Assembly: GCF_000376105.1 (NCBI RefSeq)
Contig: NZ_AQWM01000002.1
Coordinates: 124,001 to 188,000, forward strand
Direction: 5' to 3'
Length of the DNA stretch: 64,000 nt
Origin: Asticcacaulis benevestitus DSM 16100 = ATCC BAA-896
GTDB lineage: Bacteria > Pseudomonadota > Alphaproteobacteria > Caulobacterales > Caulobacteraceae
The notes under the pieces were generated by a model, which saw only the letters and a program-made list of their open reading frames with translations, did no database searches and was not told the origin of the DNA. The position numbers were made by a program, and so were the translations under genes. Shown here one piece after another: positions 1-64,000 of the stretch (position 1 is its first letter; the number at the start of each line of letters is the position of its first letter).

Positions 1-2086
1 CGCCGACGCCGACCAGCACCGCGAAGGTGTGCGGGTCCATGGCTTCCGAAGTGCGGACGATGATCGAAACGAACGAACGCAGCCCCTGTTGCACGAGGCG
101 CGAGTGGACGGCGGCGGCGGCCAGGATCATCGGCACGCCCATGAGATCGGCCGACAGGGCTTCATCGCTCAGCACGATCATGCTGGCCTTGTCGTTGCTC
201 ACGGCCTTGACGGCTTCGTCACGCAGGCGTTCGAGCGCGGCGCTCAGGCCGGCACCCGGCAAGGCGCCTTCGCCCGGCACGGGGAAGGTACAGTCGAGCT
301 TGGCGACATGGCCGACATTATCAAACGTGATCATGCGCTGATACATCAGCGTGCTGAGGAACGGGCTTTCCAGCACGAAGACGTCAGTCTGGGCCTCGTC
401 CTCGGCCAGGATGTTGCCAAGGTTCTTGAAGCGCGTCTTGAGCGACATCCCTTGCGCTTCGCGCAACGGATCGATCGGCGGGTTGGTGACCTGCGCGAAG
501 TTCTGGCGGAAATAGTGCGCGATCGGACGCCACTGCTCGGAAAGCACGGCAAGCGGCGTATCGTCGCCCATCGAGCCGATGGCTTCCTTGCCGTCCTTCA
601 CCATGGCGTCGAGGACCGTATCGAGGTCTTCGAGCGTGAAGCCGGCAGCGATCTGGCGACGATGCAGTTCTTCGCCGAAATAGACGCGCGGCTCCGGCCC
701 CGGCATGATCAGGGGTTCCAGATCGACCATGTTTTCCAGCCAGCCCGAATAGTTGTGCTTGGCCGCCAGAGCGTCGATGATTTCATCCTCGCCGTAGAGC
801 TTGCCGCCTTCGAGATCGACCGCGATCATACGGCCGGGCGCGATGTGGATGCGGCGCGAAATGCGCTCTTCGGCCACGCCGGTCATGCCGGCTTCGGAAC
901 CGACGATCAGCAGGCCGTCCTTGGTTTCGGTGACGCGCAGAGGGCGCAGGCCGTTGCGGTCCTTGCCGGCGATGACCCAGCGGCCGTCAGTGGCGCAGAT
1001 GGCGGCGGGGCCGTCCCACGGCTCCATCACGGCGTTGCAATAGGCGTAGAGCGCCTTGTTGGCGTCGGAAGCCGTCTCGTCATTGGCGGTGGCTTCGGGA
1101 ATCAGCAGCGCCTTGGCCATCGGCGCCGAGCGGCCGGCGCGGACCAGCAGTTCGAACACGTTGTCGAGCGCGGCAGAATCGGAGCCACGCGGCTGGATGA
1201 CCGGCTTCACGTCCGAGGCCTGATCGCCAAAGGTGGTGGCGGCCATGCGGATCTCGTGCGACTTCATCCAGTTGATGTTGCCACGCAGGGTGTTGATTTC
1301 ACCGTTGTGCGCCAGCATGCGGAAGGGCTGGGCCAGACGCCATTCGGGGAAGGTGTTGGTCGAGAAACGCTGGTGGAAGATAGCGACCGACGAGGTGAAG
1401 TCCGGGTCCTTCAGGTCGAGATAGAAGTCATCGACCGACTCGGCGCGGAACATGCCCTTATAGATCAGGGTCTTGGCCGAGAACGAGCAGAGATAGAAAT
1501 CGCCGAGGTGGGCGTCATCGACACGCTTCTCGATGCGTCGACGGCAAAGGAACATGGCGCGTTCCAGCGCTTCGCCTTCCAGACCTTCCGGCGCCGCCAT
1601 CATGATCTGTTCGATTTCCGGACGCGTCGCCATGGCGCGCTCACCGAGCTGCGTCACGTCGACCGGCGCCTGACGCCAGCCATAGAGGAAGAAGCCCGAA
1701 CGCAGGATTTCCGATTCCACGATGGTGCGGGCGGTTTCCTGGGCGCCGAGATCGGTGCGCGGCAGGAAGACCTGACCAACGAGGATTGGGCCGGAGCGCG
1801 GCTTGTGGCCGATGTTCTCGATCTGCTTGCGGAAGAAGGCCTGCGGCACATTGATCATGATGCCGGCGCCATCGCCCGACTTGCCGTCGGCATCGACGGC
1901 GCCGCGGTGGAACAGGGCTTTCAGCGCCTTGACGGCCAGTTCGACGACCTCACGTTTTTGCGAGCCATCGATGGAACAGACGACGCCGACGCCGCAGGCC
2001 GAGATTTCGGATTCCGGATCGTAGGCGTGGCCGTCGATCAGGCGCTGACGTTGGTCTTGGTAGTGCTTGTAAGAGTCGAAGGTCAT
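1..2086 (-). CDS. gltB: Glutamate synthase large subunit, N-terminal part (partial)
   Basis: This is the NADPH-dependent glutamate synthase alpha chain, which takes the amide nitrogen of glutamine to make two glutamates from 2-oxoglutarate. About 695 N-terminal residues are present and the reading frame runs off the left edge; the family is about 1500 residues long. The class II glutamine amidotransferase nucleophile is visible as Cys31 in SACGVGVVCSIDG, which implies removal of a short propeptide, and KSGDGAGIMINVPQAFF follows. The start ATG lies two bases after the gltD stop, so the two genes form one gltD-gltB transcript. The partner is the GltD subunit. The identity is secure. Confidence 0.95.
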   Translation of the reverse strand, partial: MTFDSYKHYQDQRQRLIDGHAYDPESEISACGVGVVCSIDGSQKREVVELAVKALKALFHRGAVDADGKSGDGAGIMINVPQAFFRKQIENIGHKPRSGPILVGQVFLPRTDLGAQETARTIVESEILRSGFFLYGWRQAPVDVTQLGERAMATRPEIEQIMMAAPEGLEGEALERAMFLCRRRIEKRVDDAHLGDFYLCSFSAKTLIYKGMFRAESVDDFYLDLKDPDFTSSVAIFHQRFSTNTFPEWRLAQPFRMLAHNGEINTLRGNINWMKSHEIRMAATTFGDQASDVKPVIQPRGSDSAALDNVFELLVRAGRSAPMAKALLIPEATANDETASDANKALYAYCNAVMEPWDGPAAICATDGRWVIAGKDRNGLRPLRVTETKDGLLIVGSEAGMTGVAEERISRRIHIAPGRMIAVDLEGGKLYGEDEIIDALAAKHNYSGWLENMVDLEPLIMPGPEPRVYFGEELHRRQIAAGFTLEDLDTVLDAMVKDGKEAIGSMGDDTPLAVLSEQWRPIAHYFRQNFAQVTNPPIDPLREAQGMSLKTRFKNLGNILAEDEAQTDVFVLESPFLSTLMYQRMITFDNVGHVAKLDCTFPVPGEGALPGAGLSAALERLRDEAVKAVSNDKASMIVLSDEALSADLMGVPMILAAAAVHSRLVQQGLRSFVSIIVRTSEAMDPHTFAVLVGVG

Positions 2087-2088
2087 GA

Positions 2089-3567
2089 TTATTCCGCAGC
2101 TCCCAGCGCGTAGGAGGAAGGCTCGCCATTGGCGTTGGCCGGTACAAGTAATTCGGTTTGGAGATAGTGGTGGATGTCGGCGGCGGCGTCCTGCCCCTCG
2201 CGGACAGCCCACACCACGAGCGATGCGCCACGGACGATATCGCCCGCCGCGAAGACGCCCTTGACGGTGGTGGCGAACTCGCCGGCCATCACCTTGAGGG
2301 TGCCCCAGCGCGACACTTCGAGCTTGGGTTCATTGAACAGCACCGGCAGATTTTCCGGCTCGAAACCGAGCGCCTCGATGATCAAATCGGCGGGCAGGTC
2401 GGCTTCGTTGCCGTGGATGTCTTCGATGCCCTGACGGCCTTGCGCGTCCGGCGTGGTCAGGCGCATGCGCTGGATCTTGAGGCCCGTCACCGTGTCGGCA
2501 TCGCCGAGGACGGCTTTCGGGGCCGACAGCCACTCGAAACGCACGCCTTCTTCTTCGGCATTGGAGACTTCTCGGTCCGAACCCGGCATGTTGGCGCGGT
2601 CACGGCGATAGACGCAGGTCACCGACTTGGCGCCCTGACGGGTGGCGGTGCGCACGCAGTCCATGGCGGTGTCGCCGCCGCCGATAACGACAACGTGCTT
2701 GCCTTCGGCATTGAGACGGCCATTGGCGAAATCTTCGATCTGATCACCGAAACCGACCTTGTTGGCCGTGATCAGGTAATCGAGCGCGGCGACCACGCCC
2801 TTCGAGCCACAGCCCGGCACCGACAGGCGGCGCGTCTTGTAGACGCCGGTGGCGATCAGCACGGCGTCATGCTTCTCGCGCAGTTCCTCAAACGTGAGGT
2901 GATCGTCGGCGCCGATGTCGGTGTTCATGACGTATTCGACGCCCGAAGCGGCCAGGCGGTCTGTGCGGCGCGCCACGACGTGCTTTTCCAGCTTGAACGA
3001 CGGGATACCGTAAACCAGCAGGCCGCCGGCGCGATCATAGCGGTCATAGATGGTGACCTTGTAGCCTTGCGTGCGCAGACGATCAGCGGCAGCGATGCCG
3101 GCCGGCCCTGCGCCGATAATGCCGATCGATTGCGAACGCTCGACTTCCGGCACGATCGGCTCGATCCAGCCGTTCTCAAAGGCCATATCGCCGAGATAGC
3201 GCTCCACGCTGCCGATGGTGACGTTCTGCCAGCCCGATTGTTCGAGCACGCAGGAGCCTTCGCACAGACGGTCCTGCGGACAGATACGGCCGCAGATTTC
3301 CGGCAGGGTCGAGGTCGCCGCCGACAGCTCCCAGGCTTCCTGCGGACGGCCTTCGGCGGTCAGGCGCAGCCAGTCGGGGATGTTGTTCGACAGGGGGCAG
3401 CCATGCTGACAGAAGGGCACGCCGCACTGGGCGCAGCGCGAGGCCTGATGCGAGGCCTGTGTCGGTTTGAAGTCGGCATAGATCTCGTTGAAATTCTCGA
3501 TGCGTGTCTTCGCATCGGTTTTCGCCGGTGTCTTTTTGACTTCAATCACGAAACGGTTCGTATCCAT
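2089..3567 (-). CDS. gltD: Glutamate synthase small subunit (NADPH, FeS, FAD)
   Basis: This 492-residue subunit oxidises NADPH and passes electrons through FAD and iron-sulfur clusters to GltB. The N-terminus carries two cysteine groups, at about 45/48/53/57 and 92/96/102/106, which ligate 4Fe-4S clusters. A GAGPAGIAAAD dinucleotide fold lies near residue 151 and a second one, GGGDTAMD, near 297. The length is normal for the family. It is the first gene of a two-gene operon with gltB, two bases apart. A GAGAAGG ribosome site precedes the ATG. The long leader upstream is structured (see 3741-3902). Confidence 0.95.
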   Translation of the reverse strand: MDTNRFVIEVKKTPAKTDAKTRIENFNEIYADFKPTQASHQASRCAQCGVPFCQHGCPLSNNIPDWLRLTAEGRPQEAWELSAATSTLPEICGRICPQDRLCEGSCVLEQSGWQNVTIGSVERYLGDMAFENGWIEPIVPEVERSQSIGIIGAGPAGIAAADRLRTQGYKVTIYDRYDRAGGLLVYGIPSFKLEKHVVARRTDRLAASGVEYVMNTDIGADDHLTFEELREKHDAVLIATGVYKTRRLSVPGCGSKGVVAALDYLITANKVGFGDQIEDFANGRLNAEGKHVVVIGGGDTAMDCVRTATRQGAKSVTCVYRRDRANMPGSDREVSNAEEEGVRFEWLSAPKAVLGDADTVTGLKIQRMRLTTPDAQGRQGIEDIHGNEADLPADLIIEALGFEPENLPVLFNEPKLEVSRWGTLKVMAGEFATTVKGVFAAGDIVRGASLVVWAVREGQDAAADIHHYLQTELLVPANANGEPSSYALGAAE

Positions 3568-3740
3568 CTCACTACCTTCTCACTCGAAGCGAGCCCAGCG
3601 GCCCAATACTCTCTAACAAGCGTGCTAAAAGCGCAAAACCCTTGCAAAGAAAAGTTCTAATCTCAATCCCGGCAAACGTTCGGCGGCTTTTTTACCACAG
3701 ATGACATATTTGCCGTTTGTTGTTTCTTTTGTTACCAGCT

Positions 3741-3902
3741 CAAGGCCGCATGGCTCGGCGAAACCTCGCCTCTGACCACCTGGCCTTGCCGAAGCGAAAG
3801 CTTCGGAAGTCTATAACGCCTCAGGGCCCTGACATGCGAACCCCCTCGGCTGACCTCGCGACCGCCCGCTTCCGGGTGGGTCTCTGGTCAATCGCGAGGG
3901 GG
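3741..3902. other. Dense RNA-like secondary structure between amtB and gltD
   Basis: This intergenic block has no convincing gene but several near-perfect stems. CAAGGCC at 3741-3747 pairs with GGCCTTG at 3782-3788, enclosing a GGCGA/TCGCC hairpin at 3757-3770. CCGAAGC-GAAA-GCTTCGG at 3789-3806 is a 7-bp stem with a GNRA loop. CAGGGCCCTG at 3822-3831 is a palindrome. CCTCGCGA at 3854-3861 pairs with TCGCGAGG at 3892-3899, while CCCCCTCG at 3841-3848 could instead pair with CGAGGGGG at 3895-3902, so the two pairings exclude each other. On the minus strand it would form part of the leader of gltD. It could also be an independent small RNA on either strand. I cannot match it to a known family. 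Confidence 0.45.
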
Positions 3903-3934
3903 AAAACTCAGTCCAGCCTTTCAGCCTTTTGATT

Positions 3935-5245
3935 TTATCCGTGCAGGGTCTCCCCGTGCTGCGATTGATCGAGACCCTCGATCTCCTCTTCCTCTGTTAC
4001 GCGAAGGCCTGTTGTGTATTTGCAGACCATGAGGATAAGGAAGGTAACCAGAGCGCTCCAGCCGATGACCACCACAAGGCCAATCAACTGTTTGAGCACG
4101 GTGGCGTGGGCCGCCGCGTCGCCTGTATTTATCGTTGTGTCGACGAACACCGCCGTCAGCAGGGCGCCGACGAAACCGCCGATGCCGTGGACGCCGAAGG
4201 CGTCGAGGCTGTCATCGTAGCGGAACATGTTCTTGACGTAGGTCGTGCCGAAATAGCAGGCCACGCCGGTCAGGAGCCCGATGGCCAGGGCGCCCGTCGG
4301 GTTGACGAAGCCGGCCGCCGGGGTGATGCCGACGAGACCGGCCACGAGACCGGAAACCATGCCGAGCAGGGTCGGCTGCTTGCGCTCGATCCATTCGGGA
4401 ATAATCCAGCCGACTGCGCCGGTCATGGCGGCAACGATCGTGTTGAGCATGGCCACGCTGGCCAGCGAATCCGCCTCCCATTCCGAACCGGCGTTAAAAC
4501 CGATCCAGCCGACCAGCAGCATGGAGGCGCCGATCATGGTGTAGCCAAGGTTATGCGGGGCCATGTTGTCGCGGCCGAAACCCTTGCGCTTGCCGATGAC
4601 CAGACAGGCGACCAGACCGGCGACACCGGAATTGACGTGCACCACGGCGCCGCCGGCGAAATCGAGCACGCCCATGGCGCCCAGGAAACCACCGCCCCAC
4701 ACCCAGTGACAGACCGGCGCATAGACCAGCACGCTCCACAGGGCGACAAACAGGCAGAAAGCGGAGAACTTCATGCGCTCAGCGATCGCGCCGGCGATCA
4801 GGGCCGGCGTGATGATGGCGAAGGTCATCTGATAGGCGACCCAGAGATATTCCGGCAGGTGCGGCGCGGCGCTATAGGCCGTGTCCGGCTTGACGCCATT
4901 CAGCAAGGCGACATCAAAACCGCCGATGAACTTGTTGATGAAGCTGGCCGCATCACCACCGCCGACGCCAAAGGCAAAGCTGTAGCCGATGAAGATCCAG
5001 ATCACCGAGGCGATGACCGAGGTGGCGACCGATTGGGCGAGCGTCGAGAGCAGGTTTTTCTTGCGCACCATGCCGCCGTAAAACAGCGCCAGCCCCGGCA
5101 GGGTCATGAACAGCACGAGGCAGGTGGCGACCAGCATCCAGGCGGTATCGCCGGCGCTGAGATCAAGCACAGCCTGATGCGCCAGCAGTGCGGGCTTCGC
5201 CGCCCCTGCCGTTGCCGCCGCTGCACTGACCTGTAATATCGCCAT
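3935..5245 (-). CDS. amtB: Ammonium transporter AmtB
   Basis: This 436-residue inner-membrane ammonia channel of the Amt/Rh family has about 11 hydrophobic segments after a short Ala-rich N-terminus. The two pore histidines are visible in DFAGGAVVHVNSG (about residue 205) and DAFGVHGIGG (about residue 360). The cytosolic tail ends EEEEIEGLDQSQHGETLHG, the form that PII proteins bind in the family. No glnK/PII gene is adjacent, which is unusual because glnK normally precedes amtB. The next gene downstream in the same direction is gltD, consistent with a nitrogen assimilation locus. I saw no clear sigma-54 site in the 250 bases upstream. Confidence 0.95.
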   Translation of the reverse strand: MAILQVSAAAATAGAAKPALLAHQAVLDLSAGDTAWMLVATCLVLFMTLPGLALFYGGMVRKKNLLSTLAQSVATSVIASVIWIFIGYSFAFGVGGGDAASFINKFIGGFDVALLNGVKPDTAYSAAPHLPEYLWVAYQMTFAIITPALIAGAIAERMKFSAFCLFVALWSVLVYAPVCHWVWGGGFLGAMGVLDFAGGAVVHVNSGVAGLVACLVIGKRKGFGRDNMAPHNLGYTMIGASMLLVGWIGFNAGSEWEADSLASVAMLNTIVAAMTGAVGWIIPEWIERKQPTLLGMVSGLVAGLVGITPAAGFVNPTGALAIGLLTGVACYFGTTYVKNMFRYDDSLDAFGVHGIGGFVGALLTAVFVDTTINTGDAAAHATVLKQLIGLVVVIGWSALVTFLILMVCKYTTGLRVTEEEEIEGLDQSQHGETLHG

Positions 5246-5494
5246 ATGGTTTTAGCCTCTTAGTATTGCAAAGCCCGGCTCTTTACGCAGCACACCGTTT
5301 TTCAGCGCACGGACTTTTCATCCATGTGTGTGCACACGCGAGATCGAGGGTATTTTTTGTCCATAGCGGAAGATTGCCGCGATTAAAAGACAAATTTTTC
5401 CGCAAAGCCGACTCATTTTGAGAAATTTTCCGAACCCTTGGCAAAATACCGCGCCAGGCCGTCATATTGCTCAAGGAACGCGTCAGTTTGCTTT

Positions 5495-6655
5495 TCAGCC
5501 CTCAAACGACAGAACGGCCGCGACGATCTCATCCTGTGTGGCCGCATCGAGATAGGGGCTGAACGGCAGGCTGATCACGGTCTTCGACTTGGCCTCCGAG
5601 ACCGCCAGATCGCCGGTGCCAGAGGTGAACATGCTGTAGCCCGGCTGCTGATGCAGCGGAATCGGATAATAGACCGCCGATGGCACGCCCTTTTCGCGCA
5701 GGTGCAGCTGCAGCGCGTCGCGGTTGGCGTGCTCGATGGTGTATTGCGCCCAGGTCGAGACATAGCCTTCCTTGACGTGCGGCACCGAAATGACCTTGCC
5801 ACCCAGCAGCTCATTATAACGCCTGGCCACATTCTGACGCAGGGCGATTTCCTCGGCGAAGATGTTGAGCTTTTCGATCAACACCGCCGCCTGGATGGTA
5901 TCGAGGCGCGAATTCATGCCGATGCGGACATTGAGGTACTTGGCCTCGTGGGTATAGTTCATGGTCGCCGCGTCGGTGGCGGTGGCGCCGCCATGGACGC
6001 GGAACGACACCAAGCGCTCCATCAGGGCGTCGTCATTGGTGGCGACCGCGCCGCCATCGCCATAACAGCCCAGCGGCTTGGCCGGATAGAAGCTGGTCGC
6101 CGTCGCCACGCACCACTCCAGCGGCTGCTTGCCATCGATGGTGCAGCCAAAGGCCTGCGCCGAGTCGCAGATCAGATAGAGGCCGTACTTTTTGGCGATG
6201 ACCGAAAGCGCCGGATAATCGGCCGGCTGACCAAAGAGGTCGACGGCAATGATGGCGGCGGGCTTAAGCCGGCCCTCTTTAAGTACAGCCTCGATGGACG
6301 CTTCCAGCTTGACCGGATCGATATTGTAGGTGTCGGCCTGGATGTCGACGAACACCGGCTCGGCGCCGGTCATCGGCACGACTTCGGCGGTGGCAACAAA
6401 GGTAAAGGCCGGCACGAACACGGCATCGCCCTTACCGACACCCAATCCCAGCAGGATCAGCTCGATGGCGTCGGTGCCGTTGGCGCAGGACAGGGTGTGC
6501 TTCGAGCCGGCGAAGGCCGACATATTGGCCTCGAAGCTGCGCACCTCAGGCCCCATGATATAGGCGCCGTGCTTGATCACCTTGAGGACAGCCTCCTCGA
6601 TCTTCGCGCCGATACGTTCGCGCTGGATACCGAGGTCGATAAACGGAATTGCCAT
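5495..6655 (-). CDS. DegT/DnrJ/EryC1/StrS-family PLP sugar aminotransferase (WbpE/WlbC-like)
   Basis: This PLP-dependent enzyme of about 386 residues transfers an amino group to a nucleotide-linked ketosugar. The start is placed at MAIPFIDLGIQ because this is the family N-terminus; a longer reading frame adds 17 unconvincing residues. The GPEVRSFE N-terminal signature is present, CANGTDAIELIL is the cofactor-binding loop, CDSAQAFG holds the PLP aspartate, and SFYPAKPLGCYGDGGA holds the Schiff-base lysine. These motifs resemble WbpE/WlbC enzymes that aminate UDP-3-keto-GlcNAcA, but the exact substrate is inferred. It stands alone, with no partner dehydrogenase next to it, and lies 7.5 kb from the pseudaminic acid genes. 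Confidence 0.85.
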   Translation of the reverse strand: MAIPFIDLGIQRERIGAKIEEAVLKVIKHGAYIMGPEVRSFEANMSAFAGSKHTLSCANGTDAIELILLGLGVGKGDAVFVPAFTFVATAEVVPMTGAEPVFVDIQADTYNIDPVKLEASIEAVLKEGRLKPAAIIAVDLFGQPADYPALSVIAKKYGLYLICDSAQAFGCTIDGKQPLEWCVATATSFYPAKPLGCYGDGGAVATNDDALMERLVSFRVHGGATATDAATMNYTHEAKYLNVRIGMNSRLDTIQAAVLIEKLNIFAEEIALRQNVARRYNELLGGKVISVPHVKEGYVSTWAQYTIEHANRDALQLHLREKGVPSAVYYPIPLHQQPGYSMFTSGTGDLAVSEAKSKTVISLPFSPYLDAATQDEIVAAVLSFEG

Positions 6656-6776
6656 GATACTTGAACCTTGAAGCTGCCCGCCCGCCTGAATGTTGTAAGC
6701 GGCCATTTGCCTTTAAAGCGCCCAAGGATTCAATGCACCTCAAAAGACATTACCCAAGGTTTCAGTAAAGCTTAAC

Positions 6777-6788
6777 ATCGTATACGAT
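6777..6788. promoter_or_regulatory. 12-bp perfect palindrome, possible operator
   Basis: ATCGTATACGAT is a perfect palindrome that lies just upstream of a sigma-70-like promoter on the plus strand and about 120 bases before the minus-strand aminotransferase start. The position suits a repressor or activator site. No regulator can be named from the sequence. Confidence 0.3.
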
Positions 6789-6793
6789 TTTAG

Positions 6794-6822
6794 TTGATGC
6801 CGACACGCGAGACCGCTATAGA
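6794..6822 (+). promoter_or_regulatory. Putative sigma-70 promoter
   Basis: TTGATG at 6794-6799 and TATAGA at 6817-6822 are separated by 17 bases. Transcription would begin near 6829 and run into the structured segment that precedes the small gene at 6974. Confidence 0.45.
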
Positions 6823-6828
6823 GAGCGC

Positions 6829-6960
6829 GCATCAAGAGCGGATCATCTCCGCGCCAACCTGCCTTCCCCGGCAAGGTGGCGGCTCATCAAAGAGCGATGC
6901 GGCCGATGTCCGGCAACGAAACGGGATCTATCCAGCCTCCCTTTCGAGACCTTCATGCTT
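6829..6960 (+). other. Structured leader candidate upstream of a small gene
   Basis: About 130 untranslated bases after the predicted promoter fold into several short hairpins: CGGA/TCCG, a roughly 10-bp stem GCCAACCTGCC/GGCAAGGTGGC with two bulged A residues, and GCTC-ATCAAA-GAGC. The stretch CTCATCAAAGAGC followed by GGCCGATG and GGCAAC superficially resembles a SAM-I riboswitch core, but the GGAGGGA and GGTGCCAATTCC blocks of that class are missing. Function unknown. Confidence 0.3.
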
Positions 6961-6973
6961 ATGGGCCTGAAAC

Positions 6974-7270
6974 TTGAACGCGCACGTCTCCTTCACCGAA
7001 CCCGACGACGATCTGGCCCGCGATGTTTTCGCCAGCCTCAGCCACATCGTTTCCCTCACCACGCTGTCTCCTTTTGACATCGACAGCGCCGTCAGCCGCA
7101 TGGGTCTGGCTATAAGCCGCTTGCAGCAATACAGGCTGAGTGGCGTTTACCAGCATCGCTTCCGCGTGAGCGGCTTGACGCCCGGGGAAGCCCGCCGCAT
7201 GACCGACCGCCTGGCGCACCTGCCCGGCGTCGCCGGGGCGCAGGTCGAACACCTGATCAGCCGTGTATAA
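6974..7270 (+). CDS. Hypothetical small protein, 98 residues
   Basis: I do not recognise this gene. The frame opens at TTG with an in-frame stop just upstream, so no ATG start is available before residue 44. The second half, HRFRVSGLTPGEARRMTDRLAHLPGVAGAQVEHL, has the beta-alpha-beta rhythm of a small ferredoxin-like or ACT-type regulatory domain, with a GV pair like those in ACT folds, but this is only a visual impression. It lies after a predicted promoter and a structured leader, which supports its being expressed. An antisense frame of similar length looks non-coding. Confidence 0.45.
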   Translation: MNAHVSFTEPDDDLARDVFASLSHIVSLTTLSPFDIDSAVSRMGLAISRLQQYRLSGVYQHRFRVSGLTPGEARRMTDRLAHLPGVAGAQVEHLISRV

Positions 7271-7439
7271 TTTCATCCGGATAATTTCAAAATCTACGGT
7301 CTCTGCCGATGACAAACCACTATTGTCTGACTATATAGAGGCGCACAACATTCCCTTGTGAGCGCTACCACAACGGCCTATAGAGCCGTCCCAGTGCTTG
7401 CTTCATAATGCCACACACATCCTCAGGAGAGCTTCGGCC

Positions 7440-8873
7440 ATGACCACTAAAGGCAATCTGATCAACGGCGAATGGGTCGTCATCGACAAGACCTTCAACG
7501 ATATCAATCCTTCGGACACCAACGACATCGTCGGCACCTATTCGACCGCCGGTGAAGCCGAGGTCTCGGCCGCCATCGCCGCGGCGAAGGAAGCCTTCAA
7601 GACCTGGCAGTTCTCGACGCCGCAACAACGCTTCGACGTGCTCGACAACGCCGGCACCGAAATCCTCGCCCGCAAGGCCGAACTCGGCGCGCTGTTGTCG
7701 CGCGAAGAAGGCAAGACCCTGCCGGAAGGTATCGGCGAAGTCACCCGCGCCGGCCATATCTTCAAGTATTTCGCCGGTGAAGCCCTGCGCGCCCATGGCG
7801 AAGTGCTCGATTCCGTCCGTCCTGGCGTCAAGGTGGAAATCACCCGCGAGCCGGTCGGCGTCATTGGCCTGATTTGCCCGTGGAACTTCCCCATCGCCAT
7901 CCCGGCCTGGAAGATGGCCCCGGCCATCGCTTTCGGCAACACGGTTGTCTGCAAGCCCGCCGAACTGACCCCCGCCTGTGCGTGGGAACTGGCCGACATC
8001 CTCAACCGCGCCGGCCTGCCCAAGGGCGTGCTGAACGTGGTCTTCGCCCGTGGCTCGGTCGCCGGCCCGCTGCTGATCGACGGCTGTGACGCCATCTCTT
8101 TCACCGGCTCCGTGCCCACCGGCACCCGCGTCCGTGATCAAGCGGTCGCAAAAGGCAAGCGCGTCCAGTGCGAAATGGGCGGCAAGAACCCCGTCGTTGT
8201 GCTCGATGACGCCGACCTCAACATCGCCGTCAATTCGGTGCTGAACTCGTCCTTCTTCTCCTCCGGTCACCGCTGCACGGCTTCGTCGCGCATCATCGTC
8301 ACCGAAGGCATCGCAGACCAGTTCGTCGCCAAGCTCGCCGAAGCCGCCAAGGCCATCAAGGTCGGCGACTCGCGCGCTGACGGCGTCCAGATGGGCCCGA
8401 TCGCTTCGCAGGAACAACTCACCATCGCCCGTGACGCGGTCGCCAAGGCCAAGGCTGAAGGCGGCGTCGTGCTCTCCGGCGGCGAAGACCTGACCTTTGG
8501 CACCCCCGGCTACTATTACGCCCCGACCCTGATCGACAAAACCACACCGGACATGTCGATCAACAAGGAAGAGGTCTTCGGACCGGTCGCCTCGGTCATC
8601 CGCGTCAAGGATCTCGAAGAAGCCATCAAGGTCGCCAACGACACCGAGTTTGGTCTGTCGGCAGGCATCTGCACCTCGTCGCTGAAGTCGGCCGAAACCT
8701 TCAAGCGCCATTCGGAAGCCGGCATGGTCATGGTCAACCTGCCGACCGCCGGTGTTGACTACCACGTCCCGTTCGGTGGCCGTAAGGGTTCCAGCTTCGG
8801 CCCGCGCGAACAAGGCGCCTACGCGAAGGAATTCTACACCATCGTGAAGACGGCTTATCAGTTCGCCGGTTAA
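7440..8873 (+). CDS. NAD(P)-dependent aldehyde dehydrogenase, 2,5-dioxovalerate (KGSA) dehydrogenase-like
   Basis: This 477-residue member of the ALDH superfamily oxidises an aldehyde to an acid. The start is the ATG after AGGAGAG; a 14-residue upstream extension is discarded. PWNFPIAIPAWKMAPAIAFGN and CKPAELTP are the cofactor-binding motifs, CEMGGKNP holds the general-base glutamate, and SSGHRCTASSR holds the catalytic cysteine near residue 287. The C-terminal VDYHVPFGGRKGSSFGPREQG is typical of alpha-ketoglutaric semialdehyde dehydrogenases, the last step of oxidative pentose and hexarate breakdown in many proteobacteria. No sugar catabolism genes are nearby, so the substrate is inferred. 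A terminator follows directly. Confidence 0.88.
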   Translation: MTTKGNLINGEWVVIDKTFNDINPSDTNDIVGTYSTAGEAEVSAAIAAAKEAFKTWQFSTPQQRFDVLDNAGTEILARKAELGALLSREEGKTLPEGIGEVTRAGHIFKYFAGEALRAHGEVLDSVRPGVKVEITREPVGVIGLICPWNFPIAIPAWKMAPAIAFGNTVVCKPAELTPACAWELADILNRAGLPKGVLNVVFARGSVAGPLLIDGCDAISFTGSVPTGTRVRDQAVAKGKRVQCEMGGKNPVVVLDDADLNIAVNSVLNSSFFSSGHRCTASSRIIVTEGIADQFVAKLAEAAKAIKVGDSRADGVQMGPIASQEQLTIARDAVAKAKAEGGVVLSGGEDLTFGTPGYYYAPTLIDKTTPDMSINKEEVFGPVASVIRVKDLEEAIKVANDTEFGLSAGICTSSLKSAETFKRHSEAGMVMVNLPTAGVDYHVPFGGRKGSSFGPREQGAYAKEFYTIVKTAYQFAG

Positions 8874-8898
8874 ACCGTCCGAACACGGATGAAATGAA

Positions 8899-8926
8899 AA
8901 GCGGCTCCGAAAGGGGCCGCTTTTTT
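8899..8926 (+). terminator. Rho-independent terminator after the aldehyde dehydrogenase
   Basis: AAGCGGCTCC and GGGGCCGCTT form a 10-bp stem around a GAAA loop and are followed by a run of T. It ends transcription of the aldehyde dehydrogenase. The remaining 270 bases up to 9203 show no recognisable element apart from the ribosome site AAGGGGGAAAT before the next gene. Confidence 0.9.
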
Positions 8927-9202
8927 GTTGCCAATTCGACGGCGGCGAGACCTGAGCGATGAGGCCGTGGCGATAATTTTAACGATGTACGCTCCAGAAT
9001 CGGCGTCAAGATCGAGGTAGACTTGCCTTAAAGCGCACTGGCCCGGCGGATGGATCAAGCCGCTAGACGCGGCGAAATCCCTTTGTTAGCGTCGTCACGT
9101 CCAAACCACCAAAGGTTATACTTTACAGCCTACGCAGCCTCGACTTAAATAAAGTCTACAAGACGCGGCAGTCTGGGTTTGGCGGCTTGGTAAGGGGGAA
9201 AT

Positions 9203-10780
9203 ATGCGAATCACCAAAAAATCACGCCGCTTATGGGCGTCGCTTTCGGCCCTGGCCTGCCTTCTTGCTCCCCTAACGGTGCGGGCCGGCAACTGGGTACA
9301 GGCGCGATCGGAGCATTTTACCGTTTATAGCCAGATAAGCGCACCGATGACGGAGGCCTACCTGCGCAATCTGGAACAATACCGCTTCGTCCTCAACAGC
9401 TTCTACGGCAATCAGAATATGGAAGCCCTGCCTCCCCTGAGGCTATATCTACTGGCCAGCCGCCCCAGTCTGACAACGATCCGGCCGGACCTGCCGGCAG
9501 GTGTCGCCGGCGTCTTCATATTCGATACAGAAGGCACTTCGGCGATCGCTGTTTTTCCCGACCGCTCCGTCTCAACCGGCCGCGATGCGCTGCATCAGCC
9601 GGAAAGTGCCAGCCAGATCATCCTGTTTCACGAATACGCTCACGATTTTATGTATAAACACGATCTGGAACGCTATCCGCCGTGGTTTGTCGAAGGATTC
9701 GCGGAATATTACGGCACGGCGCGCCTGCACGATGATCAGGTCGCCGTCGGCCTGTTCTGGAGCGACCGCGCACGCACCCTGAATGGCGCCGGTTCAATCC
9801 GTTATGACAAGCTTTTGCGCAGCGCCACCTCATGGCAAGGCAACGGCCCGGACACCGACGCCTATTATGCCCAATCCTGGCTGCTGACGCATTGGATTTT
9901 CGCCTCACCTGAGCGCATGACTCAGTTTCAGGCCTACCTCAAGGCCTATCGCCAGGGTGAAGATCCGGCCAGCGCCTTCGAGGCGAGCTTTGGCCTGTCG
10001 ATGAAAAAGCTGACGATCGAACTGGAGGATTACTTCCACAAAATGCCGGCCAAGGTCTATGCCTTGAAGGATATGCCAGCGCCGGTCATCACAACCACGG
10101 CGCTGCCCGCCTCTCTTAATAAACTGCTGCTGCTCGATGCTGGCATGCGTTCGGGGCTGATGCCTGAGCTGGCACAAAAGACGCTTGTGAACATACGCCG
10201 CGAAGCCGCCAAATTCCCCACTGATGATGAGGCGCAGCTTATATTGGCCCGGGCCGAGGTTATAGGCGGCGATCCCCTGAAAGCCATTGCCTGGCTGACG
10301 CCCTACACAGCGGCCCATCCGGCCGATGCGGAGGCGGCCTTCAGGTTGGGCGAAGCCTGGTATCGCCATGCCATTTCGGACGCCACCAGCGAGGCGGATC
10401 GGCCCGGTGCACTGAAGAAGGCGCGCAAGGCGCTGGGTGCCGCGTATACGGGCGATCCGCTCAATGCTTCCGCGCTTTATTACCTGTCATTGGCGGGATA
10501 TGACCAGCCAGACTATCCCGATGACAATGCGCTCAGAGCTGCCATTCAGGCTTATAATCTGGAACCGGCCGTAACGAACTTTGCCTTTCAGGCGGTTTAC
10601 CTGCTGATACAGAAGGACCAAGTGTCGGACGCCGCCAATGTTCTCCAGATCATCGCTGAAAACCCGCACGGCGGCGATAGTGCAAAGCAAGCCACCCTCC
10701 TGCTCAAGGCGATCAAGGACGGCGTACCGCAGGCCGATCTGGTAAAGACGATGTACAATCCAGCACCGGCGTCCAACTAG
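9203..10780 (+). CDS. Secreted HExxH putative metalloprotease with C-terminal repeat region
   Basis: This 525-residue protein has a clear signal peptide (MRITKKSRRLW, then hydrophobic, ending near VRAG). The mature N-terminus, NWVQARSEHFTVYSQ, is the opening typical of DUF1570-like gluzincins. The zinc motif HEYAH (near residue 147) is followed by WFVEGFAEYYG, whose glutamate would be the third ligand. The second half is helical, with spacing like tetratricopeptide repeats (for example AEAAFRLGEAWYRHA). I infer an extracytoplasmic peptidase-like protein with a scaffold tail; no substrate can be named. It is monocistronic, and a palindromic repeat begins at its stop codon. Confidence 0.75.
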   Translation: MRITKKSRRLWASLSALACLLAPLTVRAGNWVQARSEHFTVYSQISAPMTEAYLRNLEQYRFVLNSFYGNQNMEALPPLRLYLLASRPSLTTIRPDLPAGVAGVFIFDTEGTSAIAVFPDRSVSTGRDALHQPESASQIILFHEYAHDFMYKHDLERYPPWFVEGFAEYYGTARLHDDQVAVGLFWSDRARTLNGAGSIRYDKLLRSATSWQGNGPDTDAYYAQSWLLTHWIFASPERMTQFQAYLKAYRQGEDPASAFEASFGLSMKKLTIELEDYFHKMPAKVYALKDMPAPVITTTALPASLNKLLLLDAGMRSGLMPELAQKTLVNIRREAAKFPTDDEAQLILARAEVIGGDPLKAIAWLTPYTAAHPADAEAAFRLGEAWYRHAISDATSEADRPGALKKARKALGAAYTGDPLNASALYYLSLAGYDQPDYPDDNALRAAIQAYNLEPAVTNFAFQAVYLLIQKDQVSDAANVLQIIAENPHGGDSAKQATLLLKAIKDGVPQADLVKTMYNPAPASN

Positions 10781-10881
10781 AGCACTTTCCGAAAAGTGTG
10801 ACGCACTTTTCGGATTAAAAAGTGCGTCAAAACAAAAAATTAGAGCGCCGATCTGATCCAATCAAATCAGCGCTCTAATTC
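10779..10881. repeat. Dispersed palindromic repeat, family A, copy 1
   Basis: This repeat fills the gap between two convergent genes. It holds CCGAAAAGTG/CACTTTTCGG (10-bp stem) and then AGAGCGC...GCGCTCT with GATCTGATCCAATCAAATC between. A second copy lies at 25206-25299. The structure should act as a bidirectional terminator. Similar elements are widespread in alphaproteobacterial genomes. Confidence 0.85.
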
Positions 10882-13056
10882 TTAAGCCACCGACGTTTCG
10901 GTTGTGTCTTTGCACCACGCCAAGACCTCCGCCAGCGGTTTCGGTCGGCTGTAGTAAAAGCCCTGCAGATACTGACAGCCGGCCAGTTTCAGCAGACGCA
11001 CATGATCCTCGGTCTCGACGCCCTCGGCCGTCACCGAGATATGCAGGGCCTGGGCGATGGCGACGGTGCCGGCCACAAGCGCGGCGGCCTGTGGATCGCG
11101 GTCCACCGTTCCGGCCAGTGACTTGTCGATCTTGATCTTGTCGAAGGCATAGCGGCGCAGATAGCCGATGCTCGAATAGCCGGTGCCGAAATCATCAAGC
11201 GCCATCGAAAGCCCCAGCGCCTTGAGATTGGCGATGGCGGCGACAGCCCGCGCCGGATTTTCGATCAGGTAGCCCTCGGTCACTTCCAGTTCCAGCCGCT
11301 CCACCGGGAAGCCAGTTTCCTCAAGGGTTTTCGCCACCTTGGCCTCCAGCTCCGGATCACGGAACTGTGCCGGCGACAGGTTGACGCTCAGGCGCAAACC
11401 CGGCACGGCGCCGAGATCGAGACAGGCCTTGCGCAGCACGAACTGGCCCAGCGGATGGATCAGACCGCTGCACTCGGCGACATCGATAAACTGATCCGGC
11501 ATCATCGCCCCTTCGGGCCGTCGCGGCCAGCGCACCAGCGCCTCGACGCTGCTGATCACACCGCTGCGGGCCTCGACGATCGGCTGATAAACGACATCGA
11601 ACTCGTCATTTTCCAGACCTTTACGAATACCATCCTCGATGTCGGTCTTGCGCAGGCGCTCGGCATCGAGCGTGGCGTCATAGAGGGTGATGCGGTTCTT
11701 GCCGGCGCTCTTGGACTCATACATCGCCATATCGGCGCGGCGGAACAGTTCCTCGCTGCGCACCGCCTTGATATCCGCCGTGGCGATGCCGATACTGGCG
11801 CCAACATGCAGACTGCGTTCGTCTATGTGGACGGGCCGCGCGAAAAAATCGAGGACGCTCTGGGCAAAGTCCAGGCAGGGCTTCATGGCCTCGGCCCCTG
11901 TCAGCACCATGGCGAATTCGTCACCGCCCATGCGCGCCAGCATGGCGCCGGGCGGCAGCTTGCTTTTCAGCATCGCTGCCACCATCACAATAAGCTTGTC
12001 GCCGATGGCGTGACCGTAGATATCATTGACCTCCTTGAAGCCATCGAGATCGAGATAAACGACGGTCTTGTAGACCGAAGTCCCGCCGAATCTGGATTTC
12101 TGCACCAGTTCGAACAGCGCCCGGCGATTGGGCAAGCCACTCAGGCCATCGGTCAGGGCCAGGGTCCGCGCCAGTTTCTCGCTCTTGGCCATTTTATAGA
12201 GGGCAAAAGAGCTGACCAAAACAAAGATCAGGATAATCAGCGCCGTAACGCCAGCGACTTTGCGAATACTGCCCGACGCCGCACGCGCAGCCTCCTTGCC
12301 GGGCCGACGCTCCGTCCAGGTCAGTTGGCCAACCTTGCCGGCCTCGCCACGCAAAGCATAAGCCGGCGCAACCTGTTCCGCCGCCGGGGCCAGACGCAAA
12401 CCGGCCAGCCCAAAGGTCTCGCTCATAGCGCTAAGTCTGGCCGGTGTCAGGTGGCGCGTCATAACCAGATAACGCCGCACGGTGCCCAGATTGGCAATGC
12501 CGGAATCCGAACGCCGGATCAGGGTCATGGCGACCAGAGCCGGGCCTGAACGGGTTTTGGAAAAGCCTGTCACCACGCCCTTGCCATCGCGCAACAGAGC
12601 GCCCTTGCGCTCTACCTGCGCTTTGAAGTCCTTGCCGAAACGTTCCAGCCCACCACGCATATAGGCCTTGCCGCGCGAGGCCCCCCACAGGATGCGGTAC
12701 TGTTCATCAAGGATATAGACACCGTCATAACCGTTGCGATCTCTGGCCTTGCCGCCCCAGGTCGAACGCAGCCATTGCGATTCAAGACCGCGGCCATAGA
12801 TCTGTTCCTGACCACCATTCCACACGGCATTGTCCTGCAGGGTTTCGGTCAGGCTGGCGGTCTGCGTCGTGAGGGCGGCCTGCGCCGTTTCCTGCGCCCG
12901 GTGGGTATCAATATCGTTGGTCTTCTCGGTGACGATCGCCAGCGACGTATGGAGCAGCACCATCACGGCCAGCATCAGGACGATACCAGACACGAACACC
13001 ATCGTGAACAGGGTCCGCGCCTTAAGATTGACAACCCATTGCAACAGCTTCTGCAT
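10882..13056 (-). CDS. Membrane GGDEF/EAL cyclic-di-GMP protein with CHASE4-like sensor
   Basis: This protein of about 724 residues has two transmembrane segments (TLFTMVFVSGIVLMLAVMVL and VTALIILIFVLVSSFALY) flanking a periplasmic CHASE4-like domain with DNAVWNGGQE and YDGVYILDEQ. The cytoplasmic part holds a diguanylate cyclase domain with an intact ARMGGDEFAMV near residue 375 and a phosphodiesterase domain with VEALVRW near 500, EVTEGYLIEN and ALDDFGTGYSSIGYL. The RxxD inhibitory site before GGDEF is absent. Both catalytic motifs look intact, so it may make or degrade cyclic di-GMP. The start is the second ATG, because GAGGG is correctly spaced from it and abuts the first one. Confidence 0.9.
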   Translation of the reverse strand: MQKLLQWVVNLKARTLFTMVFVSGIVLMLAVMVLLHTSLAIVTEKTNDIDTHRAQETAQAALTTQTASLTETLQDNAVWNGGQEQIYGRGLESQWLRSTWGGKARDRNGYDGVYILDEQYRILWGASRGKAYMRGGLERFGKDFKAQVERKGALLRDGKGVVTGFSKTRSGPALVAMTLIRRSDSGIANLGTVRRYLVMTRHLTPARLSAMSETFGLAGLRLAPAAEQVAPAYALRGEAGKVGQLTWTERRPGKEAARAASGSIRKVAGVTALIILIFVLVSSFALYKMAKSEKLARTLALTDGLSGLPNRRALFELVQKSRFGGTSVYKTVVYLDLDGFKEVNDIYGHAIGDKLIVMVAAMLKSKLPPGAMLARMGGDEFAMVLTGAEAMKPCLDFAQSVLDFFARPVHIDERSLHVGASIGIATADIKAVRSEELFRRADMAMYESKSAGKNRITLYDATLDAERLRKTDIEDGIRKGLENDEFDVVYQPIVEARSGVISSVEALVRWPRRPEGAMMPDQFIDVAECSGLIHPLGQFVLRKACLDLGAVPGLRLSVNLSPAQFRDPELEAKVAKTLEETGFPVERLELEVTEGYLIENPARAVAAIANLKALGLSMALDDFGTGYSSIGYLRRYAFDKIKIDKSLAGTVDRDPQAAALVAGTVAIAQALHISVTAEGVETEDHVRLLKLAGCQYLQGFYYSRPKPLAEVLAWCKDTTETSVA

Positions 13057-13141
13057 GTGTACCATCCCTCAGAAGAGAGAGACTATGCTGTGCAAACGTG
13101 AATTTCTTACTTACAAGCGGTATGCGGGTATTTTGGAGCTT

Positions 13142-13624
13142 TCAGAGCTTGAGCACGTCGCCCTCGGGTGCCCCACGGCCCAGGCGGTCCGGCAGGGGCT
13201 GGCCTTCGGGAATGAACTCCATCGCCACCGAATTCAAACAGTAACGCAGGCCGGTGGGCCTGGGGCCGTCTTCAAAGACATGGCCAAGATGTGAATCGCA
13301 GCGGGCGCAGCGGATCTCGATCCGCGTCATACCATGAGAACGGTCGACAATGTTGCGGATATGATCCTTGTCGATGCCTTGATAAAAGCTTGGCCAGCCG
13401 GAGCCCGAATGGAACTTGGCGTGGCTGTCGAAGAGCGGCAGGTCGCAGAGATTGCAGACATAGGCGCCCTCTTCTTCGTATTCGTCGAACTTGCCGCAGA
13501 AGGCCGGTTCGGTGCCGGCATTGAGCAGGATACGGCGGGCTTCCGGATCAAGCCGTGCGGCCAGTTGCTGCTTTTGCTCTGCCGTGGGCGGGGTGAGGTC
13601 GAATCCGAGCGAAGATTTGGTCAT
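13142..13624 (-). CDS. msrB: Peptide-methionine (R)-S-oxide reductase MsrB
   Basis: This 160-residue repair enzyme reduces methionine-R-sulfoxide in proteins. Two CxxC pairs (CNLC and CARC) bind the structural zinc. HSGSGWPSFYQ and RYCLNSVAMEF are the substrate pocket and the catalytic cysteine. A cysteine in AFCGKF near residue 43 may be the resolving one. It stands alone; the next minus-strand gene, pseH, is a separate unit. The length is normal. Confidence 0.95.
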   Translation of the reverse strand: MTKSSLGFDLTPPTAEQKQQLAARLDPEARRILLNAGTEPAFCGKFDEYEEEGAYVCNLCDLPLFDSHAKFHSGSGWPSFYQGIDKDHIRNIVDRSHGMTRIEIRCARCDSHLGHVFEDGPRPTGLRYCLNSVAMEFIPEGQPLPDRLGRGAPEGDVLKL

Positions 13625-13671
13625 CTTGACTTACCTTTCTTCTCCCGTCCTTTTTACAGGTGGGAGGAAAC

Positions 13672-14244
13672 TTACTGCCCCTTATATACGGTCTCTTCGC
13701 CCCACCAGTTACCCTCGTGCGGAAATTTTTTGCGGAAATCCGCCCAGTGCGCCGCCGACAGCTCGAAAATATGCAGGTCATGGCGCACGCCATCCTTCAG
13801 GGCGTGATCCTTCAACACACCGACATGGCGATAGCCGTTAAACTGCTGAAGTCGCAGGGTGCGCTCATTCCAGGCCACGACATGGTTGACGATCTTGTGC
13901 AGCCCCATGGTGAAGAAGGCATGGTTGAGGGTGCCAACGAAATTATAGATGGTCAGTTCTTTGGGCGCGGAAGCTTCCCCAATATAGACGCCGAGTTCAC
14001 CTACACCGGAAACCCGGTCGGTGACGGTAATCGACGCGTAGCCGACGTCGCGGCCTTCGATCCGGATGATACAGTGCTGATAATCGTCACGCGTGTTGCA
14101 GCGCTCGATCCAGGCTTTCTGGCGCTCGATATCGTAGGGCACATCGGTCAGCATATATTGCGTGATATGCGGCGCGGTGCGCCAGTCGAGCAGCATCTGG
14201 GCGTCATCGGGTGTGATACGGCGGTAGCTGAGAAAACTATACAT
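13672..14244 (-). CDS. pseH: PseH-like N-acetyltransferase (GNAT) of pseudaminic acid synthesis
   Basis: This GNAT-fold enzyme of 190 residues would N-acylate UDP-4-amino-4,6-dideoxy-AltNAc in the pseudaminic acid pathway. It starts at MYSFLSYRRITPDD; the reading frame extends upstream only as an antisense-like tail inside pseG. The PseH-like N-terminus with LLDWRTAPHITQYMLTDV and the acyl-CoA region GVGELGVYIGEAS are visible, followed by GLHKIVNHVVAWNERTLRLQQFNGY. The start overlaps the pseG stop by eight bases, so translation is probably coupled. It is the last gene of a long operon of acyl-group enzymes, which raises the possibility that the acyl donor is not plain acetyl-CoA (inference). 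Confidence 0.85.
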   Translation of the reverse strand: MYSFLSYRRITPDDAQMLLDWRTAPHITQYMLTDVPYDIERQKAWIERCNTRDDYQHCIIRIEGRDVGYASITVTDRVSGVGELGVYIGEASAPKELTIYNFVGTLNHAFFTMGLHKIVNHVVAWNERTLRLQQFNGYRHVGVLKDHALKDGVRHDLHIFELSAAHWADFRKKFPHEGNWWGEETVYKGQ

Positions 14245-15226
14245 GGCGCAAGGCCTCCACAATTCGGCGCGGCCCTTCACCATCGACCACGGCATGAGCG
14301 ATACGGGCGATCTCGGCCAGACGCGCCGGGTCATCCAGCAGCGCCTTGACCTGCGCACCGAGATCATTGGGCAGTCCGCCGCGCGCATCGATCACCGGAT
14401 AGGGGCAGGCCTTGAGCGCCGCCGCCTGATTGTCATAGACCACCAGAACCAGCGCCGGCAGGCCCATGGCCGCCACCTCGCCGACACTCCCCCCTGCCGC
14501 CGTGATCACCAAGGCGCTGCCGGCCAAAACTCTTGCTACACTTGGGGGAGAGGCGTATAGGCGATAATGTTCTAACTTTTGTTCTAATTTTGTTAGATCA
14601 TCTGTATGAACATTGGCAGGTCCCGCGACTGCCCTCACGTGGACACTTTCTATGTTTCCATAGATCCCTTCTACACAACGGCTTGTGAGCTGTGCAGGGT
14701 CGCTGCCGCCAAACATGATGGTAACGAATGGCGCGTCCGCGCTATCCGGAAAGGCTTCGGTGAACTCTTTGCGGATCAGGGCATAGTCAGGCCCAAGCCT
14801 TAGCCTTGCGCGTGTTTTTCGCTCGTAATCCGCCGGTTTCGCCGACTGCGCCGGATTGATCAGCAGGTCGCAATCGAAGCGTTCGAGCACATTGAGATCA
14901 TCCAGAACAGCTACCCGCACGGCCTGGCTTTGCAGGGCGATATAGTCCTCAGTAGCCGCATAGCTATCGATCAGCAGCCAATCCTTGCGCGTCAAATCCA
15001 GATCCGCGATGGCCATGAAATCGGCGGCGCTGCCCAGAGGACCATCGATGCGGACACCCTTGGCGCCGATCTCTTCCAGCCGCGCCATGGCCGCCTCACC
15101 CAGTTCATTGAGCAGGAAGGTGACCTCGATGCCTTGGGCCCGTGCTTCTTCGGCGATGGCGAAACAGCGCATGAAGTGACCAAGGCCGATCTGGGTCGAG
15201 GCTTCGGTGCGAATAAACAGCCGCAT
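14237..15226 (-). CDS. pseG: PseG, UDP-2,4-diacetamido-2,4,6-trideoxy-L-altrose hydrolase
   Basis: This 329-residue GT-B-like hydrolase removes UDP from the Pse precursor. It starts at MRLFIRTEASTQIGLGHFMRC, which contains the conserved G-x-GH-x-x-R motif with the catalytic His. FGGSDP and the C-terminal AAGGSVGEVAAMGLPALVLV form the nucleotide site. The ATG overlaps the stop of the preceding ketosynthase by one base (TGATG). The stretch coding for DDLTKLEQKLEHYRLYASPPSVARV, at about 14520-14620, uses A+T-rich codons unlike its neighbours. Function follows from the family and the neighbouring Pse genes. Confidence 0.9.
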   Translation of the reverse strand: MRLFIRTEASTQIGLGHFMRCFAIAEEARAQGIEVTFLLNELGEAAMARLEEIGAKGVRIDGPLGSAADFMAIADLDLTRKDWLLIDSYAATEDYIALQSQAVRVAVLDDLNVLERFDCDLLINPAQSAKPADYERKTRARLRLGPDYALIRKEFTEAFPDSADAPFVTIMFGGSDPAQLTSRCVEGIYGNIESVHVRAVAGPANVHTDDLTKLEQKLEHYRLYASPPSVARVLAGSALVITAAGGSVGEVAAMGLPALVLVVYDNQAAALKACPYPVIDARGGLPNDLGAQVKALLDDPARLAEIARIAHAVVDGEGPRRIVEALRHV

Positions 15227-16230
15227 CAGGCCACCCGGATGATATCGTGACAGAGCGGCGCCTCGGTTTGCCACACCGCCGTAGACCACGACCAGCCAAC
15301 GCCGAAACCGCACAACAGCAAGGTCAGCTGCGGGGCCGTGGCCACCTTGCTCAGGTGATCACACAATGCCAAAGGGATCGAGGTCGATGTGGTATTGCCG
15401 AAGTCACGTACGGCATAGACGAGTTGGTCCTCGCGCGCCTTGATCTTCTGGCCGAGCGTTTTCAGCATTATGGCGTTCGCCTGATGCAGCACCACATAGT
15501 CCATATCGCCAATGCTCTTGCCGGCCTCATGGAGCGCGCGTTCGATCGAAGGCGCCACCTGCTTGAGCGAGAACGCCATGACCTGTGTGCCGTCCATGAA
15601 GAGTTCCGGCGTGCCAGGTTCGGCCAGACCGCCGGTTTTTGAGATCAGATAGGGCGCGCCGGAACCATCGGAACCCAGGTCAAACGCGATCTGTCCGTGC
15701 TCGGAAAGCTCAAGCGCCGTCACCGCCACGGCGTCACCAAACAAAGGCGCCAGCGCACGATTCGACTCCGAAATCATATGCGAGGTAATATCGCCCGTCA
15801 CCAGAAGCGCGCGCCGGATGTTGCCGGACTGCATCATCGCATGGGCGACCGAAAGCCCGTAGACATAGCCGGAACACCCCAGGCTGATATCGAAAGCCGC
15901 TGTCGATTTGGCTAGTCCCAGCCTGTTTTGCAACAGGCTGGCGGTACCCGGCAGTGGATAATCGGGCGTTTGGGTCACCACGATCAGCAGACCGATGCTG
16001 TCAGGCGCCCAGCCCAGCCTTTCCAGCAGCACCACAGCCGCGGCCTCGCCCAACTGGCTGACCGTATGACGATCGGCGACCGGACGGCGCTCGATGCCCG
16101 TGGCGGCCATGATCTTGGCCATGGTTTCGGCGCCAAAACTGGCCGCCAAGTCGGCGTTCTCGCTGACAGCCTCCGGCATGGCGGTGACGATCCCACACAG
16201 TTTCGGGGCTCTGGCTGTGAAACTGACCAT
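15226..16230 (-). CDS. 3-oxoacyl-ACP synthase III-like ketosynthase (first)
   Basis: This 334-residue thiolase-fold enzyme is related to FabH. It would condense an acyl-CoA or acyl-ACP starter with malonyl-ACP, or transfer an acyl group. The Cys-His-Asn triad is intact: ISLGCSGYVYGLS (Cys119), VLHQANAIML (His, about 253) and DFGNTTSTSIPLAL (Asn, about 284). The tail CGFGVGWSWSTAVW is the usual FabH C-terminus. It overlaps both neighbours by one base, so it is an integral part of the operon. A second paralogue lies at 22053-23135. Housekeeping FabH is unlikely because plsX and the usual fab genes are absent; specialised acyl synthesis is inferred. Confidence 0.88.
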   Translation of the reverse strand: MVSFTARAPKLCGIVTAMPEAVSENADLAASFGAETMAKIMAATGIERRPVADRHTVSQLGEAAAVVLLERLGWAPDSIGLLIVVTQTPDYPLPGTASLLQNRLGLAKSTAAFDISLGCSGYVYGLSVAHAMMQSGNIRRALLVTGDITSHMISESNRALAPLFGDAVAVTALELSEHGQIAFDLGSDGSGAPYLISKTGGLAEPGTPELFMDGTQVMAFSLKQVAPSIERALHEAGKSIGDMDYVVLHQANAIMLKTLGQKIKAREDQLVYAVRDFGNTTSTSIPLALCDHLSKVATAPQLTLLLCGFGVGWSWSTAVWQTEAPLCHDIIRVA

Positions 16231-16976
16231 CAGGACGTGAGCCCCCCGTCAACCACCAGGGTTTGCCCTGTAATAAAGCCGGCATCTTCGGACAGCAGGA
16301 AGCGCACCAGATGAACGATATCGGCCAGCTCGCACAACCGGCCAAGCGGGGTGCGGCGGACGATCTGGTCGAGTTGCCGGTCGTCCAGACCTTCGGACAG
16401 CGCCGTCTTCATATAGCCCGGCGCCACCGAATTGACGGTGATGCCGATGCGCCCGACCTCACGCGACAAGGCGCGGGAAAATCCATCCAGTCCGGCCTTG
16501 GACGCCGCGTAGGCGCTCAGGCCCGTATAGCCGCGCAGGCCCGTGATCGAGGAAATATTGATGATGCGGCCGGGTTTGCGCGTCTTCATCATGCGCCGCA
16601 GGGCCGACCGCGCCAGACAGATCGCGCCGGTCAGATTGACCCGCAGGACGCGCTCTATGTCGCTGACCGGCAGGGTGGACAGGATGCCTTCGACCGACAT
16701 GCCGGCATTATTGACCACGCCCCACAGGCGCTGACCGTCAAAGGCCGCGACCGCGCTGCCGACAAAAGCCTCGATGGCGGCTGTATCGGCCATATCGACC
16801 GCCTGCCAGACGAACTTGCCCCCATGGACATCCTTCAGCGCCTGCAAATCCTCGCCAAAGGTGGTGCTGCAACCGGCCACACCATAGCCCTGCGCCAGCA
16901 GGTCGCGCGCTAGAGCCAGACCCAGCCCCCGGCTGACGCCGCTGACGATCAGCCATTTGTGCGGAACCTCATTCAT
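16230..16976 (-). CDS. SDR-family reductase, FabG-like (first)
   Basis: This 248-residue short-chain dehydrogenase has the cofactor motif GVSRGLG near residue 13, NNAGMSVEG near 90, the catalytic Ser in INISSITG and YAASK near 155, and the tail FITGQTLVVDGG. It is complete and probably NADPH-dependent. Next to ketosynthases and acyl carrier proteins, the likely job is 3-oxoacyl reduction to the 3-hydroxyacyl form. It overlaps the ketosynthase start by one base and the ligase stop by four bases. Confidence 0.88.
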   Translation of the reverse strand: MNEVPHKWLIVSGVSRGLGLALARDLLAQGYGVAGCSTTFGEDLQALKDVHGGKFVWQAVDMADTAAIEAFVGSAVAAFDGQRLWGVVNNAGMSVEGILSTLPVSDIERVLRVNLTGAICLARSALRRMMKTRKPGRIINISSITGLRGYTGLSAYAASKAGLDGFSRALSREVGRIGITVNSVAPGYMKTALSEGLDDRQLDQIVRRTPLGRLCELADIVHLVRFLLSEDAGFITGQTLVVDGGLTS

Positions 16977-18043
16977 ACGGACCTCGATTTCTTGCCGGTG
17001 GCGCCGATATCGAGCGCGTCGACATAGCGCAGGCTGACCGGACGCTGCGCACGCGGCAGCCCCTGCAAGTGTGCCTTGATTTGCGCTTCATCAAAACCGG
17101 AATCTGGCTTGAGCACGATATCCGCCACCAGCACATGGCCTGTGATGGGATTAGGCCTCGCGGAAACGCGCACATCTTGTATGGACGAAAGTTCTAACAG
17201 GTATGATTCCACCACTTCCGGATAGACCTTGACACCACCCACATTGACCATGGCGTCTCGACGTCCCCTGAAGAGAACACGATCTGGCGTCAGCTCGACC
17301 ATATCGCCGGTATCGAGCCCTTTCACTTTGAGCGTGCCCTCTCCGGTGACGGACAGCTCATCGTTCAGCCAGTCGCGGGGGAAACCTGCCAGGCCGTCCT
17401 GCACCGAAAAGACGGTGCCGGCCTCGGTCGTGGCGTAGATGTGGCGAAGGATCGCCTGCGGGAAGCGCGCTTTCACAGCATCCAGCAGGGTCTGATCGGC
17501 GGCCTCACCGCCCAGGGTCACGCTTTTGAGGGTCAGCGATCGGTCACCGAGCGCCATCAGGAAGGCGCGCCAGAAGGTCGGCGTTCCCGAAATATGCGTG
17601 GCCTGTTCCGCCACCGCCAGATCGGCCATATCGGCGATGCTGGCACCATGGCCCGGTGCGATCAGGACATGACCGCCGGCCATGGCGGTGAGGAGCACCT
17701 GAAGGCCGGCAAAACTCCCCGGATGAAAGGTCAGGAGCCAGCGCGCCCGGTCACCACCGGCCCTGATCCGTGCTTTCAGACGGTCGCGGCTATGCCCCAC
17801 CCATTTTGGCGCGCCGGTCGTACCGGACGTCTGCAGCCACACCTTATCCTCAGCGGCTTGTGGCAGCGGCACCGATGCGTCGCGCACCATGAAAACATCG
17901 CCGGTTCCCAGAAGCGCGGCGACCACACCCTTTACACCCGTTTTCGCCACCTCGACGACCGCCACGCCATCCGGACGTAAATCGTCGCTCGAAAGCGTAT
18001 GATCACCTTCGATCAGGGTGAAACCGGGGTTCAGGGCGTCCAT
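16973..18043 (-). CDS. AMP-forming acyl ligase (ANL superfamily), short form
   Basis: This 356-residue adenylating enzyme activates a carboxylic acid and passes it to CoA or a carrier protein. LQTSGTTGAPKWVGHS is the phosphate-binding loop, IYATTEAG the A5 motif, DTGDMVELTPDRVLFRGRRD the A7/A8 hinge, and GATGKKSRS holds the C-terminal lysine. It is shorter than most ANL enzymes (about 500), missing much of the usual N-terminal region. The chosen start, MDALNPGF, comes one base after the stop of the acyl carrier protein gene. The context suggests that it loads a starter acid onto that carrier protein (inference). Confidence 0.85.
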   Translation of the reverse strand: MDALNPGFTLIEGDHTLSSDDLRPDGVAVVEVAKTGVKGVVAALLGTGDVFMVRDASVPLPQAAEDKVWLQTSGTTGAPKWVGHSRDRLKARIRAGGDRARWLLTFHPGSFAGLQVLLTAMAGGHVLIAPGHGASIADMADLAVAEQATHISGTPTFWRAFLMALGDRSLTLKSVTLGGEAADQTLLDAVKARFPQAILRHIYATTEAGTVFSVQDGLAGFPRDWLNDELSVTGEGTLKVKGLDTGDMVELTPDRVLFRGRRDAMVNVGGVKVYPEVVESYLLELSSIQDVRVSARPNPITGHVLVADIVLKPDSGFDEAQIKAHLQGLPRAQRPVSLRYVDALDIGATGKKSRSV

Positions 18044-18044
18044 T

Positions 18045-18281
18045 TCAGCCGCCAAACAGGGCAGCAAGTTCCCCTGCCGTATGGAACAGCACAAAGCCGT
18101 TGGCGAAGGGCGTCAGGCCGGTTTTTTCTTCCAGAGTCACCACAAGCGTCGCCAGATCGAGGCTGTCGATATCATAGGGACCATTGAGAAGCGGCGTATC
18201 GGCGTTGATCTCGCCGGTCTGCGCGCCCTTATCATGCAGGAGCGTGCGAAGGTCTTCACGGATCATGTCGAGGGCAGTCAT
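18045..18281 (-). CDS. Acyl carrier protein (first)
   Basis: This 78-residue carrier starts at MTALDMIREDLRTLL. The phosphopantetheine site is Ser40 in YDIDSLDLATLVVTLEEKTG, and the acidic four-helix pattern fits. The ATG shares one base with the preceding hydrolase stop (TAATG), and the ligase starts one base after this gene. It differs clearly from housekeeping AcpP (DSLD context without the ELVMA stretch), so it is a dedicated carrier. A second one is at 23271. Confidence 0.88.
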   Translation of the reverse strand: MTALDMIREDLRTLLHDKGAQTGEINADTPLLNGPYDIDSLDLATLVVTLEEKTGLTPFANGFVLFHTAGELAALFGG

Positions 18282-19099
18282 TACGGCAAAAATTCCTTCA
18301 GGTGAGCGACAACGGTGGCAGAGGCCTCCATATGCGGCAGATGGCCCGCGCCTTTGATCAGGTGCAAGGGCGCAGATGTGGGCAGGCGATGCGCTTGTGG
18401 CATGGGGATCAAATGGTCGTGGTCGCCCCACATGATCTGAACCGGACACATCACGCGTTTCCAGTCAAAACCTTCGGGCGAAAGCGCCAGACCATAGGCC
18501 TTGGCGTTGCCGAGCAAAGCTTTCAACCCCTCACGACGCACCGGATCGGCCGCCGCATTTTGCAATGAGGCGGTCAGGGACGCGCCGAGATTTTGCCCGC
18601 GCGGCCCAAGCAACTGACGCGCCAGGGCTTCAGCATCGTCACCGCCCAAAAAGGCATCCAGCGCGTCTAGGTGGAAATTGCCGCCAAGCCCCGCCGGTGC
18701 GATCAGCGACAGCGATTTGACGCGCTCCGCGTGGCTCAAAACAAAACCGAGCGCGATCTTGGCGCCCATGGAATGGCCAACGATATGCGCGGACGCAATA
18801 TCGAGCACATCGAACGCCTCTTTCAACCAGCCGGTCATAAAGGCCAGCGACGCATCGCCGACATCGGGCGCGCCGCGGCCATGGCCCGGCAGATCCAGCG
18901 CGATCAGGCGGTATGTCGCGGCGAGCGGCACAAGGCACAGTTGCCAGGTCAGGAGGTCGGCGCCGAAACCATGGACAAAGACCACGGTTTCACCCTCCGG
19001 ATTGCCCATTTCGAGATAGCTGAGCGGTCCGTGGCTGTGCTTTTCCGACAGCGACAGACTGATTTTACGCGACGGCTTGATCGGCGCATGTGCGTTCAC
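18281..19099 (-). CDS. Alpha/beta hydrolase, possible thioesterase or acyltransferase
   Basis: This is a 272-residue alpha/beta hydrolase. The start is GTG in a GTGA overlap with the SDR stop; a longer open frame upstream is antisense-like read-through within the SDR gene. FVHGFGADLLTW is the oxyanion region, VGHSMGAK holds the nucleophile serine, WGDHDHLIP the aspartate and GAGHLPHME the histidine, so the triad is complete. It lies directly before the acyl carrier protein. A role in releasing or transferring the acyl chain from the carrier is inferred. Confidence 0.85.
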   Translation of the reverse strand: MNAHAPIKPSRKISLSLSEKHSHGPLSYLEMGNPEGETVVFVHGFGADLLTWQLCLVPLAATYRLIALDLPGHGRGAPDVGDASLAFMTGWLKEAFDVLDIASAHIVGHSMGAKIALGFVLSHAERVKSLSLIAPAGLGGNFHLDALDAFLGGDDAEALARQLLGPRGQNLGASLTASLQNAAADPVRREGLKALLGNAKAYGLALSPEGFDWKRVMCPVQIMWGDHDHLIPMPQAHRLPTSAPLHLIKGAGHLPHMEASATVVAHLKEFLP

Positions 19100-19854
19100 G
19101 CCAGAAATCCTCCGTCTACGGACAGAATCGAACCGGTGATCCAGCGCGAGGTATCGGCCAGCAGGAAAGCGATCGCGGCGGCGACATCGTCCGGCCTTCC
19201 GAGGCCAAGCGGGTGCATATCGACCACGCGTTTGAAATTCTCTTCCGAGAGGATGGTGCGAAACTGATCCGACATAGGCGTATCGACCATGGCCGGCGCC
19301 ACTGCGTTGACCCGCACGCCATCGCGCACCAGTTCGACGCCCAGTCCCTTGACCGCTGAAACGATGCCGCCCTTGGATGACGCATAGACCACATTGCCGG
19401 GCGCTGTGCGTAGCGCCGCCGAGGACGAGCAATAGACCAGCGAGGCCGGAGAACCGTGGCAGGCCTTGAGGCGGAAGGCCTGCGCCAACATCAGGGCCGC
19501 GCCGAGATTCTGCGTCAGGACGTCCATCACGAAGGCGGAGTTGATCGACTGGATCGGCTTGGTGGCCTGCACGCCGGCGCAATGGGCGATGCCGTTGAGC
19601 GGCCCGATGTCAGCGCACAAGGCTTTCAGCCACGGCACGATGGCATCAAGATCAGAGAGATCGAACAGACGGCCGATATGGCCATGACCTTCTAACGATG
19701 CCAATGTTTCGTCCAAGCGCGCCTGGTTGCGCCCCGAAGCCACGACGCGCGCGCCCAGCTTCGACAGATAGATGGCCGTCGCTTTGCCGATGCCGCTGGT
19801 GGCGCCGGTCACGAGGATGGTCCGGCCTTCGAGAGACATGGGATTAAATATCAT
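19096..19854 (-). CDS. SDR-family dehydrogenase/reductase (second)
   Basis: This 252-residue short-chain dehydrogenase has GATSGIGK near residue 17, HCAGVQ in place of the usual NNAG, YCSSSAA, YASSK near 158, and an ITGSILSVDGG tail. It is complete. It overlaps the Rieske gene upstream (ATGA type) and the hydrolase downstream by four bases each. It probably reduces or oxidises a keto or hydroxy acyl intermediate; the substrate is unknown. It is distinct in sequence from the first SDR, so two different redox steps are likely. Confidence 0.87.
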   Translation of the reverse strand: MIFNPMSLEGRTILVTGATSGIGKATAIYLSKLGARVVASGRNQARLDETLASLEGHGHIGRLFDLSDLDAIVPWLKALCADIGPLNGIAHCAGVQATKPIQSINSAFVMDVLTQNLGAALMLAQAFRLKACHGSPASLVYCSSSAALRTAPGNVVYASSKGGIVSAVKGLGVELVRDGVRVNAVAPAMVDTPMSDQFRTILSEENFKRVVDMHPLGLGRPDDVAAAIAFLLADTSRWITGSILSVDGGFLA

Positions 19855-20945
19855 ATCACGACCTCCATGCGCCTGGCATAGGCCTTCTGGAAATGAGCGA
19901 TACGGCCTTCCGGCTCACCCAACAGAGGCGGACGCTCAGTCGGCACATCCTGCACGCCGGCCTGTACCAAGGTACAGACACCGTGATCCTCGCCCATCAC
20001 ACGTTCGCTGAATTCGGCCAGGTTTCTGGCAATGATGTCCGTGGCAGCACCTGAACGGCTGTCCGCCATCCAATAGGTCGACTTGAAGCGAAAGCGTAAA
20101 GCCGAGACAGGCTCGAATGTCTGGAAAACAAAGGATGCGCCGTGCGTGGCCAGGATTACGATATTTGGAAAAATAACCCAGTTAACGCTTTTGGGAAAAC
20201 GGTCACTAACCTGCATATGCACCACGCGCGCCACGTGGTCCCACCACTTCTGCGTCTTTTGCGTCAGGCTGCGATAAAAGACCGTATGGTCCTCGATCGT
20301 TTCCACCAGCAAGTCGTCCTGAAGAGTCGGATCCAGGCTATCACGATGAATCATGCGGGTATGATACCCCTCGGCGGCATTCTCCATGCCTATCTTCCAA
20401 TTAACCTCCCATTCAAGGGTCGTTCGGCTGATTTGTTTCGGACAGACCTCAGTGAAATGCACCAGATCATCATAAATCCGGCCCAGGAAATCGCGTAAAC
20501 CAGGCCCACCAGGCTGCATGCGGACAAAGACGAAGCGACCGCACACCTCCAACTCATATGCGCTCAAAGCCAGTGCAGTGCGATCTTCCTCGCTCAACCC
20601 GAAAGCGGCGGCATTCTGGGGTATGCCATGGGGACGGCCCTCGGCATCATAGCTCCAGCCATGATAAGGGCATGTGAGCGGCCGGTTGCCGCATGGCTCC
20701 GTCTGGATACGCGAAAAACGATGCGAGCAGACATTGCGAAAAGCCTTCAGCACACCTTTGAAATTCTGCACGACAATGCTGTGTCCGGCGATTTCGCAAG
20801 TCACGAAGTCGCGGTCACTGGACAAGTCGTCAGTAAAGGCGACGCACAGCCACGATGGCTTAAAGATGCGTGCCATCTCTTCATTGAGAACATCATCGCG
20901 CCAGTAAGAGCTGGGCGGAATGTGACCAAGGCGCTGTTCATACAT
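19851..20945 (-). CDS. Rieske non-heme iron oxygenase, alpha subunit-like (A)
   Basis: This 364-residue oxygenase starts at MYEQRLGHIPPSSYW, overlapping the preceding Rieske gene by eight bases. The Rieske cluster ligands are CSHRF and CPYHGW (Cys-x-His and Cys-x2-His). The mononuclear iron site is in ENAAEGYHTRMIH, with His-x4-His and a glutamate where ring-hydroxylating dioxygenases carry aspartate; this resembles choline/carnitine monooxygenase-type enzymes. No reductase or ferredoxin is adjacent. It is a paralogue of the next gene. A stretch around 20140-20220 is noticeably A+T-rich. The substrate is unknown; hydroxylation or demethylation of the acyl or sugar group is inferred. Confidence 0.88.
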   Translation of the reverse strand: MYEQRLGHIPPSSYWRDDVLNEEMARIFKPSWLCVAFTDDLSSDRDFVTCEIAGHSIVVQNFKGVLKAFRNVCSHRFSRIQTEPCGNRPLTCPYHGWSYDAEGRPHGIPQNAAAFGLSEEDRTALALSAYELEVCGRFVFVRMQPGGPGLRDFLGRIYDDLVHFTEVCPKQISRTTLEWEVNWKIGMENAAEGYHTRMIHRDSLDPTLQDDLLVETIEDHTVFYRSLTQKTQKWWDHVARVVHMQVSDRFPKSVNWVIFPNIVILATHGASFVFQTFEPVSALRFRFKSTYWMADSRSGAATDIIARNLAEFSERVMGEDHGVCTLVQAGVQDVPTERPPLLGEPEGRIAHFQKAYARRMEVVI

Positions 20946-22053
20946 GCTGGGCCTCCATACGTTCGGCATATGCGGCCTGGAAATGACGCACCCTGTTATC
21001 GACCTCACCCAGAAATGGGGGGCGGTCTATACCTCGCTCAGCGACACCAGACTGCGCGATCTCGCAGATCTTCAGATCTTCGTCACGCACCCTGGCGCTA
21101 AAGGCATTCAACGATCCGATCACCAGCGGGCGCGCAGCTCCTGATCCAGCAGCCAGCCAACTTGAGGAATTCAACCGGAACCGCGAGGCGTTGATAGGGG
21201 TCAGGGTCTGGAAGGTGAATAGGGCGCCCGCAGTGAAAGTGGTGACGACATTAGGAAAGATCAGGAAGCTGACATAGTCCCTCTGGCGATCACTGAGCTC
21301 CAATCGCGCCTTGTCCGCTATCGTATCCCACCACCGCCGCGAACGCGCCGTCAGCGCGCCCTCGTGCGTACAGTGCGGCCCATAGACGTTCATTAGGATG
21401 TCCTGCTGCAGAACATTCGAGAAAGTGTCAGAATGCACAAGCGGGTGATGATAGGCCTCGATACCGTTTTCAACACCCAGCTTCCAGTTAGCCCCTACCT
21501 CGTAGCTGATCTGCTCGATCCGTTCGACGCAGATGTCCGATACGTGCGCCAAGGCCTCCCAGGCCTCGCCCAGAAACGCCTTCAGCGAAGGCCCTGGCGA
21601 ATTCATCCGCACAAAGACGAAATGGCCAACCGTGTCCATCTCATACGATTCCAGCGCCAGCGCAGCCCTGTCGGAATCAACGAGCCCGAAAGCCGTTTCG
21701 TTCTGCGGAATGCCCACCGGCCGCCCTTCGCCGTCGTAGCGCCAGCCGTGATAGGGGCAGGTCAGCGCCCGGTTACCGCAAGGCTCGGTTTGGAGACGTG
21801 AAAAGCGGTGCGAGCACACGTTGCGGAACGCTTTAAGCACGCCTTTGAAATTCTGCACGACAAGGCTGTGCGGGCCGACCTGGAAGGTTATGAAGTCGTT
21901 GTGATTTTGCAGGTCGTTAGCAAAGCCCACACATAGCCATGATGACTTGAAAATGTGATCCAGCTCAAGGCGCAACACGTCCGCATCCCCATAAGAGGCG
22001 GCTTGAATATATCCTGGGCGGCCCAGCGGCGACTTCATAGTGGAATCAGGCAT
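20938..22053 (-). CDS. Rieske non-heme iron oxygenase, alpha subunit-like (B)
   Basis: This 371-residue paralogue of the preceding entry shares VVQNFKGVLKAFRNVCSHRF almost exactly. Rieske ligands CSHRF and CPYHGW are intact, and the catalytic site is ENGIEAYHHPLVH. The start MPDSTMKSP overlaps the ketosynthase stop (ATGA). The C-terminal RPPFLGEVDNRVRHFQAAYAERME matches a corresponding tail in the other copy, so the pair arose by duplication and both were kept intact. The two may act on successive positions or form a mixed oligomer; neither can be decided from sequence. Confidence 0.88.
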   Translation of the reverse strand: MPDSTMKSPLGRPGYIQAASYGDADVLRLELDHIFKSSWLCVGFANDLQNHNDFITFQVGPHSLVVQNFKGVLKAFRNVCSHRFSRLQTEPCGNRALTCPYHGWRYDGEGRPVGIPQNETAFGLVDSDRAALALESYEMDTVGHFVFVRMNSPGPSLKAFLGEAWEALAHVSDICVERIEQISYEVGANWKLGVENGIEAYHHPLVHSDTFSNVLQQDILMNVYGPHCTHEGALTARSRRWWDTIADKARLELSDRQRDYVSFLIFPNVVTTFTAGALFTFQTLTPINASRFRLNSSSWLAAGSGAARPLVIGSLNAFSARVRDEDLKICEIAQSGVAERGIDRPPFLGEVDNRVRHFQAAYAERMEAQHV

Positions 22054-23135
22054 CAGGCCAGCTCGACGATCTGCGGGGCCGGCATGGGGCCGACGGTCAA
22101 CTTGATGGCGCTCCACGACCAGCCGACGCCGAAACCCATCATGATCAGGCTTTGCGGCTTGTCGAAAATCTGAGACAGTTTCGCAGCGATGGTCAGCGGA
22201 ATCGAGGCCGACGAGGTGTTGCCGAAGGTTTCCATGGCCACCGGCACCTTGTCTTCCGGCAGGCCGGATTTCTTGCGCAAATGGTTGAGCATGAAGACAT
22301 TGGCCTGATGGAAAAGGACGTAATCGACGTCTTCGATCGTCGTGCCTGACGTCTCAAAGATCGCTTTGACCAGGCCCGGCACGTTTTTCAGTGTGAAATT
22401 GAAAACCTCTGTGCCGTTAAGGTGCAGGCGCGACTTGCGGTACAGCTCCTCAAGTTTTTCAGGACTGTGCGGCTCTTTCGGCGGCAGCAATGGGTGCTTC
22501 AAACCACCCGCTTCGACCATGATATGCGCCGCACCGGAACCATCGGTGCCAAAGACACCGTACCAGTGAGAATTTGGCATATCGTCCGCCTGCGGATCAA
22601 TTTCCAGCGCCGTGGCCGAGCCGGCGTCACCAAACAGCGGAATGGTGCTACGGTCCCCTTCCAGCAGCTTCGAGGTGCTGACATCACCGGCCAGAACCAG
22701 AGCCCGCGCCGGACGTCCGGAGACTTTCAGGGTCTGCATAAGCGAGGCCGCCGTCCACAGGCCATAGGCATAGCCTGAACAGCCGAGATTGATATCGAAG
22801 GCGAGGCAGGAACCCAGCCCCAAGCGCGCCTGCAGGGCACAGGCGGTGGAGGGAATGACGAAATCGGCGCTTTGCGTCACCATGATCAGCACATCTATAC
22901 TGTCGCGCGCCCAGCCCAGTTCGTCGAGCAGGCCATCGGCCGCCTTCTGGCACAGATCTGAGGTCAGAATATCCGGGCGGGCGATATGACGGGAACGCAC
23001 ACCGATCGTGCCGATCAGGCGTTCGCGCTCCGCCTCGTCGGGGATCAGGTTTTCCTCGGCCAGGGTGCGCGTTTGCGCCGGCACGCAGGCACGTATGCCA
23101 CGTAAACTGACGCCTTTCAGAATTGCCTCGGTCAT
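22053..23135 (-). CDS. 3-oxoacyl-ACP synthase III-like ketosynthase (second)
   Basis: This 360-residue FabH-like enzyme is the first gene of the long minus-strand operon. The triad is intact: INLGCSGYAYGLW (Cys119), LFHQANVFMLNHL (His) and TFGNTSSASIPLTI (Asn), ending MGFGVGWSWSAIKL. It carries an insertion before the second half (GLKHPLLPPKEPHSPEKLEELYRK) compared with its paralogue at 15226-16230. The ATG faces the divergent acyl carrier protein gene across 135 bases, which should hold the promoters for both directions. Confidence 0.88.
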   Translation of the reverse strand: MTEAILKGVSLRGIRACVPAQTRTLAEENLIPDEAERERLIGTIGVRSRHIARPDILTSDLCQKAADGLLDELGWARDSIDVLIMVTQSADFVIPSTACALQARLGLGSCLAFDINLGCSGYAYGLWTAASLMQTLKVSGRPARALVLAGDVSTSKLLEGDRSTIPLFGDAGSATALEIDPQADDMPNSHWYGVFGTDGSGAAHIMVEAGGLKHPLLPPKEPHSPEKLEELYRKSRLHLNGTEVFNFTLKNVPGLVKAIFETSGTTIEDVDYVLFHQANVFMLNHLRKKSGLPEDKVPVAMETFGNTSSASIPLTIAAKLSQIFDKPQSLIMMGFGVGWSWSAIKLTVGPMPAPQIVELA

Positions 23136-23270
23136 GACCGCACCTCAATTACGCAACGCTTATTGGTGATTCGCTTGCGCGACCCCACCATAACACTTCG
23201 CATTAACCCTTTAAGGGAATATTGACGGAATCAGGATTTCACTGAAGCCTTACGTTTCCGGAGTACCCCC

Positions 23271-23492
23271 ATGGATAAGCCCGCCTTTTTCGCCGCCGTC
23301 GCCGAGATCCTCGAAGCCGATCCCGCCGGCCTTACCGGCGCTGAAACCATCAATGATATCGGCAACTGGGACAGCCTGTCGGTCATCTCGTTCGTCGCCA
23401 TGGTCGATAGCGATATGGACCAGATCGTTGATGCCGAAAAGCTGAAGGACGCTAAGACCCTGAACGACCTGGCGGCGCTCGTCGGCCTGTAG
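23271..23492 (+). CDS. Acyl carrier protein (second)
   Basis: This 73-residue carrier protein has its phosphopantetheine serine at residue 35 in GNWDSLSVISFVAMVD. A GGAG ribosome site precedes the ATG. It begins the plus-strand arm of the cluster, 15 bases before the PhyH-type dioxygenase, and is divergent from the ketosynthase operon. The NWDSLS context is that of specialised carriers in sugar-acylation and secondary-metabolism loci rather than AcpP. Confidence 0.87.
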   Translation: MDKPAFFAAVAEILEADPAGLTGAETINDIGNWDSLSVISFVAMVDSDMDQIVDAEKLKDAKTLNDLAALVGL

Positions 23493-23507
23493 AAAGTCGG
23501 GCCTGTC

Positions 23508-24428
23508 ATGGTTTCGTTAACCGAGCGCCTGAAGACACGCGTGCCTACCTGGCAGCGCTTCTTTCAGCGCGCCCGCGAAGACGCCCGCAACCCGGCCTAT
23601 GACCTGCTGCCGGTGCTGGGGCTCGATCAGCGCAACGGCTTCTCCCGCACACTTGCGGCCTTTTCGCCCAAAACGCCGGGCTTGAGGCCAACCGACGCTC
23701 AGGCGATCCTGCATGACCAGTTGCGCCACGACGGCCTTACGGGTTTGCAACCGCCCCTGCCGGCCGGCGTGCTCAGCGATCTTGTCAGCTATTTCAAGGC
23801 TACCCCGTGCCACGATCCCTATCGCCCGCACCTTGGTCTTTTCGACTGGAATCAGCCGCCGTCTGATGAGATCAATATCGGTTATTATACCTGGGAAGAG
23901 GTGCTGCGCGCACCGCATATGCTCGACCTGATGAATAGTCCGGATATTCTGGCCGTGGCCGAGGCCTATCTCGGCTGCAAGCCGGTAATCGACAATATCG
24001 GGGCCGCCTGGGGCTATCCCGGCCGCAACACCGCCAAGGGCGTCCAGCGCTTTCACCGCGATTACGACTGTTCGCGCTGTTTCAAGGCTTTCTACTATCT
24101 GACCGATATCGACGCGACGTCCGGCCCGCACACATACGTCAGGGGTTCGCATCAGGATCGCCGGCTGGAAAGTGGCAAGGCCCAGACCGACGACGCCATC
24201 ATCGAGGCCTTCGGCGCGGACGCCATCGAGACCATCACTGCGCCGGCCGGTTCGTGGTTCCTTGAGGATGTCTATGGCTTCCATAAAGGGCAGTTGCCGG
24301 CGGACAAGCCGCGCCTGCTGCTGGCGATCGAGTATAATCTCTACCCGTCGCCGCTGTCGCCCAAACAGCCGCTGATGGAACGCCTGCCGCAGCACGACCC
24401 CTATATCAACAAGCTCTTCCTGAAATGA
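23508..24428 (+). CDS. PhyH-family Fe(II)/2-oxoglutarate dioxygenase
   Basis: This 306-residue oxygenase belongs to the phytanoyl-CoA dioxygenase family. The iron motif is His-x-Asp in RFHRDYDCSRCFKAFYYL, with the distal His in GFHKGQL and the 2-oxoglutarate-binding Arg probably in KPRLLLAIEY. The aspartate is present, so hydroxylation rather than halogenation is expected. SGPHTYVRGSHQ is the typical family loop. It sits 15 bases after an acyl carrier gene, so a carrier-bound acyl substrate is a reasonable inference. An inverted repeat CTGAAATGAG/CTCATTTCAG (24420-24457) covers the stop and may terminate part of the transcript. Confidence 0.85.
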   Translation: MVSLTERLKTRVPTWQRFFQRAREDARNPAYDLLPVLGLDQRNGFSRTLAAFSPKTPGLRPTDAQAILHDQLRHDGLTGLQPPLPAGVLSDLVSYFKATPCHDPYRPHLGLFDWNQPPSDEINIGYYTWEEVLRAPHMLDLMNSPDILAVAEAYLGCKPVIDNIGAAWGYPGRNTAKGVQRFHRDYDCSRCFKAFYYLTDIDATSGPHTYVRGSHQDRRLESGKAQTDDAIIEAFGADAIETITAPAGSWFLEDVYGFHKGQLPADKPRLLLAIEYNLYPSPLSPKQPLMERLPQHDPYINKLFLK

Positions 24429-24471
24429 GACTTTTATGAAGAATAACCTCATTTCAGTTTCCTGCTTGGTC

Positions 24472-24516
24472 GCGCACTTTATCCGAAAAGTGGCGGCACC
24501 TTGTCGGATTGCGCTT
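24472..24516. repeat. Short palindromic repeat directly before pseF
   Basis: GCGCACTTTATCCGAAAAGTG is followed by an imperfect inverse, ending TCGGATTGCGCTT. The same design occurs at 48725-48770 before rsfS, and its core matches the first hairpin of repeat family A. It ends two bases before the pseF ATG. Confidence 0.7.
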
Positions 24517-24518
24517 GT

Positions 24519-25205
24519 ATGAAACGGGTCGCCATCATCCCCGCCCGCGGCGGCTCAAAACGTATTCCGCGCAAGAACATCAAGCCATTTTTCGGCCAGC
24601 CGATGATCGGCTATTCCATCCGCGCGGCGCAAGAGTCCGGCCTGTTCGACAGCATCATTGTCTCGACCGATGACGAGGAAATCGCTGATGTGGCGCGGTC
24701 CTTCGGCGCCGATATCCCCTTCATGCGCCCGGCCGATCTCGCCAATGATCATGCCGGCACCGGCGCGGTCGTCGTCCATGCGCTCCAATGGTTCTCTCAG
24801 CACGGCATGGCCTATGACGCCGCCTGCTGCATCTACGCCACCGCCCCGCTGCTCGATCCCGAACGCCTGAAAGAAGGCTGGGACAGATTGCAGGGCAAGC
24901 GCTTCGCCTTTTCCGTCACCTCGTACGCCTTTCCGATCCAGCGCGCCCTGAAAAAGACAGCCGATGGCAGCGTCGATATGTTCTGGCCGGAAAACCTGAC
25001 CAAACGTTCACAGGATCTGGAACCCGCCTATCATGATGCCGCACAGTTCTACTGGGGCTGGAGCGACGCCTGGGTGAACGGTGAAACCGCCTTCTCCCCC
25101 ATCTCCGCGCCGGTCATCCTGCCGCGTACTCAGGTGGTCGATATCGATACGCCCGAAGACTGGGAGGTCGCGGAAGTGACTTACCGCGTGCTGAAAGGTG
25201 GTTAG
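24519..25205 (+). CDS. pseF: Pseudaminic acid cytidylyltransferase PseF
   Basis: This 228-residue nucleotidyltransferase activates pseudaminic acid to CMP-Pse using CTP. It starts at MKRVAIIPARGGSKRIPRKN, the conserved CTP-binding motif; six extra upstream residues would lie inside a repeat. STDDEEIADVARSFGAD, FMRPADLANDHAGT, YATAPLLDP, and VVDIDTPEDW near the C-terminus are typical of PseF/NeuA enzymes. AAQFYWGWSDAW is PseF-like. It is the last gene of the plus-strand arm, and a repeat starts immediately after its stop. Confidence 0.92.
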   Translation: MKRVAIIPARGGSKRIPRKNIKPFFGQPMIGYSIRAAQESGLFDSIIVSTDDEEIADVARSFGADIPFMRPADLANDHAGTGAVVVHALQWFSQHGMAYDAACCIYATAPLLDPERLKEGWDRLQGKRFAFSVTSYAFPIQRALKKTADGSVDMFWPENLTKRSQDLEPAYHDAAQFYWGWSDAWVNGETAFSPISAPVILPRTQVVDIDTPEDWEVAEVTYRVLKGG

Positions 25206-25299
25206 CGCTTTCCGAAAAGTGTGACGCACTTTTCGGATGAAAAAGCGCGTAAAGCAAAGAAGTAGAGCGCCGATCTGATCCAACCAGATCGGCGCTTTA
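25206..25299. repeat. Dispersed palindromic repeat, family A, copy 2
   Basis: This copy matches the one at 10779-10881. It holds CCGAAAAGTG/CACTTTTCGG and AGCGCCGATCTG/CAGATCGGCGCT, two nearly perfect stems. It fills the whole space between the convergent genes pseF and the TRIC-family gene and even supplies the stop codon of the latter. It probably works as a bidirectional terminator. Confidence 0.88.
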
Positions 25300-25929
25300 G
25301 TATTCCGTCTCACCACCGCCCTGCGCAAAGCCTGGCAGGCGCAGATTGTAGCGGATGGCGCAGGCCCGCAGGGCCACGCCGGCGAAAAATCCGACCAGAG
25401 CTGCCAGCCAGAAATCGGCCCCCATCAGGGTCATACCCGCAAAGACGCCCGCGCTGAGCAGGGCCGCCGTGACATAGATTTCACGGCTCATCAGCAGATT
25501 AGGTTCTCCGGCCAGCACGTCACGGATCACCCCCCCGAAACACGAGGTCAGAACCCCCATGATGATCGCCGAGAAGGGGTGAACGCCGAGGCTCAGCGCC
25601 TTGGCCGTTCCGACGACCGCATAGGCCGCCAGCCCGACGGCGTCGAGCCACAACAGCGCACGGAAACGCCAGCCGCGCCTGGCGAAGATCCAAACCCCTA
25701 CGGCCGCCACCAGACAGGCCACAATATAGCCGGGCCGCTGCACCCAGAAGACCGGCGCACCGATCAGCAGGTCGCGCATGGTGCCGCCGCCGACGCCTGT
25801 AATGGCGGCGAAGAAGCCGAAGGTGACGATATCCTGACGTGTGCGCGCGGCGGCCAAAGCGCCCGATGCGGCGAAAACGGCGACGGCGGCATAGTCAAGC
25901 CAGTAAAGGGCGGTCTCGAAAGCGGTCAT
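25297..25929 (-). CDS. TRIC/UPF0126-family membrane protein
   Basis: This 210-residue integral membrane protein consists of two similar three-helix halves, each with a glycine-rich motif: TGVGGGTMRDLLIGAPVFWV and TSCFGGVIRDVLAGEPNLLM. This is the bacterial trimeric intracellular cation channel-like (YadS/YicG) family; ion conduction is known for some homologues and glycine uptake has been proposed for others. The start MTAFETALYWLDY is the only one giving the normal length. It is monocistronic and its stop lies within a repeat. Confidence 0.88.
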   Translation of the reverse strand: MTAFETALYWLDYAAVAVFAASGALAAARTRQDIVTFGFFAAITGVGGGTMRDLLIGAPVFWVQRPGYIVACLVAAVGVWIFARRGWRFRALLWLDAVGLAAYAVVGTAKALSLGVHPFSAIIMGVLTSCFGGVIRDVLAGEPNLLMSREIYVTAALLSAGVFAGMTLMGADFWLAALVGFFAGVALRACAIRYNLRLPGFAQGGGETEY

Positions 25930-26019
25930 GACGGGCGACTTATCACATCCGTTAAGGGTAGTGCCAGTGCGGGGGCGATATGCTACCGAGGTTTTTAGAA
26001 CCATGGGGTCACCGGCCCC

Positions 26020-26247
26020 TTGCTTAAGCGCAAGGCGATCGCCGGGCTGGATGGCTTGCGCGCCCTGTGCATCCTGCCGATCTATTTCGGCATCCTGCTG
26101 GCGGTATGGCTATTAGGAGAGGTCTCACCGCAAGACGAGCAATACCTCGGCCTGCTCATCGCCTGCCTGACCTACCTCCTGATAGAGCTCTCCTTTCTCA
26201 ACCTCAAACAAAAACCCGCGAAGCTGTCTCAGGCTTCGCGGGCTTAA
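26020..26247 (+). pseudogene. Acyltransferase-3 (OafA-like) remnant, internally deleted
   Basis: This 75-residue frame opens at TTG with RKAIAGLDGLRALCILP, the hallmark N-terminus of membrane O-acyltransferases of the acyltransferase-3 family. It then passes quickly to CLTYLLIELSFLNLKQKP, which resembles the YRLIERPFLRLK end of the same family. The roughly 280 residues in between, with the catalytic His, are missing. The end of the frame is a terminator hairpin. It is probably non-functional. A second fragment of the same family lies at 27765-27950 on the same strand. Confidence 0.6.
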
Positions 26248-26250
26248 AAT
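26210..26250. terminator. Bidirectional terminator
   Basis: CCCGCGAAGC and GCTTCGCGGG (26215-26224 and 26233-26242) form a perfect 10-bp stem. On the minus strand it is followed by five T, ideal for ending the glycine-zipper gene transcript. On the plus strand a weaker T-rich tail follows. Confidence 0.88.
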
Positions 26251-26267
26251 TTTAGGGGCCGCTCACC

Positions 26268-26804
26268 TTACCAGCGGTAGCGGTGACCGTAATAGGGGCG
26301 GTCATAACCATAGGGGCGGCGATAGACGTGGCCATAGCCATAGGACGGACGGCTGCTGTAAAAAACGGTGACATAGCCGCGCGGCGGGGGTGGCGGGGCA
26401 TAATAGCCATCGTCATAGGCGTAGTAGGCGTCCCGATAGCAGGCCACGCTATCACCGCCGACTGACGAGCCTAAAAGACCGCCGACCATGGCGCCGCCGA
26501 TCGTATTCCCGCTACGGTTCCAGCGATCAGACAGACCGTTGCCAACCATTCCGCCCAAAACAGCGCCAACAATTGTGCCGGTGGCGCGGGCGCTGGCCTG
26601 ACGCTGATAGCAGTAGCCATCGGGCTGGTCCCGCGGCAGGGTGGTGGCGCTGCGTGTGTCGCGCGCCTGATCGGCGCGACCGCGTTCATACGCCTGTTGT
26701 AACTCGACCTGGCTGTAGGGACGCATCTCCTGCGCCAGAACGGGCTGGGCCAGCATCACAAAGGCGCCGGCTGCGATGCCGCATAGTAAAAGAGGATGTT
26801 TCAT
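26268..26804 (-). CDS. Secreted glycine-zipper protein with Tyr/Pro-rich tail
   Basis: This 178-residue protein has a signal peptide (MKHPLLLCGIAAGAFVMLAQPVLAQ). The middle is a glycine-zipper outer-membrane segment of the 2TM type: GTIVGAVLGGMVGNGLSDRW and NTIGGAMVGGLLGSSVGGD. The C-terminus is rich in Tyr, Pro, Gly and Arg (YYAPPPPPRGY, then repeated YGY). Such proteins sit in the outer membrane or periplasm; no specific role can be assigned. It is monocistronic, with its own terminator. Confidence 0.8.
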   Translation of the reverse strand: MKHPLLLCGIAAGAFVMLAQPVLAQEMRPYSQVELQQAYERGRADQARDTRSATTLPRDQPDGYCYQRQASARATGTIVGAVLGGMVGNGLSDRWNRSGNTIGGAMVGGLLGSSVGGDSVACYRDAYYAYDDGYYAPPPPPRGYVTVFYSSRPSYGYGHVYRRPYGYDRPYYGHRYRW

Positions 26805-26924
26805 ACGCTCAGCTCCAACTGTAGACGGTAACGTACCCTAAAATTATGACCTTCGCATGGCCTGCCGCTTGACCTCTGTGTCATATACGGTCAGCGTGCG
26901 CCCGCTTGTAAAGGAGTACCTGAC

Positions 26925-27764
26925 ATGACGACCAAACCGGTTCTCGACCTGCATCCCGCCACGCGCGATGATATCGCCGATCTGGTGACGCGCCGCCCCG
27001 TGCCCAGCCGACGGCTCAACAATATCGGCGCCTTTCTCTTCCTCAATCACCACGGCCCGCAGACCTACGCGCCAGGCAATCGCGGCCTGCCGTTCGGCCC
27101 GCATCCGCATCGCGGCTTCGAGACCGTGACCTTCATCCTGGAAGGCGATCTGGCCCACCGCGATTCCGGCGGCCACGAGAGCGTCATTCACGCCGGCGGT
27201 GTGCAGTGGATGACGGCCGGCAGCGGTCTCGTCCACGAAGAAGTATCGCCCGAAGCCTTCAAACGCGCCGGCGGCCCGATGGAGATTCTCCAGCTCTGGG
27301 TCAACCTGCCGTCACATCTGAAAATGACCGCGCCGCGCTATACGGGCGTGCAGATAAGCCAGATTCCCACCATCGAGGCCGAAGGGGTGACGCTCAATCT
27401 CATTTCCGGCGAATGGCGCGACCTTAAAGGTGCGATTACCTCCCTGACCGGCGTCTTCATGACCACGCTCGATATGAAGACGGGCGGCCGGATCGTGTTC
27501 GACGGTCTCACTGGCCGTGATGTCTTCTGCTATGTCGTGCGCGGTGATGTCGCGGTCAATGGCACCGATGTCAGTCACTTCAACCTGGTCGAATTTGGCG
27601 AGGGCGATCTGGTCGATATCGAAGCGGTAAAAGACAGCGTGCTTCTGTTCGGACACGCCGCGCCGATCAATGAGCCAATCGTCGCGCACGGCCCCTTCGT
27701 CATGAACACCGTGCAGGAAATCCATCAGGCCTATGCCGATTATCAGGCGGGTAAGTTCGGCTAG
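26925..27764 (+). CDS. Pirin-family cupin protein
   Basis: This 279-residue bicupin starts after AAGGAG. The N-terminal cupin has the metal-binding pattern HPHRGFETVTFILEGDLAHRDS with GH downstream, as in pirins and YhhW-type quercetinases. The second cupin ends with the usual HGPFVMNTVQEIHQAYADYQAGKFG tail, so the protein is complete. The function of bacterial pirins is mostly unknown (quercetin oxidation or redox-dependent regulation). The stop codon is followed without a gap, in the same frame, by an acyltransferase-3 C-terminal fragment. Confidence 0.9.
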   Translation: MTTKPVLDLHPATRDDIADLVTRRPVPSRRLNNIGAFLFLNHHGPQTYAPGNRGLPFGPHPHRGFETVTFILEGDLAHRDSGGHESVIHAGGVQWMTAGSGLVHEEVSPEAFKRAGGPMEILQLWVNLPSHLKMTAPRYTGVQISQIPTIEAEGVTLNLISGEWRDLKGAITSLTGVFMTTLDMKTGGRIVFDGLTGRDVFCYVVRGDVAVNGTDVSHFNLVEFGEGDLVDIEAVKDSVLLFGHAAPINEPIVAHGPFVMNTVQEIHQAYADYQAGKFG

Positions 27765-27950
27765 TTGCGGCTGTTCGTGCCGGGAAAATACTGGGAACGC
27801 CTTCTTGTTGGCTTTTCAATGTTTTCCATCGTGCCTGTCACCCTGGTCATCGCCACCCTGTCCTACGCCTATTACGAGCGCCCGTTCCTGAAGATGCGCA
27901 AGGGCTGGAACCCGTTCCGGCCGACGGTCAAGGCGACGGCCGCGGACTAA
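27765..27950 (+). pseudogene. Acyltransferase-3 C-terminal fragment
   Basis: The 61 codons immediately after the pirin stop, in the same frame, read YWERLLVGFSMFSIVPVTLV and then ATLSYAYYERPFLKMRKGW. This is the last transmembrane helix and the YxxERPFL signature of OafA-type O-acyltransferases. There is no ribosome site or ATG; TTG is the first codon. It is probably the tail of a deleted gene whose head may be the remnant at 26020. It may still be translated only by stop-codon read-through, which I consider unlikely. Confidence 0.6.
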
Positions 27951-27992
27951 TACCCGCCCGAGCCGGTGCGAGGCAGCCACGCGGCGTTTGAG

Positions 27993-29045
27993 CTAAAGAG
28001 AGATCATGTCGTCGGCGAGCGGCTCACCGCGCATCAGGTCACGGCTGGCCGCCTTGCCGACCACGTCCCACAGGCGTGAGGGCGGCAGCCCGAGGCCGGG
28101 CCGGATCGAGCGTATATTGTCCTTGGTCAGCGCCTCGCCGGCCTTGACGTCCTTCACCACATAGAGCGAGCGCCGGAAGGTTTTCGAACCCTGCTCGGTG
28201 CCGAGCGTCTCATAATGGACGCGACCCAGCGCCCGCCAGGCGTCCTTGCAGTCACGCACCAGCGCCGCGAACTCGGCAGGTTCCAGCGAAAAGCCGGAAT
28301 CAGGACCGCCGTCCGCGCGGGCGAGGGTAAAGTGCTTTTCGATCACACAGCCGCCCACCGCCACCGACGCCACGCTGGCCGCCGTGCCGAAAGTATGGTC
28401 GGACAGACCCGAGACGCAGCCGAACTTGCGGCCAAGATCGGGCACGGTGCGGACATTGGCGTCAGCGATATTGGCCGGATATTCCGATACACAATGCAAC
28501 AAGATGATCTCGCCGGTGCCGAACTTGCGCGCGGTCTGGACCGCCGCATCGATCTCACGCGCATTGGCCATGCCTGTCGACATGATCATGGGCTTGCCCT
28601 GTTGCGCCACGTAAGCGACGAGCGGCAGATCAACCAGTTCGAACGAGGCAATCTTGTAGGCCGGCGCCTCAAGCCCCGCCAGCAGATCAACCGCTGTTTC
28701 ATCGAAGGGCGATGAAAACATCGTCACGCCGTGTTTTTTAGCCCGCTCGAACAGCGCCGGATGCCAGTCCCACGGTGTGTGGGCTTCCTCATACAGTTCG
28801 TAAAGCGAACGGCCGTCCCACGGGCCGCCATGAAGATAAAACTCCGGCCGGTCAGAATCCAGGGTGATGGTGTCAGCGGTATAGGTCTGGAGCTTGATGG
28901 CGTCACAGCCGGTCTCGGCCGCCGCATCGATCATTTTCAGGGCGCGATCGAGCGAGCCGTTGTGATTGCCGGAGAGTTCGCAAATGATATAGGGCTCATG
29001 ATCGGCGCCGATCTTGCGGCCATCAATAACAACTTCCAGACTCAT
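27993..29045 (-). CDS. pseI: Pseudaminic acid synthase PseI
   Basis: This 350-residue enzyme condenses 2,4-diacetamido-2,4,6-trideoxy-L-altrose with phosphoenolpyruvate. It has the NeuB TIM-barrel (ICELSGNHNGSLDRALKMI, IKLQTYTADTITLD, SSPFDETAVDLL, LHCVSEYPA, LSDHTFG, EKHFTL) and a C-terminal SAF antifreeze-like domain (RRSLYVVKDVKAGEALTKDNI). The insertion GGPWDGRSLYELYEEAHTPWDWH is specific to PseI rather than NeuB. The ATG overlaps the pseC stop by four bases, so the two are coupled. Confidence 0.94.
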   Translation of the reverse strand: MSLEVVIDGRKIGADHEPYIICELSGNHNGSLDRALKMIDAAAETGCDAIKLQTYTADTITLDSDRPEFYLHGGPWDGRSLYELYEEAHTPWDWHPALFERAKKHGVTMFSSPFDETAVDLLAGLEAPAYKIASFELVDLPLVAYVAQQGKPMIMSTGMANAREIDAAVQTARKFGTGEIILLHCVSEYPANIADANVRTVPDLGRKFGCVSGLSDHTFGTAASVASVAVGGCVIEKHFTLARADGGPDSGFSLEPAEFAALVRDCKDAWRALGRVHYETLGTEQGSKTFRRSLYVVKDVKAGEALTKDNIRSIRPGLGLPPSRLWDVVGKAASRDLMRGEPLADDMISL

Positions 29046-30229
29046 CCCAGCACCTCACGCAACGCCTCAATGACCCGCGCCGGGTCATCATCGCTCATGT
29101 CAGCATAAAGCGGTAAAGAGAGTGTGTTTTGATAGAAACAATCAGCGCCTGGCAGCGCACGCTGCGCCAGCGCATGGGTCTGCCACCACGGCTGGCGATG
29201 CACCGGAATGTAGTGCACCTGGGTGCCGATGCCGCGTTCGCGTAAACCAGACATGACGGCCGCGCGCGTGGTGCCGAGACCCGCGAAATCGATGTTCACC
29301 GCGAAAAGATGGAACACCGCATCATGCTCCGAAGACTTCCAGTTTACCGGAATGTTCGTTTCTTCCAGTGCGGCTTGATAGGCCCTGACCAGGGTTTTGC
29401 GGCGGCCTGCGAAGTCCGGCAAACGCTGCAATTGCGACAGGCCGAGCGCACAATTCAGGTCCGGCAAACGATAGTTATAACCAAGGCATTGCTGCTCATA
29501 GACCCACGGGCCGGTATCGCCTTCGCCGTCATAACGCAGACCTACGAAATGCACCGGATCGCGCTCGATTCCGTGTGAACGCAAGGCGCGCAGGCGTTTC
29601 GCCAGCACCGGATCATGGGTGGTGATCGCCCCGCCCTCGCCGGTGGTCAGGGTCTTGACGGGGTGGAATGAAAAGCAGGCCATGTTGGAGGCCTGACAAC
29701 TGCCGACAGCCCCTTGCGGCCCCACCGTGCCGATGGCGTGGCAGGCGTCTTCGATAACGAACGAACCGCGCGCGCCGCATACGTCATGAATATGAGAAAG
29801 ATCGACGGGCCGGCCGGCATAATGAACCGGAATGACCCCACCGAGACGATAACCATGATGGTCGCGCTCCAGGATTTTAAGCGCATCATCGAAGCTTTCA
29901 TCGGTGATCAGGCCGGTGACCGGATCGACATCGGCGAAGATCACCGGCGCACCGCAGTAGGCGACACAATTGGCCGAGGCGGCGAAAGTGATGGCCGGCA
30001 CGATCACCGCGCAGCGCGCCGACAGTTCCTCGGTCATGACCGCCAGATGCAGGGCCGCCGTGCCATTGGCAACCACCACGGCCTCCTTGGCGCCCACGGC
30101 ATCGGCCAGCGCCTTTTCGAAGCGCTCGACCAGAGGGCCGGTGGTCAGGAAATCGGAGCGCAGAGCCGCCACGACCGCCTCAATATCGGCCTCGCTGATC
30201 GACTGGCGGCCATAGGGAAGAAAGGTCAT
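29042..30229 (-). CDS. pseC: UDP-4-keto-6-deoxy-AltNAc aminotransferase PseC
   Basis: This 395-residue PLP aminotransferase performs the second step of pseudaminic acid synthesis. It starts at MTFLPYGRQSISEADIEAVV, the usual PseC N-terminus. VVANGTAALHLAV is the cofactor loop, IEDACHAIGT holds the PLP aspartate and SFHPVKTLTTGEGGA the Schiff-base lysine. GYNYRLPDLNCALGLSQL follows. The stop overlaps pseI. Upstream, 184 bases separate it from pseB, almost entirely filled by a large inverted repeat, so pseB and pseC may not be translated equally. Confidence 0.94.
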   Translation of the reverse strand: MTFLPYGRQSISEADIEAVVAALRSDFLTTGPLVERFEKALADAVGAKEAVVVANGTAALHLAVMTEELSARCAVIVPAITFAASANCVAYCGAPVIFADVDPVTGLITDESFDDALKILERDHHGYRLGGVIPVHYAGRPVDLSHIHDVCGARGSFVIEDACHAIGTVGPQGAVGSCQASNMACFSFHPVKTLTTGEGGAITTHDPVLAKRLRALRSHGIERDPVHFVGLRYDGEGDTGPWVYEQQCLGYNYRLPDLNCALGLSQLQRLPDFAGRRKTLVRAYQAALEETNIPVNWKSSEHDAVFHLFAVNIDFAGLGTTRAAVMSGLRERGIGTQVHYIPVHRQPWWQTHALAQRALPGADCFYQNTLSLPLYADMSDDDPARVIEALREVLG

Positions 30230-30230
30230 C

Positions 30231-30400
30231 TTTTCCTCCCCTGCGAAGCGGGGGAGGTGGCAGCGCGAGGTCCGCAGGACCGGTGTCGCTGTCGGAGGGG
30301 GTAAGCCGCGCTAACAAAAACGCCCCCTCCGTCTCGACGCGCTACGCTTGCTCGACACCTCTCTCGGAACGAAGGTTCCCGCTTCGCAGGGGAGGAAAAA
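30231..30400. repeat. Large palindromic repeat, family B, copy 1 (between pseB and pseC)
   Basis: The ends form perfect terminal inverted repeats of about 22 bases: TTCCTCCCCTGCGAAGCGGG at the left and CCCGCTTCGCAGGGGAGGAA at the right. Inside are a GGAGGGGG block and a CCCCCTCC block that also pair. A related copy is at 43314-43466. The element is about 170 bases long, codes for nothing obvious, and could fold into one long hairpin. Confidence 0.85.
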
Positions 30401-30413
30401 GTGAAACAAACCC

Positions 30414-31466
30414 TCACGACAGATACGCCTTCATCATGTCCTTGATGCCTGTGGCGTCCAGACGTTCTTCATTGTTGTCGCTGGCATAGGAGAAGCCCTC
30501 ATCGACCTTCCTGATGCCGCGCACCTTGGAGAAGCTCTTGCGGGTATATTCGGCGAATTCGGGCTCGATGACATAGCGGTCGTCGAGCTCGTAGGTCGAG
30601 CGGGAGTCATCGGCCGAGATCATCATCTCGTGCAGCTTCTCACCGGGACGGATGCCGATAACCGTCTGGGTGGCCTCCGGCGCCATGGCGGTGGCCAGAT
30701 CGGTGACCAGGGTCGCTGGGATCTTCGGCACAAAAATCTCACCGCCCTGTGTCAGCTCCAGACAGGACAGGACAAAGGCCACGCCCTGATCGAGCGAGAT
30801 CCAGAAGCGCGTCATGCGGGGATCGGTGATCGGCAGGTCAGTCGCGCCTTTTTCCAGCAGGCGCTTGAAGAAGGGCACCACTGAACCGCGCGAACCGACG
30901 ACATTGCCATAGCGCACCACGCAGAAACGCGTACCGATATCACCCGACATATTGTTGGCGGCGACGAAGATCTTGTCAGAGGCCAGTTTGGTGGCGCCGT
31001 AGAGATTGATCGGCGAGCATGCCTTGTCGGTGGAGAGCGCCACCACCTTCTTCACGTGGGCGGCAAACGCGGCGGCCACCACATTCTCCGCACCATTGAT
31101 ATTAGTGGCGATACATTCCGACGGGTTATATTCAGCCGCCGGCACCTGCTTCAGCGCCGCCGCATGGATGACGAGATCGACGCCGCGAAAGGCCATGTTC
31201 AGGCGGTCGCGGTCGCGCACATCGCCCAGGAAGAAGCGCATCTTCGACATTTTCACCTTGTCAAAGCGCTCTTCCAGCTCGTTCTTCATCTCGTATTGCT
31301 TGAGTTCGTCACGTGACAGGATGATCACCTTGCGCGGATCATATGTCTCCAGCAGGGTCTGGACCATGCGGCGGCCGAACGAGCCGGTGCCGCCGGTGAT
31401 CAGCACGACCTTGTTCTTGACCGGATCGGTCTGTGGCGAGAAATCACGATGAAGAAGTGCGGTCAT
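30414..31466 (-). CDS. pseB: UDP-GlcNAc 4,6-dehydratase (inverting) PseB
   Basis: This SDR-fold enzyme of 350 residues, FlmA in Caulobacter, converts UDP-GlcNAc to the 5-inverted 4-keto-6-deoxy sugar, the first step to pseudaminic acid. ITGGTGSFGRRMVQTL is the NADP site, LSTDKACSPINLYGATKLASDK holds the catalytic region with YxxxK replaced in context by LYGATK, and MTRFWISLDQGV follows. I chose the second ATG (MTALLHRDF), because AAGG is spaced six bases from it; a seven-residue longer form is possible. A TTAA-N7-TTAA site lies about 65 bases upstream. Confidence 0.93.
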   Translation of the reverse strand: MTALLHRDFSPQTDPVKNKVVLITGGTGSFGRRMVQTLLETYDPRKVIILSRDELKQYEMKNELEERFDKVKMSKMRFFLGDVRDRDRLNMAFRGVDLVIHAAALKQVPAAEYNPSECIATNINGAENVVAAAFAAHVKKVVALSTDKACSPINLYGATKLASDKIFVAANNMSGDIGTRFCVVRYGNVVGSRGSVVPFFKRLLEKGATDLPITDPRMTRFWISLDQGVAFVLSCLELTQGGEIFVPKIPATLVTDLATAMAPEATQTVIGIRPGEKLHEMMISADDSRSTYELDDRYVIEPEFAEYTRKSFSKVRGIRKVDEGFSYASDNNEERLDATGIKDMMKAYLS

Positions 31467-31530
31467 CTGGCGCCTTGATACTGACATCCGGACGCGATCC
31501 GTCCGTGGCCGGCAGTTTGCCCGTGTGCGG

Positions 31531-31545
31531 TTAAAGCGGCGTTAA
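31531..31545 (-). promoter_or_regulatory. Putative CtrA-binding site upstream of pseB
   Basis: TTAA at 31531-31534 and TTAA at 31542-31545 are separated by exactly seven bases, the CtrA consensus TTAA-N7-TTAA. Two more TTAA half-sites follow at 31555 and 31564. CtrA is the cell-cycle regulator that switches on flagellar genes in Caulobacter, so control of a flagellin-glycosylation gene is plausible. Confidence 0.5.
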
Positions 31546-31583
31546 CTATGATTGTTAATGGAGATTAACAACGCACTGATCTC

Positions 31584-32348
31584 TCAGGCAATCGAGCGGC
31601 GACGCCATACATCGCGTAAGGCTTGCGGTATAAGCCACCACGGTTCGATGAAATAGCGCTCGAAAAGGCGCTGAGGCTCATGGAAGAACCTGACCAGCCA
31701 TTCGATGCCGAGCTGGCCCGTCCAGCGCGGCGGCGTGTACATGACGCCAGCCTCATAATCAAAGGCGGCCCCGACCGGCAGGATGACGCAATCGGGCAGG
31801 CGCTCAAGATTAGCGAGAATCCATGTTTCCTGGCGCGGCATGCCCATCCCGACCAGCAGGACGTCCGGACGTTTCGCCTTCAGATCAGCCAGAAGGGCGT
31901 CGTTATCCGCCCCTTTCATGTCGAAAAAGCCGGTATGCAGGTCGAGATGCACCTTCGGAAAACGCCCAAGGATCGCCGCCTTTGAGGCGTCATTGTGCGC
32001 GGCCTCACCACCGACATGATAGACACGCCAGTTATGCGTTTGCGCCAGCGCCCAGAAATCTTCGCGGAAATCGAGATAGGTGCAGCGATGATCACGCGAT
32101 ACCGGATGGCCCATGAGTTTGGCCCAGGCGATCATCGGCGTCGAATCGATCTCGATCAGATCGGCCTTTTCGTAAAAGGCACGCATGTCGGCGCGCTTCT
32201 GAAACAGATAAAGGCTGTGCAGGTTGTGATTGGCCACGATGGCGCGCTCCTTCGCCGCCACCTTGCGGCCAACGAACTCCATCACACAGGCAGGGGTCAC
32301 TCTATCGACCTCAGCCCCTAAAAGCGAAAAGCGGCATGGTGTTTCCAT
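31584..32348 (-). CDS. WecG/TagA/CpsF-family glycosyltransferase (GT26)
   Basis: This 254-residue enzyme would transfer a sugar (often N-acetylmannosaminuronate or a related residue) to a lipid-linked acceptor. Family motifs are ANHNLHSLYLF, EIDSTPMIAW, LVGMGMPRQETWI and VGAAFDYEAG, with the C-terminal GIEWLVRFFHEPQRLFERY. The length is typical. It lies just upstream of pseB in the same direction, 118 bases away, with CtrA-type sites between. It may act in holdfast, exopolysaccharide or another surface glycan; a direct link to the Pse genes is only positional. Confidence 0.9.
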   Translation of the reverse strand: METPCRFSLLGAEVDRVTPACVMEFVGRKVAAKERAIVANHNLHSLYLFQKRADMRAFYEKADLIEIDSTPMIAWAKLMGHPVSRDHRCTYLDFREDFWALAQTHNWRVYHVGGEAAHNDASKAAILGRFPKVHLDLHTGFFDMKGADNDALLADLKAKRPDVLLVGMGMPRQETWILANLERLPDCVILPVGAAFDYEAGVMYTPPRWTGQLGIEWLVRFFHEPQRLFERYFIEPWWLIPQALRDVWRRRSIA

Positions 32349-32405
32349 GCCGCCAATCTAAACCCGTAACTTTGATATTCCCTCAAAAAACAGGGTAAAT
32401 AAGTC

Positions 32406-33080
32406 TTATTCCACCGGGCGCAGGGTGATCTCAACGCGACGGTTCTTGGCGCGGCCTTCAGCGGTATCATTGCTGGCGATCGGGCGCGTTTCACCCATGC
32501 CGGCGACATAGATACGCTCGCTCTTGACCTTGCGCGCCACCAGATAGCCGGCCGTAGCGTTGGCGCGGCGCTCGGACAGGTCGAGGTTAAACGCGTCCGA
32601 ACCCTGGCTGTCGGCATGGCCGACCACGTCGATATAGGTCGAAGGATACTGGTTCAGGATGGTGGCGACGTCATCGAGCACCGGCAGGAAAGAACCGGCG
32701 ATATCGGCGCTGCCGGTCGAGAAGGTCACATCCGACGGCAGGTTCAGGATGATGTTGTCTCCTTGACGGGTGACATAGACGCCGCGCGATTCCAGTTGGG
32801 CGCGCAGGTCCTTGGATTGGCGATCCATATAGGCGCCAACGCCCGCACCGGCCAGCGCGCCGATACCGGCGCCAATGACGGCGTTCTTGCGGCGGTCGTT
32901 CTTGTTGGACAGGGCGCCCAATACGGCGCCTGCGCCTGCGCCGATCAGGGCGCCGGACTTGGTCTTGCTGCTCGTCTTGACGCCATTGCTGGTATCGACG
33001 GTTTCACAACCAGCCAGCAGAAAGGCCGCGCCGGTCAGGGCCAGAACCACGTTACGGCTCGACAGATTGAAAGTACGCAT
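32406..33080 (-). CDS. OmpA-family outer-membrane lipoprotein (YiaD-like)
   Basis: This 224-residue lipoprotein has lipobox LLAGC (Cys near residue 25). It contains glycine-zipper segments (GALIGAGAGAVLGAL and NAVIGAGIGALAGAGVGAYM) and then a C-terminal OmpA domain that binds peptidoglycan: STYIDVVGHADSQGSDAFNLDLSERRANA and GETRPIASNDTAEGRAKNRRVEI. It probably anchors the outer membrane to the wall. It is monocistronic; 245 bases upstream of it show no other gene. Confidence 0.9.
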   Translation of the reverse strand: MRTFNLSSRNVVLALTGAAFLLAGCETVDTSNGVKTSSKTKSGALIGAGAGAVLGALSNKNDRRKNAVIGAGIGALAGAGVGAYMDRQSKDLRAQLESRGVYVTRQGDNIILNLPSDVTFSTGSADIAGSFLPVLDDVATILNQYPSTYIDVVGHADSQGSDAFNLDLSERRANATAGYLVARKVKSERIYVAGMGETRPIASNDTAEGRAKNRRVEITLRPVE

Positions 33081-33325
33081 TGAATAACTCCTCAGATGTA
33101 TGTTTTCGACCGCGTTCGGCGGTCAGCCTTAAAATGGCGGGGCCAAATTCAGGTCAGCCTCTCAGCCATCGCACAGGACGGGTAAGGGGGCTGGCAGGAA
33201 GACCGCGCGGATTCGTTAGGATTTCATAAGGCCATGGTGTTGATCCACAGGCGCAAACAAAACTCACGGGTAAGCTTTACAGATAACCGCCTGAACACAG
33301 CATGAAGGCATAGATAGGGCGAAGG

Positions 33326-35134
33326 TTAACCTTGCCCGGTCTGCGGTGCGCAACGCCAGACCGTCTTGGTCTCCGGCGCCATGGTCAGATAGGTCTGGGA
33401 CAGACCGCGCACACGGGCAAGATTGTCAGCCAGCGCCGTCAACGCACCCTGATCGGCATGGGCCGAGCAGCGGAACGAGCCAAGCGCGCTCATCTGCCCC
33501 TTGAAGGCCGCATACTGCGCCGGCTCCATCCGGTATTCGTAGCGAATGAAGGTGGTGGCGTCGGCCGCCAGTTCCATGCGCGCCGCCACCGGATTGGCGT
33601 CACCCGTGGTGAAGCGCAAAAGCGTGCCATTGGCCTGTGGCTCGTAAGGCGTGCGATCGTTGACGCAGGCGTGGATGGCGTCAAAATCGAACTCGACCGG
33701 ACCGGCATCGCTCAAAGGATTGCTCGACGCCGCCTTGTCGATGGCACAGACCATGTGGACGGCGGCTGCCGCCGCCACCGGCGCGGCCACCTTGGGCTTG
33801 GTCAGACGGCGATAAATGTCGTGATCCTTGATCAGGAAAGTGGCCACAGCGATGATGATGACGGCCGCCAGGAAGATCCAGCCCCACGGGATCGGGTGCT
33901 TGACGCGTGAGGTAATGGCCGTGCGCACCTTTTCCAGATGGTCCGTCCGCACTCTTTCCGCACGCACCGGCTTGGTCTTGCCGGGCTTCGGTGACTCCGA
34001 CGGCGCCTCATCCGAGAAAGCGGTCGGTGCGCCGTGTTCCTTGCGATGAATCTCGGCGCGATGCAGGATTTCACGACGGATAATCAGGCCGATCAGCACC
34101 AGCACCAGCCCCGACAGCACGATCATGGCGCCCAGTTGCAAACGCTCCAGGGTGGCGCGGTCGGCCTCGGCCTTCTTCTGCTCGGCCAGGCGCTGAACCT
34201 GCGCTTCGGCGGCGGCAGCCAGAACCCGCGAAAGGGCGTCGTCCTTGACGATCTCGTCCTCGCTCTTGGCGTAACAGGGCGCGCTGACCAGACCGGGGCT
34301 GACACCCGCCGAGCTCAGGAAGGTGTTGAGCGCCGACACATGGGTGGCGACGAACTGGCCCGCAGAAATATCGAGATTGCCGCCAGCCGACATGGTGGAG
34401 GGCGCCGTCCAGGTGTTGACCCCGACCACCTGACCGCATTCGTTGAGCAGCGGGCCGCCGGAATTGCCATGGTTGATTGGCGCGGTATGGAACAGGGTCT
34501 CGACGCGGCTGCCGTCCGGGTTGGTGGAGGCAAACAGCGCAATGGAGCCTTGCGTCACATAGGCGTCGGCCGGTTCCAGCAAGGCGGTGCCGGAGCGATT
34601 CAGCAGGTGATCCGTGACGTCCGGATAGCCCATCGAAACGACGCGTTCGTTCTTGTAAGGGGTCAGATACAGCTTGAGCGGCGGGATTTTCAGGCCGGGC
34701 GCGGCCAGCAGGGCCAGATCGCCTTCGACCCACGGCTTGACCAGTTGCACCGGCTGGTAGCTGGCGCCGGAATCCTTATGCGGCACGATATAGATATCGG
34801 CGCTGGAAGCTTCGGGCGGCACCTGGATGACGTGGTAATTGGTGACGATATAGCCGGGCGCCACCACAAAGCCTGAGCCCATACCGACCGTATCGAGCGG
34901 CACGCCGCCATAACCGCGATAGACGACCAGAACGCGCACCACCGACTGCTCGGAACTTCTTAAGGCTTTGGTGGAATTGACCGGCTGCAGGTCGGAATCG
35001 GCGATCTGCTGTGCGATAGAGGGGTTGGACTCCGCACTGTCACTCTGGGCCCAGCCAAGGCTCGGCAGGCTGGCGGTGGTCAGGCATAACAGGGACGCGG
35101 CGGCCATAACCATGACGGCTGCCCTCGTCCACAT
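33326..35134 (-). CDS. Membrane-anchored trypsin-like serine protease
   Basis: This protein of about 602 residues has an N-terminal signal or anchor (MWTRAAVMVMAAASLLCLTT), then a chymotrypsin-fold protease with His in IVTNYHVIQ, Asp in VEGDLALLA and Ser in INHGNSGGPLL, so the triad is complete. A predicted helix rich in Ala, Glu and Gln leads into a transmembrane segment (LGAMIVLSGLVLVLIGLII), a charged loop and a second membrane segment (WGWIFLAAVIIIAVATFLI). The final 150 residues form an unassigned domain with several cysteines. There is no PDZ domain, unlike DegP. Upstream in-frame ATGs at 35158 and 35263 are possible starts. Confidence 0.8.
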   Translation of the reverse strand: MWTRAAVMVMAAASLLCLTTASLPSLGWAQSDSAESNPSIAQQIADSDLQPVNSTKALRSSEQSVVRVLVVYRGYGGVPLDTVGMGSGFVVAPGYIVTNYHVIQVPPEASSADIYIVPHKDSGASYQPVQLVKPWVEGDLALLAAPGLKIPPLKLYLTPYKNERVVSMGYPDVTDHLLNRSGTALLEPADAYVTQGSIALFASTNPDGSRVETLFHTAPINHGNSGGPLLNECGQVVGVNTWTAPSTMSAGGNLDISAGQFVATHVSALNTFLSSAGVSPGLVSAPCYAKSEDEIVKDDALSRVLAAAAEAQVQRLAEQKKAEADRATLERLQLGAMIVLSGLVLVLIGLIIRREILHRAEIHRKEHGAPTAFSDEAPSESPKPGKTKPVRAERVRTDHLEKVRTAITSRVKHPIPWGWIFLAAVIIIAVATFLIKDHDIYRRLTKPKVAAPVAAAAAVHMVCAIDKAASSNPLSDAGPVEFDFDAIHACVNDRTPYEPQANGTLLRFTTGDANPVAARMELAADATTFIRYEYRMEPAQYAAFKGQMSALGSFRCSAHADQGALTALADNLARVRGLSQTYLTMAPETKTVWRCAPQTGQG

Positions 35135-35363
35135 CCCAAACCTGCGACCCTCACCCATACTCGAAACAACCCGTATCCGCCTTAGCAGCACAAAACACCG
35201 CGCCCTCATCACGAGTCGCGTTACACCTCCTGCGGTCATAACCGAGTTTGTTGCAAAAATCATCCCCTGAGCGAAGGTTAATCGGGGTTGTGGGATTTTA
35301 GTTGCTCTTGTCGGCCAAGGGCTGGCAGCTTATGAAGGCGCAACCCTTTCAAGAGTGCCTGAC

Positions 35364-36317
35364 ATGCCCGATACCCCCGCCCCCGTTTCCGCCATTCCGC
35401 CTGTACCGTTAGCGCTGTATGAGACCGATTTCGCTGCCTTTTCGCAGAGCCTGGGCGCGGCATTCGAGCGTTACGGCTTCGCAGTGCTTGGCGGCCATGG
35501 GCTTGATCCGGCCCTGCTTGATCGGGCACTCAGCGCCACCAAGGCCTTCTTCGCCCTGCCCGAAGCCACCAAGTTGCGCTATCGCCAGACCGGCATGGGC
35601 GGCGCGCGGGGTTATACGCCCTTCGGCATCGAGACCGCCAAGGGCGCCACGCACCACGATCTCAAGGAATTCTGGCATATCGGCCGCGAGCTCCCCGCAG
35701 GTCATCCGTACACGGATTATATGCCGGAAAACCTGTGGCCGCAGGAGATCGCCGACTTCCATGCCAGCACCTACGCGCTCTACGAAGCGCTCGACACGCT
35801 CGGCAAGAAGGTGCTGCGCGCCATCGCCACCTATCTGAAGCTCGATGCGGAATTTTTCACGCCCACGGTCAAAGATGGCAACAGCGTGCTGCGCTTGCTG
35901 CACTATCCGCCGGTGACCACGCCGGGTGAGAGCGTCCGCGCCGGCGCGCATGGCGATATCAATGTCATCACCCTGTTGCTGGGCGCTGAGGAGCCCGGCC
36001 TGCAACTGCTCGACCGTGATGGCCAGTGGCTGCCGATCACCCCGCCCGCCGACTGCATTGTCTGCAATATCGGCGACATGCTGTCACGACTAACCAACGG
36101 GGTTCTGCCGTCGACCCAGCACCGCGTCATCAATCCGGCTGAGGGGCGCAAGGATTTCGCGCGGTATTCGACGCCGTTCTTCCTGCATTTCGAGCCGCCC
36201 TATGTGATCGAAATCCTGCCGAACTGCATCACGCCTGAGCATCCCGATCTGGGGGGCGAACCGATCACGGCGCAGGACTTCCTGATGCAGAGGCTGCGCG
36301 AGATCAAGCTGGCATAA
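35364..36317 (+). CDS. Isopenicillin N synthase-like Fe(II)/2-oxoglutarate oxygenase
   Basis: This 317-residue oxygenase has the N-terminal DIOX_N-like region (FERYGFAVLGGHGLDPALLDRAL) and the C-terminal iron site: HGD in GAHGDINVITLLLG, the second His in STQHRVINP, and Arg in FARYSTPFFLHF for the cosubstrate. The motif set is complete. Proteins of this kind oxidise small molecules in bacteria; the substrate is unknown. The start is the ATG after AAGAG; a GTG three codons earlier is possible. A repeat that contains a terminator follows. Confidence 0.87.
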   Translation: MPDTPAPVSAIPPVPLALYETDFAAFSQSLGAAFERYGFAVLGGHGLDPALLDRALSATKAFFALPEATKLRYRQTGMGGARGYTPFGIETAKGATHHDLKEFWHIGRELPAGHPYTDYMPENLWPQEIADFHASTYALYEALDTLGKKVLRAIATYLKLDAEFFTPTVKDGNSVLRLLHYPPVTTPGESVRAGAHGDINVITLLLGAEEPGLQLLDRDGQWLPITPPADCIVCNIGDMLSRLTNGVLPSTQHRVINPAEGRKDFARYSTPFFLHFEPPYVIEILPNCITPEHPDLGGEPITAQDFLMQRLREIKLA

Positions 36318-36321
36318 CTTA

Positions 36322-36442
36322 CGGGGTTTGGGGCCAATGGCCCCAAGTCTTCATCTCTTTCCAAAGAAAAACCCGGTCCAAAAGGCCGGGTTTTTCTTTG
36401 GAATAAGGTAAGGTTTGTGGTGTCACAGACCCCACGCCCCGA
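36322..36442. repeat. Palindromic repeat, family C, copy 1, with terminator
   Basis: This block between two convergent genes is the reverse complement of 38723-38842. The ends are GGGGTTTGGGGCC and GACCCCACGCCCC, near-inverted repeats of each other. The centre (about 36364-36404) is a strong hairpin AACCCGG/CCGGGTT flanked by A and T runs, a bidirectional terminator. Confidence 0.82.
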
Positions 36443-36446
36443 ATGT

Positions 36447-37211
36447 TCAGCTCACCTGTTCCAGCCACGCCTCGAACTCTTTCCGACGGTGGCGACTTAA
36501 CGGCAGCTTCAAACCCGTATTCAGCTCGACCAAGCCGTTTCTGTAATCCTTGACCGCACCATCGTGGACCCAGTGCGAACGATGAATCTGGAAGCCGTCT
36601 TTTAACAATTCGACCGCCTCGGTCAGGGTCATATGGATCAGCGCCTCGCCGCGCGCCGTGTAAATGCGCAGATAATGATCTTCCGACGACATGGCCAGCA
36701 CAGCGCTGCGTTTCAGCGCGAACGGCAAGCGATGCGCCAGGGGGAACGCCTCCCCTGCCACCGCAGGCTCAGGCTTTGGCAACCGGCTATGGCGCAGCCA
36801 TGCCACCAGCGTGATGCTGGCCTGCACCACCCATATCACGAACAGGTTCTGCCACAGCAGGTCCGTGAAGTGAACAAACCGCAAGGCGCCTCGGCCGAAA
36901 ACATGCAGCGAGCCCCAGACGATAACGGCCGCCGGCAAGACCAGAACGGCATCGTAAACCAAGGCTACCCACAAGGGCCAATTGCCGGCGAAAAAGCGCC
37001 GCGCCAGCCGGTAAGCGCCCTCCATGATAACGAAGCCAATAACCGTAAAACACAGCGAAAAATGTGCGCAACGCTCCCAGAAATCCATGGTGGTATAGCT
37101 GCCGAAAGGCCCGAACAAGGCCAGCAACAGCCCCAGAAAAGGCATGGTCAGCAACGCCTGCAATGAGCGATGCGGCGCATAGCGAAAGCTTAAGAGACGA
37201 AACAAATCCAT
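36447..37211 (-). CDS. Membrane protein with LytTR DNA-binding domain
   Basis: This 254-residue protein starts at MDLFRLLSFRYAPHRSLQ. The first 140 residues are hydrophobic, with about four membrane helices. The C-terminal 100 residues form a LytTR domain: FALKRSAVLAMSSEDHYLRIYTARGEALIHMTLTEAVELL, FQIHRSHWVHDGAVKDYRNG and LKLPLSRHRRKEFEAWL. Membrane-bound LytTR proteins regulate transcription directly and occur often in Caulobacterales. It is divergent from the hydrolase at 37303, a possible target. An upstream extension of 72 codons is weak and lacks a membrane signal. Confidence 0.82.
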   Translation of the reverse strand: MDLFRLLSFRYAPHRSLQALLTMPFLGLLLALFGPFGSYTTMDFWERCAHFSLCFTVIGFVIMEGAYRLARRFFAGNWPLWVALVYDAVLVLPAAVIVWGSLHVFGRGALRFVHFTDLLWQNLFVIWVVQASITLVAWLRHSRLPKPEPAVAGEAFPLAHRLPFALKRSAVLAMSSEDHYLRIYTARGEALIHMTLTEAVELLKDGFQIHRSHWVHDGAVKDYRNGLVELNTGLKLPLSRHRRKEFEAWLEQVS

Positions 37212-37302
37212 TGGCGAAATTTGGCGACCATCCACGAAAGACGCCAAGACTACGAGGCACGCGCCCCATAAGCAAGCGAGGTCACATCCACAGGAGAGCC
37301 TC

Positions 37303-38292
37303 ATGCTCAAACATCTTCTTCGCGGTCTTATCCTTATACCTCTTGTCATGATCGCTGTCGCCGGCGGCATACTGATCTTCACAGCCCCGAAAGCGCCGCC
37401 CCTTATCGCCGCCGTCGAAAAGGCCAATGATCCGTTCGCGCGTTTCAGCCGCGAACTGCCCGCTTATCATTACCTGACGGCGCGGGATGGCGGGAAGCTC
37501 GCCTATCACATCTATGCCGGCAGACCCGGCGGCGGCGTGGCTGTTCTGGTGCATGGCTCCTCCGGCACGTCACTGGCCGTTCACGGTCTGGCCAAGGCCT
37601 ATGCCGCGCGCGGCATCACCGTCTACGCGCCTGATCTGCGCGGTCACGGTATGAGTCCCGGCCCGAACGGCCGGCTTGGAGATATCGTCTATCGCGGGCA
37701 ATACGAAGACGATCTCGATGATCTGGTAAAGCTTATTAAACGCGAACATCCCGGTGAAAAGCGGCTGCTGGTCGGGCATTCTATGGGCGGTGCTGTCATC
37801 CTGCGCACCGCCGCCAGCCACTATGCCGGTAACTTCAACGGCTATCTGGCGCTGTCGCCTTTCATCGCGCCCAACACACCCATGGATCGCCCCTCGCAGG
37901 GCGGCTGGACGGTGGTCAGCGTGCCGCGCATCGTCGTCCTGACCATTCTCAACCGCTTCGGCATGTCTGCGCTTGATCACCTGACCGTTCTGGCCATGGC
38001 GGTGCTGGAAAACGACAACCAGCGTCCGCGCACCTATAGTCACGCCCTGCTGGCATCGGCCAATCTGCAACAGGACTGGCAGGCCAGACTGGCGGCGATC
38101 CGGCAACCGACGCGCATCCTGATCGGCGCCAATGATGAACTTTTCACAGCTTCGGCCTATCCTGTCGAAATCGGTAAGGCCAATCCGAAGATCGCTGTGA
38201 CGATTCTGCCGGATCAGGGACACATGACGCTGATGTTCGATGAAAAAGCGCTTGCTATGGCAACCGATACAGCGGTTGATATGCTGAGATAA
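37303..38292 (+). CDS. Membrane-anchored alpha/beta hydrolase (S33-like, lysophospholipase type)
   Basis: This 329-residue protein has an N-terminal anchor (LRGLILIPLVMIAVAGGILIF). The hydrolase fold shows VLVHGSSGTSLAVHG, PDLRGHGMSPGPNG, the nucleophile in VGHSMGGAVILRT, the aspartate in IGANDELF and the histidine in DQGHMTLMF. The family includes monoacylglycerol lipases and serine aminopeptidases; substrate unknown. The start follows AGGAGAG. It is divergent from the LytTR gene, 91 bases away, which suggests local control. Confidence 0.85.
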   Translation: MLKHLLRGLILIPLVMIAVAGGILIFTAPKAPPLIAAVEKANDPFARFSRELPAYHYLTARDGGKLAYHIYAGRPGGGVAVLVHGSSGTSLAVHGLAKAYAARGITVYAPDLRGHGMSPGPNGRLGDIVYRGQYEDDLDDLVKLIKREHPGEKRLLVGHSMGGAVILRTAASHYAGNFNGYLALSPFIAPNTPMDRPSQGGWTVVSVPRIVVLTILNRFGMSALDHLTVLAMAVLENDNQRPRTYSHALLASANLQQDWQARLAAIRQPTRILIGANDELFTASAYPVEIGKANPKIAVTILPDQGHMTLMFDEKALAMATDTAVDMLR

Positions 38293-38315
38293 ACCTATGG
38301 GGTTTGGGGTCCCAG

Positions 38316-38691
38316 TCAGTCAAATACCTGACTGCTGGTCTTCAGGCGGATGCGCTTCCGGTAAAGCCAATTGCCATAAATCACGGTCAACCAAGCCAAC
38401 GGCAACCATACAATCTCGACCATGCCCAGCCACGACAGCAGAGAAGGTAATATTACTGAAATGTCTGCGCCAAATTTGACCAGATTGATATACATTGAGA
38501 CATAAGGCACGAGCGTCAAAATGCCGAAACCAATGGCAATGACAATTGCAGTTAGCCTTCCCGTCTTGATGCCTTTCCAGAACGTCATCAGCCAAACAGC
38601 TACGAGCGCCCCCCCCAAGTATAACAACCGGAAGCCGCCACGTTCCGCTTTGAACTACATAATAGGTATCTTGAGCGGCATAATTTACCAA
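38316..38691 (-). pseudogene. Small membrane protein, apparently frameshifted at a C8 (G8) run
   Basis: Two overlapping frames join into one sensible protein if one base is removed from eight C at 38609-38616. Frame one starts at TTG 38691 (after GGAG) with VNYAAQDTYYVVQSGTWRLP and continues in the other frame as ALVAVWLMTFWKGIKTGRL, then YVSMYINLVKFG and WLPLAWLTVIYGNWLYRK. The joined product of about 124 residues would have three or four membrane segments. It could be a true mutation, phase variation, or a sequencing error. I do not recognise the family. Confidence 0.5.
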
Positions 38692-38722
38692 GGCATACTC
38701 CAGAGATCATTGCGTATAGCTA

Positions 38723-38842
38723 TGGGGCGTGGGGTCTGTGACCGTACAAACCTTGCCTTGTTCCGAAGAAAGCCTGGCCCTCAAAGGGGCCGGGCTTCTT
38801 CGGAAGGAGAGAAGACTTGGGGCCGCAGGCCCCAAACCCCAT
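38723..38842. repeat. Palindromic repeat, family C, copy 2
   Basis: This copy matches 36322-36442 in the opposite orientation: GGGGCGTGGGGTCTGTGAC, ACAAACCTT, a central hairpin TTCCGAAGAA/TTCTTCGGAA with GGCC inside, GAAGACTTGGGGCC and GGCCCCAAACCCC. A shorter piece with TATGGGGTTTGGGGTC lies at 38296-38311. It precedes the stop of the M2 peptidase gene and should terminate it. Confidence 0.82.
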
Positions 38843-38845
38843 ACC

Positions 38846-40720
38846 TTATATCGAGCCTTCCCAGCCGCAGGTCTGGCCCTTATTCTGTTCTTCCAGCCAC
38901 GCATTGAGCGGTGCGAAATAATCCAGAATCGCCGTCGCATCCATGTCACGCTGGCCGGTGAAGGCTTCCAGCGCATCCGGCCAGGGCTTTGATTGCCCCA
39001 TCTCCAGCATGGCGTTCAGCTTTTCACCCACCGCGCGCTCGCCATAGATCGAGCAACGCGCCAGCGGACCCTTCCAGCCCGCCTGATCGCAGGCCGCGCG
39101 CTGGAACTGGAACTGGAGGATCGCCGCCAGGAAATAGCGCGTGTAGGGCACGCTGGCCGCCACGTGGTATTTCGCGCCCGGATCGAAGGCATTGGACGGA
39201 CGCACGGCCGGCGCCGAAAGCCCCTGATACTTGCCCACCAGTTCCCACCAGCGCTGATTATACTGCGCCTCGGTGATCTTGCCGGAAAAGACCTCCCAGC
39301 GCCAGCGATCGACCTCGATGCCGAACGGCAGGAAGGCAACCTTCTGCAAGGCCATCTTGAGCAGGTACGGGATATCCTCGGATTCGTCCGGCACCTTGTC
39401 GAGCAGGCCGATCTGGTTGAGATAGGTCGGGGTCACCGAACTCAGGCCGACGAAATCACCGATCGCCTCGTGGAAACCGTCATTGGCGCTGTTCTTGAAC
39501 AGGAACGGCTGATCCTTGTAGGCGCGCTGATAGAAGTTGTGCCCCAGCTCGTGGTGGACGGTGTAGAAGTCCTCACCATTGACATTGGTACACATCTTGA
39601 TGCGCACGTCGGACAGGTTATCGACGTCCCAGGCCGAGGCGTGGCAGACGACTTCGCGGTCCTTCGGACGGGTGAACTGCGAGCGCTCCCAGAAGGTCTG
39701 CGGCAGGGCCGCGAAACCAAGCGAGGTGTAAAAGCTCTCGCCGGTCTTGACCATCTTGATGGGGTCGTACTTCTTCTGCACCAGCAGCTTGTCGAGACTG
39801 TAGGACGATTTGATGCCCTTCGGCGCCACCACGTCATAGATGTTCGACCAGTCCTGCGCCCACATATTGCCGAGCAGGTCGGCACGGATCGGTCCGAACT
39901 TCGGCTGCACGCTGTCGCCATATTTCTCATTGAGCTTGCGGCGCGTATAGCAATGCAGATTTTTATAGAAGGGCGCGACCTGCGACCACAGGCGGTCTGT
40001 CTCGGTGGCGAAGGCATCCGGCGCCATGTCATAACCCGAACGCCACAGTGCGCCGGTATCCTTGAAGCCCAGCCCTTCGGCGCCGGCATTGGAAAGCTGC
40101 GCCAGCTTGGCGTAGTCGCCCTTCATGGGCGCGGCGATACTCATCCAGCCTTCCCACATGGCGCGGGTGACCTTCGGATCGCGCGACGCGGCCATGGTGC
40201 GCGAGGCTTCGTCGAGATTATAAACCTTGCCGTTCCAGGTGAATTTTCCGGTCGAATAGGTCGAACCCAGGCGGGTATTGACCGCCGCCAGATCGGCCGC
40301 CGCGCCGGGTTTGTCGGCCGCCGGTAAAACCTGCGACACCCGCAACAGCAACAGCTTGCGGCGCGTTACCGCATCGACGTCGACATCGTTATATTTGGCG
40401 GCTTGCAGCGCCAGGCTGACCTGAGCCTCATTGAGCGCCGCATCGGCGCGGGTCTGAAGCCATTCGGTGTCGTAATTGATGAAGGTGGCGCCCATCCACT
40501 GCACATGCTGGGCATATTCGTTGAGGTCGGCCAGCTTGGTTTCGGCCTCATCGGCGAAGGCCTTGGCTTCGGCCGGGGTGGGCTTGGCGGACGCGACCGG
40601 CGGGACCGCCGGTTCAGGTGCAACAGGCGGTGCTTCGGCGACCGGCGCCGTCGGGGCTGAGGTGGTGGCGCAGCCCGTCAGCAGGGCAAGACACGCGGCG
40701 GACACTAACAGACGCTTCAT
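38846..40720 (-). CDS. M2-family peptidyl-dipeptidase lipoprotein (ACE-like)
   Basis: This 624-residue lipoprotein has lipobox LLTGC (Cys near 17) and then a Pro/Ala-rich linker. The catalytic zinc motif is HHELGHNFYQRAY near residue 390, with the third ligand in GFHEAIGDFVGLS. The architecture matches bacterial homologues of angiotensin-converting enzyme, which remove C-terminal dipeptides from peptides in the periplasm. The length is normal for the family. It appears monocistronic, with a terminator-bearing repeat just after the stop. Confidence 0.92.
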   Translation of the reverse strand: MKRLLVSAACLALLTGCATTSAPTAPVAEAPPVAPEPAVPPVASAKPTPAEAKAFADEAETKLADLNEYAQHVQWMGATFINYDTEWLQTRADAALNEAQVSLALQAAKYNDVDVDAVTRRKLLLLRVSQVLPAADKPGAAADLAAVNTRLGSTYSTGKFTWNGKVYNLDEASRTMAASRDPKVTRAMWEGWMSIAAPMKGDYAKLAQLSNAGAEGLGFKDTGALWRSGYDMAPDAFATETDRLWSQVAPFYKNLHCYTRRKLNEKYGDSVQPKFGPIRADLLGNMWAQDWSNIYDVVAPKGIKSSYSLDKLLVQKKYDPIKMVKTGESFYTSLGFAALPQTFWERSQFTRPKDREVVCHASAWDVDNLSDVRIKMCTNVNGEDFYTVHHELGHNFYQRAYKDQPFLFKNSANDGFHEAIGDFVGLSSVTPTYLNQIGLLDKVPDESEDIPYLLKMALQKVAFLPFGIEVDRWRWEVFSGKITEAQYNQRWWELVGKYQGLSAPAVRPSNAFDPGAKYHVAASVPYTRYFLAAILQFQFQRAACDQAGWKGPLARCSIYGERAVGEKLNAMLEMGQSKPWPDALEAFTGQRDMDATAILDYFAPLNAWLEEQNKGQTCGWEGSI

Positions 40721-40772
40721 AACAGACCTCCCAAGGTGAATGCCGAGAGGAAAGGCTATTTGATCGTGGAGG

Positions 40773-41351
40773 TCAAGCCACAGGATGCGGCCAGTGCATC
40801 ATCAGCGGTACAAATCTCCAAGCGTTCCACACAAGTATCGCCAGAAGGGCAAAACCGATAATCCGCACTTTCAAAACCTCGCGACCATCTGTCCTAAGCA
40901 ATGGCAGTCCTGATTCAACTGGCTCCTGACCGTTTGCCAGCAGATTCAGATGTTTCAGCCGCACGATGGTTTCTGCTTTGAACAGTGCGAGAAGACCAAT
41001 CGAGGCCATGGCATAAGCGATACCGCCGATCAGGAGATACACCTGCATTTCTATCAGCTTCATACTCAACTGATCGAAGAAGATGAGCACAGCTAGGTTT
41101 GCCAATCCGCCTAGTCCCAGGACGACAAATCCCAGTCCGCCGAGCCCGCGCAACAACACGTATAGCGGCGTCCGTGCCTCTTGATAGAGGCGTGCTGCGG
41201 CGCTAATTGTAAGGCCGAAGCGGCTAGCCAGCCTGGCACGGGCCTGGACGCCCCCTTGGCGGAAATAGGCCAGACCGATTGCTATCGCTGCCAGACATTC
41301 CAGAGATTGGAGAGCAATATTTAGCCAGTCATTGACTGCGTATTCCGTCAT
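40773..41351 (-). CDS. Hypothetical membrane protein, 192 residues
   Basis: I do not recognise the family. The protein has about four membrane helices (IALQSLECLAAIAIGLAYF, GLGFVVLGLGGLANLAVLIFF, EMQVYLLIGGIAYAMASIGL and IIGFALLAILVWNAWRFVPL) separated by short charged loops. No signal peptide or catalytic motif is visible. The base composition is somewhat richer in A+T than that of the neighbours. It lies between the M2 peptidase and mtgA on the same strand but with gaps of 52 and 114 bases, so an operon is uncertain. Confidence 0.7.
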   Translation of the reverse strand: MTEYAVNDWLNIALQSLECLAAIAIGLAYFRQGGVQARARLASRFGLTISAAARLYQEARTPLYVLLRGLGGLGFVVLGLGGLANLAVLIFFDQLSMKLIEMQVYLLIGGIAYAMASIGLLALFKAETIVRLKHLNLLANGQEPVESGLPLLRTDGREVLKVRIIGFALLAILVWNAWRFVPLMMHWPHPVA

Positions 41352-41465
41352 TTGCTTATCCCCCCGATGCGATCAATAGCCCCCTTTAATGACAGACAAA
41401 TAACGCCATCACAGGATGATTGCTGCAAAGCCAAATATTGGAAAGCTAGTAAACCATACCTCTGT

Positions 41466-42254
41466 TTATTCCGCTGCGCAGGCGTCCAGTCCCTGACTGA
41501 CCACGGTGCGCGCATTGGCGGCAATGCGGCCGGAGCGCTTGTTGCCCTTGGCCTTGCGCTTGATCGGATTGGGCAGGATGGCCGCCAGTTGCGCCGCTTC
41601 CGCGCGGCTGAGCGTCTTCGCGCTGTGACCAAACCAATATTGCGAGGCGGCCTCGGCGCCATAGACGCCCGGCCCCATCTCGATAGAGTTGAGATAGACC
41701 TCCATGATCCGGTCCTTCGACCACATATGCTCGATCAGGAAGGTGTAATAGACCTCAAAGCCCTTGCGCACCCAGGAACGATCCGGCCACAGGAAAACAT
41801 TCTTGGCGGTCTGCTGCGAAATGGTCGAAGCGCCGCGCTTCTTCTTGTGGGTGGCATTGTAGCGCTGGGCCTTTTCGATGGCCTGGATATCGAAGCCATC
41901 ATGCGTGCAGAACTTGGCGTCTTCCGAAGCGATGACGGCGCGCTTGAGATTGTCCGAGATCTGCGACGCCGGCACCCAGCGGTGATCAAGGCCATTACCA
42001 TGACCAAGCCGCTCGATCATCAGCAGCGTAATAGGCACCGGCACAAAGCGATGGATGGCGACCGACAGGATCGAAAAGGCGAAGAAGCCGACGACACAGC
42101 CGACGGCGAAACGGAACGGACGGAATTTACGTTTAAGGGGCACAGGCTTTACAGATGGTGGTGGTGTGGTGTCTTCCGCAGGGGCATCATAGATGACCTC
42201 TTCACCCAGACCCGGAATGTCATTCTCCGGCTCATCGCCCTTACCGTCACTCAT
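41466..42254 (-). CDS. mtgA: Monofunctional peptidoglycan transglycosylase MtgA
   Basis: This 262-residue GT51 enzyme polymerises lipid II into glycan strands at the inner membrane. A Pro-rich cytosolic start is followed by one membrane helix (FAVGCVVGFFAFSILSVAI). Catalytic motifs are ASEDAKFCTHDGFD with the key glutamate, GASTISQQTAKNVFLW, and VYLNSIEMGPGVYGAEAAS. There is no transpeptidase domain, so it is monofunctional. It is preceded by a WD40-like gene with a 20-base gap, so the two are probably cotranscribed. Confidence 0.93.
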   Translation of the reverse strand: MSDGKGDEPENDIPGLGEEVIYDAPAEDTTPPPSVKPVPLKRKFRPFRFAVGCVVGFFAFSILSVAIHRFVPVPITLLMIERLGHGNGLDHRWVPASQISDNLKRAVIASEDAKFCTHDGFDIQAIEKAQRYNATHKKKRGASTISQQTAKNVFLWPDRSWVRKGFEVYYTFLIEHMWSKDRIMEVYLNSIEMGPGVYGAEAASQYWFGHSAKTLSRAEAAQLAAILPNPIKRKAKGNKRSGRIAANARTVVSQGLDACAAE

Positions 42255-42274
42255 GCACGCCCCCAGCGTCCAAA

Positions 42275-43267
42275 TTACTCCGCAGGTTCGAATATATAGA
42301 CGGTTCCGTCCTCATCACCAAACAGAATGCGCGTGCCTTCGCCGGAGAGCGACAGCGAGGTGATGGCCGCGCCCTTTTCGCCCTTGATCCACTCAATGTG
42401 GGTCGATTGCAGCTCAGCCAGCCAGACGCGGCCGTCCTCAGTGCCGGCAGCCAGAATGGTTTCCTCGGGCGCACCGGCCACGCAACTGACCATGGTACCT
42501 TCCAGCGGATTGATCTCGGAGGCTTCCTCGCCCATCGGGCCGTTGGCGCGCAGGAAGGGCCAGACCACCGCGCCATTGGCGCCGGAGGTGGCCAAAAGCT
42601 TGCCCTTGGCAAAGAAGTTCAGGCTCTTGATCTTGGCGGGATAGCCGCCCATCCGCATGTCTTTCGAATCCTTCAGCCGCCAGCCGTGTAGGGCACTTTC
42701 CTGCATGGCGGTGATGACGAATTCGCTCGACGGCGCCATGGCGATCTTCGTGTGCGAACCGGCCCAGAACAGCTTGGTCGGCTTTTGCTTTTCATCGATA
42801 CGGGCAAACCACACAACCACGCCATTATAGGTGGCGCAGTAGAGCTTGCGCGCCTTCGGATCGAAGACGAGATCGGAGACGGAATGCTCATGCGTGAAGA
42901 TTTTGCTCTCTTTCTTGAGCAGATCGAGCACATGCACCTTCTTGGCGGTGGCGTACGCGATCACCTGGCCTTCGGGTGCCACAGCGATGACGTCGATCCA
43001 CGCCCCCTTGTGCGACGCCAGTTCGATCGGGCCGGCTTCCTTCGTTGTCCAGACCACGCGGCCATCATCGCCACCGGTGATGACGCCAAGGCCGGTCGGG
43101 TGGATGACGGCGCTCAGGATGCTGGCGTCAGGGTGCGCGTCATAGCGCGCGTCGGCTTCAGGGAAAACGACGCGGCCATCGGCCAGCGCCACCACGGGCT
43201 CACCGAGCGTATCGAAAAGGGCGGCGACCACATAGGAGTCGAACGAGTTTTGGTAAGCAAAGGTCAT
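42275..43267 (-). CDS. WD40-like repeat protein
   Basis: This 330-residue beta-propeller protein has repeating units of about 40 residues with GGDDGRVVW, ATSGANGAVVW, AAGTEDGRVWLAEL and FGDEDGTVYIFEP endings, a pattern of WD40-like blades (about seven). There is no signal peptide, so it is probably cytoplasmic. Such proteins scaffold complexes; the partner is unknown. It is likely in a two-gene operon with mtgA, which hints at a cell-wall connection but does not prove one. Confidence 0.82.
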   Translation of the reverse strand: MTFAYQNSFDSYVVAALFDTLGEPVVALADGRVVFPEADARYDAHPDASILSAVIHPTGLGVITGGDDGRVVWTTKEAGPIELASHKGAWIDVIAVAPEGQVIAYATAKKVHVLDLLKKESKIFTHEHSVSDLVFDPKARKLYCATYNGVVVWFARIDEKQKPTKLFWAGSHTKIAMAPSSEFVITAMQESALHGWRLKDSKDMRMGGYPAKIKSLNFFAKGKLLATSGANGAVVWPFLRANGPMGEEASEINPLEGTMVSCVAGAPEETILAAGTEDGRVWLAELQSTHIEWIKGEKGAAITSLSLSGEGTRILFGDEDGTVYIFEPAE

Positions 43268-43313
43268 GAGGGCGCTTATAAGGTGATGAAAACGGTTTGG
43301 GAAGTATCACTTC

Positions 43314-43466
43314 ATCCTCCCTTGCGAGCCTCTTGGCAAATCGGGGGAGGTGGCGGGCGAAGTCCCGCCGGAGGGGGCCTCTTAACGTAATTCCGGGTTG
43401 CCCCCTCCGTCGCCGACTGCGCGGCGACACCTCCCCCGAACGCTGCGCTGCAGGGGAGGAGAAAAA
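43314..43466. repeat. Large palindromic repeat, family B, copy 2
   Basis: This copy of about 150 bases is related to 30231-30400. It begins ATCCTCCCTTGCGAG and ends CTGCAGGGGAGGAGAAAAAG, with internal CGGGGGAGGTGGCG, GGAGGGGGC and GCCCCCTCC, ACCTCCCCCG blocks that pair with each other. It fills the gap between two same-strand genes and holds no open frame. Confidence 0.82.
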
Positions 43467-43470
43467 GGAA

Positions 43471-44565
43471 TTAAGCCGCGATGCAGGCCTCAAAGCCGGC
43501 CTTGATCGCTACCGTATCGAGATGACGGCCGATAAACACGGCGCGCGAAATACGCTTTTCGCCTTCGCGCCATTCGCCCTGCAACTCGCCTTCGAGGATC
43601 ATGTGAACGGCCTGAAAGACCAGACGCTTGTCCTCGCCCCTCACGTCGAGAATGCCCTTGGCGCGCAGGATGTCCTGTCCCTTTTCGGCCAGCAGCTTAT
43701 CGAGCCACTGGGTAAAGCGAATGCCATCGATCGGCGTTGCGGCGCTCAGGGATATGCTCTTGATCTCTTCGTCGTGGATCGGATTGATGGTGTGGCTGCA
43801 ATGCTCATCATGGACGTGACCGGCTTCACCGTGCGCCGGGCCGTGATCATGGTGGTGGTGGTGGTCATGCCCGTGATCGTGACCATGATGATCGTGATCG
43901 TGGTGATCGTGGTCATCATGACCGATGCTGTCCATCTTGGTCAGGTCAAAGCGGTGCTGATTAAGCAGCGAAGCGATATCGACAAAAGACCGCTGGGCGC
44001 GGGTGATGCTGGCCAGCGGGTTCAGGCCCTTCAGGCGGCCTTCAATCTCATCAAGCTTGGCGTCATCAACCAGATCGGTTTTGTTGAGGATAATATGGTC
44101 GGCAAAGGCGATCTGTTCCTTGACCACGCGGTCGGTCCTGAGCGCTTCATCAAAGTGCAGGGCATCCACCAGCGCGGTCACAGAATCGAGATAGGTCTTG
44201 GCCTTGATGTCTTCGTCCACAAAGAAGGTCTGGGCCACCGGGCCGGGATCGGCCAGGCCCGTGGTCTCGACGATGATGGCGTCAAACCGGCCTTTGCGCT
44301 TCATCAGACCAGCCAGGATACGGATCAGGTCGCCGCGCACCGTGCAGCAGACGCAGCCATTGTTCATTTCAAACACTTCTTCATCGGCGCCGACGATCAG
44401 GTCGTTGTCGATGCCGATTTCGCCGAACTCATTGACGATGACGGCGTATTTCTTGCCATGGTTTTCCGACAGGATGCGGTTGAGCAGGGTCGTCTTGCCG
44501 GCGCCCAGATAGCCGGTCAGGACGGTGACGGGGGTTTTTGCGGTGACAGAAGCGGTATCGGCCAT
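43471..44565 (-). CDS. CobW/G3E-family metal-chaperone GTPase with His-rich loop
   Basis: This 364-residue GTPase has the Walker A motif GYLGAGKTTLLN, the metal-binding CxCC motif NNGCVCCTV, ETTGLADP and the NKTD guanine motif. A loop around residues 215-255 is almost entirely His and Asp (for example DHDHHDHDHHGHDHGHDH), which should hold zinc or another metal. The C-terminal CobW_C domain follows. Members such as ZNG1/YciC-like proteins deliver zinc to client enzymes, sometimes under Zur control. No Zur box or partner gene was recognised. The simple-sequence DNA at 43840-43920 encodes this loop. Confidence 0.9.
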   Translation of the reverse strand: MADTASVTAKTPVTVLTGYLGAGKTTLLNRILSENHGKKYAVIVNEFGEIGIDNDLIVGADEEVFEMNNGCVCCTVRGDLIRILAGLMKRKGRFDAIIVETTGLADPGPVAQTFFVDEDIKAKTYLDSVTALVDALHFDEALRTDRVVKEQIAFADHIILNKTDLVDDAKLDEIEGRLKGLNPLASITRAQRSFVDIASLLNQHRFDLTKMDSIGHDDHDHHDHDHHGHDHGHDHHHHHDHGPAHGEAGHVHDEHCSHTINPIHDEEIKSISLSAATPIDGIRFTQWLDKLLAEKGQDILRAKGILDVRGEDKRLVFQAVHMILEGELQGEWREGEKRISRAVFIGRHLDTVAIKAGFEACIAA

Positions 44566-44670
44566 GGTGGTGTTACTTTATAAAGGTGGAAAGGGTCTGC
44601 CGCTTAGTTAAGCCTTCGCGCATTGAAATCAAGCCATGTTGTTTATGTAACGATTTCCTGCGGGGGAATT

Positions 44671-44975
44671 ATGGTCAGATTATTTTGGTTAGGCGCCAAT
44701 CTAGTCCTTTGGATTACGTCCATGATTTGCGCCAACAGCACGCATTTTGCAGCACACATATCCGCCTGGACTCCCCTAACCCCACCCATCACAGCACTGT
44801 GGATTGCCGTTGTAAGTCTTATAGTAGCGACAGCAACGGGGTTCGGCCGCGCGCCACAAGGCTTTTTCGCCAGTTGGGACAAGGTGCGTTTTGGACTTTT
44901 AGTGTTTTTGGTTCCGCATTTCTGATATGGTTCTTGATAACCCTGACGGGGGCGGGTCGAGCTTCATGGGCATAA
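44671..44975 (+). pseudogene. Small membrane protein, possibly frameshifted at a T5 run
   Basis: After GGGGGAATT, an ATG opens a frame for a hydrophobic protein (WLGANLVLWITSMICANSTHF and ITALWIAVVSLIVATATGF) that stops at 44925. The next frame continues with GSAFLIWFLITLTGAGRASWA and stops at 44975. Adding one T to the run at 44905-44909 would join them into a protein of about 101 residues with three membrane segments. The unshifted 84-residue product is the alternative. Nothing else recognisable lies between 44566 and the rplU promoter. Confidence 0.35.
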
Positions 44976-45038
44976 CAGCTTTCAAATCAAAGCTGCCCGC
45001 GCCGCAGTTTATTCCCGTCATAAAAGCCAATAAACCCG

Positions 45039-45066
45039 TTGACTCACCGACATATCCTTGTATAAG
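45039..45066 (+). promoter_or_regulatory. Promoter for rplU-rpmA
   Basis: TTGACT at 45039-45044 and TATAAG at 45061-45066 are separated by 16 bases. This is close to the sigma-70 consensus and correctly placed about 100 bases before rplU. Confidence 0.7.
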
Positions 45067-45077
45067 TCGCCGCCTCT

Positions 45078-45110
45078 CGCCCGGAGCCTTATGGTTCCTG
45101 GGGCGTTTTT
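45078..45110 (+). promoter_or_regulatory. Leader hairpin with T run, possible L21 attenuator
   Basis: CGCCCGGAGCC pairs with GGTTCCTGGGGCG around a TTAT loop and is followed by TTTTT. It lies between the predicted promoter and rplU, so it would be a terminator within the leader. Control by attenuation or by L21 binding is inferred. Confidence 0.55.
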
Positions 45111-45171
45111 CCATTCTCCCGCGCAGGACTTTTCTCTATAAAGCCCCGTGCCTACGCAAAGGTTCTTGACC

Positions 45172-45696
45172 ATGTACGCGGTCATCAAAACAGGCGGTAA
45201 GCAATACCGTGTATCGGCTGGCGATCTGATCGTTGTCGAAAAGCTCGAAGGCGAAGCCGGCGCGGCTGTTAAGTTCAACGAAGTGCTGATGCTCGGCGAT
45301 GAAGCCGGTGCAGTCGTCGGCGCCCCGCTGGTTGACGGCGGCGTTGTCGAAGCCACCCTGATCGAAACCCGCAAGGGCGAGAAGGTTCGCATCTTCAAGA
45401 AGACCCGTCGTCAGGGCTATCGCCGTACCCGCGGCCATCGCCAACTGCAGTCGGTTCTGCGCATCACCTCGATCCTCGGCGCCGGCAAGTCGGCAAAGTG
45501 GGAAGGCACCGTTTCGCTGACCACGAAGGCCGAACTCGACGCCCGCGCCCGTAACCTGGCTCCGCGCAACCTGGCCGCCGCCATCGCAACCCCGGCTGTC
45601 GAAGCTGAGGCCCCTGTTGCGGCTGAAAAGCCCAAGAAGGCCCCCGCCAAGAAGAAGACCGAAACCACCGCAGCCGACGATTCTGGCGAAGCGTAA
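45172..45696 (+). CDS. rplU: 50S ribosomal protein L21
   Basis: This 174-residue L21 begins MYAVIKTGGKQYRVSAGD, the universal start; a few upstream codons in frame are ignored. KKTRRQGYRRTRGHRQ is the rRNA-binding basic motif. After about 100 residues of the normal domain, a tail rich in Ala, Pro and Lys (APVAAEKPKKAPAKKKTET) extends it, common in alphaproteobacteria. It is followed by rpmA after 27 bases in the same operon. The protein belongs to the large ribosomal subunit. Confidence 0.97.
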   Translation: MYAVIKTGGKQYRVSAGDLIVVEKLEGEAGAAVKFNEVLMLGDEAGAVVGAPLVDGGVVEATLIETRKGEKVRIFKKTRRQGYRRTRGHRQLQSVLRITSILGAGKSAKWEGTVSLTTKAELDARARNLAPRNLAAAIATPAVEAEAPVAAEKPKKAPAKKKTETTAADDSGEA

Positions 45697-45723
45697 GATT
45701 AAAGTTTAAGAGGACACCCTCCC

Positions 45724-45993
45724 ATGGCCCACAAAAAATCTGGCGGCTCGTCACGTAACGGCCGCGACTCACAGTCCAAGCGTCTTGGCGTCAAGAAGTA
45801 CGGCGGCGAACTCGTTCTCGCCGGCAACATCTTGGTTCGTCAGCGCGGCACCAAGTTCTTCGCTGGTGACAATGTCGGCCTCGGCCGCGATCACACCCTC
45901 TTCGCCACGGCGACAGGCAATGTGAAGTTCACTACAAAGCGCGACGACCGTTGTTACGTGTCGATCCTGCCGGTGGCTGCGGCCGCTGAATAA
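45724..45993 (+). CDS. rpmA: 50S ribosomal protein L27
   Basis: This 89-residue L27 starts [28 protein letters not shown], whose N-terminal tail reaches the peptidyl-transferase centre. The AHKK start has no cleavable Firmicutes-type extension. [23 protein letters not shown] completes the signature. AGAGGA-like Shine-Dalgarno (AAGAGGAC) precedes the ATG. Confidence 0.97.
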
Positions 45994-46055
45994 GCACGCC
46001 TTCGATATTTCGGATCGTGCTTAAGTTTTTAAGCCGATCCGGACCGAGTTTAGAG

Positions 46056-46088
46056 CGGGAGTCCGGATTTTACCGGGCTCCCGTTTTT
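46056..46088 (+). terminator. Terminator after rpmA
   Basis: CGGGAGTCCGG and CCGGGCTCCCG form a stem with a short T-rich loop, followed by five T. It ends the rplU-rpmA transcript. The next 150 bases hold no gene that I recognise. Confidence 0.9.
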
Positions 46089-46244
46089 CGTTTTCAGTTG
46101 TGCCGAATTTGGAAGCAACGGCCAAATTAGAAACAACTGAATGTGATCCCGCTCTTCGAGACCTGTGGTGGAACTGACACAGTTTGACCCTAAATAGACC
46201 TCAGCCTGCGGCTATACCAGCGCCGGGGCTACGGAGTGAGAGAG

Positions 46245-48003
<1,759 letters not shown>

Positions 48004-48007
48004 AAGC

Positions 48008-48658
48008 GTGTTTCGCGCTGGCCTTGCCCCGATGCGGCCTGCCGTCTCCTCCGGGGGATTGCGCAGCGGTTTTCATCTCGAACCCGGCATGAAGATCGGC
48101 CTGTTCGGCGGATCGTTCAATCCGGCGCACGAGGGGCATCGCCACGTCGCCGCCACAGCGCGTGAAAAGCTGGGGCTCGACCGCATCATCTGGCTGGTGT
48201 CACCGCAGAATCCGCTGAAGTCGAAGGCGGAGACCGCGCCCTTAAGCACGCGCATCGCGCAGATAAAGCCCTTCATCGGCCCAATGGATATCATCTCCGA
48301 CTTCGAGACGCGCATCCACGCCACCTATACGCTCGATACCCTGCGCGCCCTCAAGGCCCGCTATCCCGGCGTTCATTTTGTCTGGATCATGGGGGGCGAC
48401 AGCCTGGCGCAATTCCACAAGTGGCGCGGATGGACCCAGATCGTCCATATGGTGCCGATCGCGGTGGTATCGCGTCCCGGCGCCTTGATGAAGGCGCGCT
48501 TCTCCCCCGCGGCGCAGCGTTTCGGTCACTACCGGATCGATGAACGCGCCGCCTCGACCCTGGCCTTGCGCCGCCCTCCCGCCTGGACCTATATCAAAGG
48601 TCCGTTACACAGCCATTCATCGACGGCTTTACGCCTGAAATTGAAGGCAAAACGCTAA
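48008..48658 (+). CDS. nadD: Nicotinate-nucleotide adenylyltransferase NadD
   Basis: This enzyme converts nicotinate mononucleotide and ATP to deamido-NAD. The core starts at MKIGLFGGSFNPAHEGHRHVA with the H-x-G-H nucleotidyltransferase motif. WIMGGDSLAQFHKWRGW is the NMN site and YIKGPLHSHSSTALR the C-terminal ISSTxxR-like motif (HSSTALR). The start is uncertain: GTG at 48008 (216 residues) keeps GLRSGFHLEPG, which looks like a conserved alphaproteobacterial extension, while ATG at 48089 gives 189 residues. It follows obgE by four bases, so cotranscription is likely. Confidence 0.92.
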   Translation: MFRAGLAPMRPAVSSGGLRSGFHLEPGMKIGLFGGSFNPAHEGHRHVAATAREKLGLDRIIWLVSPQNPLKSKAETAPLSTRIAQIKPFIGPMDIISDFETRIHATYTLDTLRALKARYPGVHFVWIMGGDSLAQFHKWRGWTQIVHMVPIAVVSRPGALMKARFSPAAQRFGHYRIDERAASTLALRRPPAWTYIKGPLHSHSSTALRLKLKAKR

Positions 48659-48724
48659 AACACGATAATCCCGATGAAAGGGTGACCTCTGGCGCAGTTT
48701 GTGCTATTGTACTCTCTTCAAGAC

Positions 48725-48770
48725 GCGCATTTTGATCCAAAAAGTGTTGACACTTTTTTGGAATGCGCTT
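48725..48770. repeat. Short palindromic repeat before rsfS
   Basis: GCGCATTTTGATCCAAAAAGTG and CACTTTTTTGGAATGCGCTT are inverse halves of a hairpin related to 24472-24516 and to the first stem of repeat family A. It lies between nadD and rsfS, and the earliest rsfS frame would run through it. Confidence 0.7.
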
Positions 48771-48775
48771 GCATA

Positions 48776-49246
48776 GTGGATCATAAAGGAACCCAAGCCC
48801 TGTCTCGTCAACCCGCGCAAACTGCGCCCGAAGCCCCTCAGTTTGAGGCTCCCGAAGCTGTTGTCAACGCTTCCCACGAAGCTCCCTCGACCGAAGATAT
48901 GCTGCCGCTGGAAACCCTGATCGTCGAACGTCTCGACGATGACAAGGCTCAGGACATCGTGTGTATCGATCTCAAAGGCAAGTCCTCGGTCGCCGACACC
49001 CTGATCATCGCGTCCGGCCGTTCGCACCGCCATGTCGGCGCGCTGGCCGATCACGTCGTGCGCGCCCTCAAGGAAAAAGGCTTCGGCAAGGCCAAGATCG
49101 AAGGCCTCCCGGCTTGCGATTGGGTTCTGATCGATGTCGGCGATGTTGTTGTGCACATCTTCCGTCCGGAAGTCCGCGCCTTCTACAATATCGAAAAGAT
49201 CTGGTCGCTGTCGGCTGACGGCACGGGCCACACGATTCAAGCCTAG
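48776..49246 (+). CDS. rsfS: Ribosomal silencing factor RsfS
   Basis: This protein binds L14 and keeps ribosomal subunits apart in starvation. The conserved domain covers LETLIVERLDDDKAQDIVCI, SSVADTLIIASGRSHRHVGA, GLPACDWVLIDVGDVVVHIFRPEVRAFYNIEKIW. The start is unresolved. GTG at 48776 lacks a good ribosome site. A CTG at 48800 (LSRQPAQ) is preceded by AAAGGA at ideal spacing. An ATG at 48899 gives the bare domain. The earlier codons lie within a repeat, so they are excluded. It is followed by rlmH after 10 bases. Confidence 0.9.
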   Translation: MDHKGTQALSRQPAQTAPEAPQFEAPEAVVNASHEAPSTEDMLPLETLIVERLDDDKAQDIVCIDLKGKSSVADTLIIASGRSHRHVGALADHVVRALKEKGFGKAKIEGLPACDWVLIDVGDVVVHIFRPEVRAFYNIEKIWSLSADGTGHTIQA

Positions 49247-49256
49247 GCCAGGCCTG

Positions 49257-49748
49257 ATGCGCCTCACGCTCTGCGCCGTAGGGAAACTGGGCGCGACCGT
49301 CGAAAACACACTCGTGAAAGACTATCTGAACCGCGCCACCTTAACCGGGCGCGGTTTAGGCATTTCGCCTGTGGACCTGCTTGAGGTCGAAGCCAAAAAA
49401 GGCGCCAAGGCCGCCACCTCAGCGCTGCTGAAAGCGCAGGAGATGGAGGCGATCAAGAGCACACTCAGTGATGGTGGCATCCTCATCACCTGCGATGAAC
49501 ATGGCGAGCCACTGACCTCGCGCCAGATCGCCACGCGCCTGAATACCTACAAGGATCGCGGCGAGCGTCGCGTCACCTTTCTGATCGGCGGGGCCGATGG
49601 TCTTGACCCGGCCCTACTGAAAGCCTCGGCCTTTTCGCTTGCCTTCGGGCCGCAGACCTGGCCGCACGCCCTTGTGCGTGTGATGCTGGCCGAGCAGATG
49701 TACCGCGCTACCACCATTTTGGCCGGATTGCCCTATCACCGCGATTAA
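49257..49748 (+). CDS. rlmH: 23S rRNA (pseudouridine1915-N3)-methyltransferase RlmH
   Basis: This 163-residue SPOUT methyltransferase modifies pseudouridine 1915 in helix 69 of 23S rRNA. It starts MRLTLCAVGKLG. The knot is visible in VTFLIGGADGLDP and LAFGPQTWPHALVRVMLAEQMYRA, ending in YHRD as the family does. It forms the standard rsfS-rlmH pair. The length is normal. Confidence 0.95.
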   Translation: MRLTLCAVGKLGATVENTLVKDYLNRATLTGRGLGISPVDLLEVEAKKGAKAATSALLKAQEMEAIKSTLSDGGILITCDEHGEPLTSRQIATRLNTYKDRGERRVTFLIGGADGLDPALLKASAFSLAFGPQTWPHALVRVMLAEQMYRATTILAGLPYHRD

Positions 49749-49826
49749 ATTGCGTTACCCCCATGACATTTTGCACTGCACCATTTATATCTGAGTGCGG
49801 TAAAACTTGGTGTGGAGTTGGGTGTC

Positions 49827-50492
49827 GTGATAAGTGTAAATGCGTTGCTGGAAGGTCGTTACCGCGCTTTTCTGTTTGATATGGACGGTACGTTGTTGAA
49901 TTCCATGGCCTCGGCCGAGCGCGTATGGGGCGCCTGGGCGAAACGCCAGGGGCTCGATGTTGAAACCTTCCTGCCCACCATTCACGGTGCCCGCTCGGTT
50001 GATACGATCGCAGCCCTGAAAATTCCGGGCCTTGATCCGGCGGTCGAGGCGCATGGCATTACGCAGGATGAGATTAAAACCGCCGACGGAATCGTGGAAA
50101 TTTCCGGCGCCCATAAATTTCTGAGCGCCCTGCCCGCCGATCGCTGGGCCGTCGTCACCTCCGCGCCGCGCGCCTTGGCCGAAGCCCGCATCAAGGCAGC
50201 CGGTCTGCCCGCTCCGCCCCTGCTTATCACCGCCGAAGACGTGAGCGCCGGCAAGCCCGATCCGCAGGGCTATCGTCTGGCGGCGCAAAAGCTGGGCGTC
50301 GATATCGCCGATTGTCTGGTGTTCGAGGACGCCGCCGTCGGGATCGAAGCCGGCCACGCCGCCGGCGCGCGCGTCGTTGTCATCACCGAAACGCACCACC
50401 CCCCCCTGGCCAGCGCGCATCCGCAAATCCCGGCCTATCGTGATCTCATCCCGCATATCGGCAGCGACGGCTATATCCGCCTGGCGGCCTGA
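49827..50492 (+). CDS. HAD-superfamily sugar-phosphate phosphatase
   Basis: This 221-residue phosphatase belongs to the Gph/YqaB-like subfamily. Motif I is FLFDMDGTLLNS with the nucleophile Asp, motif II VVTSAPRAL, motif III GKPDPQGY and motif IV VFEDAAVGIEAGHAAGARVVVI. A helical cap lies after motif I. The GTG start at 49827 is preceded by GGAG at a good distance; no ATG is usable. The substrate is a small phosphorylated sugar or similar; not determinable. Confidence 0.87.
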   Translation: MISVNALLEGRYRAFLFDMDGTLLNSMASAERVWGAWAKRQGLDVETFLPTIHGARSVDTIAALKIPGLDPAVEAHGITQDEIKTADGIVEISGAHKFLSALPADRWAVVTSAPRALAEARIKAAGLPAPPLLITAEDVSAGKPDPQGYRLAAQKLGVDIADCLVFEDAAVGIEAGHAAGARVVVITETHHPPLASAHPQIPAYRDLIPHIGSDGYIRLAA

Positions 50493-50539
50493 TCAAACCA
50501 CGTCTTGAGAATTCAGGCGAACCGTCTTATCTCAAGACC

Positions 50540-51679
50540 ATGCTCGCGTCTTCGCGCCATTTGCTGCTAAGCGGCCTTGCCGTCTTCGCCCTGCTCGGGG
50601 CGATGCAGACGGATGCGCAGACGCGCCTGAAAGACCTCAACGCCGCCGATCGCGCGGCGCTTGATAATCTCTCCACCCAGCGCCGCGCCGAAGAACGCAA
50701 GAGCGACACCCAGCGCCGCAATGCCCGTCAGATCGCGCAGGAAATAGAAGCCCTGCGCCAGCAGATCATCGACATCTCCAAGAAGCAGGGCACCGGTGAA
50801 ACGCGCTCAGCCATCTTCCGCGCCCGTCTCGAAACCCTCAACCAGCAGGAAATCGACATCACGCGCAAGCTGAGCATTGAGCGCGCCAAGCAGGCCCGCC
50901 TGCTCAGCGCCCTGCAAATCTATTCGCGCAATCCCCCGCCGGCGCTTTTTGTCACCCCCCGCAAGGCCAATGATGCCGTGCTGGCCGCCATCATCATGCG
51001 CGCCATCACGCCTGAGCTGCAAAAGCGCACCAACGGACTGGTCAAGCAGAACAACGATCTGGTCAATCTGCGCCGTCAGGCCGCAGCGCAAAATGACGCC
51101 CTGTTCGTGTCGGAAAGTGACATTTCCGATCAGCGCGACGAGATCGAACGCCTGATCAGCCAGAAGATGGGGCTGGAAGACCAGCTTCTGGGCCAGGCCG
51201 ATCAGATGGACGCCCGCGCTACCGAATTGAAGGCGAAGGAGGCCCGCCTGCGCGGCGATATCCCGCTGAAAATGCTTGGTATCGCACCCACCGATAACAC
51301 GCATCTGATGCAGCCGGTGGTCGGTGACATCACCCGCGCTTTCGCGCAAGCCGATGGCACCGGCCCGTCCAATCGCGGCACCACCTACGCCGCTCTGCCG
51401 GGCGCTCAGGTCACCTCGCCGGCCGAGGGCGAGGTCGAGTTCGCCGGCCCGCTCGACTCCTACGGCCAGGTCATCATTCTCAATATCGGGAACAATTACC
51501 GCGTCGTCATCACCGGCATCGGGCGGATCTATGTCGACAAGGGCCAGACGGTCGGCCGGCAGGAGCCGCTAGGCCGGATGCCGAACCTGTCGGAGAAGAA
51601 GACCCTGCTCTATATGGAACTCCGCCGCGGTGAAGATCCGGTCAATCCCGCCACACAATTACAAGTTTCCAGCCGTTAA
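50540..51679 (+). CDS. EnvC-like murein hydrolase activator (degenerate LytM)
   Basis: This 379-residue periplasmic protein has a signal peptide (LLLSGLAVFALLGAMQTDAQ), a long coiled-coil (NLSTQRRAEERKSDTQRRNA and QEIDITRKLSIERAKQ), and a C-terminal LytM/M23 fold (SPAEGEVEFAGPLDSYGQVI, VDKGQTVGRQEPLGRM). The zinc ligands HxxxD and HxH of active M23 peptidases are absent (VVITGIGRIYV replaces the usual YAHL region), so it should activate an amidase rather than cut. It lies before ctpA and the YibQ-like gene, a conserved trio. Confidence 0.87.
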   Translation: MLASSRHLLLSGLAVFALLGAMQTDAQTRLKDLNAADRAALDNLSTQRRAEERKSDTQRRNARQIAQEIEALRQQIIDISKKQGTGETRSAIFRARLETLNQQEIDITRKLSIERAKQARLLSALQIYSRNPPPALFVTPRKANDAVLAAIIMRAITPELQKRTNGLVKQNNDLVNLRRQAAAQNDALFVSESDISDQRDEIERLISQKMGLEDQLLGQADQMDARATELKAKEARLRGDIPLKMLGIAPTDNTHLMQPVVGDITRAFAQADGTGPSNRGTTYAALPGAQVTSPAEGEVEFAGPLDSYGQVIILNIGNNYRVVITGIGRIYVDKGQTVGRQEPLGRMPNLSEKKTLLYMELRRGEDPVNPATQLQVSSR

Positions 51680-51796
51680 AAAAATGGGGCTGGCTGCAAC
51701 CTGAAAGCCGCGTTCCAACTTAAATAACAACGCCCCGTTTACGCCACACTCACACTCTTATATGTAGGTTGAGTAGCTTTCCCTTTGAGGACCTTT

Positions 51797-53287
51797 ATGA
51801 AGAATCTGTACCTAGGTGGTGTCGCCGTTATCGCCCTGAGCATCGGGGCCGTGGCCTATGCCAATCAGCCGGTGTTTTCGCCGCGTTCGGACACCTACCA
51901 GCAGCTTGAGCTGTTCGGCAATGTGCTGGCCCTGGTTCAGCAGGATTACGTCGTGCCGGTCGATTCGAAGAAGCTGATCAACGCAGCCCTCGAAGGCATG
52001 CTGGCCAGCCTCGATCCACATTCCAACTATCTGTCCGACGACGACTATACGGATTTAAAGGAAAAGACGCGCGGCTCCTACGGCGGCATTGGTCTTGAGG
52101 TCTCCAGCGAGGATGGCGCGGTCAAGGTGGTGACGCCGATCGACGACACCCCCGCCCAAAAGGCCGGAATCGAATCGGGCGACTACATCACCGCCATCGA
52201 TGGCACCAGCATCATTGGCCTGCCGCTCAATGACGCCATCACCAAGATGAAGGGCGAGCCCAACACCAAGCTGATCGTCACCATCGTGCGCGTCGGGAAA
52301 ACTGAGCCGTTCGATGTGCCGCTGACACGCGAAATCATCACCGTAAAGTCGGTCAAGACGCGCATGGAAGGCGATTTCGGCTATCTGCGTATCGCCAGCT
52401 TCTCGGAAACCACCGCCAATGACGCCAAGACACAACTGGCCGATCTGATCGCCAAGAATCCGAACATGAAGGGCCTCGTGCTCGATCTGCGCAACAATCC
52501 GGGCGGCCTTTTGGAACAATCGGTCGGCGTGGCCGATCTGTTCCTCGATGGCGGCGAAATCGTCAGCCAACGCGGCCGCGACCCTAAGGATATCATCCGC
52601 TATCAGGCCAAGAAGGGCGACATGCTGAACGGCAAGCCCATCGTGGTGCTGATCAATCCGGGCACGGCCTCGGCGGCGGAAATCGTTTCGGGCGCCCTGA
52701 AAGATCAGCACCGCGCCAGCATTGTCGGCCTGACCAGCTTCGGCAAGGGTTCGGTCCAGAGCGTGATCGACCTCGGTCAGAACCGCGCCGTCAAGCTGAC
52801 CACCGCGCGTTATTACACGCCGTCCGGCCAGTCGATCCAGAAGACCGGCATCGAGCCCGATCTTGAAGTGGCGCAAACGAAGGAACAGGCGAAATACATC
52901 GCCACCTCGGCCATGCAATATACCGAAGCCGCCTACGGCAATGCGCTGGATGCCGACGAAGGCAAGGCGCGCCGCTCGGCCCACGCCGTTCAGGAAGTGC
53001 CGCCGGAAGATTTCGACACCAAGACCGGCGATTTCGAACTGACCCGCGCGCTCGACGTGCTGAAATACAATGGCGACGTCAAGCTGGCCGCGGCCCATCC
53101 GCGCGGCGCCAAGCTGGCCGACAGCGATCTGGTCGATAAGCCGGGCGTCAAGTTCGACGCCAAGGCCAAGCTGGCCGGACCGGACGCCAAGAAGGCCGGC
53201 ACGGCGTCCTCCGCCGCCTCGTCATCATCTTCGTCTTCCGCCAGCGCTGCGTCGTCCAGCTCGGCCTCTTCGGTCGAAAAGAAGTAA
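51797..53287 (+). CDS. ctpA: S41-family C-terminal processing protease CtpA
   Basis: This protein of about 496 residues is a periplasmic serine protease. It has a signal anchor (LYLGGVAVIALSIGAVAYA), a PDZ domain (YGGIGLEVSSEDGAVKVVTP to GDYITAIDG), and the catalytic Ser in PGTASAAEIVSGALKD with Lys in FGKGSVQS four turns later. The C-terminus is a Ser/Ala low-complexity tail (SSSSSSSASAASSSSASS). A GAGG ribosome site fixes the start; the frame begins slightly upstream at a TTG. It is followed by a terminator, so the next gene has its own transcript or reads through. Confidence 0.93.
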   Translation: MKNLYLGGVAVIALSIGAVAYANQPVFSPRSDTYQQLELFGNVLALVQQDYVVPVDSKKLINAALEGMLASLDPHSNYLSDDDYTDLKEKTRGSYGGIGLEVSSEDGAVKVVTPIDDTPAQKAGIESGDYITAIDGTSIIGLPLNDAITKMKGEPNTKLIVTIVRVGKTEPFDVPLTREIITVKSVKTRMEGDFGYLRIASFSETTANDAKTQLADLIAKNPNMKGLVLDLRNNPGGLLEQSVGVADLFLDGGEIVSQRGRDPKDIIRYQAKKGDMLNGKPIVVLINPGTASAAEIVSGALKDQHRASIVGLTSFGKGSVQSVIDLGQNRAVKLTTARYYTPSGQSIQKTGIEPDLEVAQTKEQAKYIATSAMQYTEAAYGNALDADEGKARRSAHAVQEVPPEDFDTKTGDFELTRALDVLKYNGDVKLAAAHPRGAKLADSDLVDKPGVKFDAKAKLAGPDAKKAGTASSAASSSSSSSASAASSSSASSVEKK

Positions 53288-53310
53288 ACAGCCTGAAAGG
53301 GCTCAAGACA

Positions 53311-53340
53311 AAACCCCGGTGCCCCCGCATCGGGGTTTTT
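53311..53340 (+). terminator. Terminator after ctpA
   Basis: AAACCCCG and CGGGGTTT form an 8-bp stem around a C-rich loop, followed by a T run. The stem sits 24 bases after the ctpA stop. Confidence 0.88.
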
Positions 53341-53435
53341 GCATTTTACCGCACGGTCTTCAGCTTTCGTTAGTCTTTGTTAACCCTGATCCGTCACACT
53401 CAGGGCTTAGCTTTTCCGATACATCGCCGAAATTC

Positions 53436-54674
53436 ATGTTCGCCAAACCCAAAGCCTCGTCAGACCTGCCAGGACGCCCGCGCTTCGATCCGCCGCGCGG
53501 CGCCAGGCCGAACCTGCGCGAATTACCTGGCATAGTGGGGGCGCGCCTTGTCGAGACCTTCAGGAGGCCCTATGTCGCCCCCGTGGCGGCGCTTTGCCTC
53601 TTCGCCACCGCCGTCTTTACCTTTCTGAGCCTCGCGGGCGACCCCGATGCCGCCTCGCCGAGCGTGCGCGTCACCCTGAACAAGCCCGCGGCCGCCGCGG
53701 CCGATCCGCACGCCAAACCGGACGACAGTCAGTCCGGCATGCAGTCCTTCACCCTCGATTCGCTCGGCCTGTTCTCAGACACGCCGGTCGATGGCTTCAA
53801 TCTCAACGACCCCAATGCCGCGCCCGTCCAGGGCACGGCGGTGATCACCATGCCGGGCGATAACGGCGTGGGCGCCGGCGCCGCACCCAAATTCACCACC
53901 TCCCCCCTGACGCCCGCACCGATCAGCGGGCTTGTCAAGACCACCGACACCGGCCCGCTGCCGGTGATCGGCCCCAACGGCCTGACGCCGGCCGCTGCCT
54001 ATGCCCGCCCCTTCAAGAGCGATGGCCGGCCCATGGTGGCACTGGTTGTCGGCGGTCTTGGCCTCAATCCGGCCACCACCAAAGAGGCGATCACCAATCT
54101 GCCGCCGCAGGTGACGCTGTCCTTCGTGCCCTATGCCGCCGGTCTGCAAAACTGGATCGATCTGGCGCGCGCCAATGGTCATGAGGTCATGATCGAGGTG
54201 CCGATGCAGCCCGTCAATTTCCCCGATAACGACCCCGGACCGCAGACCCTGATGGCCAATGCCCGCACCGACGATGTGATCAGCAAGCTGAACTGGGCGC
54301 TTTCGCGCGCCACGGGGTTCTTCGCCGTATCGAACTATCAGGGCGGTGCATTCTTCAAGGACAAGTCCGGTGTCTCGACCCTGATGCAGAACCTGAAATC
54401 GCGCGGTGTCGCCTTTATCGACGATGGCTCCGCCAAGGGGCTGGATGGCGCCTGGGCACGCGCCTCGGCTGACCGCATCATCGACAACCAGATCAACGCC
54501 ACCGCCATCTCCGCGCAGCTCGGCGGGCTGGAAGCCACGGCCAAGAGCCGCGGGGCAGCGCTCGGCACCGGCTTCTCCTATCCGGTCACCCTGGCCGTGG
54601 CGCAAAAATGGACGCAACAGCTTGAGGCCAAGGGCATCCAGCTCGCGCCCGCTTCCGCGATTGCCCACCAATGA
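53436..54674 (+). CDS. Divergent polysaccharide deacetylase-family protein (YibQ-like)
   Basis: This 412-residue protein has a membrane anchor near residue 50 (VAPVAALCLFATAVFTFLSL), then a low-complexity periplasmic linker, then the divergent deacetylase domain from about residue 200: MVALVVGGLGLNPATTKEAITNLPPQVTLSFVPYA, GHEVMIEVPMQP, ATGFFAVSNYQGGAFF, GVAFIDDGSA. Typical metal-binding residues of true deacetylases are mostly absent (GGLGLN replaces DDGP-like DDxG). A longer upstream frame passes through the terminator and ctpA tail and is rejected. The stop overlaps rppH (ATGA), so the two are coupled. Confidence 0.87.
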   Translation: MFAKPKASSDLPGRPRFDPPRGARPNLRELPGIVGARLVETFRRPYVAPVAALCLFATAVFTFLSLAGDPDAASPSVRVTLNKPAAAAADPHAKPDDSQSGMQSFTLDSLGLFSDTPVDGFNLNDPNAAPVQGTAVITMPGDNGVGAGAAPKFTTSPLTPAPISGLVKTTDTGPLPVIGPNGLTPAAAYARPFKSDGRPMVALVVGGLGLNPATTKEAITNLPPQVTLSFVPYAAGLQNWIDLARANGHEVMIEVPMQPVNFPDNDPGPQTLMANARTDDVISKLNWALSRATGFFAVSNYQGGAFFKDKSGVSTLMQNLKSRGVAFIDDGSAKGLDGAWARASADRIIDNQINATAISAQLGGLEATAKSRGAALGTGFSYPVTLAVAQKWTQQLEAKGIQLAPASAIAHQ

Positions 54675-55147
54675 GCGCAGGGCCTGTCGGATATCGCCCC
54701 AATGTCGGGCTTGTCGTGTTCAATGCCGCCGGTCAGGTCTGGATCGGGCATCGCTATGGCGTGAACGGTGACCATGCCTGGCAGTTCCCCCAGGGCGGGG
54801 TCGATGAGGGCGAGGACCTCGAAGCCGCCGCCTTGCGCGAGCTGTGGGAAGAAACCGGCATCAAATCCGTCGAGCCCATGGGCCGGACAAAGAACTGGAT
54901 CGTCTACGATTTCCCGCCCGAAGTGCTGACCAACAAGAAGATCGGCAAGAATTTCAAGGGTCAGAAGCAGATCTGGTTCGCCTATCGCTTTGTCGGCGAT
55001 GAGTCCGAGATCGACCTGAAGGCCCATCACGAGCAGGAATTCTCGCGCTGGGAATGGTGCGCCATCGACAAGGTGATCGACCGCGTCGTTCACTTCAAGC
55101 GCGACAGCTACCGCAAGGTGATCGCGGAGTTCAAGGCGCTGGTCTGA
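54671..55147 (+). CDS. rppH: RNA 5'-pyrophosphohydrolase RppH
   Basis: This 158-residue Nudix hydrolase removes pyrophosphate from 5' ends of mRNA and triggers decay. The Nudix box GGVDEGEDLEAAALRELWEETG is intact. It begins with GYRPNVGLVVFNAAGQVWIGHRYG, typical of RppH, and the IWFAYRFVGDESEIDL segment supports RppH over dinucleotide hydrolases. The ATG overlaps the previous stop by four bases. Confidence 0.94.
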   Translation: MSAGPVGYRPNVGLVVFNAAGQVWIGHRYGVNGDHAWQFPQGGVDEGEDLEAAALRELWEETGIKSVEPMGRTKNWIVYDFPPEVLTNKKIGKNFKGQKQIWFAYRFVGDESEIDLKAHHEQEFSRWEWCAIDKVIDRVVHFKRDSYRKVIAEFKALV

Positions 55148-55242
55148 CGCCATCACGCGCTTGTGTCAGTCCGGCACGACATCCTGCCTTTTTCTGACGC
55201 GAAAAGAGCGGACAATACGCCACCCTTACACAGGAGCGCACC

Positions 55243-55602
55243 ATGTCCGAATACGGCTATATCGACGGCTTTCTCATCCCGGTCCGCAAGGACAATAAAG
55301 ACGCCTATCTCAAGATGGCCCAAATGGCCGCCGAGGTCTGGAAAGATCACGGCGCCATCGATATCGTCGAATGCTGGGGCGACGATGTGCCCGATGGCAA
55401 GCTCACTTCCTTCCCGCTGGCGGTGAAACTGGAACCCGACGAAGTGGTCGTCTTTTCCTGGGTCACCTGGCCATCAAAAGAGGCCCGTGACGCCGGCAAC
55501 GAGAAGGTTATGGCTGACCCGCGCATGCAGATGGAGGACGACATGCCCTTCGATGGCAAACGTCTGATCTATGGCGGCTTTACCCTGTTAAATAAAGGTT
55601 AG
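55243..55602 (+). CDS. DUF1428-family small protein
   Basis: This 119-residue protein belongs to the DUF1428 family: YGYIDGFLIPVRKDNKDAYLKMA at the start, VECWGDDVPDGK and MPFDGKRLIYGGFTLL at the end. The fold is a dimeric alpha-beta barrel of the ABM type. No biochemical role is established; some are annotated as RNA-binding by error. AGGAG precedes the start. A terminator lies 70 bases after the stop. Confidence 0.9.
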   Translation: MSEYGYIDGFLIPVRKDNKDAYLKMAQMAAEVWKDHGAIDIVECWGDDVPDGKLTSFPLAVKLEPDEVVVFSWVTWPSKEARDAGNEKVMADPRMQMEDDMPFDGKRLIYGGFTLLNKG

Positions 55603-55673
55603 GCGTCAGGCGACACATGACATCCTGCATCCCTTTTTATATCCCAAAGGATGACATGAAACATAACAAATAA

Positions 55674-55703
55674 AAAGCCCGCCGAGCGAACTCGGCGGGC
55701 TTT
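55674..55703. terminator. Bidirectional terminator between DUF1428 gene and atpC
   Basis: AAAGCCCGCCGAG and CTCGGCGGGCTTT form a perfect 13-bp stem with a CGAA loop. With A runs on one side and T on the other it can end transcripts from both directions, including the convergent atp operon. Confidence 0.92.
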
Positions 55704-55760
55704 CTATTGTCATCACTTTAGCTTCAAAAAGCCTCAGCTATGGGGCGCTTGAGCTAAACT

Positions 55761-56042
55761 TTACTGAACGTTCTCGCCGTATTCGTTGGCGTGTTCGGCC
55801 AGGATGGTCATGCCGTCTTCGTTGACGTCGGCAAAGCCGCCGCGCACCTGGAAGACGCGCTTCGTCGTACCGTCGAGAATGGTGACATCCCCTTCGGCCA
55901 GCGTGGTCATGAAGGGCGCGTGGTGCGCCAAGACGCCGAATTCACCTTCGACACCCGGCGCCACGACCTGATCGACCTCGCCCGCGAACAGTTCGCGTTC
56001 GGGGGTGACCAGGGAAACGTGCAGCTTATCCGTATCGGCCAT
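55761..56042 (-). CDS. atpC: ATP synthase epsilon subunit, short form
   Basis: This 93-residue subunit forms the beta-sandwich at the foot of the rotor: LHVSLVTPERELFAGEVDQV, APGVEGEFGVLAHHAPFMTTL and VRGGFADVNEDGMTILAEHA. The C-terminal helical domain that can inhibit the enzyme in other bacteria (usual length 130-140) is essentially absent. This short form is common in Caulobacterales. It is the last gene of the operon, two bases after atpD. Confidence 0.95.
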   Translation of the reverse strand: MADTDKLHVSLVTPERELFAGEVDQVVAPGVEGEFGVLAHHAPFMTTLAEGDVTILDGTTKRVFQVRGGFADVNEDGMTILAEHANEYGENVQ

Positions 56043-56044
56043 GA

Positions 56045-57505
<1,461 letters not shown>

Positions 57506-58387
57506 TTACAGGGCTTCGGCGCCGGCGATGATCTCGATCAGTTCGGTCGTGATCTGGGCCTGGCGTTTACGGTTATATTTCAAGTTCATCGCTTTGATCA
57601 TTTCGCCGGCATTGCGCGTGGCGTTATCCATGGCGCTCATCTGCGAGGCGTAGAAGCCAGCGTTGTTTTCCAGCAGGCTGGAGAGGATCTGCACCGACAG
57701 GTTACGCGGCAGGAGCGTCTCAAGGATCTCTTCCTCGGAGGGCTCATACTCATAGACCGGCTGCACACCACCGGTATCGGCAGCGGCGGACAGATCGACT
57801 TCGGCCGGGATAAGGCGCTTAGGCGTAGGCACCTGAGCGATGACCGACTGGAAGCGCGAATAGAAGAGGGTCACGACATCGGCGCGGCCTTCGGAAAATT
57901 CACGCGCGATCAGGTCGGCGATCGGGGTCACCACGTCGATCGTCAGCACCTTGGTGCCCGACAAGTCGAAGCTTTCGACGATCTTGTCACCGTGAGTGCG
58001 CTTCAACTGGTCACGGCCTTTACGGCCGATGGTGATGAGGCGAACCTTGTTGCCGGCGGCGGTTTGCTGGGCGATGAATTCGCGCGCGGCGCGGACGATG
58101 TTCGAATTGAACCCGCCGGCCAGACCGCGGTCAGCCGTGGCCACGACCACAAGCTGGTTGGTCTGCGAGCCATTGCCGGCCAGCATGGCGGGCGCGGAAT
58201 CGCCCGTGATGCTCTTCGCCAGATTGGCGATGACCGCTGCCATGCGCCGGGCGTAGGGCCGGGCGTTTTCCGCCGAGTCCTGCGCGCGCTTGAGCTTGGC
58301 GGCCGCCACCATCTGCATCGCTTTCGTGATCTTCTGCGTGGCTTTCACGCTTCCGATCTGAGTGCGCATGTCCTTTAAGCTTGCCAT
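57506..58387 (-). CDS. atpG: ATP synthase gamma subunit
   Basis: This 293-residue subunit is the central rotor shaft. [36 protein letters not shown] is the N-terminal coiled coil, [14 protein letters not shown] the conserved loop, and [32 protein letters not shown] the C-terminal coil. Compared with the enterobacterial form, it carries the alphaproteobacterial insertion near residue 190-215. It is complete. Confidence 0.97.
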
Positions 58388-58410
58388 TGTTTTGGTCTAA
58401 CTTTCCGGAT

Positions 58411-59943
58411 TTAGGCGAAGTTGGAGGTGAAATCGGCGACGATCGTCTTCAACTGCTCTTCAAGCTCAGCCGACAGGGCCTTCTTTTCGCGGATCGCGGT
58501 CAGAAGATCGGTGTGGCGGGTGCGAAGCGAGGACAGCAGGTCCTTTTCGTAGCGGCCGACATCGCCCACGGCGATGGTGTCGAGATAACCGCGCGTACCG
58601 GCGTAGATCACGCAGACCTGCTCTTCAACCTTCAGCGGCGAGTATTGCGGCTGCTTCAGAAGCTCGGTCAGACGGGCGCCACGGGCCAGCAGACGCTGGG
58701 TAGCGGCGTCGAGATCGGAACCGAACTTGGCGAAGGCGGCCATTTCACGATACTGGGCCAGGTCGCCCTTGATGGCGCCGGCTACTTGCTTCATCGCCTT
58801 GATCTGGGCCGACGAGCCGACGCGCGACACCGACAGACCGACGTTCACGGCCGGACGGATGCCCTGATAGAACAGGTCGGTTTCGAGGAAGATCTGACCG
58901 TCGGTGATCGAGATCACGTTGGTCGGGATGTAGGCCGACACGTCATTGGCTTGCGTTTCGATGATCGGCAGGGCGGTCATCGAGCCGGAGCCGTTGTCTT
59001 CGTTCAGCTTGGCAGCGCGTTCGAGCAGGCGGGAGTGGAGGTAGAAAACGTCGCCCGGATAGGCTTCGCGGCCCGGCGGACGGCGCAGCAGCAGGGACAT
59101 CTGACGATAGGCCACGGCCTGCTTCGACAGATCGTCATAGATGATCAGCGAGTGCATGCCGTTGTCGCGGAAGTATTCGCCCATGGCGCAACCGGCGAAC
59201 GGGGCCAAGTATTGCAGCGGGGCCGGCTCGGAGGCCGAAGCGACGACGACGATGGTGTATTCGAGGGCGCCGTTTTCTTCGAGCGCTTTCACGATCTGGG
59301 CGACGGTCGAACGCTTCTGGCCGATGGCGACGTAAACGCAATAGAGCTTGGCGTTCTCGTCGGTGCCTTCGTTGGCGGCCTTCTGATTCAGGATGGCGTC
59401 GATGGCGACGGCGGTCTTGCCGGTCTGACGGTCACCGATGATCAGTTCGCGCTGGCCACGGCCAACGGGGATCAGGGTGTCGATGGCCTTGATGCCGGTT
59501 TGGACAGGCTCATGCACCGACTTGCGCGGGATGATACCAGGGGCCTTCAGGTCGGTACGACGGCGTTCGGTCGAAACGATCGGGCCCTTGCCGTCGATCG
59601 GCTCACCGAGCGGGTTGACGACGCGGCCGAGCAGGCCCTTGCCGACCGGCACGTCGACGATTTCGCCGAGGCGGCGGCATTCGTCGCCTTCCGAGATTTC
59701 ACGGTCTTCGCCGAAGATAACGACGCCGACATTGTCCTTTTCCAGGTTGAGGGCCATGCCCTTGACGCCGGCTTTCGGGAACACGACCATTTCACCGGCC
59801 TGAACCTTGTCGAGACCGTAAACGCGGGCGATACCGTCACCGACGCTGAGGACGGAACCTACGTCCGACACATCGGCTTCTTCACCGAAACCTGCGATTT
59901 GAGCTTTGAGGATGGCCGAGATTTCGGCTGCACGAATGTCCAT
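58411..59943 (-). CDS. atpA: ATP synthase alpha subunit
   Basis: This 510-residue non-catalytic F1 subunit has the P-loop [15 protein letters not shown], the [14 protein letters not shown] region, [31 protein letters not shown] and [15 protein letters not shown]. The length is normal. The sequence overlaps large reading frames on the opposite strand, which are artefacts of high GC content. Confidence 0.97.
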
Positions 59944-59948
59944 GGGTA

Positions 59949-60521
59949 TTACGCTCTCTTAAGGGCGAATTTGAGGGAATCAAGTTTGGTCTTGAGCGAA
60001 GCGTCGAAGAGACGCGAACCTACGCGGACCTTAAGCCCGCCCAGGAGGGCCGGATCAACACGGGTGCTGATCTCGGCGGATTGCCCCAGCGTCTTGGCGA
60101 GGGCCTTTTTGAGGTCGTCCAGCTGCGCATCGGAAAGCGCTACAGCCGAGGTCACTTCAGCGCTGACAATGCCTTTTTTGGCGTCGTACAGCTTGTTAAA
60201 GGCGGTGATGAAGGGGAACAGGTGATCCATGCGGCCATTTGAAGCCAGAACACCGAGCGCCTTACGTGTCAGGTCGTTGAGGTTCAGGCTCGCCGCCACG
60301 GCCAGCAGGCCGCTCAGCTTCACGTCCGACTTATAGACCTGAGAGCCCACGAAGGTGCGCAGTTCGGCGCTGGAAAGCAGGAGCGCCTTCAGGGCCACGA
60401 TGTCGCCATGCACGACGTCGAGCACCTTATTGTCCTCGGCGAGTTCAAAGGTCGCCTTGGCGTAACGCTCGCCGGCTTCCGTTTCCCGAAATTGCTGATT
60501 GTCGCTTAAAGAGCCTGGCAC
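59949..60521 (-). CDS. atpH: ATP synthase delta subunit
   Basis: This protein of about 190 residues is the stator connector between F1 and the b subunits. [19 protein letters not shown] is the N-terminal helical bundle and [34 protein letters not shown] the C-terminal signature. The start is GTG (GTGCCAGGC), with no in-frame ATG upstream. It is first in the atpHAGDC operon. Genes for the Fo subunits are elsewhere, as is usual in alphaproteobacteria. Confidence 0.93.
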
Positions 60522-60821
60522 ACCAAATCCCGAGCTAGAGTGAATACAAATGTTTTCAGGGGCTTAAAAAAGCTCCCGACGCATGGGCACAAGCTCACGG
60601 GCGCAAACACAGCGCCTCTGTCTTACCTGAGCCGCGGGCTCCTTAGCATAGGGATTTTAGCATCGCAACCAATGCCCGCCAGATTCTTGCCCAAAAGCGA
60701 CTTATCAGATCAAAGTGAAACGCCACACCGAAATGTTGATCCGGACGCCTTGAGATTTAAGGTATTTATTTTATCTAAGTGAATGATATTCCCGTTATCC
60801 GCCAGACCGAGAGACATCCCC
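60522..60821. other. Divergent promoter region between atpH and terC-like gene
   Basis: About 300 bases separate two divergently read genes. A TTGGTT-16-TATGCT pair on the minus strand is a possible atp promoter (near 60640-60670). GAGCC/GGCTC near 60630 could form a small hairpin. I see no gene, riboswitch or CtrA-type site that I can support. Confidence 0.4.
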
Positions 60822-61568
60822 ATGGACGCCCTTACCGCCCTTGCGACCGATCCAGCCGCCTGGGCCGCCCTGCTGACCCTTATCGTTATGGAGGTCGTGC
60901 TTGGCATCGACAACCTGATCTTTATCTCGATCCTGACCAACAAGCTGCCGGAAGCGATGCGCCCCAAGGCCCGCGCCATTGGCCTGAGCGGCGCGCTGCT
61001 CATGCGGATAGCGCTTCTCTTCACCCTGTCGCATCTGGCCGGCATGAAAGATGTCGTCGTCACCCTGTTCGGCCATGGCTTCTCGTGGCGCGACATGATC
61101 CTGCTCGGCGGCGGCCTGTTCCTGGTTTACAAGGCGACGAGCGAGATCAACCACTCGACCGAGCACAAGGACGAAGAGGGTGACAAAAAGCCGCAGGTCA
61201 AGATCGGCTTCGCGGCCGCCATCGCTCAGATCCTGCTGCTCGACCTCGTCTTCTCCATCGATTCGATCCTGACCGCCGTCGGCATGACCGATCACCTGCC
61301 GATCATGATCGTCTCGGTTCTGGTCGCTGTCTTCCTGATGTTCGTCGCCTCGGGCCCGATCTCGTCCTTCATCAACCGTCACCCCTCCATCGTCATGCTG
61401 GCCCTCGGCTTCCTGCTGATGATCGGTATGGTGCTGATCGCCGAAGGTTTCGGCGCTCATATCGAGAAGGGCTACATCTACGCCGCCATGGCCTTCGCCG
61501 GCTTCATCGAGGCCCTGCAGATGTTCGCGCGCGGCCGCTCGAACAAGACGATGGGCGGGGAACACTAA
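60822..61568 (+). CDS. TerC-family integral membrane protein
   Basis: This protein of about 248 residues has seven or more membrane segments and the TerC acidic motifs [19 protein letters not shown] and [18 protein letters not shown], which line a metal site in the family. Homologues (YgdQ, YoaE, Alx) act in manganese export or metal loading of exported proteins. The start [10 protein letters not shown] follows GAGAGACATCCCC; an upstream 13-codon extension is rejected. Neighbouring genes give no metal clue. Confidence 0.9.
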
Positions 61569-61636
61569 TTTTCCCTTAGCCATGCCTTTACGGGGCGGCT
61601 GAAATCGGCGATCAATCGGGCTCCAGTGGAGTCAGA

Positions 61637-62893
61637 ATGACCAACGATCAGCCGCCCCGTTCTCTTTTGATGCGCCGTGATGTCCTGGCTGGCGTGGCGG
61701 GCGGCCTGACAGCGGGCGGCCTGACCCTCTGGGCCGGCGCCACCTACCTGCCCAAAGCCGCGATCCGTCTGCCTGGCACCTCAGCCCCCGCCGAACCGGC
61801 GCCTGCCCCCGAACCTCCGCTCAAAGACTGGCCGACGCTCGACGCCGTGGCGCAGCGCATGATCGAGCGCAAGGTGACGCCGGGGCTGTCCTTAAGCGTC
61901 ATGCGCGACGGCCACCTGCTCTATTCCGCCGGTTATGGCCGTTCGCAACTGGCGCCTTCGCACGATGTGACGCCGCACACCGGCTTTCGTATCGCCTCGA
62001 TCAGCAAGCAGTTCACCGCCGCCGCCATCCTGTTGCTGGCCGAAGCCGGCAAGCTATCGCTCGGCGATCCTCTGGCGCGCTTTATCCCGGATTTCCCGCG
62101 CGCCGATGTCATGACCCTGCGGCAGCTCCTTAGCCACACCGCCGGCCTCGATGACTATCTCAGCGGCCGCCACGCCGATATCCTGACCGCCGCGCAGACC
62201 CACGACTATACACAGCAGGGCCTTCTCGAAGCGATCAAGACCAGCGATCCTTTGTTCCGCTGCCCGCCGGGGATGAAGTGGGTCTACAGCAATACCGGCT
62301 TCGCCCTGCTTGGCATCGTGGTCGAACGTCTGAGCGGCCTGTCTCTGGCGGAATTCTGCCGGCAGCGCCTGTTCATCCCCGCCGGCATGAGCCGCACGGG
62401 GATTGACCCTGTAACCCTCTCCGCGCCCGACCTGTGCGAAGGCCATCGCGCCAATCGATCTTTGCGCGACGGTTTCGGGCAGGTATGGCCGGTGTCGCCC
62501 AGCTTTGCCGGCGGCTCGGGCGGCGTACGCTCGACCAGCGCCGACCTGTGCCGCTGGCACGCGGCCTTGCTGACGGGGAAGATTCTCAAAGCCTCCAGCC
62601 TTGCCGCCATGCTGACCCCAACGCGCCTGAAGGACGACAGCTTCGCGCTCGACCGCGAAAACACCCGCGCACCGGGTTATGGCCTCGGCATGCGGCTCGG
62701 CTTTATCGACGGCACGCCGTTCTTTACCCACAGCGGCCGCATCAACGGCTTTACCGGCCAGCTCCTGACCCTGCCGACACAACGCCTGACCCTGGCTGTT
62801 TTGTACAATTGCGATGGCGCCAATGATGGCGGCTTCTTCCCCGCGCAACACGATCTGCGACAGGAAGCGATCCGGCTTGGACGGATGGCCTGA
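61637..62893 (+). CDS. Serine hydrolase of the beta-lactamase/class C family
   Basis: This 418-residue exported protein starts with a Tat-like signal (LMRRDVLAGVAGGLTAGGL). Active-site motifs are S-x-x-K in IASISKQFTAAAIL, Y-x-N in WVYSNTGFALL and H-x-G in FFTHSGRINGFTG, the beta-lactamase class C/D-alanyl-D-alanine carboxypeptidase/esterase pattern. The length exceeds AmpC, with an N-terminal proline-rich linker. The substrate is not predictable: it could be a wall peptide or an ester. Confidence 0.87.
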   Translation: MTNDQPPRSLLMRRDVLAGVAGGLTAGGLTLWAGATYLPKAAIRLPGTSAPAEPAPAPEPPLKDWPTLDAVAQRMIERKVTPGLSLSVMRDGHLLYSAGYGRSQLAPSHDVTPHTGFRIASISKQFTAAAILLLAEAGKLSLGDPLARFIPDFPRADVMTLRQLLSHTAGLDDYLSGRHADILTAAQTHDYTQQGLLEAIKTSDPLFRCPPGMKWVYSNTGFALLGIVVERLSGLSLAEFCRQRLFIPAGMSRTGIDPVTLSAPDLCEGHRANRSLRDGFGQVWPVSPSFAGGSGGVRSTSADLCRWHAALLTGKILKASSLAAMLTPTRLKDDSFALDRENTRAPGYGLGMRLGFIDGTPFFTHSGRINGFTGQLLTLPTQRLTLAVLYNCDGANDGGFFPAQHDLRQEAIRLGRMA

Positions 62894-63392
62894 TTTTCAA
62901 AGAAAACCTACACTGTCCGAACAACAAAACTTAACGCAGCTCATTGAGCACTATCTTGGCTTCATCCTGTTACCAGAACGGATAGGTGAAGATGGCGGCG
63001 TGAAGACTGATGCCCCGATGCATATTCTCGACCAGTTGGCTATTCGCACTCATGATAAATCAGGCATTATCCCCGAGAATGAAGGGGAGGACGTAGTGCG
63101 GCTGGATTATCAGGACACATACAAAAGCCTGACGCAGCACTTTCCCGATTATAGTTATTATAGCGCCGTTCTCGACATTAATGATGCGGTCAAGGACGAC
63201 AACTTGGCCGCTGCAGATCCGCTAGATGATTTGGCGGATATAGCTGTCGATTTAGCTGCAGTCATCGCCGTATCAGAGAAGTATGGGGAGGCCGCAGGAC
63301 AATATGCATTTGTCGAAAGCTATCGCATCCACTGGGGATACCACCTGCGTCAATTGCAGGTCTATTTGCATTGTCAAATGACCGGCTGCTAA
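62814..63392 (+). CDS. DUF5063-like small protein, probably starting at CTG 62913
   Basis: The reading frame opens in the serine hydrolase gene, but the natural start is LSEQQNLTQLIEHYLGF at CTG 62913 (160 residues), where an ATG would be expected; the only later ATG is at 63018. The end, AFVESYRIHWGYHLRQLQVYLHC, resembles DUF5063 proteins. The middle is acidic, with DDLADIAVDLAAV. The base composition is A+T-richer than the surroundings. The gene is convergent with the ParD-like remnant; the stop codons overlap by two bases. Function unknown. Confidence 0.55.
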   Translation: MAPMMAASSPRNTICDRKRSGLDGWPDFQRKPTLSEQQNLTQLIEHYLGFILLPERIGEDGGVKTDAPMHILDQLAIRTHDKSGIIPENEGEDVVRLDYQDTYKSLTQHFPDYSYYSAVLDINDAVKDDNLAAADPLDDLADIAVDLAAVIAVSEKYGEAAGQYAFVESYRIHWGYHLRQLQVYLHCQMTGC

Positions 63393-63544
63393 GCGCTAAA
63401 TAGAATGCTTGTCGCGCATTTCAGCAAGAATGCGTCGAAATCAAACTCTGTCGAGGGACCGCTCTCCTCCCCGGCAATAAATGCGGCGCGCAGGGCTTCA
63501 AGTTTCGCTAACTGAACCTCGTCCAGTTGATCGTCTTCTGCCAT
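63389..63544 (-). CDS. ParD-like antitoxin remnant, 51 residues
   Basis: This short frame reads MAEDDQLDEVQLAKLEALRA, then AFIAGEESGPSTEFDFDAFL. The LxALRAAxIxGEESGpxxxFDFDAF stretch is the C-terminal toxin-binding half of ParD/CopG-type antitoxins. The N-terminal ribbon-helix-helix DNA-binding half is absent, and the last residues LLKCATSILFSA are atypical. No ParE toxin gene lies beside it. It may be an orphan fragment from a lost toxin-antitoxin pair or a short protein that still neutralises a toxin elsewhere. Confidence 0.5.
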   Translation of the reverse strand: MAEDDQLDEVQLAKLEALRAAFIAGEESGPSTEFDFDAFLLKCATSILFSA

Positions 63545-63583
63545 GGTCGTTCTCAGGTTCATGGAATTGAGAAGAAGAAAATA

Positions 63584-64000
63584 TCACAGAAAACTATAGG
63601 GGTCGATATCGACGACCAGCCGGATGGCGTTGGGGCGTTTGATCGCCGCCAGCCAGTGGTTCACAAAGGCCTGCAAATCGCGGTTACGGTCAGCCCGCAC
63701 AAGGAAACGCTTGCGCCATTGCCCGCGCACCAGGGCCAGCGGCGCGTCCGCCGGGCCGTAAACATCGACCCCTTCGGTATTGGGAATAAACAGCGCCAGT
63801 TCACGCGAAAAGCGATTGAGCAGGTTCTGATCCTTGGCAGAGAGGATCAGCGCCGCCAGCCGCCCGAACGGCGGGAACTTCGCGATCTCGCGCGACATCG
63901 ACTCATAGGCATAGAAAGCATCGCGGTCTTGATGCGCTAAGGCCTGCATCACCGGATGTTCCGGCGTATAGGTTTGCAGGACCGCCTTGCCCGGCTTGAG
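63584..64000 (-). CDS. priA: Primosomal protein N' PriA, C-terminal part (partial)
   Basis: The frame enters from the right edge and encodes the last 138 residues of PriA helicase, which restarts stalled replication forks: GKAVLQTYTPEHPVMQALAHQD, then EIAKFPPFGRLAALILSAKD, VYGPADAPLALVRGQWRKRFLVRADRNRDL and VDIDPYSFL at the end. The conserved helicase and cysteine motifs lie outside the window. Confidence 0.93.
   Translation of the reverse strand, partial: LKPGKAVLQTYTPEHPVMQALAHQDRDAFYAYESMSREIAKFPPFGRLAALILSAKDQNLLNRFSRELALFIPNTEGVDVYGPADAPLALVRGQWRKRFLVRADRNRDLQAFVNHWLAAIKRPNAIRLVVDIDPYSFL

Follow-up and report, generated by a model that had tools for sequence, protein, structure and literature searches.

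The stretch of DNA analysed (the window; 64,000 nucleotides of the Asticcacaulis benevestitus DSM 16100 genome) contains a complete pseudaminic acid pathway, in which pseB, pseC, pseG, pseI, and pseF score above their NCBIfam cut-offs and pseH is recognized only by its PseH-like score, fold, and position (Table 1). The pseG and pseH genes belong to a minus-strand run of 11 coupled genes that also encodes two FabH-like ketosynthases, two Rieske oxygenases, two SDRs, a hydrolase, an ACP, and a short AMP ligase. Opposite this operon lies a divergent plus-strand arm, ACP2–PhyH–pseF, with pseI, pseC, and pseB beyond it, and the gap between KS1 and ACP2 probably holds promoters. Profile searches recovered every gene named in an earlier, sequence-only reading (pseG, pseH, pseF, two ketosynthases, two Rieske oxygenases, two SDRs, the hydrolase, the ligase, two ACPs, and PhyH). 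The tightly overlapping operon with pseG and pseH that it described is borne out by the junctions, nine of ten overlapping by 1–8 nt and one being a 1-nt gap with the chosen start codons, although the span given to the cluster, 14237–25205, leaves pseH almost wholly outside.

Table 1 Features of the cluster and its surroundings (positions in the window)
Feature	Position	Strand	Basis
Module-type PseH (GNAT N-acyltransferase)	13672..14244	-	TIGR03585 62.5 bits, below cut-off 93.1; own tree group; fold model vs 4ri1
pseG, UDP-sugar hydrolase	14237..15226	-	TIGR03590 174.6 bits, above cut-off 153.55
KS2, FabH-like ketosynthase	15226..16230	-	ACP_syn_III / ACP_syn_III_C; C119-H249-N279
SDR2, 3-oxoacyl-ACP-reductase-like	16230..16976	-	TIGR01830 198.5 bits, below equivalog cut-off; S-Y-K
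Short AMP-forming ligase	16973..18043	-	AMP-binding + AMP-binding_C (reading from 18094); start 18043 or 18094
ACP1, carrier protein	18045..18281	-	PF00550 23.7 bits (longer reading); DSL serine
Alpha/beta hydrolase	18281..19099	-	Abhydrolase_1 79.2 bits
SDR1, core-module ketoreductase candidate	19096..19854	-	adh_short_C2 150.3 bits; S-Y-K
RO2, Rieske oxygenase	19851..20945	-	Rieske 60.7, Ring_hydroxyl_A 92.6 bits; cluster and iron ligands intact
RO1, Rieske oxygenase	20938..22053	-	Rieske 65.1, Ring_hydroxyl_A 91.3 bits; cluster and iron ligands intact
Exchanged segment (RO1–RO2 pair replacing single Rieske gene)	19938..22050		Nucleotide identity to sister locus
KS1, core-module FabH-like ketosynthase	22053..23135	-	ACP_syn_III_C 85.2 bits; Cys-His-Asn
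Divergent intergenic region, candidate promoters	23136..23270		Gap between KS1 and ACP2
ACP2, carrier protein, 73 aa	23271..23492	+	NF002150 E 0.001, 19.2 bits, below cut-off 66; DSL serine
PhyH-type Fe(II)/2OG oxygenase	23508..24428	+	PF05721 17.5 bits, below cut-off 22; H-x-D..H..R; Foldseek
pseF, CMP-pseudaminic acid synthetase	24501..25205	+	TIGR03584 329.3 bits, above cut-off 205.7; true start may be further in
pseI, pseudaminic acid synthase	27993..29045	-	TIGR03586 509.3 bits, above cut-off
pseC, aminotransferase	29042..30229	-	TIGR03588 460.9 bits, above cut-off
pseB, dehydratase	30414..31487	-	TIGR03589 515 bits, above cut-off

The catalytic residues expected of these enzymes are largely retained, both here and in the related loci. 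KS1 and KS2 each contain both ACP_syn_III domains and a Cys-His-Asn triad, but neither reaches the NCBIfam fabH cut-offs; the triad of KS1 is kept in 34 of the 35 loci with a match, the 35th (L091) showing KS1 only as a 61-residue fragment. Likewise conserved in all loci with a match are the S-Y-K residues of SDR1 (36/36), the DSL serine of ACP2 (24/24), and the hydrolase Ser (19/19), while the residue at the Asp position of the hydrolase varies. The Rieske proteins possess the features of the mononuclear-iron type, namely the C-x-H/C-x2-H cluster motif, a His-His-Asp iron site, and a Ring_hydroxyl_A domain; C80, H82, C99, H102, H202, H207, and D326, which we take to be the cluster and iron-site ligands, are invariant in 16 of 16 rows, and Glu occurs at 199. 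Neither a ferredoxin nor a reductase for these enzymes was found among the annotated cluster genes. The best-scoring match of the Rieske profile is carnitine monooxygenase CntA (6y8j), an enzyme of aliphatic oxidation, over nearly the full length (profile 11–338), and salicylate 5-hydroxylase (7c8z) matches over 9–342 with a lower score. For PhyH, one of four scanned orthologues passes the PF05721 cut-off (29.4 bits), another reaches 20.9, and two have no match at E 0.001; its H-x-D...H...R residues are nevertheless conserved in all 19 loci with a match, and the fold model matches the Fe/2OG oxygenases SnoN, SnoK, GriE, and proline hydroxylase H11 in Foldseek (TM 0.46–0.64).

A search for the same gene set beside pse genes in relatives, as the sequence-only reading had proposed for other Caulobacterales (the order to which Asticcacaulis does belong), was positive within the genus. 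Of 25 Asticcacaulis genomes, 18 contain KS1; 16 Asticcacaulis loci besides the present one were read, and in each the Rieske gene adjoins KS1, SDR1, ACP2, and pseF, so that a chance assembly is not a plausible explanation of the cluster. Both pseG and pseH are also found in 15 of these loci, the contig of the 16th ending before them; across the genus, pseF, pseG, and pseH thus remain the module's companions, whereas in seven of the 16 the stretch taken does not include pseB, pseC, and pseI. PhyH is missing in four of the 16, and the presence of KS2, ACP1, the ligase, and SDR2 varies without regard to the core module. The tandem Rieske pair singled out by the sequence-only reading is peculiar to this strain: of the 17 Asticcacaulis genomes with a match, no other has it, and a single Rieske gene is the usual form.

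The linkage recurs in bacteria of more than one class. Among 80 Rieske loci kept, the best 24 (at least 155 bits against RO1/RO2) include 23 with KS1 and 20 with module-type PseH; of the remaining 56, both occur only in L106, where the Rieske match is split, and L066 shows a weak match to KS1. Outside the genus, 14 of the best 15 Rieske loci contain KS1, 11 contain module-type PseH, and four contain a PglD-like sugar N-acyltransferase instead. The latter four (L052–L055), which are those without PseH among the 24, have this hexapeptide acyltransferase beside KS-SDR-Rieske, together with a DegT aminotransferase in three of them. PseI exceeds its cut-off in all 11 tested genomes outside the genus that have the module with module-type PseH, and was not found at E 1e-20 in the four genomes of the PglD kind. 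Searches of 72,556 plasmid records gave one and the same set of 15 Azospirillum records for Rieske and for module PseH. The sequence-only reading had named homologous clusters regularly apart from pse genes as the case against it, and this holds only in part; the 20 of 24 loci with module-type PseH speak for the association, whereas seven of these 20 have no pseF, pseG, or pseI in the stretch (PseI being elsewhere in those genomes) and four of the 24 carry the other acyltransferase.

These data also bear on the view that the acyl-building genes serve the synthesis of a distinct lipid or polyketide, their adjacency to pse genes reflecting only neighbourhood or shared regulation. FabH-like ketosynthases, ACPs, and SDRs do serve unrelated products, and seven Azospirillum loci have pseH as the sole pathway gene in the stretch. 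However, the set stays linked with pseH, and with pseG and pseI as well, in rearranged order, in Herbaspirillum, A. brasilense Sp7, and a genome of another class (G722); in the present strain, one coupled operon joins the module genes to pseG and pseH, and the module PseH forms a separate group, all of which make a separate product very improbable.

None of the 18 module copies of PseH in the genus reaches the TIGR03585 cut-off (45–63 bits against 93.1). In the PseH tree, a single branch (support 94/89; 92% of bootstrap trees) divides 33 module rows from 13 others, separating module PseH even from the ordinary PseH of the same genus. Compared with canonical PseH (TIGR03585; H. pylori 4ri1), the module enzyme thus differs in score and tree group but shares the GNAT fold and the place in the pathway; the fold model is 20% identical to 4ri1, its second-best fold match (TM 0.78/0.83). 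When a module-PseH profile was run outside the genus, the stretches matching with at least 185 bits contained SDR1 in 8 of 8 and KS1 and Rieske in 6 of 8 each (L166 and L167 lacking KS1; L169 and L172, both near contig ends, lacking Rieske), whereas SDR1, KS1, and Rieske were absent from all eight stretches matching with at most 101 bits. None of the 33 module rows shows the GNAT P-loop consensus at the expected position, as against 9 of the 13 others, which is suggestive only as to the acyl donor, because H. pylori PseH uses acetyl-CoA and yet is described as having an atypical P-loop (PMC4964394).

On balance, we favour the interpretation that the cluster is an accessory pseudaminic acid module, which swaps the usual N-acetyl group at the PseH step for a custom oxygenated acyl group, with flagellin as the likely acceptor. 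The sequence-only reading suggested assembly of a hydroxylated acyl group on a carrier and its attachment to pseudaminic acid, with PseH as a possible transferase; the comparison of loci supports this, through the linkage, the separate PseH group, and the co-occurrence of PseI. We infer the reactions, the acyl structure, its donor (an ACP, not CoA), and the acceptor as follows. KS1 would condense a short acyl-CoA with malonyl on ACP2, and SDR1 would reduce the 3-oxo group to give a 3-hydroxyacyl-ACP; where present, as in this strain, the second set (AMP ligase, ACP1, KS2, and SDR2) may supply another starter or allow a second round of extension and reduction, yielding for example 3,5-dihydroxyhexanoyl. 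The Rieske oxygenase(s), together with PhyH where present, would hydroxylate the carrier-bound chain, although PhyH may act elsewhere, given that four of the 16 Asticcacaulis loci lack it and none of the four loci with the PglD-like enzyme showed it. Module-type PseH would then move the acyl group to the C4 amine of UDP-4-amino-4,6-dideoxy-AltNAc, and PseG, PseI, and PseF would lead to CMP-pseudaminic acid bearing it on N7. Alternatively, the carrier genes might make a plain 3-hydroxyacyl group, with Rieske and PhyH hydroxylating the sugar itself (the UDP-sugar or the nonulosonic acid). Enzymes of the Rieske and Fe/2OG types are capable of acting on many kinds of substrate, and PhyH beside Rieske is seen only in loci with module-type PseH; we regard this route as unlikely, however, in that the Rieske gene tracks KS1 and SDR1 and not one sugar, as in the four KS-SDR-Rieske loci that include a PglD-like acyltransferase and whose genomes gave no PseI match.

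Nonulosonic acids bear N-acyl groups other than acetyl, and where such groups occur on amino sugars, their proposed origin is genes resembling those of type II fatty acid synthesis. A nonulosonic acid with a 7-(3-hydroxybutyramido) group has been described (PMC3210612). In Pseudomonas syringae pv. tabaci, vioS, vioR, acp, and vioB are proposed to provide 3-hydroxybutyryl viosamine for flagellin, the deletion of vioR removing the modified sugar (PMC3927599). By gene content, the same set of KASIII, 3-oxoacyl reductase, ACP, and sugar N-acyltransferase occurs together in the present cluster, whereas the viosamine island uses dTDP-viosamine instead of pseudaminic acid and VioB instead of PseH, and its gene table includes neither Rieske nor PhyH. 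Similarly, wfpC–wfpG of Flavobacterium psychrophilum, proposed for 3,5-dihydroxyhexanoyl on Qui2NAc4N (PMC6519341), combine two ketosynthases, an ACP, a reductase, and a (PglD-type) sugar acyltransferase for an acylated 4-amino sugar, but that sugar resides in the O-antigen and the main text nowhere uses the word dioxygenase. The Aeromonas Group II flagellar glycosylation island, compared by gene description, joins pse genes to an ACP, a 3-oxoacyl-ACP reductase, and an AMP-dependent synthetase, resembling our second gene set, but has luxE and luxC, with no ketosynthase, Rieske, or PhyH described in the text available (PMC7874193). Neither Rieske nor PhyH thus appeared for any of these three systems, and no oxygenase was tied to the acyl-building step for amino sugars, in the portions of the literature searched.

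As for the acceptor, the flagellin genes are not adjacent to the cluster, and the module might instead decorate pseudaminic acid on an O-antigen, capsule, or other polysaccharide. A WecG/TagA/CpsF glycosyltransferase gene (31584–32348) lies near pseB, and also in 6 of 16 relatives' stretches, and O-antigens contain 3-hydroxyacylated nonulosonic acids (PMC3210612). The flagellin glycan of A. brasilense Sp7 is reported, according to a review, as a Rha/Gal/GlcNAc chain without pseudaminic acid (PMC3958885). Against a polysaccharide, the module locus of A. brasilense Sp7 encodes a TPR protein that weakly matches a glycosyltransferase profile (PF01075, 19.4 bits, below the cut-off of 22); the C-terminal part of this TPR protein is matched at 30–32% by two others encoded next to three flagellin genes on contig C1 of the present genome, and GT41 proteins occur in the B510 and Methylovorus module loci. 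A polysaccharide acceptor accordingly seems to us improbable, if somewhat less so than hydroxylation of the sugar.

More speculatively, and with appreciable doubt, the cluster may represent a widespread module in which an oxygenated acyl thioester is loaded on the 4-amine of a sugar precursor by an ACP-dependent PseH group (or a PglD-type enzyme), the oxygenase slot being swapped as a cassette and the oxygen pattern acting as a kind of serotype determinant. Rieske oxygenases, known mainly from catabolism and natural products, would then have a part in making surface sugars, members of the PseH family would be of two kinds, using either acetyl-CoA or carrier proteins, and the same gene kit in other bacteria could be a hidden source of sugar-coat diversity. 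Within the module, this strain differs from its sister by exchange of the Rieske slot alone: KS1 is 99% identical and Rieske 51–53%, and nucleotide identity to the sister locus is 93–99% in the 150-nt windows flanking the exchange (18.3–19.8 and 22.05–23.55 kb) and 52–72% inside it (windows with more than 90 aligned bases). This close natural pair, differing in the Rieske slot, makes the effect of the oxygenase testable by mass spectrometry.

In the window genome, a member of the genus Asticcacaulis, the minus-strand operon runs in the order KS1, RO1, RO2, SDR1, α/β-hydrolase, ACP1, short AMP ligase, SDR2, KS2, pseG, and pseH (KS, FabH-like ketosynthase; RO, Rieske oxygenase; SDR, reductase candidate; ACP, carrier protein), in which, with the chosen starts, nine of the ten junctions overlap by 1–8 nt and the remaining one is a 1-nt gap. 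ACP2, PhyH, and pseF lie on the facing arm, 135 bp across from the operon, and pseI, pseC, and pseB follow beyond it. The window PseH, the GNAT N-acyltransferase of the pseudaminic acid pathway, scores 62.5 bits against a family cut-off of 93.1; an AlphaFold2 model of PseH has a mean pLDDT of 92.2, with Helicobacter pylori PseH as the second-best PDB match. The PhyH protein scores below the Pfam cut-off (one of four scanned orthologues is above it) and has no match among PDB sequences at E 0.1, and the short AMP ligase has a single weak PDB match. A minus-strand ORF antisense to ACP2 matches no family and was rejected as a gene. Elsewhere in the window are a DegT/DnrJ/EryC1 aminotransferase, possibly a further amino-sugar gene, and a 2OG-Fe(II) oxygenase of a second type (DIOX_N), separate from the cluster.

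Coordinates of features in the window and in other stretches
Feature	Stretch	Position	Remark
pseI, pseC, pseB	window	27993-31487	beyond facing arm
Rejected ORF	window	23231-23509	minus strand
DegT/DnrJ/EryC1 aminotransferase	window	5495-6706	
2OG-Fe(II) oxygenase (DIOX_N)	window	35355-36317	
WecG/TagA/CpsF gene	window	31584-32348	near pseB
Two TPR proteins adjoining flagellin genes	L197	4772-8369 and 9520-12901	contig C1, own genome
TPR-sulfotransferase and adjoining TPR protein	L198	1793-5021	contig C17, own genome
Second Rieske-like gene	L046	15514-17111	

The module, with a core of KS1, SDR1, ACP2, and Rieske protein, is real and conserved. Among 149 genomes sampled from the family, the Rieske protein occurs in 17 (E 1e-40 or better), all among the 23 own-genus genomes, and in 16 stretches of 10–20 kb taken around the other genus copies, KS1, SDR1, ACP2, and pseF adjoin the Rieske gene without exception; pseG and pseH are present in 15, the contig of the 16th stopping before reaching them. 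Such recurrence, in the genus and in the outside loci described below, led us to reject a chance neighborhood and supports the central idea of the sequence-only reading, namely, that a hydroxylated acyl group would be built on a carrier and attached to pseudaminic acid, possibly through PseH. Whereas PseI is found at ≥78% identity in 24 of 25 Asticcacaulis genomes (in the remaining genome, G080, the sole match, at 37% identity, may represent a different NeuB-type synthase), KS1 is found in 18 of 25, and the module is therefore accessory to the pathway. Moreover, pseB, pseC, and pseI are missing from seven of the 16 stretches, pseI being about 40 kb or more distant on the same contig in four (G109, G042, G029, and G141) and on a different contig in three (G133, G104, and G145), while pseF remains with the module in all seven, and pseG and pseH in the six where the contig continues; this separation points to the pathway's PseH/PseG end. 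PhyH (12/16), ACP1 (8/16), SDR2 (8/16, counted from matches >200 bits only), and the ligase (6/16) are variable; raw KS2 and SDR2 counts include cross-matches to KS1 and SDR1 and were not used as such. As a side observation, exchange may have affected pseG as well, which is only 63% identical between the close strains of loci L020 and L021 although their KS1, SDR1, Rieske, and PseH proteins are 95–97% identical.

Outside the genus, a Rieske alignment was used to scan the GTDB species genomes, and of a larger number of loci the best 80 were kept; 24 of them score ≥155 bits against RO1 or RO2 (nine Asticcacaulis, eight Azospirillum, two Herbaspirillum, one Niveispirillum, and four others, L052–L055). 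KS1 accompanies the Rieske gene in 23 of these 24, L091 having only a 61-residue fragment, and a PseH of the module type in 20. Among the remaining 56 of the best 80, 54 contain neither KS1 nor such a PseH; a Nitrospirillum locus with a split Rieske match (L106) contains both, and L066 has a weak KS1 match (73.6 bits). Of the 21 PseH-bearing loci among the best 80, at least one of pseF, pseG, and pseI lies in the stretch in 14 and in none of the other seven, all Azospirillum. In a genome search covering 15 of the 16 outside loci at hand (L045 was left out), PseI was over the cut-off in all 11 tested genomes with module and PseH, including the seven Azospirillum genomes with only pseH nearby, so that those genomes do hold the pathway. 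Plasmid p3 of Azospirillum brasilense Sp7 carries the module set in a different order and without PhyH: pseG, SDR, ketoacyl-ACP synthase III, a Rieske-type (SRPBCC) protein, SDR, GNAT, nucleotidyltransferase, TPR protein, glycosyltransferase, and pseI, and further on hydrolase, ACP, ligase, SDR, and ketoacyl-ACP synthase III; pseB and pseC are absent from the stretch. Among 72,556 plasmid records, there are 15 Rieske and 16 PseH matches, with 15 Azospirillum records in common, and the 16th PseH record is a plain Paenibacillus pse cluster without the module. In the mobilizable-type plasmid pAB510f of Azospirillum sp. B510 (L187/L193), the module genes are scattered among toxin–antitoxin genes and IS elements, together with one GT41 and one radical SAM/SPASM protein. 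Separately, an additional Rieske-like gene in L046 matches in two halves that lie some hundred bases apart, possibly a longer variant, and similar split genes occur in the Azospirillum-type loci L047, L048, L050, and L166.

The most telling loci are the four without PseH, those of Methylovorus (L052) and of Thiotrichales (L053), Cryomorphaceae (L054), and Legionellaceae (L055) MAGs, which all retain KS, SDR, and Rieske genes, each with a hexapeptide acyltransferase. PglD_N is over the cut-off in L052 and L054 and slightly below it in L053, and L055 shows hexapeptide repeats only; a DegT aminotransferase is also present in L052, L053, and L055. At E 1e-20, a PseI search of the four genomes, of which the three MAGs may be incomplete, gave no match. 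The PglD-like enzyme in place of PseH indicates that the module accompanies whichever N-acyltransferase serves the amino sugar being produced, which favors the acyl group, rather than the sugar ring, as the predicted site of action of the Rieske enzyme.

The PseH proteins themselves fall into distinguishable groups. A PseH over the family cut-off (131–165 bits) occurs in seven of the 25 genus genomes, three without KS1 (G089, G099, and G436) and four that also carry the module copy (G109, G133, G042, and G104), and the 18 module copies in the genus score 45–63 bits. G436 also encodes two weakly scoring GNATs (54.6 and 46.3 bits), neither of which is a module PseH: one has no match and the other is 25.8% identical. 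The other four KS1-free Asticcacaulis genomes (G085, G129, G052, and G080) have no PseH at E 1e-10, despite their PseI match (the weak 37% one in G080). In a tree of 46 rows, from which L028 (contig without pseH) and several near-copies were left out, a single branch separates the 33 module rows from the rest (support 94/89; recovered in 92% of bootstrap trees), a good but not final result, given a warning from the program that the non-module rows include long branches. The module-PseH profile, run outside the genus on overlapping samples of 385 and 398 genomes, separated two classes: eight stretches at ≥185 bits, with nearby SDR1 in eight, KS1 in six, and Rieske in six, and eight stretches (nine matches) at ≤101 bits, none with KS1, SDR1, or Rieske, in which weak matches to ligase and SDR2 (L176), SDR2 (L175), and PhyH (L179) were seen. 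The 33 module rows all lack the GNAT P-loop consensus at the expected position, whereas nine of the 13 others have it. H. pylori PseH itself binds acetyl-CoA through an atypical P-loop (PMC4964394), and the missing consensus was thus set aside as proof and serves as a lead that module PseH may take an ACP donor.

Catalytic residues, surveyed over 37 loci, are kept: the Cys-His-Asn of KS1 in 34 of 35 loci with a match (the 35th being the L091 fragment), the Ser-Tyr-Lys of SDR1 in 36/36, the ACP serine in 24/24 (ACP2) and 14/14 (ACP1), and the H-x-D, H, and R of PhyH in 19/19. All 16 aligned Rieske proteins, both tandem copies among them, retain identical Rieske and iron ligands. In the PDB, carnitine monooxygenase is the best match of the Rieske protein over nearly its full length, and salicylate 5-hydroxylase gives a lower-scoring match that is likewise full length. 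ACP-based building of a 3-hydroxyacyl group for an amino sugar has been proposed for vioS, vioR, acp, and vioB of Pseudomonas syringae (PMC3927599) and for wfpC–wfpG of Flavobacterium psychrophilum (PMC6519341), a set that includes two ketosynthases and is proposed to yield a 3,5-dihydroxyhexanoyl product. Also described are a nonulosonic acid bearing a 7-(3-hydroxybutyramido) group (PMC3210612) and flagellar islands of Aeromonas and enterobacteria in which ACP, reductase, and ligase genes accompany sugar genes (PMC7874193, PMC4875605); the Shewanella flagellin pathway (PMC3765264), as far as its available text goes, is unlike the module. What is new relative to these analogues is the Rieske/PhyH oxygenases together with a separate PseH. 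The literature searched, with few subscription papers, yielded no paper on pseudaminic acid and Rieske enzymes, none relevant by title on Rieske enzymes with O-antigen, acyl carrier protein, or aminosugar, and nothing usable by title on Azospirillum fabG/mmsB and flagella. The two gene sets may either extend one chain or make two different acyl groups, and we infer the chemistry of the module by comparison.

The tandem Rieske pair is not a general feature, two copies being found in one of the 17 genus genomes with a match; closely spaced Rieske genes also occur in L171 and L052. When 150-nt windows are compared with the sister strain G137, identity in the aligned stretch is 93–99% as far as about 19.8 kb and again beyond 22.05 kb (95.2% over 10.9–19.9 kb), whereas between these points it drops to 52–72% or the sequences cannot be aligned; correspondingly, KS1 and SDR1 are 99% and 98% identical, but the Rieske proteins 51–53%. 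In the other close pairs compared, Rieske identity tracks KS1 identity, with L034 set aside for a wrongly chosen start. The single G137 Rieske protein is 80–90% identical to those of L020, L021, L022, and L024, suggesting that one copy is probably the older state. In a tree built without eight Rieske pieces <300 aa, RO1 and RO2 group together within the genus clade (91/90), both on long branches whose join, the program warns, may be false. Taken with the exchanged segment, this grouping suggests that the pair is a version that had duplicated and diverged and was acquired as a single block. Insertions between pseF and pseI further distinguish the window from G137 outside the module.

Regarding the acceptor of the sugar, flagellin is the better guess. 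The own genome has six flagellin-domain matches, of which three cluster on contig C1 and are adjoined by two TPR proteins. Each of these proteins matches, at 30–32%, the C-terminal portion of the A. brasilense module-locus TPR protein, and one aligns with that whole protein across 553 columns at 25%, the TPR repeats included. Caulobacter FlmG has the same kind of build. Placement of the sugar on a polysaccharide instead is possible, as a WecG/TagA/CpsF gene lies near pseB in the window and in the stretches of six of the 16 relatives. The C-terminal part of the A. brasilense TPR protein matches glycosyltransferase-9 only weakly (19.4 bits; cut-off, 22), and its best own-genome match (50%) is on contig C17, next to a TPR-sulfotransferase.
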